A stretch of 64,000 bases of DNA. Origin: Onchidella celtica (Eukaryota > Mollusca > Gastropoda > Systellommatophora > Onchidiidae). Below, one piece after another: positions 1 to 64,000 of this stretch. The stretch is taken from contig OZ007569.1 in assembly GCA_963931925.1 (NCBI GenBank), forward strand, positions 68,645,920-68,709,919, given 5' to 3'. The translations under genes and the position numbers were made by a program. Under the pieces are notes generated by a model that was given only the letters and a program-made list of their open reading frames with translations, searched no databases and was not told where the DNA came from. Every line of letters starts with the position of its first letter. Position 1 is the first letter of the stretch.

Positions 1-68
1 ATATCAGAAGTGTGGACATTACATTCTGTTAATTGTTTATTTCATATCTGTTGTGTCAATTTCTCAAG

Positions 69-145
69 GGCAAGCCATCAGAACGCAAACCCCTTATGGT
101 GCTGTTTAGTCAAGAAGCTATGACGGTGTTGTTGCAAGCTGCTAA
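69..145 (+). CDS. XPO5: XPO5 exon w1 (first in window)
   Basis: It reads GKPSERKPLMVLF and then QEAMTVLLQAAK, matching the RKPLMVLF block of vertebrate exportin-5. The acceptor is CTCAAG at 63-68, and the donor GTGAGT begins at 146. It leaves two bases of a codon (phase 2) that join to C429. Confidence 0.88.
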
Positions 146-3100
146 GTGAGTGGAGATTTTGACTTTGTCATTTCTCATATTTTTTTTCTGTGCACATTGT
201 TGTTTTAATAATGTAGATAATACTCTGAATTGGTTTATCACTCCATTTTGTAAAGTCACTTTGTGTTGTTTCTCCAAGTGCTGTGTCTAGTGATTGCTTA
301 GAAACAGAAAAAAATCTTCGAAATATGCTGTTGGTGATCTTTTTGTGCCACTGACAATTAACTTAAACATTGTTTATTAGAAGTTTTTTACTGCAACCTA
401 TTAATAGTATTATTTTTACCTTCCATAGCAATGCCACGGAGCACATTACAGAATCAACCAATTTTATTTTCCTCAAACGTCTTGGTGAAATCCTGTTGGA
501 AACTGGCAAACAGTTGTGCACATTATGGGTATGTGCCTTTTTGGGATTACTTTCAGGTTATCTATTTTACATAGAAATGTGAAAAATTAATTTATAGAAA
601 GATCCTATAGCAAATTCCATGACTTCTTGGAATAAGAAGGAGGTTAGAAAGAGTAAGGGGAGAAAGTGAGACAGGAGACGTCTTTTAATTCTCAATGATG
701 ATTTCTGCTCAGCTTAAATTTTGCACTAAGGTGATTTAGTTCTGGTGAACTTGTTTTGTCATCCAGATTCTTCTAATTGGCAGATGCTGCATCCCCTTTT
801 TCAAGAAGAATAGTCCAAGAACTGCAGAGAAACTGAAAAGCAGTTACTGCTTTGTCTTGTGTCAGGGCACATGAGGTGAAAGCTCTTTGCGTTCTTGTGT
901 GATGATTACTTGAAAAGTCATGGAAATATAATTATATTCTTGGCTTTTTTTGTCACTGTCTAATTAGGGTTCATCAGAAGACACTGGGCAACCTCCCAAC
1001 TTTGAGATGTATCTCAAGGCATTGCTAGCCTTTACTCAACACCCTAGTCAGGTATTTCTGCATGAATACGTAGATTGTTGGTTTGACCTTTATCAGAGAT
1101 GCCAAGTGTCCCGCATTTTGCGGGACAGCCCCGCATTTAAGGCCTTTGTCCCGCCCGCAGAGTAGTCCGTCCCGCAAATTAGGGGAAAATAGTAATAATG
1201 AATTGTTTCGGAACCATCCGATTGATCCCACTTTTTAACAACGAAACTGTCGACTCTTTCGTGCAAAGAATCACAATGATTTGGCTTGGCTTACTTTCAG
1301 TTTCACACTTCCGGGACATGGCTTGGTGCGCACTTGCTACTTCCGCTAATGAGCCGAACAGACACTTTGCTCTGTGAGACTGACGATTTGTTGAGCATTT
1401 TATCCAAGCCATCATCATGTCTTTGATTGTTCTCAACATCATTTTCCCCTGTGGATTTGGGGGGGGGGGGCGTCACGCTGAAATTCCAGATTGCCACGAT
1501 CAAAGACAGAAATGATGTAGATCTAATCTAGATCTAGTTCAAGTAGATCTGAGTAGTAGAGATCTCGATCTAGATGTAGTTTTAAAGTACAGCACATGCA
1601 GCTTCATACACTTCTAAGACTTCAAGTTCTCGTACACATTCCTCTTCCTGTTGTGAGTGCCCTCTCTACTAGCCATATTTCTGGCTGTCTTTCTCTCCTC
1701 TTCACATCACATTCTGTCTTGAAGTATTGTGTGAATGGCTCCCATACTTGACTTACAAGATTGTTTTAAATGTTTGTTTGTAGTGTATTATTTATGTTGC
1801 GTGCATAGACCCCCTGTGTGTCCCTCAAAATCTTGGTTTGTCCCTCAAAATCGTGATTCTTGTCCCTCATTTTGATTTCTTCGGGTTGGCATCTCTCCTT
1901 TATCACTTATTGGAATGGATGGAGTTTTGTGTTAACTGAAAGCTGTCATTATTGTCCTTGCTCCAAGCCAAATATTGAAGAATCTTATGATTTAGAATTT
2001 ACATTATGAGGTACGTTAGTCAAATCTTGTTCTGCTATTCAAACTACCAATCCTTGCTGTGGAATGTATGTGCAGTTCTGACACAAATTTTAATTTTCAA
2101 GAAGACTTATCAAAATTTTCTTGTCTTATTATAAATATCATAATATCATAAAACACAATTTAATTGTTTCATCACACAGATTTGCTTCTGTGAATTCAAA
2201 GTACTCTGTGTGTTTGTAAGGCTGAGCAAAAGAAAGAAACCAAATAGAATTCGCTTTTGTACAGACATACCATGTATCGTCACTGCCCTACAATAAGCCA
2301 TATATTAGACTTATGCCAAATGGCAACTGACGCCTTCATTGCATTCCTGAGCATGAAGGCTGTCAGATAATATTAGAGAAAAAGAAATGTGCCAGAAGGA
2401 AGATGTAATAATCCAATAGAATCATCATGGCATAAGTCACCAAATGACAGGAAAAGAAACAGTTTTTTCATAAAGTCTCAAAAGTGTCAAAACTTAATGC
2501 CATTAGCTTAGAGCAATGATGATATGTGTACTGTTAGTCATGTGGGTTACTTTTTATTTTCACAGAGTCTTCGTCAGATGATTTATTCCATGTGGTTAAT
2601 CTTTCTACGGCATCCCATTGCATCCAAAGATCCCATATTTCAGTCAATCCTCCCCACACTTATTGAGTGTGGGACAGTCTGTTTGCACAAGGTGGGTAGG
2701 GCATCTTTTTTTTTTTTTTGGTGTACATCTATATTTACTGCTGCAGGAAAGAAACTTTAAATGCACTATTTAAAATTTTCTTTTAGCAGTCCATAATGTT
2801 TATTGCACATTAAAGATTAAAGATGACATAGCTTGATATGTGAGCGATTTTTAAAAAATAGATTACTACATGTACAAAGAATTTAGACTCAGTAGGTAAA
2901 CCATCAGTTTATTGATTTGGAATACTGCTATTACAATAAGTTTGTCCACGTGCATCAAGTTAAAATTTTAGTGCTTTGGTTAACATTTTTCTGGAATTGC
3001 TCATCTATAATTTTATAGTTGATGGGAAAAAATTCTGCACGTTTATGCCACGTGACCACAAATTAAATTTTCCTCTTTATATGTTCACATTGATAATTGC

Positions 3101-6100
3101 ATTTAGAGAGGGGGGAAAAGAGAAATGGAAGTGCAGCAATACAACCCAATGACTGGTCTTAAAGAAGGTATTCATTGGAATATTTTTTTATTTGAGACTG
3201 GGTGCTAGTTCTATGTCCTTTGAAATTTTTTATTACTTGAAAATTGCCATCGTTAGAAAACATTCTCTTTCTGTGTCTAATCTTGGCCTTGGCCCCAGAT
3301 TTAGTGCATTGGTTTTGTCAGTATTTATTATTTTACATCTGCCGTCATTAATTATTCTTCAGAAGAAACAAGAATTGTGTTAAGTCAAAAGCCAGCATTA
3401 ATCTTAAATATTCGTTTGTTTTTAAATTTTATATAGGTTGGCTTTCCAAGCCAGTTCAACTCTGTGAGTTGTGATTATTCCAGGCTGGAGTTTGACACAG
3501 ATGAAGAGTTCAACATTGTGCTTTCGAGTGAGTTACAAATTATGTACCTTTATGGCAACAAAAAAATTGCAATGGATGGTTTATGGTCCAAATTACATTT
3601 GATTGATGCTGTGATTTGATGACAAATTAACTCTACTTTTCCTGATTTCAGCACAGTTTATGGCAAAACATTTCTGAAAGTTTTATCTTTCCCTGGTAAA
3701 AGAGGAAATTTGATGAAGGTTTGATAAAGATGTGCTCATTTGATGGTCATAACCAATTCTGTATGCTGGGCCAAGGTGGCAGAGGACCAAAATTTTAATC
3801 TTCTTCATGTAAATGAATGGAAGGGAATAATATAAATTATTTATCAAGAGAAGTGCATCTGTACTCATGAATTTGATGAAAATTATGACATTTGTATTTT
3901 TCTCAATTTTCTATCAGCACTCAGAGTTTCGGTTGTGGAATCAATTCGTACCTTGACACTGATGGTACCTAAACTAACCTTCTCTGTAGCTTCCTCTTGG
4001 GTCACAGATCTTCTCAATAAGCCCATTGAAATTGGCACAGGTGCAGGTAGGTCTTCAAAATTCTGGTGAAATTGTAGTTCGGCAAATGCTTAGAATATAT
4101 TTACAGATTAACTCCATCATTTTTGTTAGTTACCATTTTGTATTGTAACATAAATCTTTACTTTAAGATCAGCATTCAGTAAAACTTCCTGAAAAAATCA
4201 GACTGCTGCAGTGAAGCAGAAAAGAGGAAGATACTCACTATCATTTCCAGAAATTTGCTTAAAGTTATATTAATTTGTTCGGCACAGGCCAGATGTGAGT
4301 AAATAGGCTGTAGATAGTGCAAGTTTCGGGTAGTCTGGAAAAATGTCTTTACTCTCATTGTCAGGAGGTTCGATTGTTTCCTGATTATCTCTCAAGTTTG
4401 TAGGAACTGATGGAAATGTTTTCACCCAGACTCAGCTGATTAACGAAATATTATCCAAACCACAGAAAATCTGTGGGGTGACAGCGAGGCTGAAGCAAAG
4501 ACAAAATATGGTAAAAAGAAAAGGGACTTTGCTACATGCTGGTGTGTTTCATTTTGGGATCATTTTTTTCTCACAGATGCTGATAAAGGTATCTGTAACC
4601 TGAGCTCCCCATCTTTCATCTCATGGGATGCCTGCAGTGTTTTCTTAGAGGCTGTGATGTCCAAATTGTTCCTTGCTGAAGGAGAGAAACCCAATGTGCA
4701 AGAAGGCATAGATTTGCTTCATCGAGTTTTAGCTTATGAAATGCAGGTCAGTCTATAGTTGGTATCCTTGTATGTGATGAGCTGTGAGGGCACATGGAAT
4801 CTTAATTTTGAAATGGGAATTTTCAGTCTGTTGCCTGTCCAACATTTAAATAAATATGGAAAACATATTGATTCTGGTTCAGATATAAGGCAGTTTAGTG
4901 GGTTCTGCATTTTTTTTCTTTAAACAAAAAACAAGTGTTTCATCTGCCAACTCTAATTCAGTGCAGTGTCTTTGCCTATGAGGGCAGTGAGATCAACATT
5001 GTAGAATCATTTCTTTATGTGCAATCAAAAATTAATTCTGCCCTTGGCAAACATCAAATATATAAATTGGCCAAGGGTGTGAGCACCAACTGTCACAGAT
5101 GTTATTTCAGATTTGATGGCATAATATAAAATGTTTAAGACATATCAGGTAGTAACTCGAAAGACCTGTTTCTCCATGTTAGAAAATAACTTGCTCAGTA
5201 TTACAAAACCTTAGACAGCGACTTGATTCATAAAAGAAGTCTTTTATGCACAAGTAATCTTTAATACCATATTGATACTCATGTGTGTTGAAATACGTTG
5301 ATTGCATTTTCTGATTTTCCTTTCATGTTGGTGATTCATGAAATAAAATCTTTCATGCAAATAATAGCATTTTCAAGAGCCAGTCCATTGATAACAAAAA
5401 CAAATGATATGTTATTTTAAAAAAGTGAGACAGATTAATTAAACAGCATGCCTGACAGGTCTTTATATGTAACCATTACATGGGAACATCAGGGAACTCA
5501 ATGGAGATTTTATGAAAAAAGTTAAATTTTGTTAACGTAACCTAATGATATCACTGGAATTGATCTTCCAAAATCCTCGTGATATCTTTCAGTAATCAAA
5601 TTTGTTTCTTAGAGTTATTGCAAAGTTTATTGAAAATGTAGAATTTATTACTTGAAATGTTCTCTCTCCACTAGGATCCTCTGATCTTGTCAGCAGTCCT
5701 ATCATGCATATCTGGACTCTTCCCGTTCCTTAACTACACACCTCAAACCCTACCACAGGTGTTAGCCAAGGTAATACTTCCATTTCTTTCCAGTTATGAT
5801 TACATCTGGTTTGATCAAAATTTTTATCTTTCTGTCGCTGTCAGTTCTAGTGGCTCAGAAAAATGTGAACTATTGTAAGCGAGAATGCAAGGAAAAGTCA
5901 TTATGGAATATTAGATCTGCTTACAGAGATGAATTTTGATTCAGATGTCTGATTAAGTTCATCAGAAGAATATATGTTATATATTCTGGTTACTTTCCTT
6001 TATTTTATATAAACATCTGTCTTTCATTTGTTGAAATTTCATTTTTATGTTTTGTTTGGTACTTTTTACTCATTAATTTTTGGGAAAAGGTGTGTTGTCC

Positions 6101-9100
6101 CTGTATGTGTAGATCTAGATACAATTCATAGCTGTTATTTAAATCATGCTTTTGTTTTTAAGTTTTACATATAACTCCAGAGTGACAGCCTTGGAATTTG
6201 ATGGAATACCAATAAGTGATAATCAGATGCTTAAACAGATGTTTGAATTTGGTATTTGCAACTTCAGAAATTTGATGCTGTTGTGTTTAACATTTGTTAT
6301 TTCAGATATTTGATGCTGTTGTGTTCAACATGCCAGGTCAAACCAAATCAACCAGGTCTCAGGCTGTGAAAAATGTCAGAGTTCACGCATGTTCTGTGCT
6401 AGTGAAAATTTGCAAAAACTATCCGAATCTACTTTTGGTGAGTGAGGTAACATTTATTTCCATCCAACTGAAATAAAATGTAATCAGACCATCTCACTGA
6501 TGAATTTATTATGCTTTTTGATGCTAATTTAATTTGTTTTGAAGTTGTGTGGGGGGCTAAAAACACCTTATGAATGACAGAATTATGAGAAAAGATATGA
6601 CGACTTGCTTTCATGTGTTTTATGACAGATATATTTTAGTTATTGGCTAACCAGTTCAGTAATATTTTTTCTGGTAGAATGATGTCAATATCTTATTGGA
6701 TAATTCACCACTAAATGCATAAAAGCATGCAAATGCAAGATTTGACAGAAGCTTGTGAATGTAACCTTTAACTACCATTATTTTTTGTCAGTGGTAATAT
6801 CAGGAAGTCATTTGATTTCTTCCACTGTTTCTGTGATCCTCAGCCAGAGTTTCAACATTTGTACAACTGTGTGAAGCAGCTGGACAGTGACAGAGATCAA
6901 CTCAGTCAAATGGAAAAGATAATCCTGATAGAGGCACTTATCATTGTCAGGTAAAGATGATAAACTGAAAAAAAAAAATCAGCTTTGCTCCAGCAAAGGA
7001 CTATTGAATGTGATGATGTGTACCGCACCACATGGAAAGGATTGTTATTGCTATGTTAAGGTTCCACCTCACACTAAGTCTGCAGATATATTGTAATGAA
7101 AATTCTCAATTGGAAAACCCTAGTGCTAAAAGTCCTTCAGTTACATTTTTCTGAAATTTGAAACTTTTCGGGGAGAAATGTGGCCCAAGTCCAGTGCCTG
7201 AATATTGGTAACGAATAAAATACCTCACTATCTTTTTGTGGCAGTGTAGATGTAATTAAATTTAGCAGACAAACAGTACTCGAGTCAATAACAGCAATGC
7301 TAAAAAAGCTGGCATCCTTTTGTTATAAAAGTACTGAAGTGACAAAGATAAGTAAACGAAAAGTGCCTTTGTCCGTACAAATAAATCACATTTGCGAGAC
7401 ATCAGACTAAGTTCAAAAGTTAAACACTGACATGTTGGCACATCAAACATCACAGAATGCGAAGCAGTGCTCAGAAAATTCATTTAAAGATATGCATGCT
7501 TCATGAGAAATTTCAATTTTCAGGATGGATTTTCTCAAAATAAACATTTTTGTGGTTTACTTTTAGCACCAGGGCCTTCAGTCTCAAGCATTTAACATTG
7601 TTTACAGTGTAATTATAATGTTGACTGATTGCAAGATATTTGAGTTTGTTTGGTATTGCAGTTTTTGTAAGATTCTGATAGTTTTTCTTTTACAGTAACC
7701 AGTTTTTTCTTTTACAGTAACCAGTTTCATGACTTTGCACGCCAGTCTGCCTTCCTAGAAGAAGTTATACTTCCAGTCAAGCAGTTGTGGTCATCAGAGG
7801 ACTTTGCGAAGTATGTCATCTTGATGGTTTATTGATTAGTTGCTAACAGTATTGAGGCATCAGATTCAGCTCCATTCTCAAACAGTTTGTTGCAGTATGA
7901 ACTAAAAGCAATATTTGAAAGAAATTTGCTCAAAGAATATTTCATTGCATCCACTTGCACACCTCCTTCTCTTCTACTGTATTTTTGTGTTTTCGATCAT
8001 GTTTTATGTAAACTTCCATTTAGAATGATGAAACGTGTTTTTGTCAAGTATTTGATTAGATTAACAAATGTGGTGAACAGTACTTAGAAAAATGTCTGAA
8101 ATATGATATCCTTGTTTTTTAGGGCCTTCAGTGCTCCTGAATGCTTCATGTCCTATGTTGGACTAGACCAGGCAGCTGTGGAACCCAGCAGTGCAGACAC
8201 TTGTGGCATCAACAGATCTCATGTAACTATAATTTTTTATTAATTATCTCCAGGTGATTTTTTCATGCAGACTGATCGTATATTTCTGCATTGCCATAAT
8301 GCTTGTGTGTGTGACAAGGAAGGTAATGTACTCATCTCTTTGTTTTCTTGTGTGACGGCTGACATCTAAATTTGTTGGAAGAATAAATGGTTACATAACT
8401 TCAGGAATTAAATTAGAGATCTGTGCCAATGTCATGCTTCCACACTGAAAATATGGCCATACCAAAAGTTAAAACACAGAGAAGTCATAATGAGTGTTTA
8501 TTTATAGGGGAAGGTGGTGGGGGGTGCATTTGCTATGCAAATGGCTTTCTTGAAATGTTTATCTTAGGTGAGAGCTTTAGATTAACATTAATGTGACATT
8601 CATTCTAGTCACAATTGTGAAAACCAATAACCTAATAAAATCATTCATATTTTTGGTGTTGTTTATGTAGATACGGCATGGAGAATTGTAATGAGCCATT
8701 AGCTCACTTGACAAATTCTGTCCCTTTCAGATTACCTACTGCATCAATACAATCCTTGCTGTGATCAAACGTAGTCAGTGGCCAGAGGATTTTGCTGTGA
8801 GTTACTTTGTTAAGATATAGTGTATGAAATCTTCACATCAGACTACGCAGTCCTTTATTGAATTGTTGAGCTCCATGACTTTGATAAAAATATCACTTCT
8901 TTTTTTAATACGGATAAGGAATGTGTAATTCTATAAATGGCTGCACAGAAAAGGAATTAATACCTGGGATGACCATCGCATTGTCCACTCCATAGTTAAG
9001 TTTTACAAGAAATGGAATCTGTCGACTCGTTTTAAACCTACTTTATATGTAATTCCTATTAGAGATTTGTTAAGTGGCACGTCATATACAGTGAAAGACA

Positions 9101-12100
9101 ATATAAGGCAATACAGGATTAGTTTTTATTCTTCACCAAAGCAGTGCAAACATACAGTGATGCTGAGGAAATTAATGTCACTAAAGAAATGTCCCTTTTA
9201 TCATGATGAATACAAATTTGTGTTGTCAAGTTGGATAGGAATAGGAATTTGAAGGCCTGATACTGTGACTGTAGATTTAATATTCAAGTGAACTGCCTTT
9301 GTTAATGTCTTTACTTAAATATGCATAGATCTGTGTTCAATTGTCATGTTCATTTGTCACTTGACTTGTAGGTTGCTCAAAGAGGAGGATTTGTTATTCA
9401 AGGAGATATCGGCAGTTTCCTACGCAATCCAGCAACACCACATATCTGTCCACTTCTTGACAATCTCATTGCATTACTTAAGTAAGTGACTTTCCTTTCC
9501 ATGAGTGGTGTCTAAGTCAAGTCATGGGGTATGATGCTCAGATTTTACCTAAAGTATTATTTTCAGGATACGATTTTTAGCAAGCCAAAAGTTCTGCTTT
9601 ATTTGAAAGTGATTGTGCTGCAGTCACTCATGCCATCATTTGTTCAGCACTAAGGACATTCTTGTTCAGCTTGCACCTTTGACGGTGTTCTCTTTCCAAA
9701 GAAATGTTTGTAATCATACTGTCCAATATTTGTTCAGTTTTACCACCAGCATATGTGGTTTTTCTCTGTATACTGATAAACTTTCTTGTTTCAAACCCTA
9801 TTCCCCACTAGAACAAGCTGCTGCCTCTTCATGCCAGAGTACTTGAATCTACGCCATACTGACTTCACCAAAGCATATGACCTAGTGGAGCATGACAGGC
9901 TTAACATTCTTGGTATGAAACTGAATGGAATCTCTATGCTTTAGATGTTACTTGGAAATACAGCACCGACCAAATCTTTCTGTAGATGTTCACATTTTAT
10001 TGAGTAGGGAGTCTTTTGATTGCAATTTTTGGATACAGTTAGTATGTAAATGTATTTATTTTTATTTTTTTTTTGTCTTGTATGTTGCCATTCTTTCAAC
10101 AAATTATCATTAAACTGGAAGCATTTTTTTTGAGTGGATGAATTAGCTGAGAATGCTGTCGGGACATTTGCCTCATTCATTCAGTGAATCTGTTTGTCAA
10201 ATGTCCTATTTGTTGACAAATACATTTGGAACATGTGGAACTTCAAAATGTACTATTTCTCACTGATTGTTTCAGGCATAACTGGAATTAATATTGCAAA
10301 TGAGCATCCAATGAAAGTTTGAATCCCATATTTTTACCAGAGAAGCAGAAAAAGAATATCTTAAGATCACATTGCTTCCTTGTGTTAGTTGTGGAATGGA
10401 ATGAAGTGTATCATAGATGGTCAGTTGCCAAAAGGTGCCCCCAGATCTGGGACAAAATGAGTAAAAATTAAATTTTACCCCCAAATGTTCTGTTTTGTGT
10501 TTGTCTTGTGAATAATATAGTGTTTTTATGATTTTTTGTACTTTCAAAGCAGTTTGAGGCATAGTTTTTGCTATAGAAGGGTAAAAAGGTCACCTTCCAC
10601 AGCGTTCCGTACATGAAACATGACACCATGAAAGGCTTATAAATGGCCAACTATTGCAAAATATTCCACTTCAGTTGACATTTAAGCTCAATATTAGCAT
10701 TATTTGCCGTGTACAATATTAAATCATGAAAATTCCTGCGATTTCTATAACATTTGGTAACATGTTTGATGTAATTTCATGTACGGAACAAAGAGCAACT
10801 CTCCACATTCCTCTTCCTTCTCCTATACCCATATAAGAGCCTTGATTTTAAGTGCAATGCAATATTTACCCAACTATGGCTTTCTTTTTCTTTTTTTATT
10901 TATACTCTCTGTGTGTAAAACGGAGCAGCGGTCTGTACAGCTCACATAAAGTGTTCCGTACATGAATATGACGCAGTACTTTCTTGCGTGAAAAATAACC
11001 CGTTCTCCGTTCCCTGCTGCCAAAAACAATGTTGACATGAATAATCTTATCGGCTACAGCAGAATACAGACTCACAACACCAACAACAATGCACAAACAT
11101 CGTAACGACAGTAAACTAGATCTAGCGTTCCGTACATGATATTACGCAACCGCCGTTGGTGTCCTGATAATCTATTTTGTATTACAACACACCAACAAAT
11201 TCACTCTCGTGTGTAAAAACGACGCACTGAAATGCAGTTGATATCGAAAACGGGTCACCATGCCGGTTCCATACCGTTGCGGGCGAATAAGCTTGTAAAT
11301 CTATTATTTCAGCGCTATTTTCGTTCTGTACATGATCGTTAACGGACATTTCGTTCCGTACATGAAACATGAAAATGTGATGACACCAAAACGTTTGGAT
11401 TTACTGTGAAAAAACAAACAAACATGGCTTTCTCAAATTTTTACACACGCGTCTCGAAGGGGCAAACTTGCCTTTCTAACATTGTGTGACGTCACAGCCT
11501 TCTTTACCCTTCGATACGACGAACCGTTCCGTACTGGTAAAAGTTGACGCGAAAGTGGGCGGGCTGAAACAAAATGATCTAGAGCATTCGAGGGATGCCC
11601 TTTGGTACAGAAACTCTGAGATTTTGAAGGAAAGACCTTACCACACACAAAAGAGCTTGATGCTTGCAGTAATTCTATATTCATCGACTTCAAAGTGTTC
11701 AACCTTTCGGCCCCTTTCCCTTGACACAAAAATTCATGTACGGAACGCATTTTGAAATCACCCATTATTTTTTTAGTTTAGGTTGCCAGAGACCTCCAAT
11801 TCAGCATTTAGTAAGTTCATCCATTTGTCTTGATCAGTAGACAGTGAGTTTTGCTGTATGGTTACCATGTGTTAAAATACACACCATTCTCAGTAACCAC
11901 TATAAAAACGTCCATTTTTTACCGCCAGAAATACACATACTTTGGAATATTTTTTTGTCATAATTTTTTTGTTTATGGTCCAATTGCTTCAAAACTGCTC
12001 CTGTAGGTACCTTATCCATTTCTGAGCACATTAAGCATAAGATTATGTTAAAAAGTATCTATGGTTTCCTTTTTAATGCATTTCACCGAACCCATTGAAA

Positions 12101-15100
12101 AGAAGAGCACCTTTTGGCAACTGACCAGATGTATAAGAATACCTCCGAGTGTAATTGTTAAGGAAAGGATCAATTTTATGGAGTGGTTTCTTTTTACTTG
12201 CAGGTATCCCGCCAGCTTGTGTGGACAATTCTGATTCACTGGTTTACAGACACCCTCTGGAACGCATGCAGAATTTCATCACAACAGTATTTGAATATGG
12301 GTGAATTTTTTTTTTTTTTTTTTCTTTTTAATAAGGTCTGTTTTTTTGTGATGTTGCCCAGTTTATAATTCTTTTTGAGGTCCTTAAAATCTGAAGGCTT
12401 GTGAAGCCTCTGTCATCATAATTTTATCTCTCTTCAACTTTTTTACAACCATAGAGCCACTGAAGTTAGAGGAGGATGCATACTTGAAATAAGAAAATTG
12501 ATAGAGAAAGAATATATAGAGCATTCACATAAACATCTTGAATTCTGCAGCTGAAAACTGAAATATATTTGAAAATGGAGAATAATAGCAGTAAAATCAT
12601 TTCTTTAACATTGAGACAGATTGATTTATTCAATAACAAAGTGCATTTCCATTTTCAATTTTTCAGATTTCACATTCTGGGAAATGCAAGCCAGTGTCTT
12701 GGTGCAGAATTTTACTCTGCCCCAGGGTTATCTAAAGTCATTGTTGAAAATTTGGTTGTTCATTTCAAGTTGTTACCGGATTATAGGGCCAGGCTCTTTA
12801 TACGTATCCTTGACTGAACTTTGAAGTTTCTTTTAATTATCTGTAGGATGACAAGATGCTCCTGAGTATTTTTTCGAAACATCATTTACGCATTCTGCCA
12901 CCCAAAGGAAAAATGAGATAATTATAACTGACAGTATGGCCTTTTTCTAGTTTATTGTCTCCATGAATTTGTCTCACACATAATTCTTTAAGTCAAAGGC
13001 AGATAGATGTATCTGCTATCAAGATAGTAGTTTCTGTTCTGGCAAACTAACGTAAGTGGCTATTCCAAAATCAGAGACAATAAAGTAGAAAAAGGCCAGG
13101 ACATCAGTTACACCATTTTGTTGTGGACGGCAGCATTAATTAAGCTAGTATCATTCTTAAGTGAAAGTGGAAATTATACTATAGTAACTATTATTTAATT
13201 TTTTCTTGTGTTTGAATATGTTTTGTGCCAGAACTTTTGATAGTATTTGGGTATCTTTCTTGCTTCTTTATTTACTTGTATTCATCTTTCAGTCATTTTA
13301 TGTTTTGACATGTTAGTTTCTGGTATATTGTGGTGACAGCTGCTAGAGGATCAGAGTTACAAATTGAGGGTTATATCCTTACAGCACTTTCAGGTAATTT
13401 TATCAAGCCTTTCGTGCAATGGTGTCCCAGGGAACAATTTTCCAGAGTTGCTATACCAGTTTTAACTATTCTTTGCCCAGATATATATCAGGTAAGAAGA
13501 ATAATAAGTAATTCACCCTAGAATATAATTTGTAAAATTTGACCTGTCAGGTAACATATTTAAGGAGAGTAAAATTTTGCTATCCAATCTAAGCTTATGC
13601 AACCATTGGTAAGAAAGCAGGGCTGTACTATGCTTCCAACAGGCATTGTGGCATTTTCACTTGTTTTGAAGTCTGTAATTTTTTTGTAATATGTCAGAAG
13701 AAATAAATACTTGTGTCCTCAACAAATTTAATGTTCAGTCTCAAGTCACCACATCTGTACAGGACAAACCTACCCAAGAATAGAGTTCAGATTTGGTAAT
13801 TTGGAATAGGCTAATGTTCTGGATAGGGACATGAGACGGGGATGAGTACACTGAAGTTTTTTCAGGGTTGTTATAACAATCGTTTTTCATATCCACATAG
13901 AATGAAGGATTATTAAAATGGGATATTCTTGCCTTAATCAGTGTCATATAGAATTGTCTTGTCTTATTCAGAGACTGACGGAAAGATGGCAAGTAATAAA
14001 CAGAAGAGCTGAAGAGGCGTGAGTAGTTTTGCTCTTGTGTTTTCTAAATACTTCAGCAGCGATGTCTCAGTACATGCTAGTTTAATGAGGACTGCATTCT
14101 CAGGAGTCTACAACATTCTGTGTTTGTATGAAAACAACCTGAAGGACTTTTAAGGTGACATTCTGATGTGAAACAGTGTTGTTGAAAAGTTGGAGGACTT
14201 TGTTTATTTTATTTTCAAATCATTTTAAGGCAAGATTCTGATCAATCTGGTTCCTGTTCAAGAATCGAAGGTGTGAAATTTTGTAAGAAGAGGAGAATCT
14301 AGTCTCGGGCAGAATGTAAAAAAAAGTGCAATAGCCAAGATACTGCTTCAGAGTTAGCTTGTACTTGGCTAGATTTGGCTTCTACATTAGACCTCCCAAC
14401 TCTCCTTGATTTTTGCAGGACTATCCTGGGTTTAGGAGGTATCATACTAAGCCTGGTCAGACACAGTCGGCTGCTGGCAGACAAGAAGTGCAGACCATAG
14501 TTTCCTGTATTTTCTTCGTGAATCTGGGAAGACCCTATCGGGCACAGTCAGCCATGGGTGAAAGTTGTCCGGATAATTCAGGATTTCCGATTTTCATTCC
14601 TGAAAAAAATATCTTCTCCGGTTTTCAAAAATTCCCACAGCCACTATAAGTGTGACCCGGAGATATGTAATACTGTCATTGAAACAGACCCTATCAAGGC
14701 TAAACACATGTGATCTCCACTGCCCACACAAAGGCATTGTGCTAGTACCCGAGACAAGGTAGTACTACATGTATGTATTATAAGCCTGTGGTGACAGCAT
14801 ACATGATGCAGGCTTTGTGTGAGGAACAGGCCTGTTGTATGACCATGTGTAATACAATGCAGTACTAAAGTAGGCCTGACTAACTCACACTTTTGTGGTT
14901 CAGACTGGGTCAGTGGGCATCTGAAGATCACCCGGTGATGTCATTTACTATTTATAGCTATTCCTGTACTGCTTTTCTTTTCAAGACAGGGGGATACTGG
15001 CCAGCTGGGTTATATCATGAGCAAATATGTATGGACTGTGATAAGACATTGTTTTGTGACATTTGTTTAATGGGCATGTTATTCCGCACCCGGGTTTCGG

Positions 15101-18100
15101 GTGCAAGGTATCGAAATACTGATAGGTCACTTACATTATAATCAACAATAAAATAAAATAATAATAAGCAAAGGAAACTGGCAATGTTCACTAAAGAATA
15201 TTATGGACAAAATGGTTGATTGCTGGCTGAAGTACAGACTGAGATGGAAAATAAAAACCACTGACCTGAGGTAAATGTTTTATCACCAGCCTGTATTTCA
15301 CTGACAATTTCAGGTTCAGGAGTGGACCCTTTGGAAAATTTGCTTTTCAGATTTTTTAACCTTGAGTTGCTTTCACTCATGCAGTCAGTTTCTGCCAGTA
15401 TTTCTTTGATGTACATTGTGCTGGCAGCATCTGACTGTGTCTGGCCAGGCTTAAGTATGATACAAGGGGACAAGGTGGTCTAGAGGCAAGGTGCTCGCCT
15501 CTCATGCCAAGGGTCCCGGGTTCAAAACCCGGCCGGTGCAGGCATGTTGGAAGTTTGGGATTTTTCTCATATTTTCGTGTCCCTGATCCTATTGGGGGGT
15601 AGGATCGAGTACCTAGTCTTCTCGGATAAGGACGAAAAAATTCGGAGGGCCCGTGTGCACGTTGCGCATGTTAAAGATACATTGGCAGTTGGAAATCGAA
15701 AAGAGCAGGCCGAACAGGCCGCTGCCCGGGCAAAATTAAATAAAATGCATCCCAGCATTCCCTCCTCTCCTCCCTCATCTTCCCCAGCCCCTCCCCCCCA
15801 AAAAACCCGCCGACCGGCGCTGCACTGTGGCGAGGACGTGCCTGCTCCAGTTATAACTGGGCTGCAATGGCACAAAGGCAAATTTCCCAAATGGGATTAA
15901 AGTTATACAAATACAAAAATACAAAATACTTCCTTTAGGGTGCTGGAGGGACACGAGAAACAATTTTGTTTTTCATCATCATCATTGCCTTTCTCATCCT
16001 GGATCAGGGTATAGGCCACCAACAAACACTTTCCATCCCTATCTATCATGGGCCAGCCTCTTTACATTATTCCAAGTCTTTCCGCTTCGTTGCACATCAT
16101 TTTCTCTGGCTCTTCTCCACGTTCCGCGCGGCCTTCCTCTTGATCTCTTGCCCTGGGGATTCCAATCCAATACCTTCTTCGTGATGCTGTTTCCTGGCCT
16201 CCTGAGAGTGTGGCCGATCCATCTCCATCGCCTCCTACCGATTTCCTCTCTGACTGGGCTCTGTCTTGTTCTTTTCCATACAATTTCATTGCTGACCTTG
16301 TCTGTCCATCTGATTTTAAGTAGCTTCCTCAAACATCTGTTGATGAAAACTTGGATTCTCTTTATGCAGGCCTGGGACGCATTCCAAGTCTCACATCCAT
16401 ACAACAGGACTGACTTCACGTTCGAGTTGAATATCCTCAGCTTTGTTTTTAGAGATATATCCTTGGTTCTCCAAATCTTGCTTAAGGACGTGAAAGCTGC
16501 CTGTGCCTTTCCAATTCGTGCTTTGACTTCTGCCTCTGTTCCTCCCTTATTGTCAATGATACTACCAAGATAGCAGAAGGACTCTACATCTTCCAGTGGT
16601 TGATCTCCTACTCTGACTTGTGCGCTTGGGGGTGCAACAATTTTTAGGACCTTCGACTTCGCAGGATGTATCCTCAATCCAATAGATTCTGAAATTTTGT
16701 TTAGAGCTGTAGTCTTTGCTTGCATCTGGTCGTGTGTGTGCGACAATAGTGCCAAGTCATCTGCAAAATCTAGATCGTCCAGCTGTGTCCATGGGGTCCA
16801 TTGTATGCCATTTCTTCCTCCACTGGTGGTTTCTTTCATAAGCCAATCAATCACCAGGACAAACAGAAATGGGGACAGCAAACAACCCTGCCTAACACCA
16901 GTCTTGATATCAAAGCTGTCAGTAAGCTCGCCATCGTGTACGACTCTGCAACTTGTCCCCTCGTACATGCTCTTGATAAGGTTCACCATCTTCTCTGGGA
17001 TTCCATAATGTCTCAATATTCTCCACAGTGTTTCTCTATCGATGCTATCAAAGGCCTTCTCGTAGTCAAGGAAGTTCACTATCAGTTGGGAGTTCCACTC
17101 TAGCGACTGCTCTACTATGATTCTCAGCGTGGCGATCTGGTCGGTGGTTGATCGATTACTCCTGAAACCAGCTTGCTCCTCACGAAGTTTTTGGTCTGTT
17201 GCATTCTGTATTCGCTTGAGAATAATCCGATTGAAAACCTTTCCTGGGATGGAGAGAAGTGTGATTCCTCTGTAGTTACTACAATTGCTAAGGTCCCCTT
17301 TTTTTGGAAGCTTCACGAGGTGTCCTTCCTTCCAGTCCTTTGGAAACTTGCCTCCGATCCAAATCCTCGAGAATAGTGAGTGCAGACCCTCTGCAGCCCC
17401 AGCAGCATCTGCCTTCAGCGCCTCTGGTGGGATCTGATCTGGTCCAGCTGCCTTGCCTCGATTTAACTGCTTTATGGCATCATTAATCTCTGCTTTAGTC
17501 GGAGGGTCGCAACTGATCGGTAAATCATTTCTTGCGGGTAGAATGTCGGGTGGGTTACTTGGTGGAGGTCTGTTCAAGAGGCTGTTAAAATGTTCTATCC
17601 ATCTTTTTGCCTGAGCTTCCTTTCCAAAAATAGCCTTCCTGTTGTAATCCTTGACAGGAACTTCAGGTTTTCCATATTTTCCAGCAAGAGTCTTTGTAGT
17701 CTGGTAGAGGATCCTCATGTGTCCTCCTGTTGCTGCCTTCTCTGCTAACATTCCTATGAACTCCTCTTTGTCTTTTTTAATTGATTTTTTGACCTCTTTA
17801 GCTGATGCTCGGTACTCTTCCTGGTTACCAACTCTTGAGCTTCTTGTATGACTTGCATTTACCTGTTCTTTTAGGTCTCTTCTTATCCTTATCAAGTCCA
17901 GTGATTTTTGACTGATCCATTCCTTGTGTTCCACTTTCTTTTCCCCAAGAACATCCTGACATGTCGATGTAAGTACTCCTTTTACCTTAGCCCAGTGAGT
18001 CTCCAAATCTACTGTCTCTTCGAGGTCAACAAGGGGTTTGAATCTATTCCTCAGTGTCAGCTGGAACTCTTCCTTCTTGTCTCCATCCAGAAGGCTCACT

Positions 18101-21100
18101 TGAAACTTTCTCCTCTTTGTTCCTGCTCTGGTACCTTGTTTCTTGAGGCGGAGTTTGAGTCTTGCCCGCAGCATGTGATGGTCAGATCCAACATCAGCTC
18201 CTCTCTGTACTATGACATCCTCCAGTGAGCGTCTGAATCGTCGGGTGATGCAAAAGTGGTCAATCTGGTTTTCAGTTACTCCATCCGGTGAAGTCCAAGT
18301 GGCCTTATGGATCCTCTTGTGTGGGAATACTGAACCTCCAATCACATAGCTGTTAAATGCGCAGAAACTTGCAAACCGCTCTCCATTCTCATTCATTTGT
18401 CCCAAACCATTGCACCCCATAATGTCCTCATACCCTGTATTGTCCTGTCCTATCTTGGCATTGGCGTCTCCCATTATAATGTTCACATCTTTTCTTGGCA
18501 ATGTGTCAACTATTTCCTGAAGCTGGTTGTAGAAATCGTCCTTGTCCTCATCGGTTGCTTCATTTGTTGGGGCGTATATCTGCACAATGTTCATGTTGAT
18601 GTTCTTGTTCTTTGTAGTAAATGATGCCAATATAATTCTCCTTCCGTAGGGTTCCCATCCCCTCAGTGACCTCTGGGCGTGCTTGCTCAAGATGATCGCT
18701 ACTCCTTCTGTATGCTTTTTGTCCTCCCTTCCAGAATACAAAATCTTTTCCCCAGAATTAAGTTGTTTCAGTCCGGACTGTATCCAGCGGGTCTCGCTAA
18801 CTCCAAGTATGTGCAGTCTGTATCGCCTCATCTCCATTGTAACCTGGGCACTCTTTCCTGTTTCATACATGGAGCGGACATTCCACGACGCAATCCGGAG
18901 TGACTTGTTTGATGAAGGAGCAGTCAGGCCATCTGCACCAAGAAAAGATGTGAACATTATAATGGGAGACGCCAATGCCAAGATAGGACAGGACAATACA
19001 GGGTATGAGGACATTATGGGGTGCAATGGTTTGGGACAAATGAATGAGAATGGAGAGCGGTTTGCAAGTTTCTGCGCATTTAACAGCTATGTGATTGGAG
19101 GTTCAGTATTCCCACACAAGAGGATCCATAAGGCCACTTGGACTTCACCGGATGGAGTAACTGAAAACCAGATTGACCACTTTTGCATCACCCGACGATT
19201 CAGACGCTCACTGGAGGATGTCATAGTACAGAGAGGAGCTGATGTTGGATCTGACCATCACATGCTGCTGGCAAGACTCAAACTCCGCCTCAAGAAACAA
19301 GGTACCAGAGCAGGAACAAAGAGGAGAAAGTTTCAAGTGAGCCTTCTGGATGGAGACAAGAAGGAAGAGTTCCAGCTGACACTGAGGAATAGATTCAAAC
19401 CCCTTGTTGACCTCGAAGAGACAGTAGATTTGGAGACTCACTGGGCTAAGGTAAAAGGAGTACTTACATCGACATGTCAGGATGTTCTTGGGGAAAAGAA
19501 AGTGGAACACAAGGAATGGATCAGTCAAAAATCACTGGACTTGATAAGGATAAGAAGAGACCTAAAAGAACAGGTAAATGCAAGTCATACAAGAAGCTCA
19601 AGAGTTGGTAACCAGGAAGAGTACCGAGCATCAGCTAAAGAGGTCAAAAAATCAATTAAAAAAGACAAAGAGGAGTTCATAGGAATGTTAGCAGAGAAGG
19701 CAGCAACAGGAGGACACATGAGGATCCTCTACCAGACTACAAAGACTCTTGCTGGAAAATATGGAAAACCTGAAGTTCCTGTCAAGGATTACAACAGGAA
19801 GGCTATTTTTGGAAAGGAAGCTCAGGCAAAAAGATGGATAGAACATTTTAACAGCCTCTTGAACAGATCTCCACCAAGCAATCCACCCGACATTCTACCC
19901 GCAAGAAATGATTTACCGATCAGTTGCGACCCTCCGACTAAAGCAGAGATTAATGATGCCATAAAGCAGTTAAATCGAGGCAAGGCAGCTGGACCAGATC
20001 AGATCCCACCAGAGGCGCTGAAGGCAGATGCTGCTGGGGCTGCAGAGGGTCTGCACTCACTATTCTCGAGGATTTGGATCGGAGGCAAGTTTCCAAAGGA
20101 CTGGAAGGAAGGACACCTCGTGAAGCTTCCAAAAAAAGGGGACCTCAGCAATTGTAGTAACTACAGAGGAATCACACTTCTCTCCATCCCAGGAAAGGTT
20201 TTCAATCGGATTATTCTCAAGCGAATACAGAATGCAACAGACCCAAAACTTCGTGAGGAGCAAGCTGGTTTCAGGAGTAATCGATCAACCACCGACCAGA
20301 TCGCCACGCTGAGAATCATAGTAGAGCAGTCGCTAGAGTGGAACTCCCAACTGATAGTGAACTTCCTTGACTACGAGAAGGCCTTTGATAGCATCGATAG
20401 AGAAACACTGTGGAGAATATTGAGACATTATGGAATCCCAGAGAAGATGGTGAACCTTATCAAGAGCATGTACGAGGGGACAAGTTGCAGAGTCGTACAC
20501 GATGGTGAGCTTACTGACAGCTTTGATATCAAGACTGGTGTTAGGCAGGGTTGTTTGCTGTCCCCATTTCTGTTTGTCCTGGTGATTGATTGGCTTATGA
20601 AAGAAACCACCAGTGGAGGAAGAAATGGCATACAATGGACCCCATGGACACAGCTGGACGATCTAGATTTTGCAGATGACTTGGCACTATTGTCGCACAC
20701 ACACGACCAGATGCAAGCAAAGACTACGGCTCTAAAAAAAATTTCAGAATCTATTGGATTGAGGATACATCCTGCGAAGTCGAAGGTCCTAAAAATTGTT
20801 GCACCCCCAAGCGCACAAGTCAGAGTAGGAGATCAACCACTGGAAGATGTAGAGTCCTTCTGCTATCTTGGTAGTATCATTGACAATAAGGGAGGAACAG
20901 AGGCAGAAGTCAAAGCACGAATTGGAAAGGCACAGGCAGCTTTCACGTCCTTAAGCAAGATTTGGAGAACCAAGGATATATCTCTAAAAACAAAGCTGAG
21001 GATATTCAACTCGAACGTGAAGTCAGTCCTGTTGTATGGATGTGAGACTTGGAATGCGTCCCAGGCCTGCATAAAGAGAATCCAAGTTTTCATCAACAGA

Positions 21101-24100
21101 TGTTTGAGGAAGCTACTTAAGATCAGATGGACAGACAAGGTCAGCAATGAAATTGTATGGAAAAGAACAAGACAGAGCCCAGTCAGAGAGGAAATTGGTA
21201 GGAGGCGATGGAGATGGATCGGCGACACTCTCAGGAGGCCAGGAAACAGCATCACGAAGAAGGTATTGGATTGGAATCCCCAGGGCAAGAGATCAAGAGG
21301 AAGGCCGCGCGGAACGTGGAGAAGAGCCAGAGAAAATGATGTGCAACGAAGCGGAAAGACTTGGAATAATATAAAGAGGCTGGCCCATGATAGAGAGGGA
21401 TGGAAAGTGTTTGTTGGTGGCCTATACCCTGATCCAGGGTGAGAAAGGCAATGATGAAAAATGATTAACTTACTTTGAGTACATTTCAGTGATTTGTGTC
21501 TGTGTTCTCCTTTCGATGGAAATTATAACTTGATACATGTAGTTTCAGCCAAGACGCACAAATCAACTCGCCGTATTCCATCTGTCAATTTGAGTTTATG
21601 TCGCTGATGTCAAAAGTGCAACAATGCGCACCACAACCCTTCATAATTAAAGGAAAAAGTCTAGTACTTACCTTATTTATACATGTGCAATTTTTGGATA
21701 TATAGTGGGAGAGTGAGAGGTTCGTCTTGGTATTCTGTGTGTGGGGTTTCAGTTTGCATTTATAAAATTATAGGGCATGGTCACACTTGCCCCTCGAGAT
21801 GTCCCTTTTTGAAGTGGTTATTTTAGTTGGCAGATTTGCAACAGTTTCTCAGAGGTAGTTTTGTTCAGATGTGAAACTCAAAAATGTTTCTTACAGAGCA
21901 GAACATGATGATGAGGATGATCCTGAATCTCAAGAAGTATTGGAGGAACAGCTGGTGAGACAGTTAACTAAGGAATACCTCGAGTTGTTAGGTAAGTATC
22001 TGTACCCAACCTTTGATCACATCAGTGATTGTTCATGCAAATGTGAAAACTGGCATTCATTGGAGAGAATTTCTATCAGTTCATCATGAGCATTGTCCAT
22101 GATTAATAGATAAAAAACAGGATTATACCGGAAAAGGTTACAATATTGAACTGCTCAGGCATAAATGGACATGGTATTTAAATCTTGAATGGAGGGGTTA
22201 CTATGATTATGTTAATGGCTGGGAATACAAATAAAAACAGCATCAGGTTTAAGTGTCTCACAGATTTAGTAGGGAGATGCCTTGAAGGAGTAGTATTTTG
22301 TAAGTGTATGTTATTTGACTTTTGTGTGGCGTTTACAGAATAAAAAAGAAAATTTGATCATCTGTGCTTAACACATAGTAAAGCAAAGAGTGATTTTGAT
22401 TTATAATCAATACGCATATGACTGTACCAGAAAAGTAAGCACCATTATTTCATTCATGCGCTTTTTCATTTACTAATAATAAGAAATTACACACGGTTTT
22501 GACACCATTTTATTAAAGCCTAACCAGTTCTTATGAATGAAGTTTGTTGGTTACTTGGTGTTTGTATGGTAGGTTTTCATTGTCCGTTGGTGTTGCAGTG
22601 TTGGTGTTATCAGGCAAGACATTGAGTTCTGAAGCGAAGGAGGAAATGGCCATGGAAGATGGAGGTGACACCAGCAAGCAGCAAGGTGGCACCCCTTGCA
22701 ATTTTAAAGAACTAAGTGAATTGGGCATCACTGTCATTGGCACGCAAGTAAGTCTGTCTGCATCAGTAGCTGTCAGTATTGTTATAACTTTATGCCAGGG
22801 GTGGTGAGTCCTTTTTCAAGAGGGTGTCAAATTGGTGGCAATTTTCTACCTAATACATTTCCTCATACGCTTATGGTAATTTTGAACTGAAGATTTTATA
22901 ATTAGTAATTATTACATATTTGTATTTTACCAAGCTAAAAACGGTTCTTGAATTATTGATTGGAAGAAATCACATTTAATCCTTTGAACCCTGATGTCCT
23001 GATTTTCCCTACAGCATATCCCTGGCCTGCTGAGCTCATGGTAACAAAATTGAGGGCACTCCACACATGTGTACCTGTGAATAGGGATAGAGTGATAGAC
23101 ATTGTAGCACATCATCGGTATTCCAGGGAAAATGGTTCATCTGGTTAATTTGTTGCATTTCTTTGGAATTGGAATTAAGTACATTGTGATGTGATTTTAT
23201 GACCTGCTTAAAGTATTCAAATGTATGTTCTTGGAACGATAAAATACAATGTATCATACAGTCCTGACACTTTTATGAAATACAGGTTCATTATTGCATT
23301 TTTTTCTTTATAACCAAAATGAAAATCCCATCTTTCACGGTGCAACTTATCCTATATAAAAGCTGGGTTTTTTTTTTTTACAGGAACTCTATCCATCCAT
23401 AATCATGTGCCTTCTCACTGGTTTTTCCTGGTCGGACACTTCTGTGTGCCATAGATGTTCTCATCTACTATGGCCAGTTTGCAAACAGGTATCTACTGAC
23501 CTAGAGTAATTACGATTCAGTATTTTTTTTTTTTGTCATTCTATTTTGAAGATGTAAAACTCAAAACAGAAAAGAATGTACCAGCTCAGTAAAGAAAAAG
23601 GACAAGGCTTTACATACTTTTCATTTTTAGGCAGTTTTAGGTTTTACAGGAAAGACTTACTAAATGTGAAATATGAGAGGTGGTAGAGCATTGCCATCCC
23701 TCAAAATGAGAAGAGTGCTGCTCAGAAATCCACAATATTAATTATTAGTCCTTAATATTTAACCTCATCACCACTACTTGCTTTTCCCTGCCATATACCT
23801 GAACAGCACATTCTCATTATTGTGACGTGTGCTATCTATACCACACATCGCCTGTCCACAGCACAGTGACTGGGTTAATAGTAATGTTTTTGGATTGTTA
23901 GACCTTGCGATACTTTCTCGTTAACGCTCACCCTGCGCGCTACCCTTAAAGCCCGCTGCCTGGTCAGTGACTTTACGGAGAATCTTATCTGGGGTCACTG
24001 ACCTGTGCCGCTATACTATGACCACATACGCTGTCCACGTGGTTCAGTTTTTATTGATCGGTATGAAAACATTCGCTGCTATGCCTTATCACGCTTGATA

Positions 24101-27100
24101 ATGAATTAACCAGCAAAACCTTAGTCTGTCAGTCTCTAACCAATGATCTGACTTATGATTCCAAACTGACAGCTGTAGTTTTTGTGAGAACGAAGCATGA
24201 TAACTAGCCACGCCCTCCCAAACCCTACACAAATAGTTTCATCCTGATTGACGCATACTAATAAACCAACGTGGGCATTTGGGGCAAAGATTATTTCAGA
24301 GCTTGTTTCTGATTGGTTCTTAGATACAGACAACTCCAGATGGTGGTCAGCTTATGAGAAAATGAGATAATATTCCAAATTTGTTGAGCAACAGTTCGCA
24401 TGTCGATGTTACATCTTTTGAAAGTGTGGGGAGAGCCTTTGAATTATTTGAAAGCTTAGTCTTTGTGATTCTGACCAGTGGTTCACTGGTTAACATGTCC
24501 ATGTCACAATGCCTTTGATTTAGAAGAGATACAGTGAACAATAGCACGGTGGTTACATCTCAAAAAGGTCAGTGACCTGATGCGTAAAAATACGGCTTGT
24601 GCGTTGGGCGGTCAGCTTGACCTTGCCGACTTTTGCTGCCCGTGCGGCGTGAGGGCTTGCGAAACCTGGGCGGCAGGGTGAGCCACTGAGGCTTAACATA
24701 ATCCATCACCTGTGCACAACAATCCAGAAGGTCATAAAATAACACTGTATTCTATCAACTTTCCTTGTAGCTGGTAGCCAACAATCAGATGTCGGAGGAA
24801 GCAGCACAGCATGTGTTCATGTCCATTCTCTCAGGGTTACAACTGCATGGTCAACATGAGGCCTGTCAGTCCAATCTATTGTGCTTGTCTCTCATATTTT
24901 ATGAGACTTTGGTGAGTCCAAATGTCTTTGTCATAGTGCAAAAATCATAACACTATAAGCTGTGTTTTGCTAATTTTGTGTTCTATCATTTGTTCCATTC
25001 CAACAAAATTTGAGCTGAGTCATTAATTTCTTAACATGTGGTCTAAGTGTCTGTCTTCCTTTACATGTGCTGTTTGACAGAGCGCTTTTGAAGGAAGGTC
25101 AATGTCACGAGTGGAGTGAGCGATAGTTAATAATTACGGGGGGAAAGGAGGAGAGTAAAATTAACGCACAGAGACAAGCGAGAAAGGCGTGCATGTTATG
25201 AGTGGGGGGTCTGAATGAGGCGAAAGCGCTGTAGTACTATCACTGCAAGTTAGAGGGTCCTACTGAACGGACGCTAGGAAGAGCCCAGGGGGCGGACATA
25301 AGTGAAAGCAGTCGGGAGACGGATGAGTGTTGTTCCAGTGATGACTGGTAGGTAGGACGTTGATTGATAATTATGATTGATGTATTATATGATATTCGTC
25401 TATTACTATGATGTAAATAAGTAGATGTGAGGAATGTGGAAGTCCTTGATATTGGATATAGCAATGTGCGCCATGAGCGATAGATGAAAGTGAGTTCATG
25501 GATTTGTAGCACGAGTGAGTATTGTATACTCCGATGGAGATGTGTTACCGTAAGATGTGTGGTGAGTGAAAGGTGAACTATCGTGTATACGCTTCATGAG
25601 TTGTAAGGAGAGGTGGAGTGAATAGAAATGGAAGGGTGTTATACCAATGTAATGTTATTCTTGTAGGTGTCGGGGACGGGCCGAAGAGCCACCTCGATGA
25701 GCACAAGTGATAGGCCAGCATAGGGCCGGAGGCCATACATAGGCCAGAAGTGAGACTGTTGGTGCAGGACAGTAGAGGCACATAAAGTCGTGGCAGTCAG
25801 GCCACGGACAGGGACGTAGATATGAGAGTGAATGAGATACTTATTATTATTGCCATGTTGATGGGCAAGTGAACTGATAAGGTGTATGACAATAGGAAGG
25901 CGATATTGAGAGACTGCGGTGCCAGTGAATCATTAATGTACTATTAAGACCCTGAGGGGAGAGGCTGAGGCCGAAGTGCCTTTAGGAAGTAACTACCGGA
26001 TCGTGGATCCGAGGAAGAGTGCATGTGAGAGTAAGGCCGTTGTACGGCAGTGAAGTTCAATAATATAATGTATGTAATTGCGCTATTATCTGTATAATTT
26101 ATGTATAATAAATGTGTGAGTCTGATGGGTTGTTCTGTTAAGTGTTAAACTTGTTCGTTCATGATTGTTGTCCTGTCATAACTTATTACATCTCCCAGTC
26201 TGGGATTTGTGACAGTCAACACCTAGTTGGCCAGCATGTCTGGTTTTTAAACTGGAAGCAAGCAATACAGAAATATTATACAAGCAAATGTTGAGCACAA
26301 AAACAGCAGTGATCTTGGGACTGGCAATAAGAATGAAACCACAGAACTCTGTAGATAGACTAGATCAAGAAATAGGTCAAGTCACTGTGCTCCCTACTAT
26401 GTTGCCTTGAGACGGGACCAAAGGAGGGCAAGGCTTCGGTAAAAAAGTTTGAAAATCATGCACATTTGTTGTGAAATATCAGTGTGGACTGTTGTTAGTA
26501 GTCGCTTGCCCTCCTTTGGTCTGCAGTGGCGCAGCGCAAGGTGGCCACATGAATCGACACCATTTTTTAGTGGATGAAAGGGGGGCAGCACTGCAGAGTG
26601 CCCTCTCTTGTGTATTGTATAGCTCTGTGAATGTAATTGACAAATTTATATTCAGTTTGGACAAGATCCTTTCATTTTTACCATGTATAAAAATTTCATG
26701 ATTAAGCAGTCAGGTTTTCACTTCTGTGAAATGCCTTAACTTTCTGTCCATCCACTAATTTACATGTTGCTAGTAAGTTGTTAAATCCAAACTGCAATGG
26801 TCATGACTGAAATTAGAAACCTAATTAATATTTTATGTTTTATCTCATTGCAGAGACAGAAATTTCCAGCCCTTACTCGTGTTTTACATCAAATTCCAGA
26901 TGTGGATGCAAAACTGATTGATGTAAGTAGATTTGTAGATAAGTAGTTGGTTTTTGAAATGAAACAAAAAATATATTTTAGAAATTGCAGTTAATTTAAT
27001 CACATTTCCAGAATCATATCTACTCTGATAGTTCTTAGCAATAGCATATATGTCTATTGCAAGTCATTACACATTTGCTAAAGTGGTTCACTTAGAGGAG

Positions 27101-30100
27101 AATAATGTAGCAGGTTTGCAAAGTACTTTAAGGTCTACACACAGATGTGCAAAGCACTTGAATATCTACGCAGACATGCAAAGCACTTTGTTATCAATAC
27201 ACTTCAAATAACATTATGGCTTATTAAAATTTTGATAGAATTTGTATTATTTCTTTATAATCCAATTTCTAGTCATTAGATAAAGATCATCTAGAATTCT
27301 CCACTAACATAAATCTCTTCAGATTCAGCCCTCAGAATGTATATGATGTTTAACTGAGTTTTATTTTAAACGGAAGACTGTGTTGGAAAACTGCTAAAAT
27401 CAATTCAGAAAGGAGAGAAGTGCGGGTCAAGAAAATGAATATCCAGGAACTTCAGACCAACATATTCATGGTTAGGAATAATTATTGAAATTTTAGTGAT
27501 GCAAAAAGTTCTGACATGAATTGTTGCAGCAAACAAGCGGACAGACATCGATATCTTTAATAGCATGATTGTGTCATTTTTTTTCCCTGTAGAATTTGGG
27601 AGATTTGTTAAGTTCCCCTCCTAAAGCAGGGAGTGAGAAGAAAAAGAAAGAAACTTTTAAGAAAATTGTCGCCAACATCATAGGGGTAAGTAATGATGAC
27701 ATTTGTAGTGGTTCCTTTTTTATGCCATTCAAAAAGAATTCCATGGTGGCCGAATGCATCTTTCGAAACTTGGAGACCAGGGGTAGGTGGAAAAGGAAAA
27801 AAAAAAATCAGTTCTTGTGTTATGGAAAATGACAGCATGCTTATCATTTAATTACCTCATTTGACAACCTGATAGAATTTTCAGCTTCATGGAGATAACG
27901 ATGATGGCTGTCTGTGAAGTAGGCAGCAGTCAGTGACTTCATATTGAATTCATTGCAAGTGAAATTTAATTTGGTGGATGGCTTTATATATTGCAATGAA
28001 GCTGAGGAAGTGATAAATAAGTATAAGTGGTAAATACTTGATGGTTATGCTGCCTACATCCTCAAAATTTGATGTGTTGCCTGTTTCTGTATTCTGAGTT
28101 TGTAGACACGGCGTACAAAAACCAGATACTTTAGTTGGCCGCCGCGGTAATAGGCTGGGGGCGCCCGCGGTCGTTGGGCCGTGACGGTGACCGGGGTTAC
28201 TCGTCAGTCAGCGAGCGCCGTAGAATGGATGTTGCAAAACGCGTTTTTTGTACTTTATCGGGGAGTTATTACGCTAACAATGTTTGATTCAACGATTAAT
28301 TGTTAGTGGGTAGCAGTAGGCAAATGCTGTTAGTGTAAGATATCGAAAGAAAAAGACTTAAATATTGATTGGTTTAGTTGTAGTAGGTAGTTAAAGTTGA
28401 CCCTATTTCAATGCTGACACTGTTGTTAGATATGACATAATAAAGATCCATAATTCGGTAACTGCCGGTCGGTTCCTGTTCAAATTTACAACATATGAAG
28501 TAGACACATGTACAAGCTTTCTCACCAAGTGGCTTTTTTGCCGCAGCTTTTATAATGCGTACAGGTCAATTTAAACAGCTACGTGTTGTCACTTGGCATA
28601 TTATGTCGCCCTTACCTTGCATTTGCCGTCTCCTCGTAAGAATGTTTGCGCATTTCTTTTACTTGGAACAGCTTATTTATGTACACTAAATACAGTTTCG
28701 AAGTGCCTCACAATTTGGTTCATTGTTGTGTGGAAGGGTCGGTCTCTGAATTTTCATTTGGTCACACTTTAGGCCAGGGTTTGACTGTGCAGCTCAGTGA
28801 CGGAGCTACTTGCAACAGATGGATTTTCATGATAAATTCTAGTTTACGAAAATTATGATTGATGCTACATACTCTTATTTTTTCTTTGAGTTTGGCGATA
28901 GCCTGGTGGCTACTCGCACTGCCTTGCTCACCCAGCAACCGAACCCGAATGTTATTGTCTTATATAGTTTAGCATGTAGATCTAGTGGTGTTCTACAATG
29001 TGTTGTTCTGGGATTGTTTTGTTGGGCAACATCCTACTGTATGTCACATTGTAATTGTCTATCACTATCAGAGTTTGAAATCCAGAGAGTAATTCTGTGT
29101 GTATGGGTTTAGTGTCTGAGATGGCTCTGTGAACTTGACTGAAAGAGTTGTTGAGATAGTCGAATGTCATTTGCAGTGTTACATGCCTCCTCGATGATGA
29201 ATATAATTGCGTGTATGCGTTTTTGCCTGAGTGACAATCTCTTCAGTGAGGCTGAGATTCTTATGGCAGTGGTTACCAATAAATGACCTGCTGCTATAAT
29301 AAGCATGTGGTGAGATTCTGTGTGTTTTGAGAATTCCATCGAAGCAGGAAGCAAGAGGGCCAGAATTTGGGGTGAGCCCAGAAAATGTGCTAAGAGATAA
29401 TGCATCTTCTGTCTGCTTCAATTCTTGTATTTTGTTTTGTCGGCGTCCGTGTCGCTGAAAATTATGCTAGTTACATTTATATAGGGTATGTCCTGGTTGG
29501 TTGTTTCAGTGTGAGGTATGTTTTGGTCAGTTATGTTTGTTTTAGAGAGACTTGTGCTTGGAGAGTCTACATTGGTGTGTTACTTGTTTTTTTCGGCTGC
29601 TGAGGTGAGGTGACTGGGATGCAAACTGCTTCAGTAGGACACAGCCGTGAGACATTCGCTGCCTCTGCTGTTTCGTTACAGTTGGGTTGTATTCACTCCA
29701 AATGTTTAAACTGTTTTCAATAGTAGGTCTGAGAATCAAATGAAACAGTGCTTTGTTCACGTTTAACGTCCTGAACTATCTTGTAACATTCTGGACAGAT
29801 ATATTTGGAATGTTTCTCGATATAGCCTTCCCTGATATCTAGTCGGCAGACAAAAAAAAAAAAAAACGTCGCATGCAATTAATCAACACAAAAAAATGGT
29901 TTTTGGTATGTTTTTTTTTATCTTCCAAACACACGTCACAAATGTCCAGAGCAGAAATATGCTTATTTCGTGCATGATTCACGTTATTATTATGTTCAAG
30001 CAGTTTATTACATCACAAGAAAATCGGTAGTTAAGCCAACATAACAACAATAGGTGAGCACGTCGCATATAAATGGATATAGCGTTCCAACTAAAGCTGC

Positions 30101-30974
30101 GCCGGTAATGAAATTAGCGCAGACAGATCCGAAATTATTTGTGATCACACAGATGAAAACGGCAAACTGTTTTCTTCGACCGTTTTTGTGTAATTAACAA
30201 TAGTTTATATGCGATTGGGCATCGAAATAGTACATTGTACAGGTAATAAACATACGTGCGTAAAACAAAGACAAAAGCACGTAGAAAGCTGGGATTTGCG
30301 CAGACTGTGAGGGAAAGATTGTTGCTGGAGACTTCATAGCAAGACATCGGGATGGGCCCACGGGGACTGTCGCAAATTTGATATCAAAAGAGTCAAATTT
30401 TAACATGAAAGCGTCTCCCGTTAATTGCTGCCCGCGGAGTGAATCTGACCGCATTGACCCCGGTGAGCATTCCAGCGCACGAGATTTATGACCGCCAGCC
30501 GGCGACAACTAAGAGGCGCGATTTGGAGCATTTTTGTACGCCGTGTAGAGGGCTTAGTTTTTAAAAATAAGTACAGGTAATCCAATCCCATAATAAAGAA
30601 ACAAATTTTCATATTGGATGAAACAAAGCTCTCTTGCACTGAAAAGTAAGTGGCCCTGTGGTGTAATAAAGTCATCAACCATTGTTACATTTTGGAAGTG
30701 TAAAGAAAATGGAAGTATTTCAAGTTCAGGAATATCTGTGATAGTGAAGTTCAATTTGCATCACAATGGACACAATCCATGGTAACACATATTTATTATA
30801 TTTGTACATCCACAGAAAAATATTGGCCAACGCTTCCGACGCACAGCGCAGTACACAAATCTTCCAAGACTGTTTTTGCAATCACGCAGGTCAAAGACCC
30901 CAGCCCTAGAAGACATTGAAAAGGATAATCTTGGATTATGTGAGCTCTTTTCACCATCTTCCAATTTTGATTAA
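69..30974 (+). CDS. XPO5: Exportin-5, 3' 26 exons (5' part outside the window)
   Basis: XPO5 is a karyopherin-beta export receptor that carries pre-miRNA hairpins and other double-stranded RNAs from nucleus to cytoplasm with RanGTP. Twenty-six exons could be joined: 69-145, 429-528, 968-1051, 2566-2691, 3437-3527, 3918-4046, 4577-4746, 5675-5770, 6306-6437, 6844-6950, 7718-7810, 8123-8222, 8731-8796, 9372-9481, 9812-9912, 12204-12300, 12667-12803, 13394-13491, 13972-14018, 21897-21991, 22599-22747, 23384-23488, 24771-24911, 26854-26922, 27593-27685, 30816-30974. Every junction is GT-AG with matching phase. The sum is 2772 nt, giving 923 residues and a TAA. By recalled comparison with human XPO5 (1204 aa), this starts near residue 280 and runs collinear to the C-terminus. 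The importin-beta N-terminal Ran-binding region and early HEAT repeats lie upstream. Introns are short except those holding transposons (14019-21896, 27686-30815). No break is seen in the frame. Confidence 0.95.
429..528 (+). CDS. XPO5: XPO5 exon w2
   Basis: The acceptor is TTCCATAG and the donor is GTATGT at 529. It encodes the conserved helix NFIFLKRLGEILLETGKQLC, equivalent to the YVFLKRLCQVLCALGNQLC region of human XPO5. Confidence 0.92.
968..1051 (+). CDS. XPO5: XPO5 exon w3
   Basis: This 84-nt phase-0 exon encodes PPNFEMYLKALLAFTQHPSQ. The human counterpart is NFGKYLESFLAFTTHPSQ. The donor is GTATTT at 1052. Confidence 0.93.
1095..1896. mobile_element. hAT-like non-autonomous DNA transposon
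   Basis: An 802-bp insertion in an XPO5 intron. It is bounded by an exact 11-bp inverted repeat, AGAGATGCCAA at 1095-1105 and TTGGCATCTCT at 1886-1896. Both sides carry the 8-bp direct repeat CCTTTATC (1087-1094 and 1897-1904). An 8-bp target duplication is the hAT signature. Subterminal GTCCCGC/GCGGGAC and GTCCCTC motifs repeat inside. No transposase frame is visible. Confidence 0.85.
1520..1580. repeat. AGATCT/CTAGAT-rich patch
   Basis: Inside the hAT-like element, short overlapping AGATCT and TCTAGATC words recur about six times within 60 bases. Similar words occur singly at about 6110, 11117, 28977, 39450 and 42978. Confidence 0.55.
2566..2691 (+). CDS. XPO5: XPO5 exon w4
   Basis: This phase-0 exon of 42 codons has acceptor TTTTCACAG and donor GTGGGT. 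It encodes FLRHPIASKDPIFQSILPTL, matching the LFRHEILSRDPLLLAIIPKYL region. Confidence 0.93.
3437..3527 (+). CDS. XPO5: XPO5 exon w5
   Basis: It starts VGFPSQ and contains CDYSRLEFDTDEEFN, a strongly conserved acidic segment (human CEYSRFDFDSDEDFN). The donor is GTGAGT at 3528. It ends in phase 1. Confidence 0.95.
3918..4046 (+). CDS. XPO5: XPO5 exon w6
   Basis: It encodes VVESIRTLTLMVPKLTF and ends at an Ala-Gly-type junction. The donor is GTAGGT at 4047. The one leftover base joins to AT at 4577-4578 to make Asp. Confidence 0.93.
4577..4746 (+). CDS. XPO5: XPO5 exon w7
   Basis: It encodes CNLSSPSFISWDACSVFLEA, matching human SPSFVQWEAMTLFLES, and ends at a GTCAGT donor. It joins w6 directly without the ORF-like stretch near 4404-4560. 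Confidence 0.94.
5675..5770 (+). CDS. XPO5: XPO5 exon w8
   Basis: It encodes DPLILSAVLSCISGLFPF followed by a TLPQVLAK end, nearly identical in layout to human DPLILSCVLTNVSALFPF. Phase 0 on both sides; the donor is GTAATA. Confidence 0.95.
6254..6331 (+). repeat. 38-bp tandem duplication of a splice acceptor
   Basis: The 6254-6291 segment and 6292-6331 are near-identical. Each contains a TTCAG acceptor followed by ATTTGATGCTGTTGTGTT. The second copy starts exon w9; the first is a decayed alternative acceptor at 6267. Confidence 0.85.
6306..6437 (+). CDS. XPO5: XPO5 exon w9
   Basis: It encodes SQAVKNVRVHACSVLVKICK, equivalent to human RAVRNVRRHACSSIIKMCR. The donor is GTGAGT. The acceptor and first 26 bases of the exon are duplicated just upstream (6254-6291). 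Confidence 0.94.
6844..6950 (+). CDS. XPO5: XPO5 exon w10
   Basis: It encodes FQHLYNCVKQLDSD and QMEKIILIEALIIV, matching LYNHVKQLLS and QMEKCALMEALVLIS. It ends in phase 2 before GTAAAG. Confidence 0.94.
7680..7727 (+). repeat. 22-bp tandem duplication of a splice acceptor
   Basis: The unit AGTTTTTCTTTTACAGTAAC occurs twice, followed by a partial third start. Acceptors end at 7695 and 7717. Use of the first would place an in-frame TAA at the second acceptor, so only 7717 keeps XPO5 open. Confidence 0.9.
7718..7810 (+). CDS. XPO5: XPO5 exon w11
   Basis: It encodes SNQFHDFARQSAFLEEVILP (human SNQFKNYERQKVFLEELMAP). The acceptor at 7717 is the second of two tandem copies. The donor is GTATGT at 7811. 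Confidence 0.94.
8123..8222 (+). CDS. XPO5: XPO5 exon w12
   Basis: It encodes CFMSYVGLDQAAVEPS and CGINRSH, aligned with human FIAYVGTDQ and CGLNRAR. The donor is GTAACT at 8223. Confidence 0.92.
8731..8796 (+). CDS. XPO5: XPO5 exon w13
   Basis: A 22-codon exon reading ITYCINTILAVIKRSQWPED, matching the human SILGVVKRTCWPTD block. The acceptor is CCCTTTCAG and the donor GTGAGT. Confidence 0.93.
9372..9481 (+). CDS. XPO5: XPO5 exon w14
   Basis: It encodes GGFVIQGDIGSFLRNPATPH followed by LLDNLIALLK (human GGFVVGYTSSGNPIFRNPC, LLDNLLALIR). The donor is GTAAGT at 9482. Confidence 0.94.
9812..9912 (+). CDS. XPO5: XPO5 exon w15
   Basis: Its first base completes a Lys codon. It then reads CLFMPEYLNLRHTDFTKAYD and ends DRLNILG, parallel to LYAPEMLAKMAEPFTKALD. 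The other two frames contain stops, which fixes the phase. Confidence 0.9.
10604..11746. repeat. Dispersed GTTCCGTACATGA motif cluster
   Basis: Exact forward copies lie at 10604-10616, 10953-10965, 11127-11139 and 11353-11365. Exact reverse copies lie at 10777-10789 and 11734-11746. A one-mismatch copy is at 11333-11345 and a half copy at 11526-11534. Spacing is irregular (about 20 to 200 bp). Confidence 0.9.
11485..11496. promoter_or_regulatory. Perfect palindrome with a CRE core
   Basis: TGTGACGTCACA is a 12-bp perfect palindrome containing TGACGTCA, the consensus CREB/ATF site. It lies inside the 13-mer-rich element. Binding is inferred from the consensus only. Confidence 0.4.
12204..12300 (+). 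CDS. XPO5: XPO5 exon w16
   Basis: It encodes DNSDSLVYRHPLERMQNFIT (human LNDSPVFKTVLERMQRFFS). The preceding intron (9913-12203) carries the 13-mer-rich inverted-repeat element. Confidence 0.91.
12667..12803 (+). CDS. XPO5: XPO5 exon w17
   Basis: It encodes FHILGNASQCLGAEFY and then LLPDYRARLFI, aligned with CFHILGKAGPSMQQDFY and IPDYRLRPML. The donor GTATCC is weak but gives an exact-length alignment when spliced to 13394. Confidence 0.88.
13394..13491 (+). CDS. XPO5: XPO5 exon w18
   Basis: It encodes NFIKPFVQWCPREQFSRVAI (human VFVKPLVLFCPPEHYEALVS). I chose the acceptor CTTTCAG at 13387-13393 over one nine bases upstream because only it restores Arg and the gap-free alignment. Confidence 0.88.
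13972..14018 (+). CDS. XPO5: XPO5 exon w19
   Basis: A 47-nt exon reading RLTERWQVINRRAEE, matching human RLSQKWQVINQR. The donor GTGAGT at 14019 opens the 7.9-kb intron that holds the SINE and the inverted LINE pair. Confidence 0.92.
14390..14440 (+). mobile_element. hAT-like end fragment
   Basis: This stretch resembles the left end of the element at 1095 position by position: CTCCCAACTCTCC, a TTTTTGC run, then GGACTATCC. The 1095 element reads ATGCCAAGTGTCC, TTTTGC, GGGACAGCC. I found no matching right end, so it is called a fragment. Confidence 0.4.
14441..15460. repeat. Imperfect 40-bp inverted repeat about 0.9 kb apart
   Basis: The segment 14441-14480 (ATCATACTAAGCCTGGTCAG, then ACACAGTCGG...) is the reverse complement of 15421-15460 with a few mismatches. 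The enclosed sequence has no recognised coding content. It could be the two ends of a decayed DNA transposon. Confidence 0.6.
15466..15936 (+). mobile_element. tRNA-derived SINE (Glu-like head)
   Basis: The 5' end looks like a tRNA-Glu gene: A box TGGTCTAGAGG at 15476-15486, a CTC anticodon-like loop, B box GGTTCAAAACC at 15519-15529 and a perfect CCGGG/CCCGG T-stem. The acceptor stem does not pair, so it is not a working tRNA. Next comes a body with GCGCATGTTAAAGATAC, similar to a central motif I associate with molluscan SINEs, and then an ATACAAA-repeat tail. RNA polymerase III transcription from the internal boxes is the family norm. No clear target duplication was found, so the ends are approximate. 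Confidence 0.75.
15974..18931 (-). mobile_element. RTE-like LINE copy A, 5'-truncated
   Basis: This copy runs from an ATG-repeat 3' tail at 15974 to 18931, where similarity to full-length copies C and D stops. It lacks 277 bp at the 5' end, that is the 5' UTR and the first codons. It is antisense to XPO5. It abuts copy B head to head, separated by about 6 bp. No target duplication surrounds it. Confidence 0.93.
16039..18930 (-). CDS. LINE copy A ORF: endonuclease-reverse transcriptase
   Basis: The frame from GLTAPSS to the C-terminus is open. AP-endonuclease motifs present are [37 protein letters not shown] and SDHHML. Reverse transcriptase motifs are [46 protein letters not shown] and [14 protein letters not shown] replaces the codon before EGWKVFVGG, removing the last 14-15 residues found in the other copies. 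The native start is missing: upstream reading continues into antisense sequence of copy B, giving a chimeric N-terminus. Confidence 0.85.
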   Translation of the reverse strand, partial: GLTAPSSNKSLRIASWNVRSMYETGKSAQVTMEMRRYRLHILGVSETRWIQSGLKQLNSGEKILYSGREDKKHTEGVAIILSKHAQRSLRGWEPYGRRIILASFTTKNKNINMNIVQIYAPTNEATDEDKDDFYNQLQEIVDTLPRKDVNIIMGDANAKIGQDNTGYEDIMGCNGLGQMNENGERFASFCAFNSYVIGGSVFPHKRIHKATWTSPDGVTENQIDHFCITRRFRRSLEDVIVQRGADVGSDHHMLRARLKLRLKKQGTRAGTKRRKFQVSLLDGDKKEEFQLTLRNRFKPLVDLEETVDLETHWAKVKGVLTSTCQDVLGEKKVEHKEWISQKSLDLIRIRRDLKEQVNASHTRSSRVGNQEEYRASAKEVKKSIKKDKEEFIGMLAEKAATGGHMRILYQTTKTLAGKYGKPEVPVKDYNRKAIFGKEAQAKRWIEHFNSLLNRPPPSNPPDILPARNDLPISCDPPTKAEINDAIKQLNRGKAAGPDQIPPEALKADAAGAAEGLHSLFSRIWIGGKFPKDWKEGHLVKLPKKGDLSNCSNYRGITLLSIPGKVFNRIILKRIQNATDQKLREEQAGFRSNRSTTDQIATLRIIVEQSLEWNSQLIVNFLDYEKAFDSIDRETLWRILRHYGIPEKMVNLIKSMYEGTSCRVVHDGELTDSFDIKTGVRQGCLLSPFLFVLVIDWLMKETTSGGRNGIQWTPWTQLDDLDFADDLALLSHTHDQMQAKTTALNKISESIGLRIHPAKSKVLKIVAPPSAQVRVGDQPLEDVESFCYLGSIIDNKGGTEAEVKARIGKAQAAFTSLSKIWRTKDISLKTKLRIFNSNVKSVLLYGCETWNASQACIKRIQVFINRCLRKLLKIRWTDKVSNEIVWKRTRQSPVREEIGRRRWRWIGHTLRRPGNSITKKVLDWNPQGKRSRGRPRGTWRRARENDVQRSGKTWNNVKRLAHDR
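18938..21456 (+). mobile_element. RTE-like LINE copy B, 5'-truncated, inverted to copy A
   Basis: It starts inside the endonuclease domain at CCAAGAAAAGATG and continues to the 3' end with a short ATGATG tail. It is sense to XPO5. It shares with copy A the variants TWTSPDG and a single EKA unit (copies C and D have WISPDG and EKAEKA), so A and B are sisters. They still differ at several residues (for example LRARL/LLARL and RPPPS/RSPPS), so the arms are not an identical fold-back. Confidence 0.93.
18941..21442 (+). CDS. LINE copy B ORF, partial endonuclease plus complete reverse transcriptase
   Basis: The coding part begins at [15 protein letters not shown], without the first third of the endonuclease. 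It runs through [29 protein letters not shown] and the arginine-rich C-terminus ([17 protein letters not shown]) to the stop after YPDPG. An open frame extends upstream to 18683, but that part is antisense copy A and is not LINE protein. Without the N-terminal catalytic residues the endonuclease should be inactive. Confidence 0.85.
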   Translation, partial: RKDVNIIMGDANAKIGQDNTGYEDIMGCNGLGQMNENGERFASFCAFNSYVIGGSVFPHKRIHKATWTSPDGVTENQIDHFCITRRFRRSLEDVIVQRGADVGSDHHMLLARLKLRLKKQGTRAGTKRRKFQVSLLDGDKKEEFQLTLRNRFKPLVDLEETVDLETHWAKVKGVLTSTCQDVLGEKKVEHKEWISQKSLDLIRIRRDLKEQVNASHTRSSRVGNQEEYRASAKEVKKSIKKDKEEFIGMLAEKAATGGHMRILYQTTKTLAGKYGKPEVPVKDYNRKAIFGKEAQAKRWIEHFNSLLNRSPPSNPPDILPARNDLPISCDPPTKAEINDAIKQLNRGKAAGPDQIPPEALKADAAGAAEGLHSLFSRIWIGGKFPKDWKEGHLVKLPKKGDLSNCSNYRGITLLSIPGKVFNRIILKRIQNATDPKLREEQAGFRSNRSTTDQIATLRIIVEQSLEWNSQLIVNFLDYEKAFDSIDRETLWRILRHYGIPEKMVNLIKSMYEGTSCRVVHDGELTDSFDIKTGVRQGCLLSPFLFVLVIDWLMKETTSGGRNGIQWTPWTQLDDLDFADDLALLSHTHDQMQAKTTALKKISESIGLRIHPAKSKVLKIVAPPSAQVRVGDQPLEDVESFCYLGSIIDNKGGTEAEVKARIGKAQAAFTSLSKIWRTKDISLKTKLRIFNSNVKSVLLYGCETWNASQACIKRIQVFINRCLRKLLKIRWTDKVSNEIVWKRTRQSPVREEIGRRRWRWIGDTLRRPGNSITKKVLDWNPQGKRSRGRPRGTWRRARENDVQRSGKTWNNIKRLAHDREGWKVFVGGLYPDPG
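21457..21896 (+). other. XPO5 intron remainder
   Basis: This is unique-looking AT-rich sequence between the LINE pair and exon w20. I see nothing functional in it beyond the polypyrimidine tract and the TTACAG acceptor. Confidence 0.5.
21897..21991 (+). CDS. XPO5: XPO5 exon w20
   Basis: It encodes DDPESQEVLEEQLVRQLTKE, nearly the same as human ENPESQEMLEEQLVRMLTRE. The acceptor is TTCTTACAG and the donor GTAAGT. Confidence 0.95.
22599..22747 (+). CDS. XPO5: XPO5 exon w21, variable acidic segment
   Basis: It encodes a poorly conserved linker with AKEEMAMEDGGD, followed by FKELSELGITVIG. The linker is equivalent to the human DGDDEEMMATE region, and the end to AMAELTDLGKCLM. Phase and both splice sites fit. 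Confidence 0.88.
23384..23488 (+). CDS. XPO5: XPO5 exon w22
   Basis: It encodes FSWSDTSVCHRCSHLLWPVC (human LAWKDTLSCQRTTSQLCWPLL). A T-rich tract precedes the CAG acceptor; the donor is GTATCT. Confidence 0.92.
23925..24692. mobile_element. piggyBac-like MITE, copy 1
   Basis: It is flanked by TTAA at 23921-23924 and 24693-24696. It is a close match to the element at 52798-53563 in the same orientation. Its left end is CGCTCACCCTGCGCGCTACC; the right end is less well preserved (GGCAGGGTGAG, then extra bases). It has repeated GGTCAGTGAC/GTCACTGACC words near both ends and no transposase. It lies in an XPO5 intron. Confidence 0.78.
24771..24911 (+). CDS. XPO5: XPO5 exon w23
   Basis: It encodes AAQHVFMSILSGLQLHGQHE, matching FTSVLKGLQMHGQHDGC. 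Phase 0 on both sides, 47 codons. Confidence 0.95.
25103..26214. mobile_element. Solo LTR of an LTR retrotransposon (fossil)
   Basis: A 1112-bp unit begins TGTCACGAG and ends TTTGTGACA, the TG...CA ends of an LTR. It is flanked by the 5-bp duplication GTCAA at 25098-25102 and 26215-26219. An AATAAA at 26107-26112, about 100 bp before the right end, fits an R/U5 boundary and suggests + orientation. Base composition differs from its surroundings (C-poor, G-rich on +). No internal region remains, as expected after LTR-LTR recombination. The family cannot be assigned. The exact flanks suggest a moderate to young age. Confidence 0.82.
26854..26922 (+). CDS. XPO5: XPO5 exon w24
   Basis: It encodes KFPALTRVLHQIPDVDAKLI (human RYLEIRAVMEQIPEIQKDSL). 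The intron before it carries a solo LTR. Confidence 0.92.
27593..27685 (+). CDS. XPO5: XPO5 exon w25
   Basis: A lysine-rich exon with KKKKETFKKIVANIIG, equivalent to human KRRKDQFKRLIAGCIG. The donor is GTAAGT at 27686. Confidence 0.92.
28107..30545. mobile_element. CAC-ended DNA transposon, Chapaev-like
   Basis: A 2439-bp insertion in the last XPO5 intron with exact 15-bp terminal inverted repeats CACGGCGTACAAAAA (28107-28121 and 30531-30545). TAGA duplications lie on both sides (28103-28106 and 30546-30549). CAC ends with a 4-bp duplication are typical of the Chapaev branch of the CACTA/Mirage/Chapaev group. GC-rich subterminal regions with TTAGTTG and CGCCG in inverted orientation lie at both ends. 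Only short broken frames are present; one on the - strand (29179-29421) with SFIGNHCHK could be a transposase remnant. Confidence 0.78.
30816..30974 (+). CDS. XPO5: XPO5 terminal exon w26
   Basis: It reads NIGQRFRR and YTNLPRLFL and ends in SPSSNFD plus TAA. This matches human GEQFRKEVHIKNLPSLF; the last 25 residues diverge, as is usual in this family. The acceptor ATCCACAG lies 270 bases past the CAC-ended transposon. Confidence 0.92.
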   Translation, partial: KNIGQRFRRTAQYTNLPRLFLQSRRSKTPALEDIEKDNLGLCELFSPSSNFD

Positions 30975-31506
30975 TTTCCTTCATTGCTTTGAAATGCGAC
31001 CACTTTTAATCACTGATATTTTTCACTGTTATTGTGAAATTGTGTGTTGTACTTGATTGTTCACTGTTGTACATTTGTAAAAAAAACTTTAAAAGTACAA
31101 AGAGAATATTTTACTTGCCTGTTAGTTTCGTGTTCTGAGTGAAATTTAGATGTTTCTTGGAACTGGTTTTTAATTCACTTTATTGTGAAATCAAATTGTT
31201 GCTTGGGTAACAACCAGACTTAATTAATGTTGTGTTGTATTTCACTATTGATTGTTCACAAATACTGACAAAACACTAGTGCAGTGTACATTAAGAAAAA
31301 TTTAGTCTTAGATGTCCCAGACTATTGCTGAAAATGGGATGAGATTTCATTTATAAAACTGACAAACCAGATATGCTTATGTTTGAAGTGTTAGAGGTAC
31401 AAATTTATTGATATTACTTGAAGCACTATTGTTGAACACAGGGGGAAAATGACAACCAGAACTCTTAGACAGTTTATCCTGTTCTCTCTCTTTGAAAAGC
31501 CAGTGG

Positions 31507-31512
31507 AATAAA
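31507..31512 (+). other. XPO5: Candidate XPO5 polyadenylation signal
   Basis: AATAAA about 535 bases after the stop codon is the first exact hexamer on the strand. Usage is inferred only. Confidence 0.4.
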
Positions 31513-31888
31513 GCTCTTCAAAGGCTTTGCTGTCTTGATAAGGACTGCAAGGATTTAATTCTGTTGTGCCTGCTCAAAAATCAAAATAGAATATATAAAA
31601 AAACACTGCATAGGCCTGGTCAGATAAAAGTTTCAAATCTGACTTGGGCTGATGGAAGCCCAACCCTCGCCACTGATATATAGCCCCATAGGGGGACCCC
31701 ATGAAGGATACCGATTTCTGACTCTGAGCCCATAGGTACCGTAAGCGATAGGGATTTTTTTTACATAATCTCACTAATCACACAGAGATGCTGCCTGCTA
31801 TCGGCTGCAGTCGGTGTGCAAAGGACCCACCTGTTTTGTTGGAATGAAAAGTGAATTCTTATTCGCGCTGAATCGAGACATGGGAAAG

Positions 31889-31902
31889 GTGTGACGTCAC
31901 AC
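31889..31902. promoter_or_regulatory. 14-bp palindrome with a CRE core
   Basis: GTGTGACGTCACAC is a perfect palindrome around TGACGTCA, the CREB/ATF consensus. It lies in the convergent intergenic region, away from any visible promoter. Confidence 0.35.
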
Positions 31903-32290
31903 TTCCAGACTGGGGAAGTTTTCTACTGACCCTGTCAAAGCTGGACAGGACTGTGGAAAAAATCTGATTGAAGATTTGAAATCTGCGGTCCCAAAGTAAC
32001 AAAGTCAGTGAGCAGAATTGGCTTTTTCTTGAATAATAACTATGAAAAAAATTATCACAAATTAAATTTTAAAAAATTTTAAGTCCAGCATTTGACCAAC
32101 AGATTTTGAAGTGTGTAATGAGCCTGAGTATATAGGTATCTAGATCAAAATCTATGCTGATGTCCACTTCACAACTATCAAGCATGAACGTCTATGCTTA
32201 TAGGCACGAAACTACTCAGCGCCCTTTATATGTAGCATTGAAATGTTAGGCACACACCTATAAGCGCTTACCTCATCATCATTGCCTTTC

Positions 32291-35200
32291 TCACCCTGGA
32301 TCAGGGTATAGGCCACCAACAAACACTTTCCATCCCTCTCTATCATGGGCCAGCTTCTTTACATTATTCCAAGTCTTTCCGCTTCGTTGCACATCATTTT
32401 CTCTGGCTCTTCTCCACGTTCCGCGCGGCCTTCCTCTTGATCTTTTGCCCTGGGGATTCCAATCCAATACCTTCTTCGTGATGCTGTTTCCTGGCCTCCT
32501 GAGAGTGTGGCCGATCCATCTCCATCGCCTCCTACCGATTTCCTCTCTTACCGGGCTCTGTCTTGTTCTTTTCCATACAATTTCATTGCTGACCTTGTCT
32601 GTCCATCTGATCTTAAGTAGCTTCCTCAAACATCTGTTGATGAAAACTTGGATTCTCTTTATGCAGGCCTGGGACGCATTCCAAGTCTCACATCCATACA
32701 ACAGGACTGACTTCACGTTCGAGTTGAATATCCTCAGCTTTGTTTTTAGAGATATATCCTTGGTTCTCCAAATCTTGCTTAAGGACGTGAAAGCTGCCTG
32801 TGCCTTTCCAATTCGTGCTTTGACTTCTGCCTCTGTTCCTCCCTTTTTGTCAATGATACTACCAAGATAGCAGAAGGACTCTACATCTTCCAGTGGTTGA
32901 TCTCCTACTCTGACTTGTGCACTTGGGGGTGCAACAATTTTTAGGACCTTCGACTTCGCAGGATGTATCCTCAATCCAATAGATTCTGAAATTTTGTTTA
33001 GAGCTGTAGTCTTTGCTTGCATCTGGTCGTGTGTGTGCGACAATAGTGCCAAGTCATCTGCAAAATCTAGATCGTCCAGCTGTGTCCATGGGGTCCATTG
33101 TATGCCATTTCTTCCTCCACTGGTGGTTTCTTTCATAAGCCAATCAATCACCAGGACAAACAGAAATGGGGACAGCAAACAACCCTGCCTAACACCAGTC
33201 TTGATATCAAAGCTGTCAGTAAGCTCGCCATCGTGTACGACTCTGCAACTTGTCCCCTCGTACATGCTTTTGATAAGGTTCACCATCTTCTCTGGGATTC
33301 CATAATGTCTCAATATTCTCCACAGTGTTTCTCTATCGATGCTATCAAAGGCCTTCTCGTAGTCAAGGAAGTTCACTATCAGTTGGGAGTTCCACTCTAG
33401 CGACTGCTCTACTATGATTCTCAGCGTGGCGATCTGGTCGGTGGTTGATCGATTACTCCTGAAACCAGCTTGCTCCTCACGAAGTTTTTGGTCTGTTGCA
33501 TTCTGTATTCGCTTGAGAATAATCCGATTGAAAACCTTTCCTGGGATGGAGAGAAGTGTGATTCCTCTGTAGTTACTACAATTGCTGAGGTCCCCTTTTT
33601 TTGGAAGCTTCACGAGGTGTCCTTCCTTCCAGTCCTTTGGAAACTTGCCTCCGATCCAAATCCTCGAGAATAGTGAGTGCAGACCCTCTGCAGCCCCAGC
33701 AGCATCTGCCTTCAGCGCCTCTGGTGGGATCTGATCTGGTCCAGCTGCCTTGCCTCGATTTAACTGCTTTATGGCATCATTAATCTCTGCTTTAGTCGGA
33801 GGGTCGCAACTGATCGGTAAATCATTTCTTGCGGGTAGAATGTCGGGTGGGTTACTTGGTGGAGGTCTGTTCAAGAGGCTGTTAAAATGTTCTATCCATC
33901 TTTTTGCCTGAGCTTCCTTTCCAAAAATAGCCTTCCTGTTGTAATCCTTGACAGGAACTTCAGGTTTTCCATATTTTCCAGCAAGAGTCTTTGTAGTCTG
34001 GTAGAGGATCCTCATGTGTCCTCCTGTTGCTGCCTTCTCTGCTTTCTCTGCTAACATTCCTATGAACTCCTCTTTGTCTTTTTTAATTGATTTTTTGACC
34101 TCTTTAGCTGATGCCCGGTACTCTTCCTGGTTACCAACTCTTGAGCTTCTTGTACGACTTGCATTTACCTGTTCTTTTAGGTCTCTTCTTATCCTTATCA
34201 AGTCCAGTGATTTTTGACTGATCCATTCCCTGTGTTCCACTTTCTTTTCCCCAAGAACATCCTGACATGTCGATGTAAGTACTCCTTTTACCTTAGCCCA
34301 GTGAGTCTCCAAATCTACCGTCTCTTCGAGGTCAACAAGGGGTTTGAATCTATTCCTCAGTGTCAGCTGGAACTCTTCCTTCTTGTCTCCATCCAGAAGG
34401 CTCACTTGAAACTTTCTCCTCTTTGTTCCTGCTCTGGTACCTTGTTTCTTGAGGCGGAGTTTGAGTCTTGCCAGCAGCATGTGATGGTCAGATCCAACAT
34501 CAGCTCCTCTCTGTACTATGACATCCTCCAGTGAGCGTCTGAATCGTCGGGTGATGCAAAAGTGGTCAATCTGGTTTTCAGTTACTCCATCCGGTGAAAT
34601 CCAAGTGGCCTTATGGATCCTCTTGTGTGGGAATACTGAACCTCCAATCACATAGCTGTTAAATGCGCAGAAACTTGCAAACCGCTCTCCATTCTCATTC
34701 ATTTGTCCCAAACCATTGCACCCCATAATGTCCTCATACCCTGTATTGTCCTGTCCTATCTTGGCATTGGCGTCTCCCATTATAATGTTCACATCTTTTC
34801 TTGGCAATGTGTCAACTATTTCCTGAAGCTGGTTGTAGAAATCGTCCTTGTCCTCATCGGTTGCTTCATTTGTTGGGGCGTATATCTGCACAATGTTCAT
34901 GTTGATGTTCTTGTTCTTTGTAGTAAATGATGCCAATATAATTCTTCTTCCGTAGGGTTCCCATCCCCTCAGTGACCTCTGGGCGTGCTTGCTCAAGATG
35001 ATCGCTACTCCTTCTGTATGCTTTTTGTCCTCCCTTCCAGAATACAAAATCTTTTCCCCCGAATTAAGTTGTTTCAGTCCGGACTGTATCCAGCGGGTCT
35101 CGCTAACTCCAAGTATGTGCAGTCTGTATCGCCTCATCTCCATTGTAACCTGGGCACTCTTTCCTGCTTCATACATGGAGCGGACATTCCACGACGCAAT

Positions 35201-35308
35201 CCGGAGTGACTTGTTTGATGAAGGAGCAGTCAGGCCAGTGGAGTCCTTTCGGCTTTGTCCATTGTCCTTCATTGAATCTACAGGTGCAGATGCTCCCCCT
35301 TCTCCCAA
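32291..35308 (-). CDS. LINE copy C ORF, endonuclease-reverse transcriptase, 1005 aa
   Basis: The start ATG reads [18 protein letters not shown]. Residues from about 35 to 270 form an AP-like endonuclease with [29 protein letters not shown] and [10 protein letters not shown]. Residues from about 500 to 800 form the reverse transcriptase with [51 protein letters not shown] and FCYLGSIID. The C-terminus is basic ([25 protein letters not shown]) and ends LYPDPG. There is no RNase H domain or CCHC knuckle. All motifs that define catalysis are present. Translation is presumably from the bicistron-free LINE transcript. Confidence 0.93.
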   Translation of the reverse strand: MGEGGASAPVDSMKDNGQSRKDSTGLTAPSSNKSLRIASWNVRSMYEAGKSAQVTMEMRRYRLHILGVSETRWIQSGLKQLNSGEKILYSGREDKKHTEGVAIILSKHAQRSLRGWEPYGRRIILASFTTKNKNINMNIVQIYAPTNEATDEDKDDFYNQLQEIVDTLPRKDVNIIMGDANAKIGQDNTGYEDIMGCNGLGQMNENGERFASFCAFNSYVIGGSVFPHKRIHKATWISPDGVTENQIDHFCITRRFRRSLEDVIVQRGADVGSDHHMLLARLKLRLKKQGTRAGTKRRKFQVSLLDGDKKEEFQLTLRNRFKPLVDLEETVDLETHWAKVKGVLTSTCQDVLGEKKVEHREWISQKSLDLIRIRRDLKEQVNASRTRSSRVGNQEEYRASAKEVKKSIKKDKEEFIGMLAEKAEKAATGGHMRILYQTTKTLAGKYGKPEVPVKDYNRKAIFGKEAQAKRWIEHFNSLLNRPPPSNPPDILPARNDLPISCDPPTKAEINDAIKQLNRGKAAGPDQIPPEALKADAAGAAEGLHSLFSRIWIGGKFPKDWKEGHLVKLPKKGDLSNCSNYRGITLLSIPGKVFNRIILKRIQNATDQKLREEQAGFRSNRSTTDQIATLRIIVEQSLEWNSQLIVNFLDYEKAFDSIDRETLWRILRHYGIPEKMVNLIKSMYEGTSCRVVHDGELTDSFDIKTGVRQGCLLSPFLFVLVIDWLMKETTSGGRNGIQWTPWTQLDDLDFADDLALLSHTHDQMQAKTTALNKISESIGLRIHPAKSKVLKIVAPPSAQVRVGDQPLEDVESFCYLGSIIDKKGGTEAEVKARIGKAQAAFTSLSKIWRTKDISLKTKLRIFNSNVKSVLLYGCETWNASQACIKRIQVFINRCLRKLLKIRWTDKVSNEIVWKRTRQSPVREEIGRRRWRWIGHTLRRPGNSITKKVLDWNPQGKRSRGRPRGTWRRARENDVQRSGKTWNNVKKLAHDREGWKVFVGGLYPDPG

Positions 35309-35513
35309 GATAAAAGACTGATTTAAAGTATTTGCTTGTGTTTCTGTAACTGGTTTATTTTTACAGGGTGGGTAGTTGGCCCACCGCCAACTGGCTCTTC
35401 TCGGGAGACCAGGACCTTTGCACCTTTAGTCGCCTCTTACGACACGCAGTATCACGTCAGATGTATTCTTTGCTATCCCTCTTCTGCAAGAGGGTCCCGC
35501 ATCTGCACGGGCG
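35309..35513 (-). promoter_or_regulatory. LINE copy C 5' UTR with hairpins
   Basis: Read on the - strand, the element begins CGCCCGTGCAGATGCGGG (a CCCG/CGGG hairpin). Then comes a perfect 7-bp hairpin CCCTCTT-GCAG-AAGAGGG at 35477-35494, then GTCG-TAAGAGG-CGAC. The same elements occur in copy D (hairpin at 47845-47862). An internal promoter is expected in such LINEs but no specific motif was recognised. Confidence 0.6.
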
Positions 35514-35531
35514 CTTAATAAGCGCTTACCT

Positions 35532-38500
35532 ATACGCACATATATGCGGTATCCTTTATAGGGTTGCCCATAGCTCTGAAAAGAGACATGCCCTACCGCT
35601 GAACATTGTTACGAATTTTAGTTGATATTGACAATGGCTTTCACTACAGGTCATTCTAAATGCCATCAGTTTGGGTAGTTATTTTACCATTCACTGTTGA
35701 AAAACAGAATAAGCCCTGCAACTGTCAGTAATTTGCACAGTTTCATGCTTCATCGTATATATGTTTCTTAACCATGATTGACATAGCATGTGCAGATAAA
35801 ATTTCATGCAAAAAAGATAACATGAAGTGCACAAATTTTACAGATTTTGATCTAATTTGCCCTCATTTTTTATAATTGAAAAACATGATATGTGATGCAA
35901 TTCAGGATGCAACATTGGCCCTGTCTTATGTTTGCCTAAATAAGGCATTTTTCTACCCTTAATATGAGAGATCATTTTGTCCCAGTATACCAGCAACAGG
36001 CTTGCTATTAGAATGCCCTAGTTTGTGTCAGAAATGTTTGTTACTAATGAATTTAAGAGGATACTCAATAATTAACAGTGCAAATAAATACATTTTTTGG
36101 TCCTTACTTGAGAAAAAACACCTCATGATAAAAATATGCATCAGCTTTACAAAACAATTAATTATACATGTATTCAGAAAGTGTTGGTTGAAGCAACCTC
36201 TGTGGTGTTACATGAACCAGTTTCAAAATCCTCTATGGTTGTAAGAAAAGGTAAACTACATGTACATGGATTTGTATATTTTTATCATAGATACAGACTG
36301 TCTCTTGAAAAACCATTTTGACAAGAATATTGTTTAAGATTCATAATTATTGTATCCTTTTCTGACAATCGACGGCCAAAATACTAATTTACTGCAGAAC
36401 TGCCTTATCATTTTGCATTTTCACTTAATTGCTGTAATTTAAGTGGGCAGCACTTAGTGAATATTTTTTTGAGCCCTCGTTGACAGATCAAGATTGATGA
36501 ATGATATTATCATGAATGGAAGTGAAGATTTGTATTCCTCATGGTCAAATAAATGTGTGGGTTTTTTTTGTTGCATTTTGTATTTATGCTGACCGAGTTG
36601 AATTGGGCCATATTACTGCTCCATGGTTGCGGAGAATAAACGTTGAAATTCATATTCTGTTCTTGGTCTGAATGTGTTATTTCTCATGTGCTTTTTCAGA
36701 TTGGTATGTGGCACGAAATGCCTGCTGGTAACTTTAATTCTTGTCATCTCAGTGCTGCAGTTTTGATTTACTCAGATTTACTAGTCAAATCAGGAGGCCC
36801 TGAGAAAGTTTTTGTTGTTCATGTTTACTCTGGCAAGAACAGGAACAGCCAAAGCAGAAGGATCAGAACAGCCGCACAACTTTCTAAATATATCATGTGG
36901 TAAAATGAAGAGTGTTCAGAATGAGGTGAAAAAACAAAAAAGAAAAATCATACAAAAATTACCAATTTGCTTGTATTTGCTCAGGTACTAAAAATTCCCA
37001 TGTAAATATCAGGAGAGAATGCTTATGTAGTAAATGAAACAAGACATGATCATAATCAATCAAATAGCCTGCATTCTGCACATGCGCATTATTTGTTAAT
37101 GTTGAATAATCCATAACACCAAACCTTGCCGGATTTTTCTAAGGCCCAAGTTTACATCAGAAGTGTAATTTTTAAAATGATCTTGTCCAGCGATCGACTC
37201 TGTGAAACAAACTTTCCTAGCCTAGCAATGCGTGACCACATTCAAATTAGGCATCTAATGATAAAGTTACACGTCTCGTAAACTTTAGCCAAAATGTTAA
37301 ATCTGATAAGAATGGACTCTTTTCTTCATGGTATTTCATCGAAAAAGTTGAGTGACATGTCTAAGGGTCAAATGCAGTCTATATTTATATTTCTCATAAG
37401 CACAGTTCCAATTGTTAAAAGGCCTGTGAATTTATTCACATTAACATTTCAGACCCTGTGAAATGTTCACTTTGCAGCTTTCTGGTGAAATCGGTTTGAG
37501 TGCCCTTTCCCATTGGAACAAAAGATTTAGGTCAGGGCCTGGTCTCATCTAGTGATGGCAAGTTACCAAAAAATCATACAGTTAAGCAAATGACTCTTTT
37601 AAGTTTCGGGGGGTTATACATGTATTACTAAAGGTGATGAGCGAATCAGCTACCGCTTTCTCTTTATTGGATGTTAAATTATGCACAGAAACCCGTCATC
37701 ACCAGCAATTCATTTGCTGTGTGAAATGGCACACTAGTGTGGGAGGAGGCTAGTAATTTTAATTTGTGAAACATGTTTTACTATTATTTAAAGCAAATGG
37801 CATGCATTGTGAAAGATATATAATATACATTTTACATGCATGGCCATATTACAGTTTACTGGGCATATTTTTGGATTGTCTTTTTACATCCTAAAACAGA
37901 TGTTCTTCAAATGTTTCACCTTCAAGAAAACCTATGGTGGTCTTTAAAAACTCTTAACATCACACATACATGAACATATTATTATGTTTTCAGAGAACTG
38001 GCCAGTTGTAGCTGTGCATCCGTGTGTGGCAATAAGCCTAAGACTAATAAGAGGCATTATCTTACAATGATCAACTGTTGGTAGTTGCACTGACCCATCT
38101 GGTTGAATAATTTTCCCACCAAAGCTGCATTGTCCAGTTATCCTAAACTGATTTGCACAGTCGCTTGTTAATCTTTCTCTGTGCATTCCTCATCAAAGGT
38201 GAGGCAGTGTACACGATAAAGTTTTCTGAAGAATGACTGATATGAAATTACCATTTTCTCACTTGTTAATTAATTCCCGTATCTGTACTTTCCATTTTTG
38301 AAATATGCTGTAATAAAGAAAAAATCTTGTATTCTCATATATTTTTCTTTCATTTATTTTTTTATGTTTTAAATTTCTGGTTCAACTTGTAATGCAACTT
38401 ATTGAAAATTCTATTATTAAAGATAATTCACAGTAGACTAATATATATATAGAGTTCTCTCTCAGAGCTTACAATATGCATGGAGAATTTATTTCCTTTC

Positions 38501-38577
38501 CACTTTGTTGGTATTTTAGATGATGTCATTTTGTTGTATACGTTACCGGCAAAATATGAAATCAGGCATTCTCTAGC
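35532..38577. other. Intergenic sequence, nothing recognised
   Basis: About 3 kb of AT-rich DNA between LINE copy C and the small hAT-like element. Short frames (for example 36643-36903) show no conserved motif, splice context or biased composition. Confidence 0.5.
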
Positions 38578-38858
38578 AGTGCTTCCAGAAATCCGCAAAT
38601 GGCGAAATTTCAGCAAGTTTCGCAAAATTCCTTGTTTTAAAATGTGTGTATAAATTGTAGTTATATTGATGTTTAGTTGGCCCTACAACATGCTCAGATT
38701 TTGATTTTTTACCCTCTATTTTTTAAATTTTTCTTCGGCTTCAGGGGGCTTCAAATTTGGGGCAGTACACAACGTCCCCCTGAAAACCCCCTACCAGGGC
38801 GCTGCCCTGGACCTGGACAAATTTCCTCGAATTTCTTTCTTGGCTGCTGGAAGCACTG
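38578..38858. mobile_element. 281-bp MITE with CAGTGCTTCCAG ends
   Basis: Terminal inverted repeats CAGTGCTTCCAG (38578-38589) and CTGGAAGCACTG (38847-38858) are flanked by direct TCTAG (38573-38577 and 38859-38863). The interior has the palindrome CCAGGGCGCTGCCCTGG. The ends resemble hAT elements, though only five duplicated bases are clear. Confidence 0.75.
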
Positions 38859-38990
38859 TCTAGAATAGAATGCCAAAAAGGAGACAGCAAAGTACGAAGA
38901 ATTTAATATTGTACACATGGCCTAGGCATATTTGTTTTGGCATTCTATGTTTTGGCATGCCTGGATTTCATACATTGCCAGTAACATATC

Positions 38991-39952
38991 GGGTGATAAA
39001 AAAAAAACTGCCAACATTGACACCAAATATCTTGCAATCCTTTTGATGAATCCGTGAGAAATTTTGGAAGAGTAATTATATGTGTAATGCTATGTTAAAA
39101 TTTCATCAAGATTTAATCATTACTTTTAAAGATATTTTAGATTGTCTGTCAAAAATTAATAAAACAAGCCCGCTGAGAGAACGATGATTTTAAGGCAAAT
39201 TCAGCTATCCAGTACACAACAGTTGAGCAGACTACCTTTCCAATCCAACCTTATTTTGTAGATCTAAGTTTAGCAGACGACACTCAACCAAGCCTTTTCA
39301 GTTTTGCTTCCTATAGTGTACATTGATTACCTCCAATCAAGTGTATTCCAACTAATGTGAAATCTAGTGGCATTTCAACTAGAAAAACTTGTTTTGTCTT
39401 TCCTTTGATGTCATAATCATCATTTGGTAACATTCTTGGATTAAGATCAAAATCTAGATCTAGTTTTTGATCTGATTATTTTCACCTAGGCCTAACATGG
39501 TATTTAGTTCCTCGGATCGAATTGTTATTGAGACTCTCTACAAGGAAAAGGGGTAGATGGGTGCTCGAATTGTGAACGAATTTCCCAATAAGTACTGTGG
39601 TCTAAAAGAAGTGTCAATTCATTGGTCAGCAAAATCATTGCAACAGGAACTTCAGACAGAAAGAAAGGCAGCGGTAGACCAAAAACTGTGAAAACATATT
39701 TGACCATTTGAATCACTAAATATCACTAAATTGTAAGTACAAATTTTTATTGCACATCATGCTTTTTCGCATTTTGACCTACCTTAACGCTTTACTTAAC
39801 TTTTTTTCAATGAAGCTATTTCATTCAATTTTCGTAAGCATACACATTATGTATTTACCCATACATATGTGAAATATCATTGAGATCGAATAAGCGGTTC
39901 ATGAATTATAAAGCTTCAAATTTGGGGCAGTTTTTTTTTTTTTTTATCACCC
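38991..39952. mobile_element. MITE with GGGTGATA-A(n)-CTGCC ends
   Basis: The left end GGGTGATAAAAAAAAACTGC (38991-39010) is matched in inverse by CTGCC-type sequence, a T-run and TTATCACCC at about 39926-39952. TA lies near both junctions, which suggests a Tc1/mariner-type insertion. The 960-bp interior is AT-rich with no transposase. Confidence 0.68.
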
Positions 39953-42835
39953 TATTATATACTCCACTTCACTTCAACTGTGAGCCTATCTGCTCTCTGA
40001 ATGTCCACAGCAATTTATAAGTCACAACTAGCTTTTTACAAATGGAACAACAAGCACAAACTGAGAAGTCAGGACATTATAAGTGATGTATTATGTTTAT
40101 TCAAAAAGTGTACAACTGGTTCCTATGAAAAGTAATGATAGCTTCAAAAGACTGAATGTGATTTCCATATATGGCACAATCACTTATTACCACAGCACAT
40201 ACATAGAACTACAGTTACACAACATCACCACTGCTGACATAGTAAAATTCTGTCAGCAGCTATAATGTTTACCCTGAACATACTAAATGCAATCATCAAA
40301 AACTTTTTGGACATCTAAAAATGACTGAATTCTTTTACTCAAATAAACCCAGCACCTTCAAAATGAACATTTCCTTTACCAACAACTGCGTATTTCAGAG
40401 AATTTTTCATCTGCGCAAATATTACCCATAAACACTTCTCTCAGATACACTGTATCTTGTTTCATATCATTATACATTTGTGTTTCTTTCTTCTTTTGTT
40501 CCACACTGAGCATTGAAGATAATACTTAAAAGGTTTGGAATTTTGAATCTGTCTCAATCAGATTGAAACACTGAAGATATTGTGACAACTAATGAACTAC
40601 AGTGAACCTGTTTTAGAAAACAAAATAAAGGGGAGGGGAAAAACAACAACAACAACAACAACAAAAAAAAACAAAAAAAAAAACAGACAAAAGGTGTTGC
40701 ACAACTGAACTGAACATTACCATAATAGATCACAGATTTATAATTCAGGAGAGCATAGTGGGATGGCATTAAACCAAAACCAGAGACAGAGTGAACTGTC
40801 TGAGAAAAACAAATGTCACAGATGGTTATTTCCTCCTGTGCCACATTCTTGTTGAAGTAACACAATGAGGCAATTTTTTTAAAAAACTATTTCTTACCGC
40901 TCACATTGCAAGTTCACTCATAAACACATCATTAGGTTCAAGATCAGATGTGTCACTTTCTCTTTAGACCCCAAAAGAAATTTTTAAAATCTCAAATACT
41001 TGGAACATAGTAATTTTTGACGGAGGTGAAATTTTTCATCACAAAGATATATCAGAGATCACAGATAGTGGGTTACACCACAGGATATTCTAGAGTAGAA
41101 ATTAAACATTTGTATTATGCCTACAGAGAACATGGACTGAGTGCTATTTGACTAACTAATGAAGACACACAGGACTGAGAAAAGTAGATGTCACTAAAGA
41201 TCAATCTATGAACAACAAAAAACTCTCATGGAAAACAGATTCCAGAGATTATGTAACTGGCTCGAGATTAGAACCGTGACCCCTTTCCTTCACAGTAGGT
41301 TATACTTTTTAACTAAACAGAAAAAATGTTCATTAGTAAATGCTAAAACGAACAGAAAACACGTGCATATAATACATATAATGTTAGGTATAGTGTGGAT
41401 TCTTCCACCAAAATGCATGCGATCGGCGCGAATGCCGGAACACAAAACATTGCAATGCCTCTCTGACGAGTACCAAATAGTCGGCAATGGTCCATAGCAA
41501 AAAATTTATGTCAAAAACTATACTGATGTTATACCCATTCTCAACATATATCTATTCCAAAAACAGTTGTGAAAGTGAAAATATGTAAATGTTAACTTTC
41601 ATAATCCCACATCTTCATACCTGTCAATCGTATTGACAGTGGCACTTCATGCCAAGAAGTCCTATTATATCAAACTTTCACTAACAACTTGCACATCTGA
41701 GTGAATATCATCAATGAAATTTGAGTATCTGTCATAAACAGGATAAAAGAAAAAAGTCTCAATATTGTGAATGAGGTAATGAGCACATGACCAACAGAGG
41801 AGATCTGACCACTGAGAAGACTACTTATGACCTCATTTCAGTGGTACTGCTGGGAAAGCTTGGTCTAAGCCCATCTAAAGTTCACAAATATTAGGAAGAA
41901 ATGACACAAGCACTTCTACAGTCAAGGATTTCTTGCACAATGTCACTGTTTACTTTCACTAGCGGTTAGTGATCAGTTTCCTCATGACAATGCAAGGGAC
42001 TGAATTGCCCCAAAATCACAAGAAGAGATGTAAGGCTTTCATAAAACTAGTAAAGCAATGCAGTGATCACTGCACAAAAACCACACTCACTGAATGTATA
42101 TAAATTCAACAAGAGGTATGCTATAGCATTTATAAAGTTTTGAATGAAAGTGAAGAAATTTACACTGTCATAATAGGTAATTTGAATTATCATTATTACC
42201 TCCTTGTCCACAACAAGGAACATAAAACTATCATTACAAATGTCAGTAACTACAGTGGATGAAACTAGCACAGTATATTATATGACGGATTTGATCACAA
42301 CAATAACCAATCCACAAACATTCACTGATAAGTGGATCGTGCCTCTTGCAACCCAAAACACATGACTTTCTGTATCTGAATATTGCATGTAAATAAAAAG
42401 ATACTATGTATATCGATCACCATTAAGAGAAGAAATTAAATGCCACATAAAATTCATATTGCTTCCTATTGCCAGCATCACAGAAAAACAGCTGAAAATT
42501 TTATTCCCACCATTCAACAACTTTACTGATGATATCCCATTCTATAGACAGACACCCAATGAAAACCATCGTCATGATACTCTCTTTAGTCAAAACTGCA
42601 TTTGATTCCTGTTTTGTAATCGGATGTCTTAATACATCTCTATCTCTGTATGCATTTATCAGTTTCGCTGCAGATATCCTATGACTCTCAGGTGTCACTC
42701 ATACTACACGTACTCCTTTACATTTGCACTGTAATACTCTGAACTTTACAAATTCCTGTCTGGCCACAGAAAGGGTATGACTATGAGGTAAAAAAAGAAG
42801 AAAAAGTTTCAAGACATTCATGCAATAACCTAAGC
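39953..42835. other. Intergenic or distal PC 3' UTR
   Basis: AT-rich sequence without recognisable genes. It holds an AAC microsatellite (about 40640-40662) followed by A-rich sequence. Confidence 0.45.
40640..40683 (+). repeat. AAC microsatellite and A-rich tract
   Basis: About seven AAC units run into a poly-A tract broken by single C bases. Confidence 0.85.
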
Positions 42836-43182
42836 AAATTAAATGCACTGATTAGATGACAAGTTGACCTGCCAACAGCTGAACACAGTTATTGGCTATA
42901 ACTGACAATTTACACTGCAAAACTTCTCAAAAAACAATGAGCCACAATTATCACATGCCACCAACAACAAACAAGTATAGATCTAGATCACTGTCTGAAA
43001 GTCTACGAAAATTAAATGCACTGAAGAGATGACCAGTTGACCAGCCGACAGCTGAACACAGTTATCAGACATAACTGACAATTCAGACTTTACAAAACTT
43101 CTCAACAAATATTTGAGCCACAATTATCACATGTCACCAACAGCAAAACAAGTGTAAATATAGATCTATGTCTAAAAGTCTG
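42836..43182. repeat. Two-copy tandem duplication, 173-bp unit
   Basis: The unit 42836-43008 and 43009-43182 align along their whole length with scattered differences. Shared words include CAGCTGAACACAGTTAT and GAGCCACAATTATCACATG, and both end near TAGATCTA and a GTCTGAAAGTCT-like sequence. It has no coding content. Confidence 0.88.
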
Positions 43183-43288
43183 GTTATTCTCTGGAGCATC
43201 CAAATACATGTATTCCATATACACACACCACATTTGAAGATGCAAGAACAATTTTTAACAAGCTTTTATAGAGCACGGTTAATGCTTA

Positions 43289-43294
43289 TTTATT
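43289..43294 (-). other. PC: Candidate PC polyadenylation signal
   Basis: TTTATT on + (AATAAA on -) lies about 800 bases downstream of the PC stop. It is the nearest exact hexamer I found. Usage is inferred. Confidence 0.35.
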
Positions 43295-44093
43295 TGGATT
43301 ACTTGAGCAAGCATGCTGTTTGCTGTGAAGATAATACTTATCACCAGAAGGTAGACTATGGAGTTGGGGAATTAATATCCCAACAACACTGCCTTGAGGA
43401 AAATTCACTTTAGTCAGACTACATCCTGGAAACAGAACAAGCCATTTCACAATTTCACAGAAGAAAAGGAAAGAAATTAAAGCCTGAGACATTGTAAACA
43501 AAAATATAAATTTTCTTAGTTTTAAAAAAGGAGAGGAATTGACTCCTGGATTTCTCAAAGAAAAAGCTGGAAATATTAACCTGAAGACTGAACACAACAT
43601 TCAAAACCACACTGGGCTGACTGAAATAAAAATGCTATTTTAGTCTTTGCCCTGCACTTTAGTTTTACATCTCTGCTCTTTGTAGATAAAATTTTACTAT
43701 CTGCACAAAATTTTCAAATTGTCGAAGCAGCAAAAGCACCCTGATCTTGATGATTATGCACAAAACTTGTCTTCATAACACTACTGTGAGTGACATTTAA
43801 AAGATGGATCTAAGAAAGCAATACAATCAGAAGAAGGTAAGGATATGTCAAACCAGGAAATTGAAAGAACATCCTACTGGCATCTGAAATAAGTGTACTG
43901 TTTACTAATTAAGTGTTCGTCAGGGGCTGCAGTTTGTGCTTCAAAACATCAAAGTTTGGTAAGCTGACAAATGTCTTTACAAACTGGCATAATCGTTCTA
44001 CATTCCATACCACTCATTCAAATGGTTCAATGATTTTGCTTCATTAGGTGTAAGTGATTTAGCGAATGTCACATCTGTCAATGAATAAGACAA

Positions 44094-44351
44094 TTATTGT
44101 TTGCCCTCAATTTCCAGTAACAAATCATCTCCTTCCAACTTCATATCTTTACTGACTGCAATCAGCTTCACTGTGCCAGCCAATGGTGCGCTCACAACCA
44201 TCTCCATCTTCATTGCACTGAGGACCAGTAGTGGCTGTCCTTTCTCCACCTCTTCTCCCTCCTGCACTTTAATGTCAATGACGGTTCCAGGCATGGGAGC
44301 TCCTACCGAGCCCCTCACACCTTTCAGAGCCTTGGGGTGCACATGCATCTC
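44094..44351 (-). CDS. PC: PC terminal exon c12: biotin carrier domain
   Basis: It encodes [20 protein letters not shown], then [19 protein letters not shown] with the biotinylated Lys in AMKM, and ends [11 protein letters not shown] plus TAA. It has the complete 80-residue swinging-arm fold. Confidence 0.96.
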
Positions 44352-47300
44352 CTGGAAATATTTAAATGCACTATGATTACATGGCAAAGGGGAAAAAAAA
44401 AAATATACACTGTATATATGTACATGTAAACACAAATATAACCAGAATATAACCCGGAGTACATGTATACCATCAACACAGCAGTCTGTTCTTCAAAACC
44501 ACAAACTGGTCAACTGACCAACTCATCTTCCTTCCCTCCCCTCCCTTTTTGCACTGATAACACCCCTCCCCTCCCCCACCCCAAAACACCACAGTAAGGC
44601 ACATTTCTCTTCAATGTCATGTCCTTGCTCCCTCCATTCATCATCATCATTGCCTTTCTCACCCTGGATCAGGGTATAGGCCACCAACAAACACTTTCCA
44701 TCCCTCTCTATCATGGGCCAGCCTCTTTACATTATTCCAAGTCTTTCCGCTTCGTTGCACATCATTTTCTCTGGCTCTTCTCCACGTTCCGCGCGGCCTT
44801 CCTCTTGATCTCTTGCCCTGGGGATTCCAATCCAATACCTTCTTCGTGATGCTGTTTCCTGGCCTCCTGAGAGTGTGGCCGATCCATCTCCATCGCCTCC
44901 TACCAATTTCCTCTCTGGCTGGGCTCTGTCTTGTTCTTTTCCATACAATTTCATTGCTGACCTTGTCTGTCCATCTGATCTTAAGTAGTTTCCTCAAACA
45001 TCTGTTGATGAAAACTTGGATTCTCTTTATGCCGGCCTGGGACGCATTCCAAGTCTCACATCCATACAACAGGACTGACTTCACGTTCGAGTTGAATATC
45101 CTCAGCTTTGTTTTTAGAGATATATCCTTGGTTCTCCAAATCTTGCTTAAGGACGTGAAAGCTGCCTGTGCCTTTCCAATTCGTGCTTTGACTTCTGCCT
45201 CTGTTCCTCCCTTATTGTCAATGATACTACCAAGATAGCAGAAGGACTCTACATCTTCCAGTGGTTGATCTCCTACTCTGACTTGTGCGCTTGGGGGTGC
45301 AACAATTTTTAGGACCTTCGACTTCGCAGGATGTATCCTCAATCCAATAGATTCTGAAATTTTGTTTAGAGCTGTAGTCTTTGCTTGCATCTGGTCGTGT
45401 GTGTGCGACAATAGTGCCAAGTCATCTGCAAAATCTAGATCGTCCAGCTGTGTCCATGGGGTCCATTGTATGCCGTTTCTTCCTCCACTGGTGGTTTCTT
45501 TCATAAGCCAATCAATCACCAGGACAAACAGAAATGGGGACAGCAAACAACCCTGCCTAACACCAGTCTTGATATCAAAGCTGTCAGTAATCTCGCCATC
45601 GTGTATGACTCTGCAACTTGTCCCCTCGTACATGCTCTTGATAAGGTTCACCATTTTCTCTGGGATTCCATAATGTCTCAATATTCTCCACAGTGTTTCT
45701 CTATCGATGCTATCAAAGGCCTTCTCGTAGTCAAGGAAGTTCACTATCAGTTGGGAGTTCCACTCTAGCGACTGCTCTACTATGATTCTCAGCGTGGCGA
45801 TCTGGTCGGTGGTTGATCGATTACTCCTGAAACCAGCTTGCTCCTCACGAAGTTTTGGGTCTGTTGCATTCTGTATTCGCTTGAGAATAATCCGATTGAA
45901 AACCTTTCCTGGGATGGAGAGAAGTGTGATTCCTCTGTAGTTACTACAATTGCTGAGGTCCCCTTTTTTTGGAAGCTTCACGAGGTGTCCTTCCTTCCAG
46001 TCCTTTGGAAACTTGCCTCCGATCCAAATCCTCGAGAATAGTGGGTGCAGACCCTCTGCAGCCCCAGCAGCATCTGCCTTCAGTGCCTCTGGTGGGATCT
46101 GGTCTGGTCCAGCTGCCTTGCCTCGATTTAACTGCTTTATGGCATCATTAATCTCTGCTTTAGTCGGAGGGTCGCAACTGATCGGTAAATCATTTCTTGC
46201 GGGTAGAATGTCAGGTGGGTTGCTTGGTGGAGGTCTGTTCAAGAGGCTGTTAAAATGTTCTATCCATCTTTTTGCCTGAGCTTCCTTTCCAAAAATAGCC
46301 TTCCTGTTGTAACCCTTGACAGGAACTTCAGGTTTTCCATATTTTCCAGCAAGAGTCTTTGTAGTCTGGTAGAGGATCCTCATGTGTCCTCCTGTTGCTG
46401 CCTTCTCTGCTTTCTCTGCTAACATTCCTATGAACTCCTCTTTGTCTTTTTTAATTGATTTTTTGACCTCTTTAGCTGATGCTCGGTACTCTTCCTGGTT
46501 ACCAACTCTTGAGCTTCTTGTACAACTTGCATTTACCTGTTCTTTTAGGTCTCTTCTTATCCTTATCAAGTCCAGTGATTTTTGGCTGATCCATTCCTTG
46601 TGTTCCACTTTCTTTTCCCCAAGAACATCCTGACATGTCGATGTAAGTACTCCTTTTACCTTAGCCCAGTGAGTCTCCAAATCTACTGTCTCTTCAAGGT
46701 CAACAAGGGGTTTGAATCTATTCCTCAGTGTCAGCTGGAACTCTTCCTTCTTGTCTCCATCCAGAAGGCTCACTTGAAACTTTCTCCTCTTTGTTCCTGC
46801 TCTGGTACCTTGTTTCTTGAGGCGGAGTTTGAGTCTTGCCAGCAGCATGTGATGGTCAGATCCAACATCAGCTCCTCTCTGTACTATGACATCCTCCAGT
46901 GAGCGTCTGAATCGTCGGGTGATGCAAAAGTGGTCAATCTGGTTTTCAGTTACTCCATCCGGTGAAATCCAAGTGGCCTTATGGATCCTCTTGTGTGGGA
47001 ATACTGAACCTCCAATCACATAGCTGTTAAATGCGCAGAAACTTGCAAACCGCTCTCCATTCTCATTCATTTGTCCCAAACCATTGCACCCCATAATGTC
47101 CTCATACCCTGTATTGTCCTGTCCTATCTTGGCATTGGCGTCTCCCATTATAATGTTCACATCTTTTCTTGGCAATGTGTCAACTATTTCCTGAAGCTGG
47201 TTGTAGAAATCGTCCTTGTCCTCATCGGTTGCTTCATTTGTTGGGGCGTATATCTGCACAATGTTCATGTTGATGTTCTTGTTCTTTGTAGTAAATGATG

Positions 47301-50300
47301 CCAATATAATTCTCCTTCCGTAGGGTTCCCATCCCCTCAGTGACCTCTGGGCGTGCTTGCTCAAGATGATCGCTACTCCTTCTGTATGCTTTTTGTCCTC
47401 CCTTCCAGAATACAAAATCTTTTCCCCAGAATTAAGTTGTTTCAGTCCGGACTGTATCCAGCGGGTCTCGCTAACTCCAAGTATGTGCAGTCTGTATCGC
47501 CTCATCTCCATTGTAACCTGGGCACTCTTTCCTGCTTCATACATGGAGCGGACATTCCACGACGCAATCCGGAGTGACTTGTTTGATGAAGGAGCAGTCA
47601 GGCCAGTGGAGTCCTTTCGGCTTTGTCCATTGTCCTTCATTGAATCTACAGGTGCAGATGCTCCCCCTTCTCCCAAGATAAAAGACTGATTTAAAGTATT
47701 TGCTTGTGTTTCTGTAACTGGTTTATTTTTACAGGGTGGGTAGTTGGCCCACCGCCAACTGGCTCTTCTCGGGAGACCAGGACCTTTGCATCTTTAGTCG
47801 CCTCTTACGACACGCAGTATCACGTCAGATGTATTCTTTGCTATCCCTCTTCTGCAAGAGGGCCCCGCATCTGCACGGGCGGCTCCCTCCATTACCAGAG
47901 GTATATATTAGATTCTTGAAAACAATAGATTATGTTTTGACCTTAGAAATATAGGACTATTAAGCAGTTCTGTTGCTGATGAAGAAATGTCTTACCTTCT
48001 GAGCTTCTGTATCTCTAATCCTCACAGATCTCAGCTGGCCGTTCAGCTCAAAAAAAACCTCCCTGGTTCCCGTGGAGCTCAAATCTCCGACGGCCAAAGT
48101 CACAATGGACAGATTTTTGCCCTTTTCAAGGCTGACCTGGTACAAAAGCAAAATGAAAGTGACTGAAAACTTCTTTCTTTCACAGAAAGTTTTTGTTGTT
48201 TTTGTTCTCTATGAGAGCAAATATCAGCAAAAAATTGATAGCCTTGGGAACAAACTTATGAGGGTCAACATTATGAAGGAAAAAAACACTTGATTAAATG
48301 TGGAAAGAGCGAGCTTAGACAGATGGTCTGATCACAGTAAATTTTTTTTATATTTCTATTGTTCTATGGTAAATATTGTTACATGATGTAAACACTACAC
48401 GCTCCTCTATGATATCTTTACTTGCTTCTGACTAATGACACAAGGGCTTACCTCTAAATCTGTTGCAATTTTGGGTCCAATCAGGAAAGTCTTTGTATCA
48501 AGCTTATCCACAGGTCCAAATTTTCCACGGAAGTCCAAGAAGTCATCTGTTACCTGCAGAACAAAGCTTGGACGTTCATCTACACTTATCCTGTATCACA
48601 AATCTTATATACAATAAAATGTCGCCAGAATTCTATGATTAGAGACAGCTTAAAGAACAAAGCATAATGTCTTAAATTTTTCTACATTTATTGCTTAAAC
48701 ATCATTCAAGCATTCCAATAGAGATTGATAAATTATGGAACAAGCACATAATTAAACATAAAACAAAAATGAGAGTCAGTTACTAAGGTTTTACCACAAA
48801 AAAAAAAAAAAGCATGTTCAATAAATCTCAATATGTGCCTCCCTAACTAGCCATGGTTATCACATCTCCATCTGTTTGCTTAGTTTCCTCTAATTGTGCT
48901 TACAAGCTTTGGTTAGATATTCTCAATTTTTCATAACCTGTGCAAGCATGCATTTATTTTGCTCCTGACTATAGTGCATTAGGGGAACCTATTATTGATG
49001 TGATGATACTTCATTCGAGACAGACCACAACATTATTAGTTTTTCTTGAAGTTTTCAAGGGCATCAGAGAATTTGTCCAGGGCAAGTTTTGTAGACGATA
49101 TCAAGAGCCACATGGCATACAATTGTAATTCCACTTTTTTTAAAAACATTGAGATATTTGGTATGCTTGTAGACCTTGACAGCCCGCAGGTTGTGTTATA
49201 ACTTGTGGATTAAATTCTGAAAACGAATGGTTAAATAACATTTTTTAAAAATATCTGACTGTTAAGTCTTATATTGCGGGTATAGAGCAAAATTGTTGTA
49301 TTTCCAGGTTTATGTATTGGGGTTCATAATGGCGATACTGTAATAATGACAAACTGCTTCTTGCGTTTTTTTTGTTATTCCGCTATCTTTCACCAGTTCC
49401 AAGTTACAGAGATCAGTATTATTGTATCTCCCTTAAAAATGAGATCATTGAGAGCAATTTTGTGGTATTTCCGAGTAAGCTCCCATTATTCATAAACCTG
49501 GAGATACAACAATTTTGCTTTATACCTGCGATATAGAGCCATTCAGTATTTTGCTTATCCTGAAAAATTTACAAAAACCAAGATGCAATAGTTTACCCTA
49601 CTGCCCTCGATATCAGAAAATAAGTTTTGGGAACCCAGCGCCCAATGAAAACTTCCAGAAAAGACACAGTAAGTTTCTGTCTAATGCATTTCCATACTGG
49701 TTATTTCTTTATTTATTTAATGGTCACTGGCATGACATAACATCTCCCTCACATAATCATTGCTGACAATGGAAAGTTTGCAAAACAGTGACATAGATCT
49801 GGAACATGGAAATAAAATAAAACATAATCATGAAAATATTGTGAAAAGAAATAAATCCGTAGCTTGAAAAATGACCTTTTTGGTGATTCAATGAAATGTA
49901 TCCTGACATATTCAGCAGCCGGTGAGTTAAACTGAATGAAAAGGAAGTTTTCTAAAACATAAGGAATTTACCTTTGGATACAATGCTGCACTCATCACAT
50001 CCTCATCTGTAAGTTTTCCATATTTCTCTTCCAGAGTCTCTTTCATCTTTTCAAGGTCCAGGGCTGGTAAAATGGCACCAGGTCGGCCTTCAATCTTTTT
50101 GGCACCCTTTAGAACCTGCAAAAATTTAGTAGAAATTGGACATAAACATCTGCAGTTTGATGTACAAGCTTGAACACACACACAATTAATTTGAAGACAG
50201 TAATCCCATCCGCCCGTTCACAGAAACACTTTACTAGACTTTAATCATTTACCATTCTTTCATTTGACAGAAATCACCACCAAAATTTTAACAAACACAA

Positions 50301-53300
50301 TTTTGAATTATTTTTTTTTGGCAATTATAAATATTTCAGGAAGGAAGACATTCAACATTCCTGACAAATGAAAAAAAATAATTGCAGACCGATGGTAAAA
50401 CAACATTTTTTCCCTGTATCACATGATGACATATCTCATGAATCAATCCTACTCTTGCATGCTCACGCACCTTTGTCCTGAGTGGTTCTGGGTATCCACC
50501 TGGAGGCTCTCCCAAGTAACCTTGGAAATATTCCACCACTGATGAAGGGAATGACAATTCAGCAGCCCTTTCTTGCACTAATTCAGCTGTCAGTTTATTC
50601 TGTACCATGAACTGGGCCATGTCACCGACTACCTTTGATGATGGTGTCACCTGCATTAGAGGAAATGAAATTGAAGTGTTGCTATCCTGAACATGAATCT
50701 GTTCCTCTAGTATGATAGAAAAAAGGAATCTTTTCACAAAGCTACCTATGTAAAATTTGCTGACACTTACAGAACTTCAAAACACGATAAAATTTAGATG
50801 CAGATTCCCTTTTTTCCCCCCCTGAATTTTGACATCAAAACAAGACAGCATGAACTACATATATTTGGGAACCAAATTTTAGATTTTCCATAATAGACAA
50901 CTTTTCAAAATTCACCAAATGCCAATGGTGCATAAATATATCACAAGGAAATTAAAAAAAAAAAAGTCATTACTACAGAGAAATGGTTGTATAGCAAAAT
51001 TTAAGACATAGTATATTATTATTAAAATGAATACGAATTATTCCACGGCATATATCCACACAAAATGAAGGGCCTACCTTAGGTATATCTCCCAACAATT
51101 GGTTGGCCACAGAATAAACTTCCTTGATTTCTTCAAACTTGTCAGCAAGGCCAAGACTGAATGCCTGGAACTGAAGATTGGTGTACTGGCCACCTGTATG
51201 ACCAGAGGATGAATAATTATACAATTGTCTGAAGATCAATAGAAATAAGATTTCATTAATATACCAAGTTCTTTTTTTAAAGAGTATTGACATGTGAAAA
51301 GCCTGATTTATCTGGATTAATAATTGGTAAATTTCCCATAAAGTTTAGTGGCTTAAGGGCATGAGCAGCTCTCTCTATCTCTCCTGTAGTCTTGTGGACC
51401 GTTTGAAGCCCCACAGGTGATCTGGCAACCAGCATCCTCCAATCCTCTCGGTTTTCTGACCTGATTGTATCGCTCAACCTCAAGCCCGTCCATTCTGGGA
51501 TATTGTCCTCCCATCTCTTCCTCTGTCTGCCTCTCCTTCTCCCTCCTTGCACTGTGCCTTGCAGGAATGTCTTGGCAAGCCCTGATGATCTCATGTGTAG
51601 CTAATTAACATTCTTAATTTTTGGTAAATTTGAAAAACTTCGATTTTGGCCTCCTAATCCATTTCTGTATCTGGCACAATGTGCAAAGTCACAAAATTTG
51701 TGCTTTTAGGAATATCGATATATCATTTTTTGTACTGCTGTAAAATAGGAATTTTGCGAACTCTTCGGTCATTTTCTCAAAATTGGTTTTTTCAGCAGAA
51801 CTTTTTTACTTTCCGTCCAAATACGCTGAAATTTGCACAAATGTTTTGTCAATGTGTATCACACTTTTGTATACACAAAACTGCAATATCTCTGTCCATT
51901 TTTGTTTTATCTTTATTTGAATGAAGGAAAAGAAATAAAAAATGAATCATAAAGGATCAAAGTGAATTATGAGGGACAAGATGAATTGATTTCAAAACAC
52001 TTCCATACAAAGATTTATGTATGTCTTAAGTTATCACATGCCAAATTTCAGAACAACTGATAAAAAAATATAGAAGTTATAAGAAAAATAGAAATGTATG
52101 ATAAAAATCCAAGATGGCCACCACTATTGTTACATAATAAATGAAACAAAAAATTCTGTCCATTTATCATGTCCTTGCAACCCAATGGACAGATCTAAGA
52201 GGAAAATTAAGTTATATATGAAGAAATGAGATTGGTTTTTTTTTAGCAGCACATGCCCTTAAAGACGCTACTTCCACAGAAATAACCAACAAACAATCAT
52301 AATTCCATGAGTGGTACGGCTGGAAAAATCTGAACACAAGAAATCAGGGCATTGGAAGGGTCTTAACATTAAATAATAAAGATATTGTGCACAAAGACAT
52401 TGTCATTATTCACTGCAAATCTGTGCTGAGAATCAACTGAAATAGCTGAACAGTCACCATAGGCCTATGCTTTCTGCTCTAGTTAAATTAGATTCATATG
52501 GTCACTGGGATGATTTACACTACATGCTGCAAGTACAAAAAATATATCCATGTATATGTATGTACCTGGAATTTCATTTTTGTATATGTCTGCATTTCCA
52601 CTCTTCATGGTTGCTGTGCATTCAAAAGGTCCATAAAGATTGCGAGCCTGTTCCCAATAGGCAGAGTACTGAGACACTTTGTTTAGGTTTAGACCTGGAC
52701 ATGAAAGAAAAATGCGCTTAAACATCTGCTCCTCACATTAATGTAATAAATGCAAAAAAGATGAATAACACAATCATCAAAACTGATGCCTTCTTAACCC
52801 ATACCCCGCGTGCTACCCGTAAAACCCGCTGCACGGTCAGTGACCTTACTCACAGAGAATTTAATCTGGGGTCACTGACCCGTGCCGCTATGCAATGACC
52901 ACAAACGCTGTCCACGTGGTTCGGTTTTTATTGATCGGTATGAAAACATTCGCTGCTATGCCTTGTCACGCTTGATAATGAATTAACCAGCAAAACCTTT
53001 GTCAGTCTCTAACCAATGATCTGACTTATGATTCCAAACTGACAGCTGTAGTTTTCTTGAGAACGAAGCATGATAACTAGCCACGCCCTCCCAAGCCCTA
53101 CACAAATGGTTTCATCCTGATTGACATACTAATAAACCAATGTGGGCATTTGGGGCAAAGATTATTTCAGAGCTTGTTTCTGATTGGTTCTTAGATACAG
53201 ACAACTCCAGATGGTGGTCAGCTTGTGAGAAAATGAGATAATATTGCAAATTTGTTGAGCAACAGTTCGCGTGTCGATGTTACATCTTTTGAAAGTGTGG

Positions 53301-56300
53301 AGAGAGCCTTTGAAAGCTTAAGTCTTTGTGATTCCGACCAGTGGTTCACTGGTTAACATGTCCATGTCACAATGCCTTTGATTTAGAAGAGATACAGTGA
53401 ACAATAACACGGTGGTTACGTCTCAAAAAGGTCAGTGACCTGATGCGTGAAAATACGGCTTGCGCATGGCGCGGTCAGCTTGACCTTCCCGATTTTTGCC
53501 GCCCGTGCCACGTGAGCGCTTGCGAGTAAATACCGACAATTGCCGCCCCTCGCAGGGTGAGGGTTAATTTCTAGCACCCAACTTTGCTAATATGATAAAA
53601 ATGACTCACACTTTCAATCCACTTTATGGGGTCAGCTACTTTGCCATTTTAACTGCATCATACATTTTCAGTTTAACTACAAACATGTCAATGGGGTGAG
53701 GAGGAAAAAAAGAAGACAATCTTCGCTAATCTTCTCTTGTTGCAATCACATCTTGTTAATTAGCAACCTCTGCACAGTGATACATATGATAGGGAAAGAA
53801 ATATAGTCTATGGTTTTGTGATTTGGTTTTTATGTTATCTCTTGATAATTACCATTTATTCCAGTTTGATACTCACCTATAAAACAACATGACACATTCT
53901 TTTTTGTGTTTATATGTTAGGGAAAAATACTCCACCAAATTAAAGGAGGTTTTTCTCATTTCGCCTAAAACAATAAGGAATGGGATTTCTTTTTAAGCTC
54001 AAAATGCATACTAATTGTACACACAAAATATACTGTACACCCAAAATATACTACAGTGTGTAGGATTTTCAGAATTTCGCAACATTCAATTAAAATCAGG
54101 TGAGTACCCAGTCTTATGCCTACCAGTGTCCAGCTCTGAGTTTTCTAAAGATGCCACCACAGCTCCCATGCTGGGTTGAGATGTGAGTCCTGACATGGAG
54201 TCTACAGCCACATCAACCACATCAGCACCAGCCTGTGCCGCAGCGATCATTGCAGCCACACCAGCACCAGATGTGTCGTGGGTGTGGACATGAATGGGAA
54301 CATCTGGATATTTGTCCTTCAAGGATTTCACAAGAAGACTAGCAGCCCTTGGTTTCAGCAACCCTGCCATGTCCTATGATCACAAAATGTGCCACATTTG
54401 AAATACGTGAACTATAATTTTAAACAGACACACTTGATCAAACTCATGGCAAGTTCAAGAGCGATTGTCAGAGATCATTAAGAAACAAATTAAAATAAAA
54501 TGGGGATCACTGCTTGAATTCTTTAATATTTATTAAATGGAAAAACAAAATCCTTTTGTTTTTATTACTTGGCTTTAAATATTTTCAGTCACTCATTTCC
54601 AAACGACCGTACAATTTTTTTCAAATCTGTCAAAGTCTCCGTCTGCAGGCCTTACTTTCTTTCGCCTGGAAACACCAGTATGATCTCCACATGCTATCTC
54701 ATTGCAAAGTTTAGACACACAAAGCTGGTACATGGACATTACGTCAGTGCAGGATTAATGACATCTACTTGCACTCCTTTTTTCCTGTCCCTCCTAGCTT
54801 GTGCTTGTATAATGTTTTCATAATTTTCACAGTGGCTTTTGCTTAAATGCAAACTTCCCACATGTTGAAAGACCAAGTGATTTGTTTGCTTGTTTGTTAC
54901 AGAAATTTCGGTACTCAAGTTCGAAACAATTACAAAATGTTGGACATGGTTCTGGACCAATATTTTACCATAACTATTGATGAGTGATAAAAATGATTTG
55001 GCACCACGCATTTATTTTTAATAGCTTAGGTTTGCGTTTATATCATTTTATTTAAACCTTCTCATATGTGATAAGTTTTGTTGATAAATTTTAATGATAC
55101 CTTAATTGCCAGAATGTGAGTTCCTGCCTTGACCAATTCCCCGGCTAGCTTTTCATAATACTCCAAATTGTATTTTTTCTTGGTGGGATCAGAAACATCA
55201 CCAGTGTAGGATATGGCTGCTTCAATCACACCTCCTGCAATGGCAGAGGTAAAAACATGAGTGTCCTACCAGTCAGCATCTTCTAACCTCTCTTCCCCTC
55301 CCCCTCCCCTCTCCATATCCGTAAGTGTTTTCTGTGCATATAAAAAAAACTGAAGGCAGGATGACGGCGGTGCATAAATATATTAAACTTGACAGAAATT
55401 TCTTTCTTATATGCCAATACTTTCCCAGTGCAACAAACAAGATGACTTGATCAAATCTGAGCACTGGGGACAAGATGAAAACATGGGCCTATGGTTAAGT
55501 CATTCTATCTGCATGAAGAAGTATGAAAGGCTAAGTATGAAACAGAACAGCAAAAAAAGCCTGATCACACAAGAAATTATACACAGCATATCCAAAGTTG
55601 TTTTGTTGGATTTCTTTTTTTTTTTTCAAAGGAGTACCTTTAGAAGCATGTCCTTTAACATGAAGGACTCGGCTTTGTCAGATGCAGTGAGACACGAGTT
55701 TTTTTTTACCTGCATTGCCTGTAGCCTCCATGCCCACAATGATATTGGGTACATAGTTCAGTGAGTCAAAAATCCTGAATATGTCCATTCCATTCTTCAC
55801 TGCCAGCTCACAGAATCTGTGGGGATAAGTTTGATGAGATACATTAAATGAAGTCTGCTGCCGATGAACCTGAAAAATCATCAATATTCATCTAACAGCA
55901 ACCCAGGATAACTAACTTTCAGAGAAGAAGGGCCACATTTGAGAGTTTTTACAGAATTCAACTATAGAGTGAACCGTGACAGGCATGCGAGTCTACATTA
56001 TATACCAGTTGTATTTTCCTCAATGAAAGATATTTTTTTTTTACTAGCGGTTAAAGAAAGGAAAGCGCCCACAGATAAAAAGCTAAAAGAGTGGGCCAAT
56101 GGTTGCCACCCCTCCGTCACCACTGTGTCTGGCTTGTTTAACATGAGCAACACATAGAGCCAAAATAAAATGTGAGCCACCTCCAACAATACATGCCATT
56201 ATCTCAAATATTTCACTGCCACACGAAAGCTTGATTCTTCATCTGATTGCACTTTCATATAAACTATGTGCAAAAACATGACCTTAAATAACTCATGATA

Positions 56301-58581
56301 AATGTTCTGTGCCACATTATTTGTATTAATAGCACTCATTAGAAACTTCTTTCATGCCCTTTGCAATTAACCATCAATAGGTCATCTGTACCAACTATTC
56401 TACATCTTGCTCTCAATAACTGGTCCAGAAAATATATAAGCACAATGAGATATCATTTCACAGAAAAAGCTCTCTAACTTACTTGAAAACAACATTGTCA
56501 GGGTAGTTGGTATAGCCCACTGCATTTGCTCCTCTCAACAACATCTGGAAAGGAATGTTGGGAACCAGCCGTCTCAGCTCTCTCAGGCGTTCCCAGGGAC
56601 ATTCATGCAGGAAGCGCAAAGCCACATCAAAAGTAGCTCCTGAAACATTTAGTAATGTAGGAACAGTGCTGAGAGGCTCATCATAAAAACACAATTTTCT
56701 CAATATTATATTCATTTCAGGATTTCTTATTGCTTGGCACCAGTTACTGACTAAACCACAGACAATATAAACTTCACAATTCTTATACAAGTTACAATGA
56801 TCCTCGGATCAAAGCAACTGATAATTACTGAAACAAAGCCTCTATTTTTCAACATATGTAACAATCTTTGAATTTTTTAAATTCATTTTGTTCCTGCCAG
56901 TGTCTACTTTCAGCTTATATGGTTTTCATTTTACTGCTGTTCAAGAGCATTCAATTCCGTGCACTTTTCCCTCATACGAACAGCATGCATAACACATAGG
57001 AGGCTGCATTTGTGACAGGGGTGGGAGGCACATAAAGAGGGGTGGAGGGAGGAAGTAGATTACCTCAGGTATTGCCGGGAGCCTCAACTAGTTCTAGATA
57101 TAAGCAACCATGCTTATTGTTTATTCAGGGTTCATACAAAGTCTTGAAAACTAATTTTAAGGACTTTTTAAGGACTTCCTAAGGACTCACAGTAAACAAA
57201 TCAAGGACCTGTGTGCTTGTGACCATAGCACTCAAAAATCAAGTACCCATGTGCAAGAAATATTACAGCTTTTCAAATTACAAGTGGTGTGCAGCACTCA
57301 TTGAAACAGAATGTTTTTGTATCCAGAGTTCAAACGTAGTAAATTCACTTTGAAAAGTTCAGTTATTTCAAAGTACCAATTATCCAATGTGCAACTGGAA
57401 GTTTTGAATCTCAAATGTTTCAACTGAAACGCAAATTTTAAGGACTTTTTAAGGACTTTGACATCATTTTCAGAATTCAAGGACTTTTTTGAGTAATTAT
57501 TTCTTTTATGAAAATTAAGGACTTAAAGGACTTTTAAGGACCTGTGTGAACCCTGTTATTGAAACAATTTTTCAGCACACAGCAGGCTAACTCTTGATAA
57601 GGGGAAGGGACACAATGGTTAGACAGTCATACTGACCCACCCACGATACCCTAGCAGGGTGGACAGGTAATGAGAAAAGGGTACCAGATTCCTGGCCAGT
57701 TTAGCACTGACATGAAATAAAGAGTATACTTTTGGCTTGACTAAACAATTTTTTGTTGTTTTTCCAGGTCACTGAGGGATTTAGTTGAGTTTGAGGTTTT
57801 GGTGCGGTAACAATATAATGGGGCAACCAGAAGCCTCATAATGTATGTTTTATGAAAATGTTAATTGATTACAATTTGAGACATGCCTGAGGAAATGAAT
57901 TTATTATTATTTCTGACGTATCTGAGAATGACTGTTTAAAAAAAATATATCTAGACATTTGTCTTGACATGCATTTGTACCTAAACTAGACAATTAAATG
58001 AAAACTTTTCTCAAATGTAAGATTTTGATAATCTGTGAATAAAATGTTCATATTCAGTTAAATAGCAAACAAAGAAGAGTGCTATTCTATCAAAGGTAAT
58101 AATCTGCAGTTTTCCCATACATCTGTTCAAGCAAAATTTAAAACCAATAAAAATCTCCATGATAACATATACTGTGGTCATCGTAGAAATGTTTCGACAA
58201 GCCTTTTCATTAATAACTCAGCTCCTTGTGGACTGACCTTTTCCAATTTTGCAGGTAACTGTAAATCGGTTTGTCTTAATTAAGAAATATTTTACATATA
58301 ATTTATCTTGGAAACAAAACAGGTGGATAAAACTTCTACAGTAACAAAAATCCTACCTCCCCAGTTTTCTGTGCTGTAAAGTGGAGTGAAATTGTGGGCC
58401 AAGAAGGGGGAAATCCTTTTCAGGTCATATGTCCTGACTCTGGTAGCCAGTAGGGATTGATGAGAATCTCGGAATGTTGTGTCTGTCAGCAGCAGTCCTT
58501 TGTGCTCACGCACGTGCTTGGCAAATGCTTCTGGGCCTTGATTGACAATAATGTCCCTCAAGCCTGCAGGTGGTTTGGTAG
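44094..58581 (-). CDS. PC: Pyruvate carboxylase, 3' 12 exons
   Basis: Pyruvate carboxylase is a biotin-dependent mitochondrial enzyme that converts pyruvate, bicarbonate and ATP to oxaloacetate, feeding gluconeogenesis and the TCA cycle. Exons on the - strand, in order: 58357-58581, 56483-56639, 55710-55816, 55101-55234, 54124-54373, 52566-52694, 51078-51193, 50471-50650, 49972-50115, 48452-48553, 47996-48136, 44094-44351. All junctions are GT-AG with consistent phase, and the total is 646 residues plus TAA. They cover the carboxyltransferase domain, the linker/tetramerisation region and the biotinyl carrier with SAMKME. Human PC has 1178 residues, and this part aligns collinearly from about residue 530. 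The biotin carboxylase half and the mitochondrial presequence lie beyond 64000. The last intron hosts full-length LINE copy D in the same orientation. Confidence 0.96.
44659..47676 (-). CDS. LINE copy D ORF, endonuclease-reverse transcriptase, 1005 aa
   Basis: It is open from [12 protein letters not shown] to LYPDPG with the same endonuclease and reverse transcriptase motifs as copy C. It differs by about a dozen residues (for example KGYNRK for KDYNRK, TDPKL for TDQKL, GEITD for GELTD, SQAGIK for SQACIK). All catalytic signatures ([32 protein letters not shown]) are kept, so the protein is predicted to be functional. Confidence 0.93.
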   Translation of the reverse strand: MGEGGASAPVDSMKDNGQSRKDSTGLTAPSSNKSLRIASWNVRSMYEAGKSAQVTMEMRRYRLHILGVSETRWIQSGLKQLNSGEKILYSGREDKKHTEGVAIILSKHAQRSLRGWEPYGRRIILASFTTKNKNINMNIVQIYAPTNEATDEDKDDFYNQLQEIVDTLPRKDVNIIMGDANAKIGQDNTGYEDIMGCNGLGQMNENGERFASFCAFNSYVIGGSVFPHKRIHKATWISPDGVTENQIDHFCITRRFRRSLEDVIVQRGADVGSDHHMLLARLKLRLKKQGTRAGTKRRKFQVSLLDGDKKEEFQLTLRNRFKPLVDLEETVDLETHWAKVKGVLTSTCQDVLGEKKVEHKEWISQKSLDLIRIRRDLKEQVNASCTRSSRVGNQEEYRASAKEVKKSIKKDKEEFIGMLAEKAEKAATGGHMRILYQTTKTLAGKYGKPEVPVKGYNRKAIFGKEAQAKRWIEHFNSLLNRPPPSNPPDILPARNDLPISCDPPTKAEINDAIKQLNRGKAAGPDQIPPEALKADAAGAAEGLHPLFSRIWIGGKFPKDWKEGHLVKLPKKGDLSNCSNYRGITLLSIPGKVFNRIILKRIQNATDPKLREEQAGFRSNRSTTDQIATLRIIVEQSLEWNSQLIVNFLDYEKAFDSIDRETLWRILRHYGIPEKMVNLIKSMYEGTSCRVIHDGEITDSFDIKTGVRQGCLLSPFLFVLVIDWLMKETTSGGRNGIQWTPWTQLDDLDFADDLALLSHTHDQMQAKTTALNKISESIGLRIHPAKSKVLKIVAPPSAQVRVGDQPLEDVESFCYLGSIIDNKGGTEAEVKARIGKAQAAFTSLSKIWRTKDISLKTKLRIFNSNVKSVLLYGCETWNASQAGIKRIQVFINRCLRKLLKIRWTDKVSNEIVWKRTRQSPAREEIGRRRWRWIGHTLRRPGNSITKKVLDWNPQGKRSRGRPRGTWRRARENDVQRSGKTWNNVKRLAHDREGWKVFVGGLYPDPG
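47677..47881 (-). promoter_or_regulatory. LINE copy D 5' UTR
   Basis: Nearly identical to the copy C 5' UTR, including the 7-bp hairpin at 47845-47862. It starts at CGCCCGTGCAG on the - strand. Confidence 0.6.
47996..48136 (-). CDS. PC: PC exon c11
   Basis: It encodes [20 protein letters not shown] and [14 protein letters not shown], the [10 protein letters not shown] hallmark of PC. The donor GTAAGA opens the intron holding LINE copy D. Confidence 0.95.
48452..48553 (-). CDS. PC: PC exon c10
   Basis: A 34-codon exon encoding [20 protein letters not shown] and [10 protein letters not shown] (human [28 protein letters not shown]). Confidence 0.92.
49272..49533. mobile_element. 262-bp MITE, TA-flanked, long inverted repeats
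   Basis: About 46-bp imperfect terminal inverted repeats: TATTGCGGGTATAGAGCAAA on the left and the inverse of TATCGCAGGTATAAAGCAAA on the right. Both continue into ATTGTTGTATTTCCAGG. They are bounded by TA on both sides (49270-49271 and 49534-49535). This fits a Tc1/mariner-derived MITE. It lies in the PC intron between c9 and c10. Confidence 0.8.
49972..50115 (-). CDS. PC: PC exon c9
   Basis: A phase-0 exon encoding [20 protein letters not shown] and [11 protein letters not shown], matching VEGRPGASLPPLDLQ and EDVLSAAMYP. Confidence 0.94.
50471..50650 (-). CDS. PC: PC exon c8
   Basis: A phase-0 exon of 60 codons encoding [20 protein letters not shown] and [20 protein letters not shown]. 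The donor is GTGCGT. Confidence 0.95.
51078..51193 (-). CDS. PC: PC exon c7
   Basis: It encodes [20 protein letters not shown] followed by [11 protein letters not shown], matching [20 protein letters not shown]. Confidence 0.95.
51357..52258. repeat. TTAA-flanked inverted ends GGGCATG
   Basis: TTAAGGGCATGAGCAGCT at the left (TTAA 51353-51356) mirrors AGCAGCACATGCCCTTAA at the right (TTAA 52259-52262). The 902-bp unit between may be a TTAA-targeting DNA transposon (the ends are GGG rather than the CCC of piggyBac). It overlaps a LINE fragment, so the structure is composite. Confidence 0.5.
51365..51594 (-). mobile_element. LINE C-terminal fragment (different family)
   Basis: The - strand frame reads [20 protein letters not shown], then [16 protein letters not shown] and [11 protein letters not shown]. 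That is the well-known C-terminal tail of non-LTR reverse transcriptases seen across invertebrates. Only this terminal piece remains (5'-truncated). It is unlike the C-terminus of LINE copies A-D, so it is a separate family. Confidence 0.75.
52566..52694 (-). CDS. PC: PC exon c6
   Basis: It encodes [20 protein letters not shown] and [13 protein letters not shown], matching [21 protein letters not shown]. The preceding intron has the second piggyBac-like MITE. Confidence 0.94.
52798..53563. mobile_element. piggyBac-like MITE, copy 2
   Basis: A 766-bp element between TTAA at 52794-52797 and 53564-53567. Its ends are CCCATACCCCGCGTGC on the left and, inverted, CCCTCACCCTGCGAGG on the right. TTAA plus CCC ends are the piggyBac signature. 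It is highly similar to 23925-24692 throughout, including ATTGATCGGTATGAAAACAT. No coding frame. It lies in the PC intron between c5 and c6. Confidence 0.85.
54124..54373 (-). CDS. PC: PC exon c5, metal-site histidines
   Basis: It encodes [30 protein letters not shown] (the two metal-binding His of HxH) and [17 protein letters not shown]. The acceptor is ATCATAG. Confidence 0.96.
55101..55234 (-). CDS. PC: PC exon c4
   Basis: It encodes [20 protein letters not shown] and ends THILAIK. That last Lys corresponds to the carbamylated metal-site lysine of the family, at the junction with DMAGLLKP. Confidence 0.95.
55710..55816 (-). CDS. PC: PC exon c3
   Basis: It encodes [20 protein letters not shown] and [11 protein letters not shown], matching human GMDVFRVFDSLNYLPN. 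It ends in phase 1. Confidence 0.95.
56483..56639 (-). CDS. PC: PC exon c2
   Basis: It encodes [20 protein letters not shown] and then [19 protein letters not shown], nearly invariant in animal PC. The donor is GTAAGT. Confidence 0.96.
57126..57555. mobile_element. 430-bp MITE with CAGGGTTC ends
   Basis: The left end CAGGGTTCATACAAAGTC and the inverted right end CAGGGTTCACACAGGTCC are imperfect inverted repeats. TTATT is directly repeated on both sides (57121-57125 and 57556-57560). AAGGACTTTTTAAGGACTT words recur near both ends. It is hAT-like by its ends. It lies in the PC intron between c1 and c2. Confidence 0.75.
58357..58581 (-). CDS. PC: PC exon c1: start of carboxyltransferase domain
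   Basis: It encodes [20 protein letters not shown], then [19 protein letters not shown], the metal- and pyruvate-binding DTTFRD block, and ends ENWG. The acceptor is ACTTGTCAG. An upstream ATG in the intron (MSA...) is not the start, because the acceptor phase needs one base from an earlier exon. Confidence 0.95.
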
Positions 58582-61500
58582 CTGACAAGTAAAAATACAG
58601 AGAGTAGTGAGGACAAACACAAAGAACATAATATTACCCGTTTTTTTGTTTTATTACAAGAAAATGGTGAAATATATATATACTGTTCAAGAACTTTGTA
58701 TGAATTCAATAATTATAAGATTTTTTTGTATGCTTTGAGATGATATACTCCATGAGATGTGAACTTTCATGCTACAAGGATAAACAGGATCAATTTCAAG
58801 ATGAAGGCTCAATGTTGTGGTCTGTAAGCTAGGCTGAACATCATCACACTCATGAGCAAACTGTCTAACTTAGAGTTGCGCCATTGCATTCTTTGTCATT
58901 ACTAACTTGGAAAAGCCCAATAGCAAAGTCTGAATTGAATAGGAACCCTTAATCCTTTCACTGTCACAGACCTCCACAGCAGTTGCCAGCATTTTCCTAA
59001 GTATGTGTGCCGAGACCACTAGAGCGGTCAACTGGGGGTAGGTTGGATCTGTGATAAAGCACTAAGCGAATACAAACAAGGGCATTATAATTTGTTTTCC
59101 ATGCATTTCAGGAGTGATTTTTGGGTAATGTAATTTGCCACTATGTCCCAGGGCTGTGACACTGAAAGGGTTAAGAAAGATAGCTGATCTTCTGAAAGGC
59201 AGGAAATCAAACTGCCTTGAAAGTCAACAGTCAGATAGGCATGGATGTAGTGGTTTTTCTATAACGAACACTGCCTATCTCACACTTTTAACCAGTTCCG
59301 TGAAACTGTTTTTATCTTTCCTGTACACTCACGAAAAATTAGTTTGACAATTTGCTTGTGAGAATGACCATATAGAGATTAAAGAACCCCATCTAACATA
59401 GCGTTCTTGGTTGATTTACGCATGCCCTGAATTACTATGACAATCTTAACCTAAACCCAATGTTATCCTGCCAAAAATACATAAGATTTGAAAAATTCTG
59501 AAGCAAATCTACTTTCATCAATTTTTTTTCCAGAGCACTGAAGTGATTTACCACAGAATACGGTCAGTTTTGTTGAAATGTACAACACAGACCACACAGG
59601 CAGAGAGAGAACAATAATGACTTTGATAAAAAGCTGGAAGAACAAATACAGCAAATGAAGGGCCAACCCGACTGAACCTGCATTCAAGATCACAACACTC
59701 GATGATTATGATAAGTAACAGTTAAGGGTTGTGTATGAATTACAAACACATTTCATTCACTTAGTAAACCCTGGAAAGCACAGATAGGCTGAAGCATTAT
59801 TCTGTCAAATACTGCTGTAAAAAAAACAACAACCCAGCTGCACTGAACTATTATTGCTGCGCCTGCAGCCAATTTTTAGGATCAATACAAAGTAAAGACA
59901 ATAAGACAGCAACACTGATTGCATATTTTGAAAGAAATGTGAGGAAGGAAGTTTGATATCAGCAAAAGAAAGGTAAGAAGCAAGAGAAAGTTTTTATAAA
60001 TAGTCAGGTAATAGTCTGGCTATGAACCGGTAGTTGGAGGTCATCCAGCATCCAGGCCTGTTGAGACATGTGAGAATGCATTCATATACAGTAGTCTCCG
60101 TCTAAGAACCCGGTCAAAGGGAGACAGAAAAAGCGGGTTCTTAGGCGGACCGGGCACTTAAGCGGATACCAAAGGATGCCACCCATATTTGACTACCTGT
60201 GTCCATGGCTTATCCCCCTTGATTGCTCGGACCTGGGTCGTGACCTCATATTGAAAATTAAGCGTTGAACATTTAATTTTTTTAAATTTCTTTTGCGAAG
60301 GTCAAAGTTACGACTTATGGCTAGGAGAATGCTCTTTTCTTACAGTGATGATTGTGTCACGAATGGAATGATTCAGACTGAACAATCAAGTTGTGAATCA
60401 CAGCTGCCGATTTTAGACAACACGAGGCCCAGTGATCCCCTGTGTAATAACCACATTGCACAATCAGCCGTAAGTACATGATTGTGCCGTGCAAACCAAG
60501 CACGTGGTCAATTACGTATAAAATTCTGCCCCTCGAGTTAGACAACAATAGATGTTAGGTGATGTCTATGCTAATTTAGTCTAGGAGTGGCCTGCTTGCA
60601 CATGAAAGACATAACTGGGCTCCATCCTTTGTACGGTTTGCCTCCCCCTACCTTCCCTCCACCCGTTCTCTTTCACTGTACTGTGTGGCTTTGTTCTATC
60701 CTGTCTACTTGAAAGAGAATTTTGCGTTTAATAATAATTAATATGGACATTTTACATAAAAGTGTGCTCGTTTCTCGGCTAAATGCCGGGTTCTTAGGCG
60801 GATTTTTCGTTTCAGAGCGGGTTCTTACGCATGTAAATTACAGTGAAAAAAATTACAGCGGATTCTAAGGCGGCGAGTTCTTAGACGGAGACTACTGTAT
60901 AAGCAAAATGAAAAACATGCACAAAACAAAGAAGAATTCTGGTTTCATTCCATAAACAGACACCCCATTATGAACATGGAGTCATGGTTGATCAGTGTAA
61001 AGTAAGGGTAAGAAACCATGCTGAGAGTAGAAAGCTAGCAGCATTAATGACCTGGTGGTGTGAATGATAACATTTTGTGCACTTTCCAAACTGTGTGTGT
61101 CTCAACCTCCATATAATCATCAGATTTTTCTTTTTTCTTTTTCTTCATAATTTACTGCCTCTTCATTATGAAGGCATTGTTACTTGAACAAAAAGGGTCA
61201 TGAAAATGTGCTTGCGGAGAAATATTTTGTAATCACAACATGGCATAAATATTTGATCTTTTATGTTCCATTTCTGCATTATCAAAAAACAGTCAAGGTG
61301 GTGTTCATTCAAATTTTGAAGTGCAAAGATCAAGAGAATCTTTTAGGGGCAAAATAAAACAAACAAAAAAATCTATAGATCATCAATCAATCCTTTGATA
61401 CAGACTTGGTCTTAGTTTTTGTGAGTCACAGTAAGTGTTATTCACTCACGCTCTGAAGAAGATAGTTAAGTAAGACAGTCCCCTTGACAATTTTCAACCA

Positions 61501-62790
61501 TATATCAAGTTCTCAAGCCAAAGGCAATTAATAAACAACTGTCCTAGTGGCACTGCCAAAGTAGCTTGCTTACAATATTTAGATGCAAAATATTTCAGCA
61601 AGCTCATTCCAGTGGGGGAATTATAATAGTATGCCTCGTCTACCTTGAGACAAACTATCACAATACAAATTCCGTATTGCTCAGCGACTGTAATTTAATA
61701 CTTTTTATTTTGTTTGTTGAAAACTAAAAAAGTCAACTTAGGCGCTATTCAGGTGGAGAGCCCTTTTATTATTTTTTTTAATCACAATAAACAAAAATGC
61801 ATTTCAATGATGTGAGTTTGTTTTAATTGAGCATATCAAGAAATTGAGAGAAAAATAAGAGCATTAGTAACCGGGACTGATACTGTACTTCCTTGACCTC
61901 CCCTTCATAACTTCCTTTTCCACATTTAAACTATGCACAACAAAGTTACATCTCAAGGATTGGATCTTTCACTACACAAAACAAATGAAGCTTGCCATTA
62001 TACTGGGTTTGCCATTTGTAAAGTGATATAATTCAATGCGGAACAGTCATTGACCACAGCTAAATTTTATTAAAATACAAATCAGCAAATGATATCTATC
62101 CATTACCTGAAAATAAACTGAGATCATCGTTCAAATTAGCAATAAAAAATAAAAAAAGAAGTAATAGTTCTGATAATGCAGCCCACAAAATATAATTACA
62201 ACATTTGAATTAACATCAACAGCAAAATACATCCCTTATTTCATGACTAACATGCATACAAGGTTATCTAAATATTTCTGACGCAGGAATGACTGAGAAA
62301 TTACTCAATATCAGGGCCAAACAGAATTTGTTTTAAAACATAATTCACTGTCTTCCAAATCCTGACAATAAAAAAACCTAATCAATGACTTAGGTCTTTC
62401 ACACACATCCCTGGACACCAAAGTCCATTGTGCTTGATCTGCAGATTACTGTCTACAGATGGGTCATTTCTTTTATACTGAGTTTTGCAGAATACATCTA
62501 CAAAATGAAAGAGTATAAAGTATAGTGACTGAAAAGAGAAAAAAAGAGATTTAGAAAGTAAAATAATTATGCAGAGATAACAGCAGTGCTCTGCACTAGT
62601 TAGTCCACCACTGCTGAAGCTCATGTCATGCTGGGCTTTTTCCACACTGAATATACTAACTGTCTTACATTTTTGTTACGTGTTTATTCTGTGATTTTCA
62701 AGTTTAAAACAAGCAATAAATCCAACAACATTATGCAAGAATAAACTGGTGGAAATACGGGGATGGGGACGATGTCTTTGAAGACCTTAC
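58582..62790 (-). other. Long PC intron upstream of c1
   Basis: Apart from the TA-flanked MITE, this region shows no exon with biotin carboxylase motifs on the - strand and no other recognisable feature. Short frames here lack conserved motifs. Confidence 0.5.
60089..60897. mobile_element. 809-bp Tc1/mariner-like (pogo/Tigger-type) MITE
   Basis: Exact 21-bp terminal inverted repeats begin CAGTAGTCTCCGTCTAAG, with TA duplications at 60087-60088 and 60898-60899. A subterminal word GGGTTCTTAGGCGGA recurs at both ends. CAGT ends with TA target duplication fit the pogo/Tigger branch. No transposase frame. Confidence 0.85.
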
Positions 62791-62805
62791 CCTTGCCTCG
62801 GGCGT
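62791..62805 (-). CDS. PC: Candidate 15-nt PC microexon
   Basis: On the - strand the 15 bases ACGCCCGAGGCAAGG sit between a good acceptor (TTAACTTTTCAG) and a good donor (GTAAGG). Phase 1 on both sides would insert xARGK and then make Ala with the first bases of c1 ([12 protein letters not shown]). This would fall in the variable linker between the biotin carboxylase and carboxyltransferase halves. It is length-neutral (3n), so it may be alternative. The evidence is splice sites and phase only. Confidence 0.35.
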
Positions 62806-64000
62806 CTGAAAAGTTAAATGTTCCAAGTTAAATTAAACAAGACCAGTAATCTTTGTGACATCGTATGATAACAGAAAATCAAGAACAGTAAACACAAAAA
62901 TACAATGACGCTATATTATTGTCAATCTTCTGATGGCCGTGATAAAATGTCCAGTCAAATGAGTTTGCATCACCATAGTAAAAATGGAAAATGGTAATTT
63001 GGCTGAACCAATAGTTCCAATCATGGTCCAGCCTGGCCCAGCCCAGCTGTTGCAAAAATCCCAAAGCCTTAGCTGTGTTAAATGATTGCACATGAAACTT
63101 CAGTGTGCAGGGAGAAGGATATTGGCAAGAAGACAGAGATAAGGATGTGAATAAGGAAAACAGCAGCTGAACATTTATGTACTGAAACCAGACAAATCCT
63201 GAAAAGCAATATTGCACCATTGTAATCCATAGCCGCACCGTTACAACAAAAGATGGATTTGAAAAAAAAAAAAGAGGTGTATGAGGGTCAACTATCCATG
63301 GGTCAAAAGACTATAATCCAAATACAGTCCATACACTGCTTAGTGTTGGCCAACAGACCCTTCTAACATACATGTTCAAGTGGACAATGCACCTATGGAA
63401 TCCTAAACCAACATAAGGTTCAGGGTCAAAGGAAAGAAACGAGTGTGAATTAACTCTCAATCAATGACAATGACAAAACTAGACAGTGTGCTTTCAGTGA
63501 GAGAATCATAACTTTTCACAGCAGGTAGGTACAAGTGCCTTTGGTATTTAAGCAGCATTCTTCAGTTCTAAAATAAATTTCAGACACACCATTATACTAA
63601 GGGATGGCTATCCCTCTGTCCAAGTGAACAAATTAGATCAAAATCATTCATTTCTGCATTACACAGCACCTTTATTCTGTTATTTAAACTTGCATCTTTC
63701 TAATCATTAGTATCTTATAAAACTAGAAGTTTAAGACTCCTGATTTTCCAGGATTAAAATATTAGCATGACAACTGTCTCAAATTTCATTAAAAAATAAC
63801 CGTACTCCAATTTGGGGTCTGTAACAGGTGATTATGAGGAGTGCTTGGGGAGTATGATGCTGAGAGACATACAAAATAATGCAATCCAACTAATATACTC
63901 AAGAATATGGGTGGATTTAATAAATCCAGTTTTTTTTTTCTAGTTTTCTATAGCCACCCGTGATGCAGTTACTTGATAACATTTATATCTATATATCAAG
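62806..64000 (-). other. Right-edge sequence, probably PC intron
   Basis: AT-rich sequence with no coding signal on either strand. The 119-residue - strand frame at 62879-63238 has no recognisable motif. Confidence 0.45.

Follow-up and report, generated by a model that had tools for sequence, protein, structure and literature searches.

An inverted pair of RTE-like LINE copies in an XPO5 intron of Onchidella celtica, probably left by two insertions, arm-to-arm exchange and a lost centre

The window analyzed here, a stretch of 64,000 nucleotides from the genome of Onchidella celtica, carries the exportin-5 gene XPO5 on its + strand. One XPO5 intron (14019-21896; 7,878 bp, with GT...AG borders) contains a large inverted repeat built from two LINE copies, A and B. 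The exons that flank this intron, joined as a 47-aa peptide, match human exportin-5 (PDB 3a6p, E 1.1e-08) and the Pfam family Exportin-5 (E 2.4e-08), which bears out the placement of the repeat in an earlier note on this DNA. A neighboring gene on the - strand is presumably that for pyruvate carboxylase, which its exons resemble by motifs in open reading frames; copy D, one of two further copies of the same LINE in the window, lies between two exons that we take, on the same kind of motifs, to belong to pyruvate carboxylase. The features are as follows.

14019..21896, + strand: XPO5 intron holding the inverted repeat, with GT-AG splice borders and flanking exons that match exportin-5
15979..18498, - strand: arm A, an RTE-like LINE copy antisense to XPO5, with its 3' tail at the left
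15979..17568, - strand: base-side 1,590 nt of arm A, containing 14 of the 15 sites that mismatch arm B; the closest relative found is L026 (on C2)
17569..18498, - strand: loop-side 930 nt of arm A, containing 1 of the 15 sites that mismatch arm B, and an exclusive two-arm allele at 18293
18499..18931, - strand: the section of copy A that lies in the loop, 433 nt on the 5' side of the arm; the copy begins near element position 277
18932..18937, no strand: 6-nt filler at the head-to-head junction
18938..21457, + strand: arm B, an RTE-like LINE copy sense to XPO5, starting near element position 710
32273..35513, - strand: copy C, a full-length copy of the same LINE, with an open 1,044-aa frame (endonuclease and reverse transcriptase) and a 14-bp target-site duplication
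44641..47881, - strand: copy D, a full-length copy of the same LINE, with an open 1,044-aa frame

The arms are 2,520 nt each and 99.4% complementary, with 15 mismatches, no gaps and a 439-bp spacer. The near-perfect 2.5-kb repeat that had been reported, with a spacer of this length, is thereby confirmed; its outer ends, given as 15974 and 21456, were off by 5 and 1 nt and belong at 15979 and 21457. The arms match far better than chance would allow, since both derive from a single repeat family. The tails of A and B point outward, both outer flanks open with AAAAA beside the tail, and at the junction each copy is without its 5' part. The arms have no flanking DNA in common, the outer flank being different for each. 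When a 41-mer across the junction was sought in the genome, allowing up to 3 mismatches, it was found in one place, which gives no sign of a second copy of the whole repeat elsewhere. Neither arm has its own target-site duplication on both sides, as ordinary target-primed insertion would leave; at the inner and outer junctions of the repeat the longest match is 4-5 nt. The 6-nt filler, taken with two bases on each side, gives a 10-mer that is present at element position 222, a weak hint that it may have been copied from the element, given that 151 of 5,000 random fillers produced such a match as well.

Copies C and D, on which the earlier note was silent, belong to the same family as the arms. 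The frame of copy C matches PF03372 (E 3.7e-08) and then PF00078 (E 3.4e-35), so that a single ORF holds an AP-type endonuclease followed by a reverse transcriptase, and the arms were correctly named as LINE sequence. The element is 3,241 bp long, and its 3' end lies about 20 nt from the stop, including an (ATG)n tail. In the 1.14-Gb genome a search for the family gave 2,402 first-look candidates, of which 40 were scored, and one internal 31-mer has 1,220 exact matches. Target-site duplications of 10-15 bp stand next to the (ATG)n tail in 30 of the 30 full-length loci fetched, which are the best relatives of copy C (L001 being copy C itself). The family looks young, abundant and RTE-like; its single ORF, short 3' UTR with tandem repeats and short target-site duplications resemble those of the RTE clade, a putative assignment based on likeness of features rather than on a tree, with RTE, RTE-X, BovB and Proto2 as candidate sub-clades. 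SR3 of Schistosoma mansoni, an RTE-clade non-LTR retrotransposon, is 3,211 bp long, encodes AP-endonuclease and reverse transcriptase in a single ORF, and has short 3'-terminal repeats, 10-12-bp target-site duplications and a 177-bp 3' UTR (PMC1291365). The present element is like SR3, as described there, in its length, its 1,044-aa single frame, its (ATG)n tail and its 10-15-bp duplications, but unlike it in having about 20 nt, tail included, in place of the longer 3' UTR. Between 68.555 and 68.756 Mb on C3, a region of 201 kb that includes the window, at least seven copies of the LINE occur against 0.42 expected from the genome average, a cluster recognized post hoc.

The closest relatives of arm A differ from one side of it to the other. 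Over its base side, from alignment column 1500 on, arm A has 6 differences to L026, the nearest aligned copy, and 14 to arm B; in a genome search with this part of the arm, L026 came next after A itself and arm B was absent from the 40 scored places. On the loop side (columns 710-1500) A and B show a single difference, and the next-nearest copies 3-4. Two alleles, 915C and 1359A, are present in both arms and absent from the 36 other aligned copies. A 9-bp deletion, also in both arms, recurs in 5 of these 36, the five having been chosen for their closeness to B. In the whole genome a 31-mer containing 915C matches twice, once in each arm. For 1359A there are 8 matches of 1,220, and since 6 of them lie outside the arms the sharing of this allele by A and B is weak evidence. 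The 31-mer for the deletion has 86 matches and that for 1660T has 32, A included and B not; three copies (L031, L044 and L045) combine the deletion with 1660T, and the lineages are therefore mosaic, and exchange may have run in either direction.

The XPO5 pair belongs to a class in which longer examples occur. L037, on C1, is likewise a head-to-head pair, with 3,210-nt arms of 99.07% identity and a 573-bp spacer, and L038 (C1:35403500-35413499) is a tail-to-tail pair of the same LINE with arms of about 3.2 kb and a 3.17-kb spacer. A duplication of 12-13 bp can be read in the flanks on both sides of each L037 copy, and two independent insertions can therefore yield a head-to-head arrangement. 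The arms of L037 belong to different lineages, yet they have in common three alleles not seen elsewhere among 43 copies. Private alleles confined to two arms, which we took as the mark of gene conversion, are found in A/B (915C) and in L037 (1897A, whose 31-mer has 2 matches in the genome, both in the arms of this pair).

Among the 43 copies, 6 of 13 two-copy alleles fall in the close pairs A/B, L037 and L038. With five copies added, one of which, L043, matches by its best piece over 2,101 of 2,520 nt, 4 of 19 do so (three in L037, one in A/B and none in L038), and wider local pairs add 3 of the 19. These come from L032/L041 (two) and L039/L040 (one), both of them opposed copies 11-14 kb apart, and from their allele sharing we consider that exchange may reach beyond 10 kb. 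Altogether the local pairs, seven out of the 1,128 that can be formed from 48 copies, account for 7 of the 19. Three of these seven pairs, namely L038, C/D and the direct pair L042/L043, have no two-copy allele, and none was found among the 48 copies in the other window combinations A/C, A/D, B/C and B/D. The p-values for local pairs are descriptive because the pairs were hand-picked. A run-length permutation test for conversion was not significant for A/B (p 0.27), L037 (p 0.10) or L038 (p 0.07), and the scarcity of A/B mismatches on the loop side has p 0.07 after scanning. Within the first 100 of the 1,220 marker sites, all on C1, 2 of 99 gaps are shorter than 7 kb, with 0.8 expected at random; both are opposed copies, L037 and L038, and close pairs do not clearly exceed chance among these 100 listed sites. 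The allele sharing suggests that neighboring LINE copies in this genome swap sequence, which would blur estimates of age or lineage from single copies.

We favor, at a probability of about 70%, an origin in two separate insertions, followed by exchange between the arms and by loss of the centre, with a long nuclear dsRNA of no dedicated role as the outcome. Two RTE-like LINEs would have inserted close together in the XPO5 intron, facing opposite ways; copies A and B would afterwards have traded loop-side sequence; and the centre would have been lost, taking along the two 5' ends and the two inner target-site duplications, probably through repair of a break between the arms. We arrive at this from what is seen directly, that is, the arm structure, the nearest relatives of A that differ by side, the two-arm allele, the absent duplications and the intact comparator L037. 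The missing target-site duplications would then be attributable to the lost centre. Against this origin stand the lack of significance of both the run-length and the scan test for A/B and the mosaic make-up of the lineages. Work on palindrome-arm conversion and on inverted-repeat break repair indicates that inverted copies can exchange and that palindromes can be break-prone (PMC7999016, PMC6103520); the present case differs from those systems in being deduced from sequence alone and in its long spacer of 439 bp. A similar pair in wild-type yeast, with 6-kb arms and a 280-bp spacer, is described as stable (PMC7999016), so long-spaced inverted pairs can be stable in wild-type cells, and the break step is weakened accordingly. 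What we infer is the sequence of these steps, which way the exchange ran, and the break itself. Polishing errors between the arms could also be a source of the shared alleles. Among the titles and abstract openings listed we found no literature on head-to-head RTE pairs with conversion, which does not prove its absence. If this reconstruction is right, a hairpin in a small-RNA gene becomes a readable history of two insertions, exchange and loss of the centre.

The same arrangement could instead have arisen in a single event, if each end of one break had primed reverse transcription of a LINE RNA (double target priming) and the two cDNAs had then been linked head to head by their ends; the shared loop-side alleles would stem from template switching. 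Both tails face outward with AAAAA next to them in the outer flanks, no junction has a target-site duplication, and the 5' part is missing from both copies where they meet, all of which would suit such an event. The comparator L037, however, has two ordinary target-site duplications in the same orientation, and a genome search for an exact pattern in which two full-length 5' ends face one another across 0-30 nt, which would miss truncated or mutated ends, gave no match; we consider this route unlikely. That one LINE was copied onto itself by snap-back synthesis or a template switch, the base side of A being converted later by another copy, seems very doubtful: the exclusive allele 915C and the near-identity on the loop side agree with it, but the arms are mutual closest relatives over the loop side alone, A being nearer on its base side to L026 on C2 than to B, and there is no flanking DNA common to the arms. 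Missed-adapter or palindromic read errors can create inverted repeats; with arms that differ at 15 sites, base-side nearest relatives that differ and a separate outer flank for each arm, we give an assembly artefact of this sort almost no weight. Twin priming of one RNA was rejected because both arms represent the same part of the element, and nesting of B into A because LINE sequence was not found to the right of B. As to one composite insertion with a single outer duplication, any direct repeat that the outer flanks have in common is at most 5 nt long.

In the predicted RNA fold 2,511 of the 2,520 arm positions are paired with their cognates, and the 2.5-kb stem dominates. The transcribed XPO5 intron is expected to form a long nuclear dsRNA, which most likely would be spliced out, perhaps ADAR-edited, and degraded without a dedicated role. 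Of what had been proposed for this RNA, the long double-stranded fold holds as a prediction; a special tie to exportin-5 finds no support, given the longer pair L037 elsewhere. Exportin-5 binds short pre-miRNA-like hairpins, and a 2.5-kb intronic duplex is therefore not an obvious cargo; the pairing of a hairpin repeat with the exportin-5 gene is most simply a coincidence. A functional hairpin RNA, whether as a source of endo-siRNAs against the LINE, as an ADAR hotspot with an effect or as an XPO5 feedback element, would be compatible with any of the origins above. The strong predicted fold and the young look of the LINE, whose frames are open in copies C and D, speak for it; with a longer pair at L037, and close pairs not clearly above chance among the 100 listed marker sites, we think it highly improbable. 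It is also very improbable that in this genome opposed copies of a young LINE keep correcting each other by gene conversion, so that intronic hairpins like that of XPO5 would stay near-perfect and provide lasting long dsRNA, possibly siRNA, against a family that is still mobile.

Long near-perfect inverted sequences in pre-mRNAs are depleted yet numerous: a survey of 49 organisms counted 54,479 of them in pre-mRNAs, where tandem controls came to 144,989, and 4 in mRNAs (PMC7006430). Like the sequences counted there (>300 bp, >96%, mostly from repeats), the present arms are long, nearly perfect and repeat-derived, and would be part of a pre-mRNA; at 2.5 kb they are well above the 300-bp cut-off of that survey (PMC7006430). 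The listed titles and abstract openings yielded no literature on a hairpin in XPO5 and nothing on point for exportin-5 autoregulation, neither of which proves absence. Should the dsRNA be processed, the locus would offer a natural test of how animals handle very long intronic duplexes.

Scans of the window with Rfam, at the gathering threshold, and for tRNAs, with ARAGORN, gave 0 hits each. The stretch at window positions 15470-15760 resembles a tRNA-derived SINE and carries a tRNA-like B box, and ARAGORN gives no tRNA there; similar letters, compared by eye, also flank the LINE in L010. Three deletion-type copies of the LINE lie on the same strand of C3 at 25580565, 25592644 and 25604723, spaced by exactly 12,079 bp, which looks like a tandem segmental repeat. 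A second dispersed repeat of about 747 bp occurs in the window at 23921-24662 and 52794-53525, in direct orientation and with 91.7% identity, and a unit of about 175 bp is present at 42830-43181 as two tandem copies of 84% identity.
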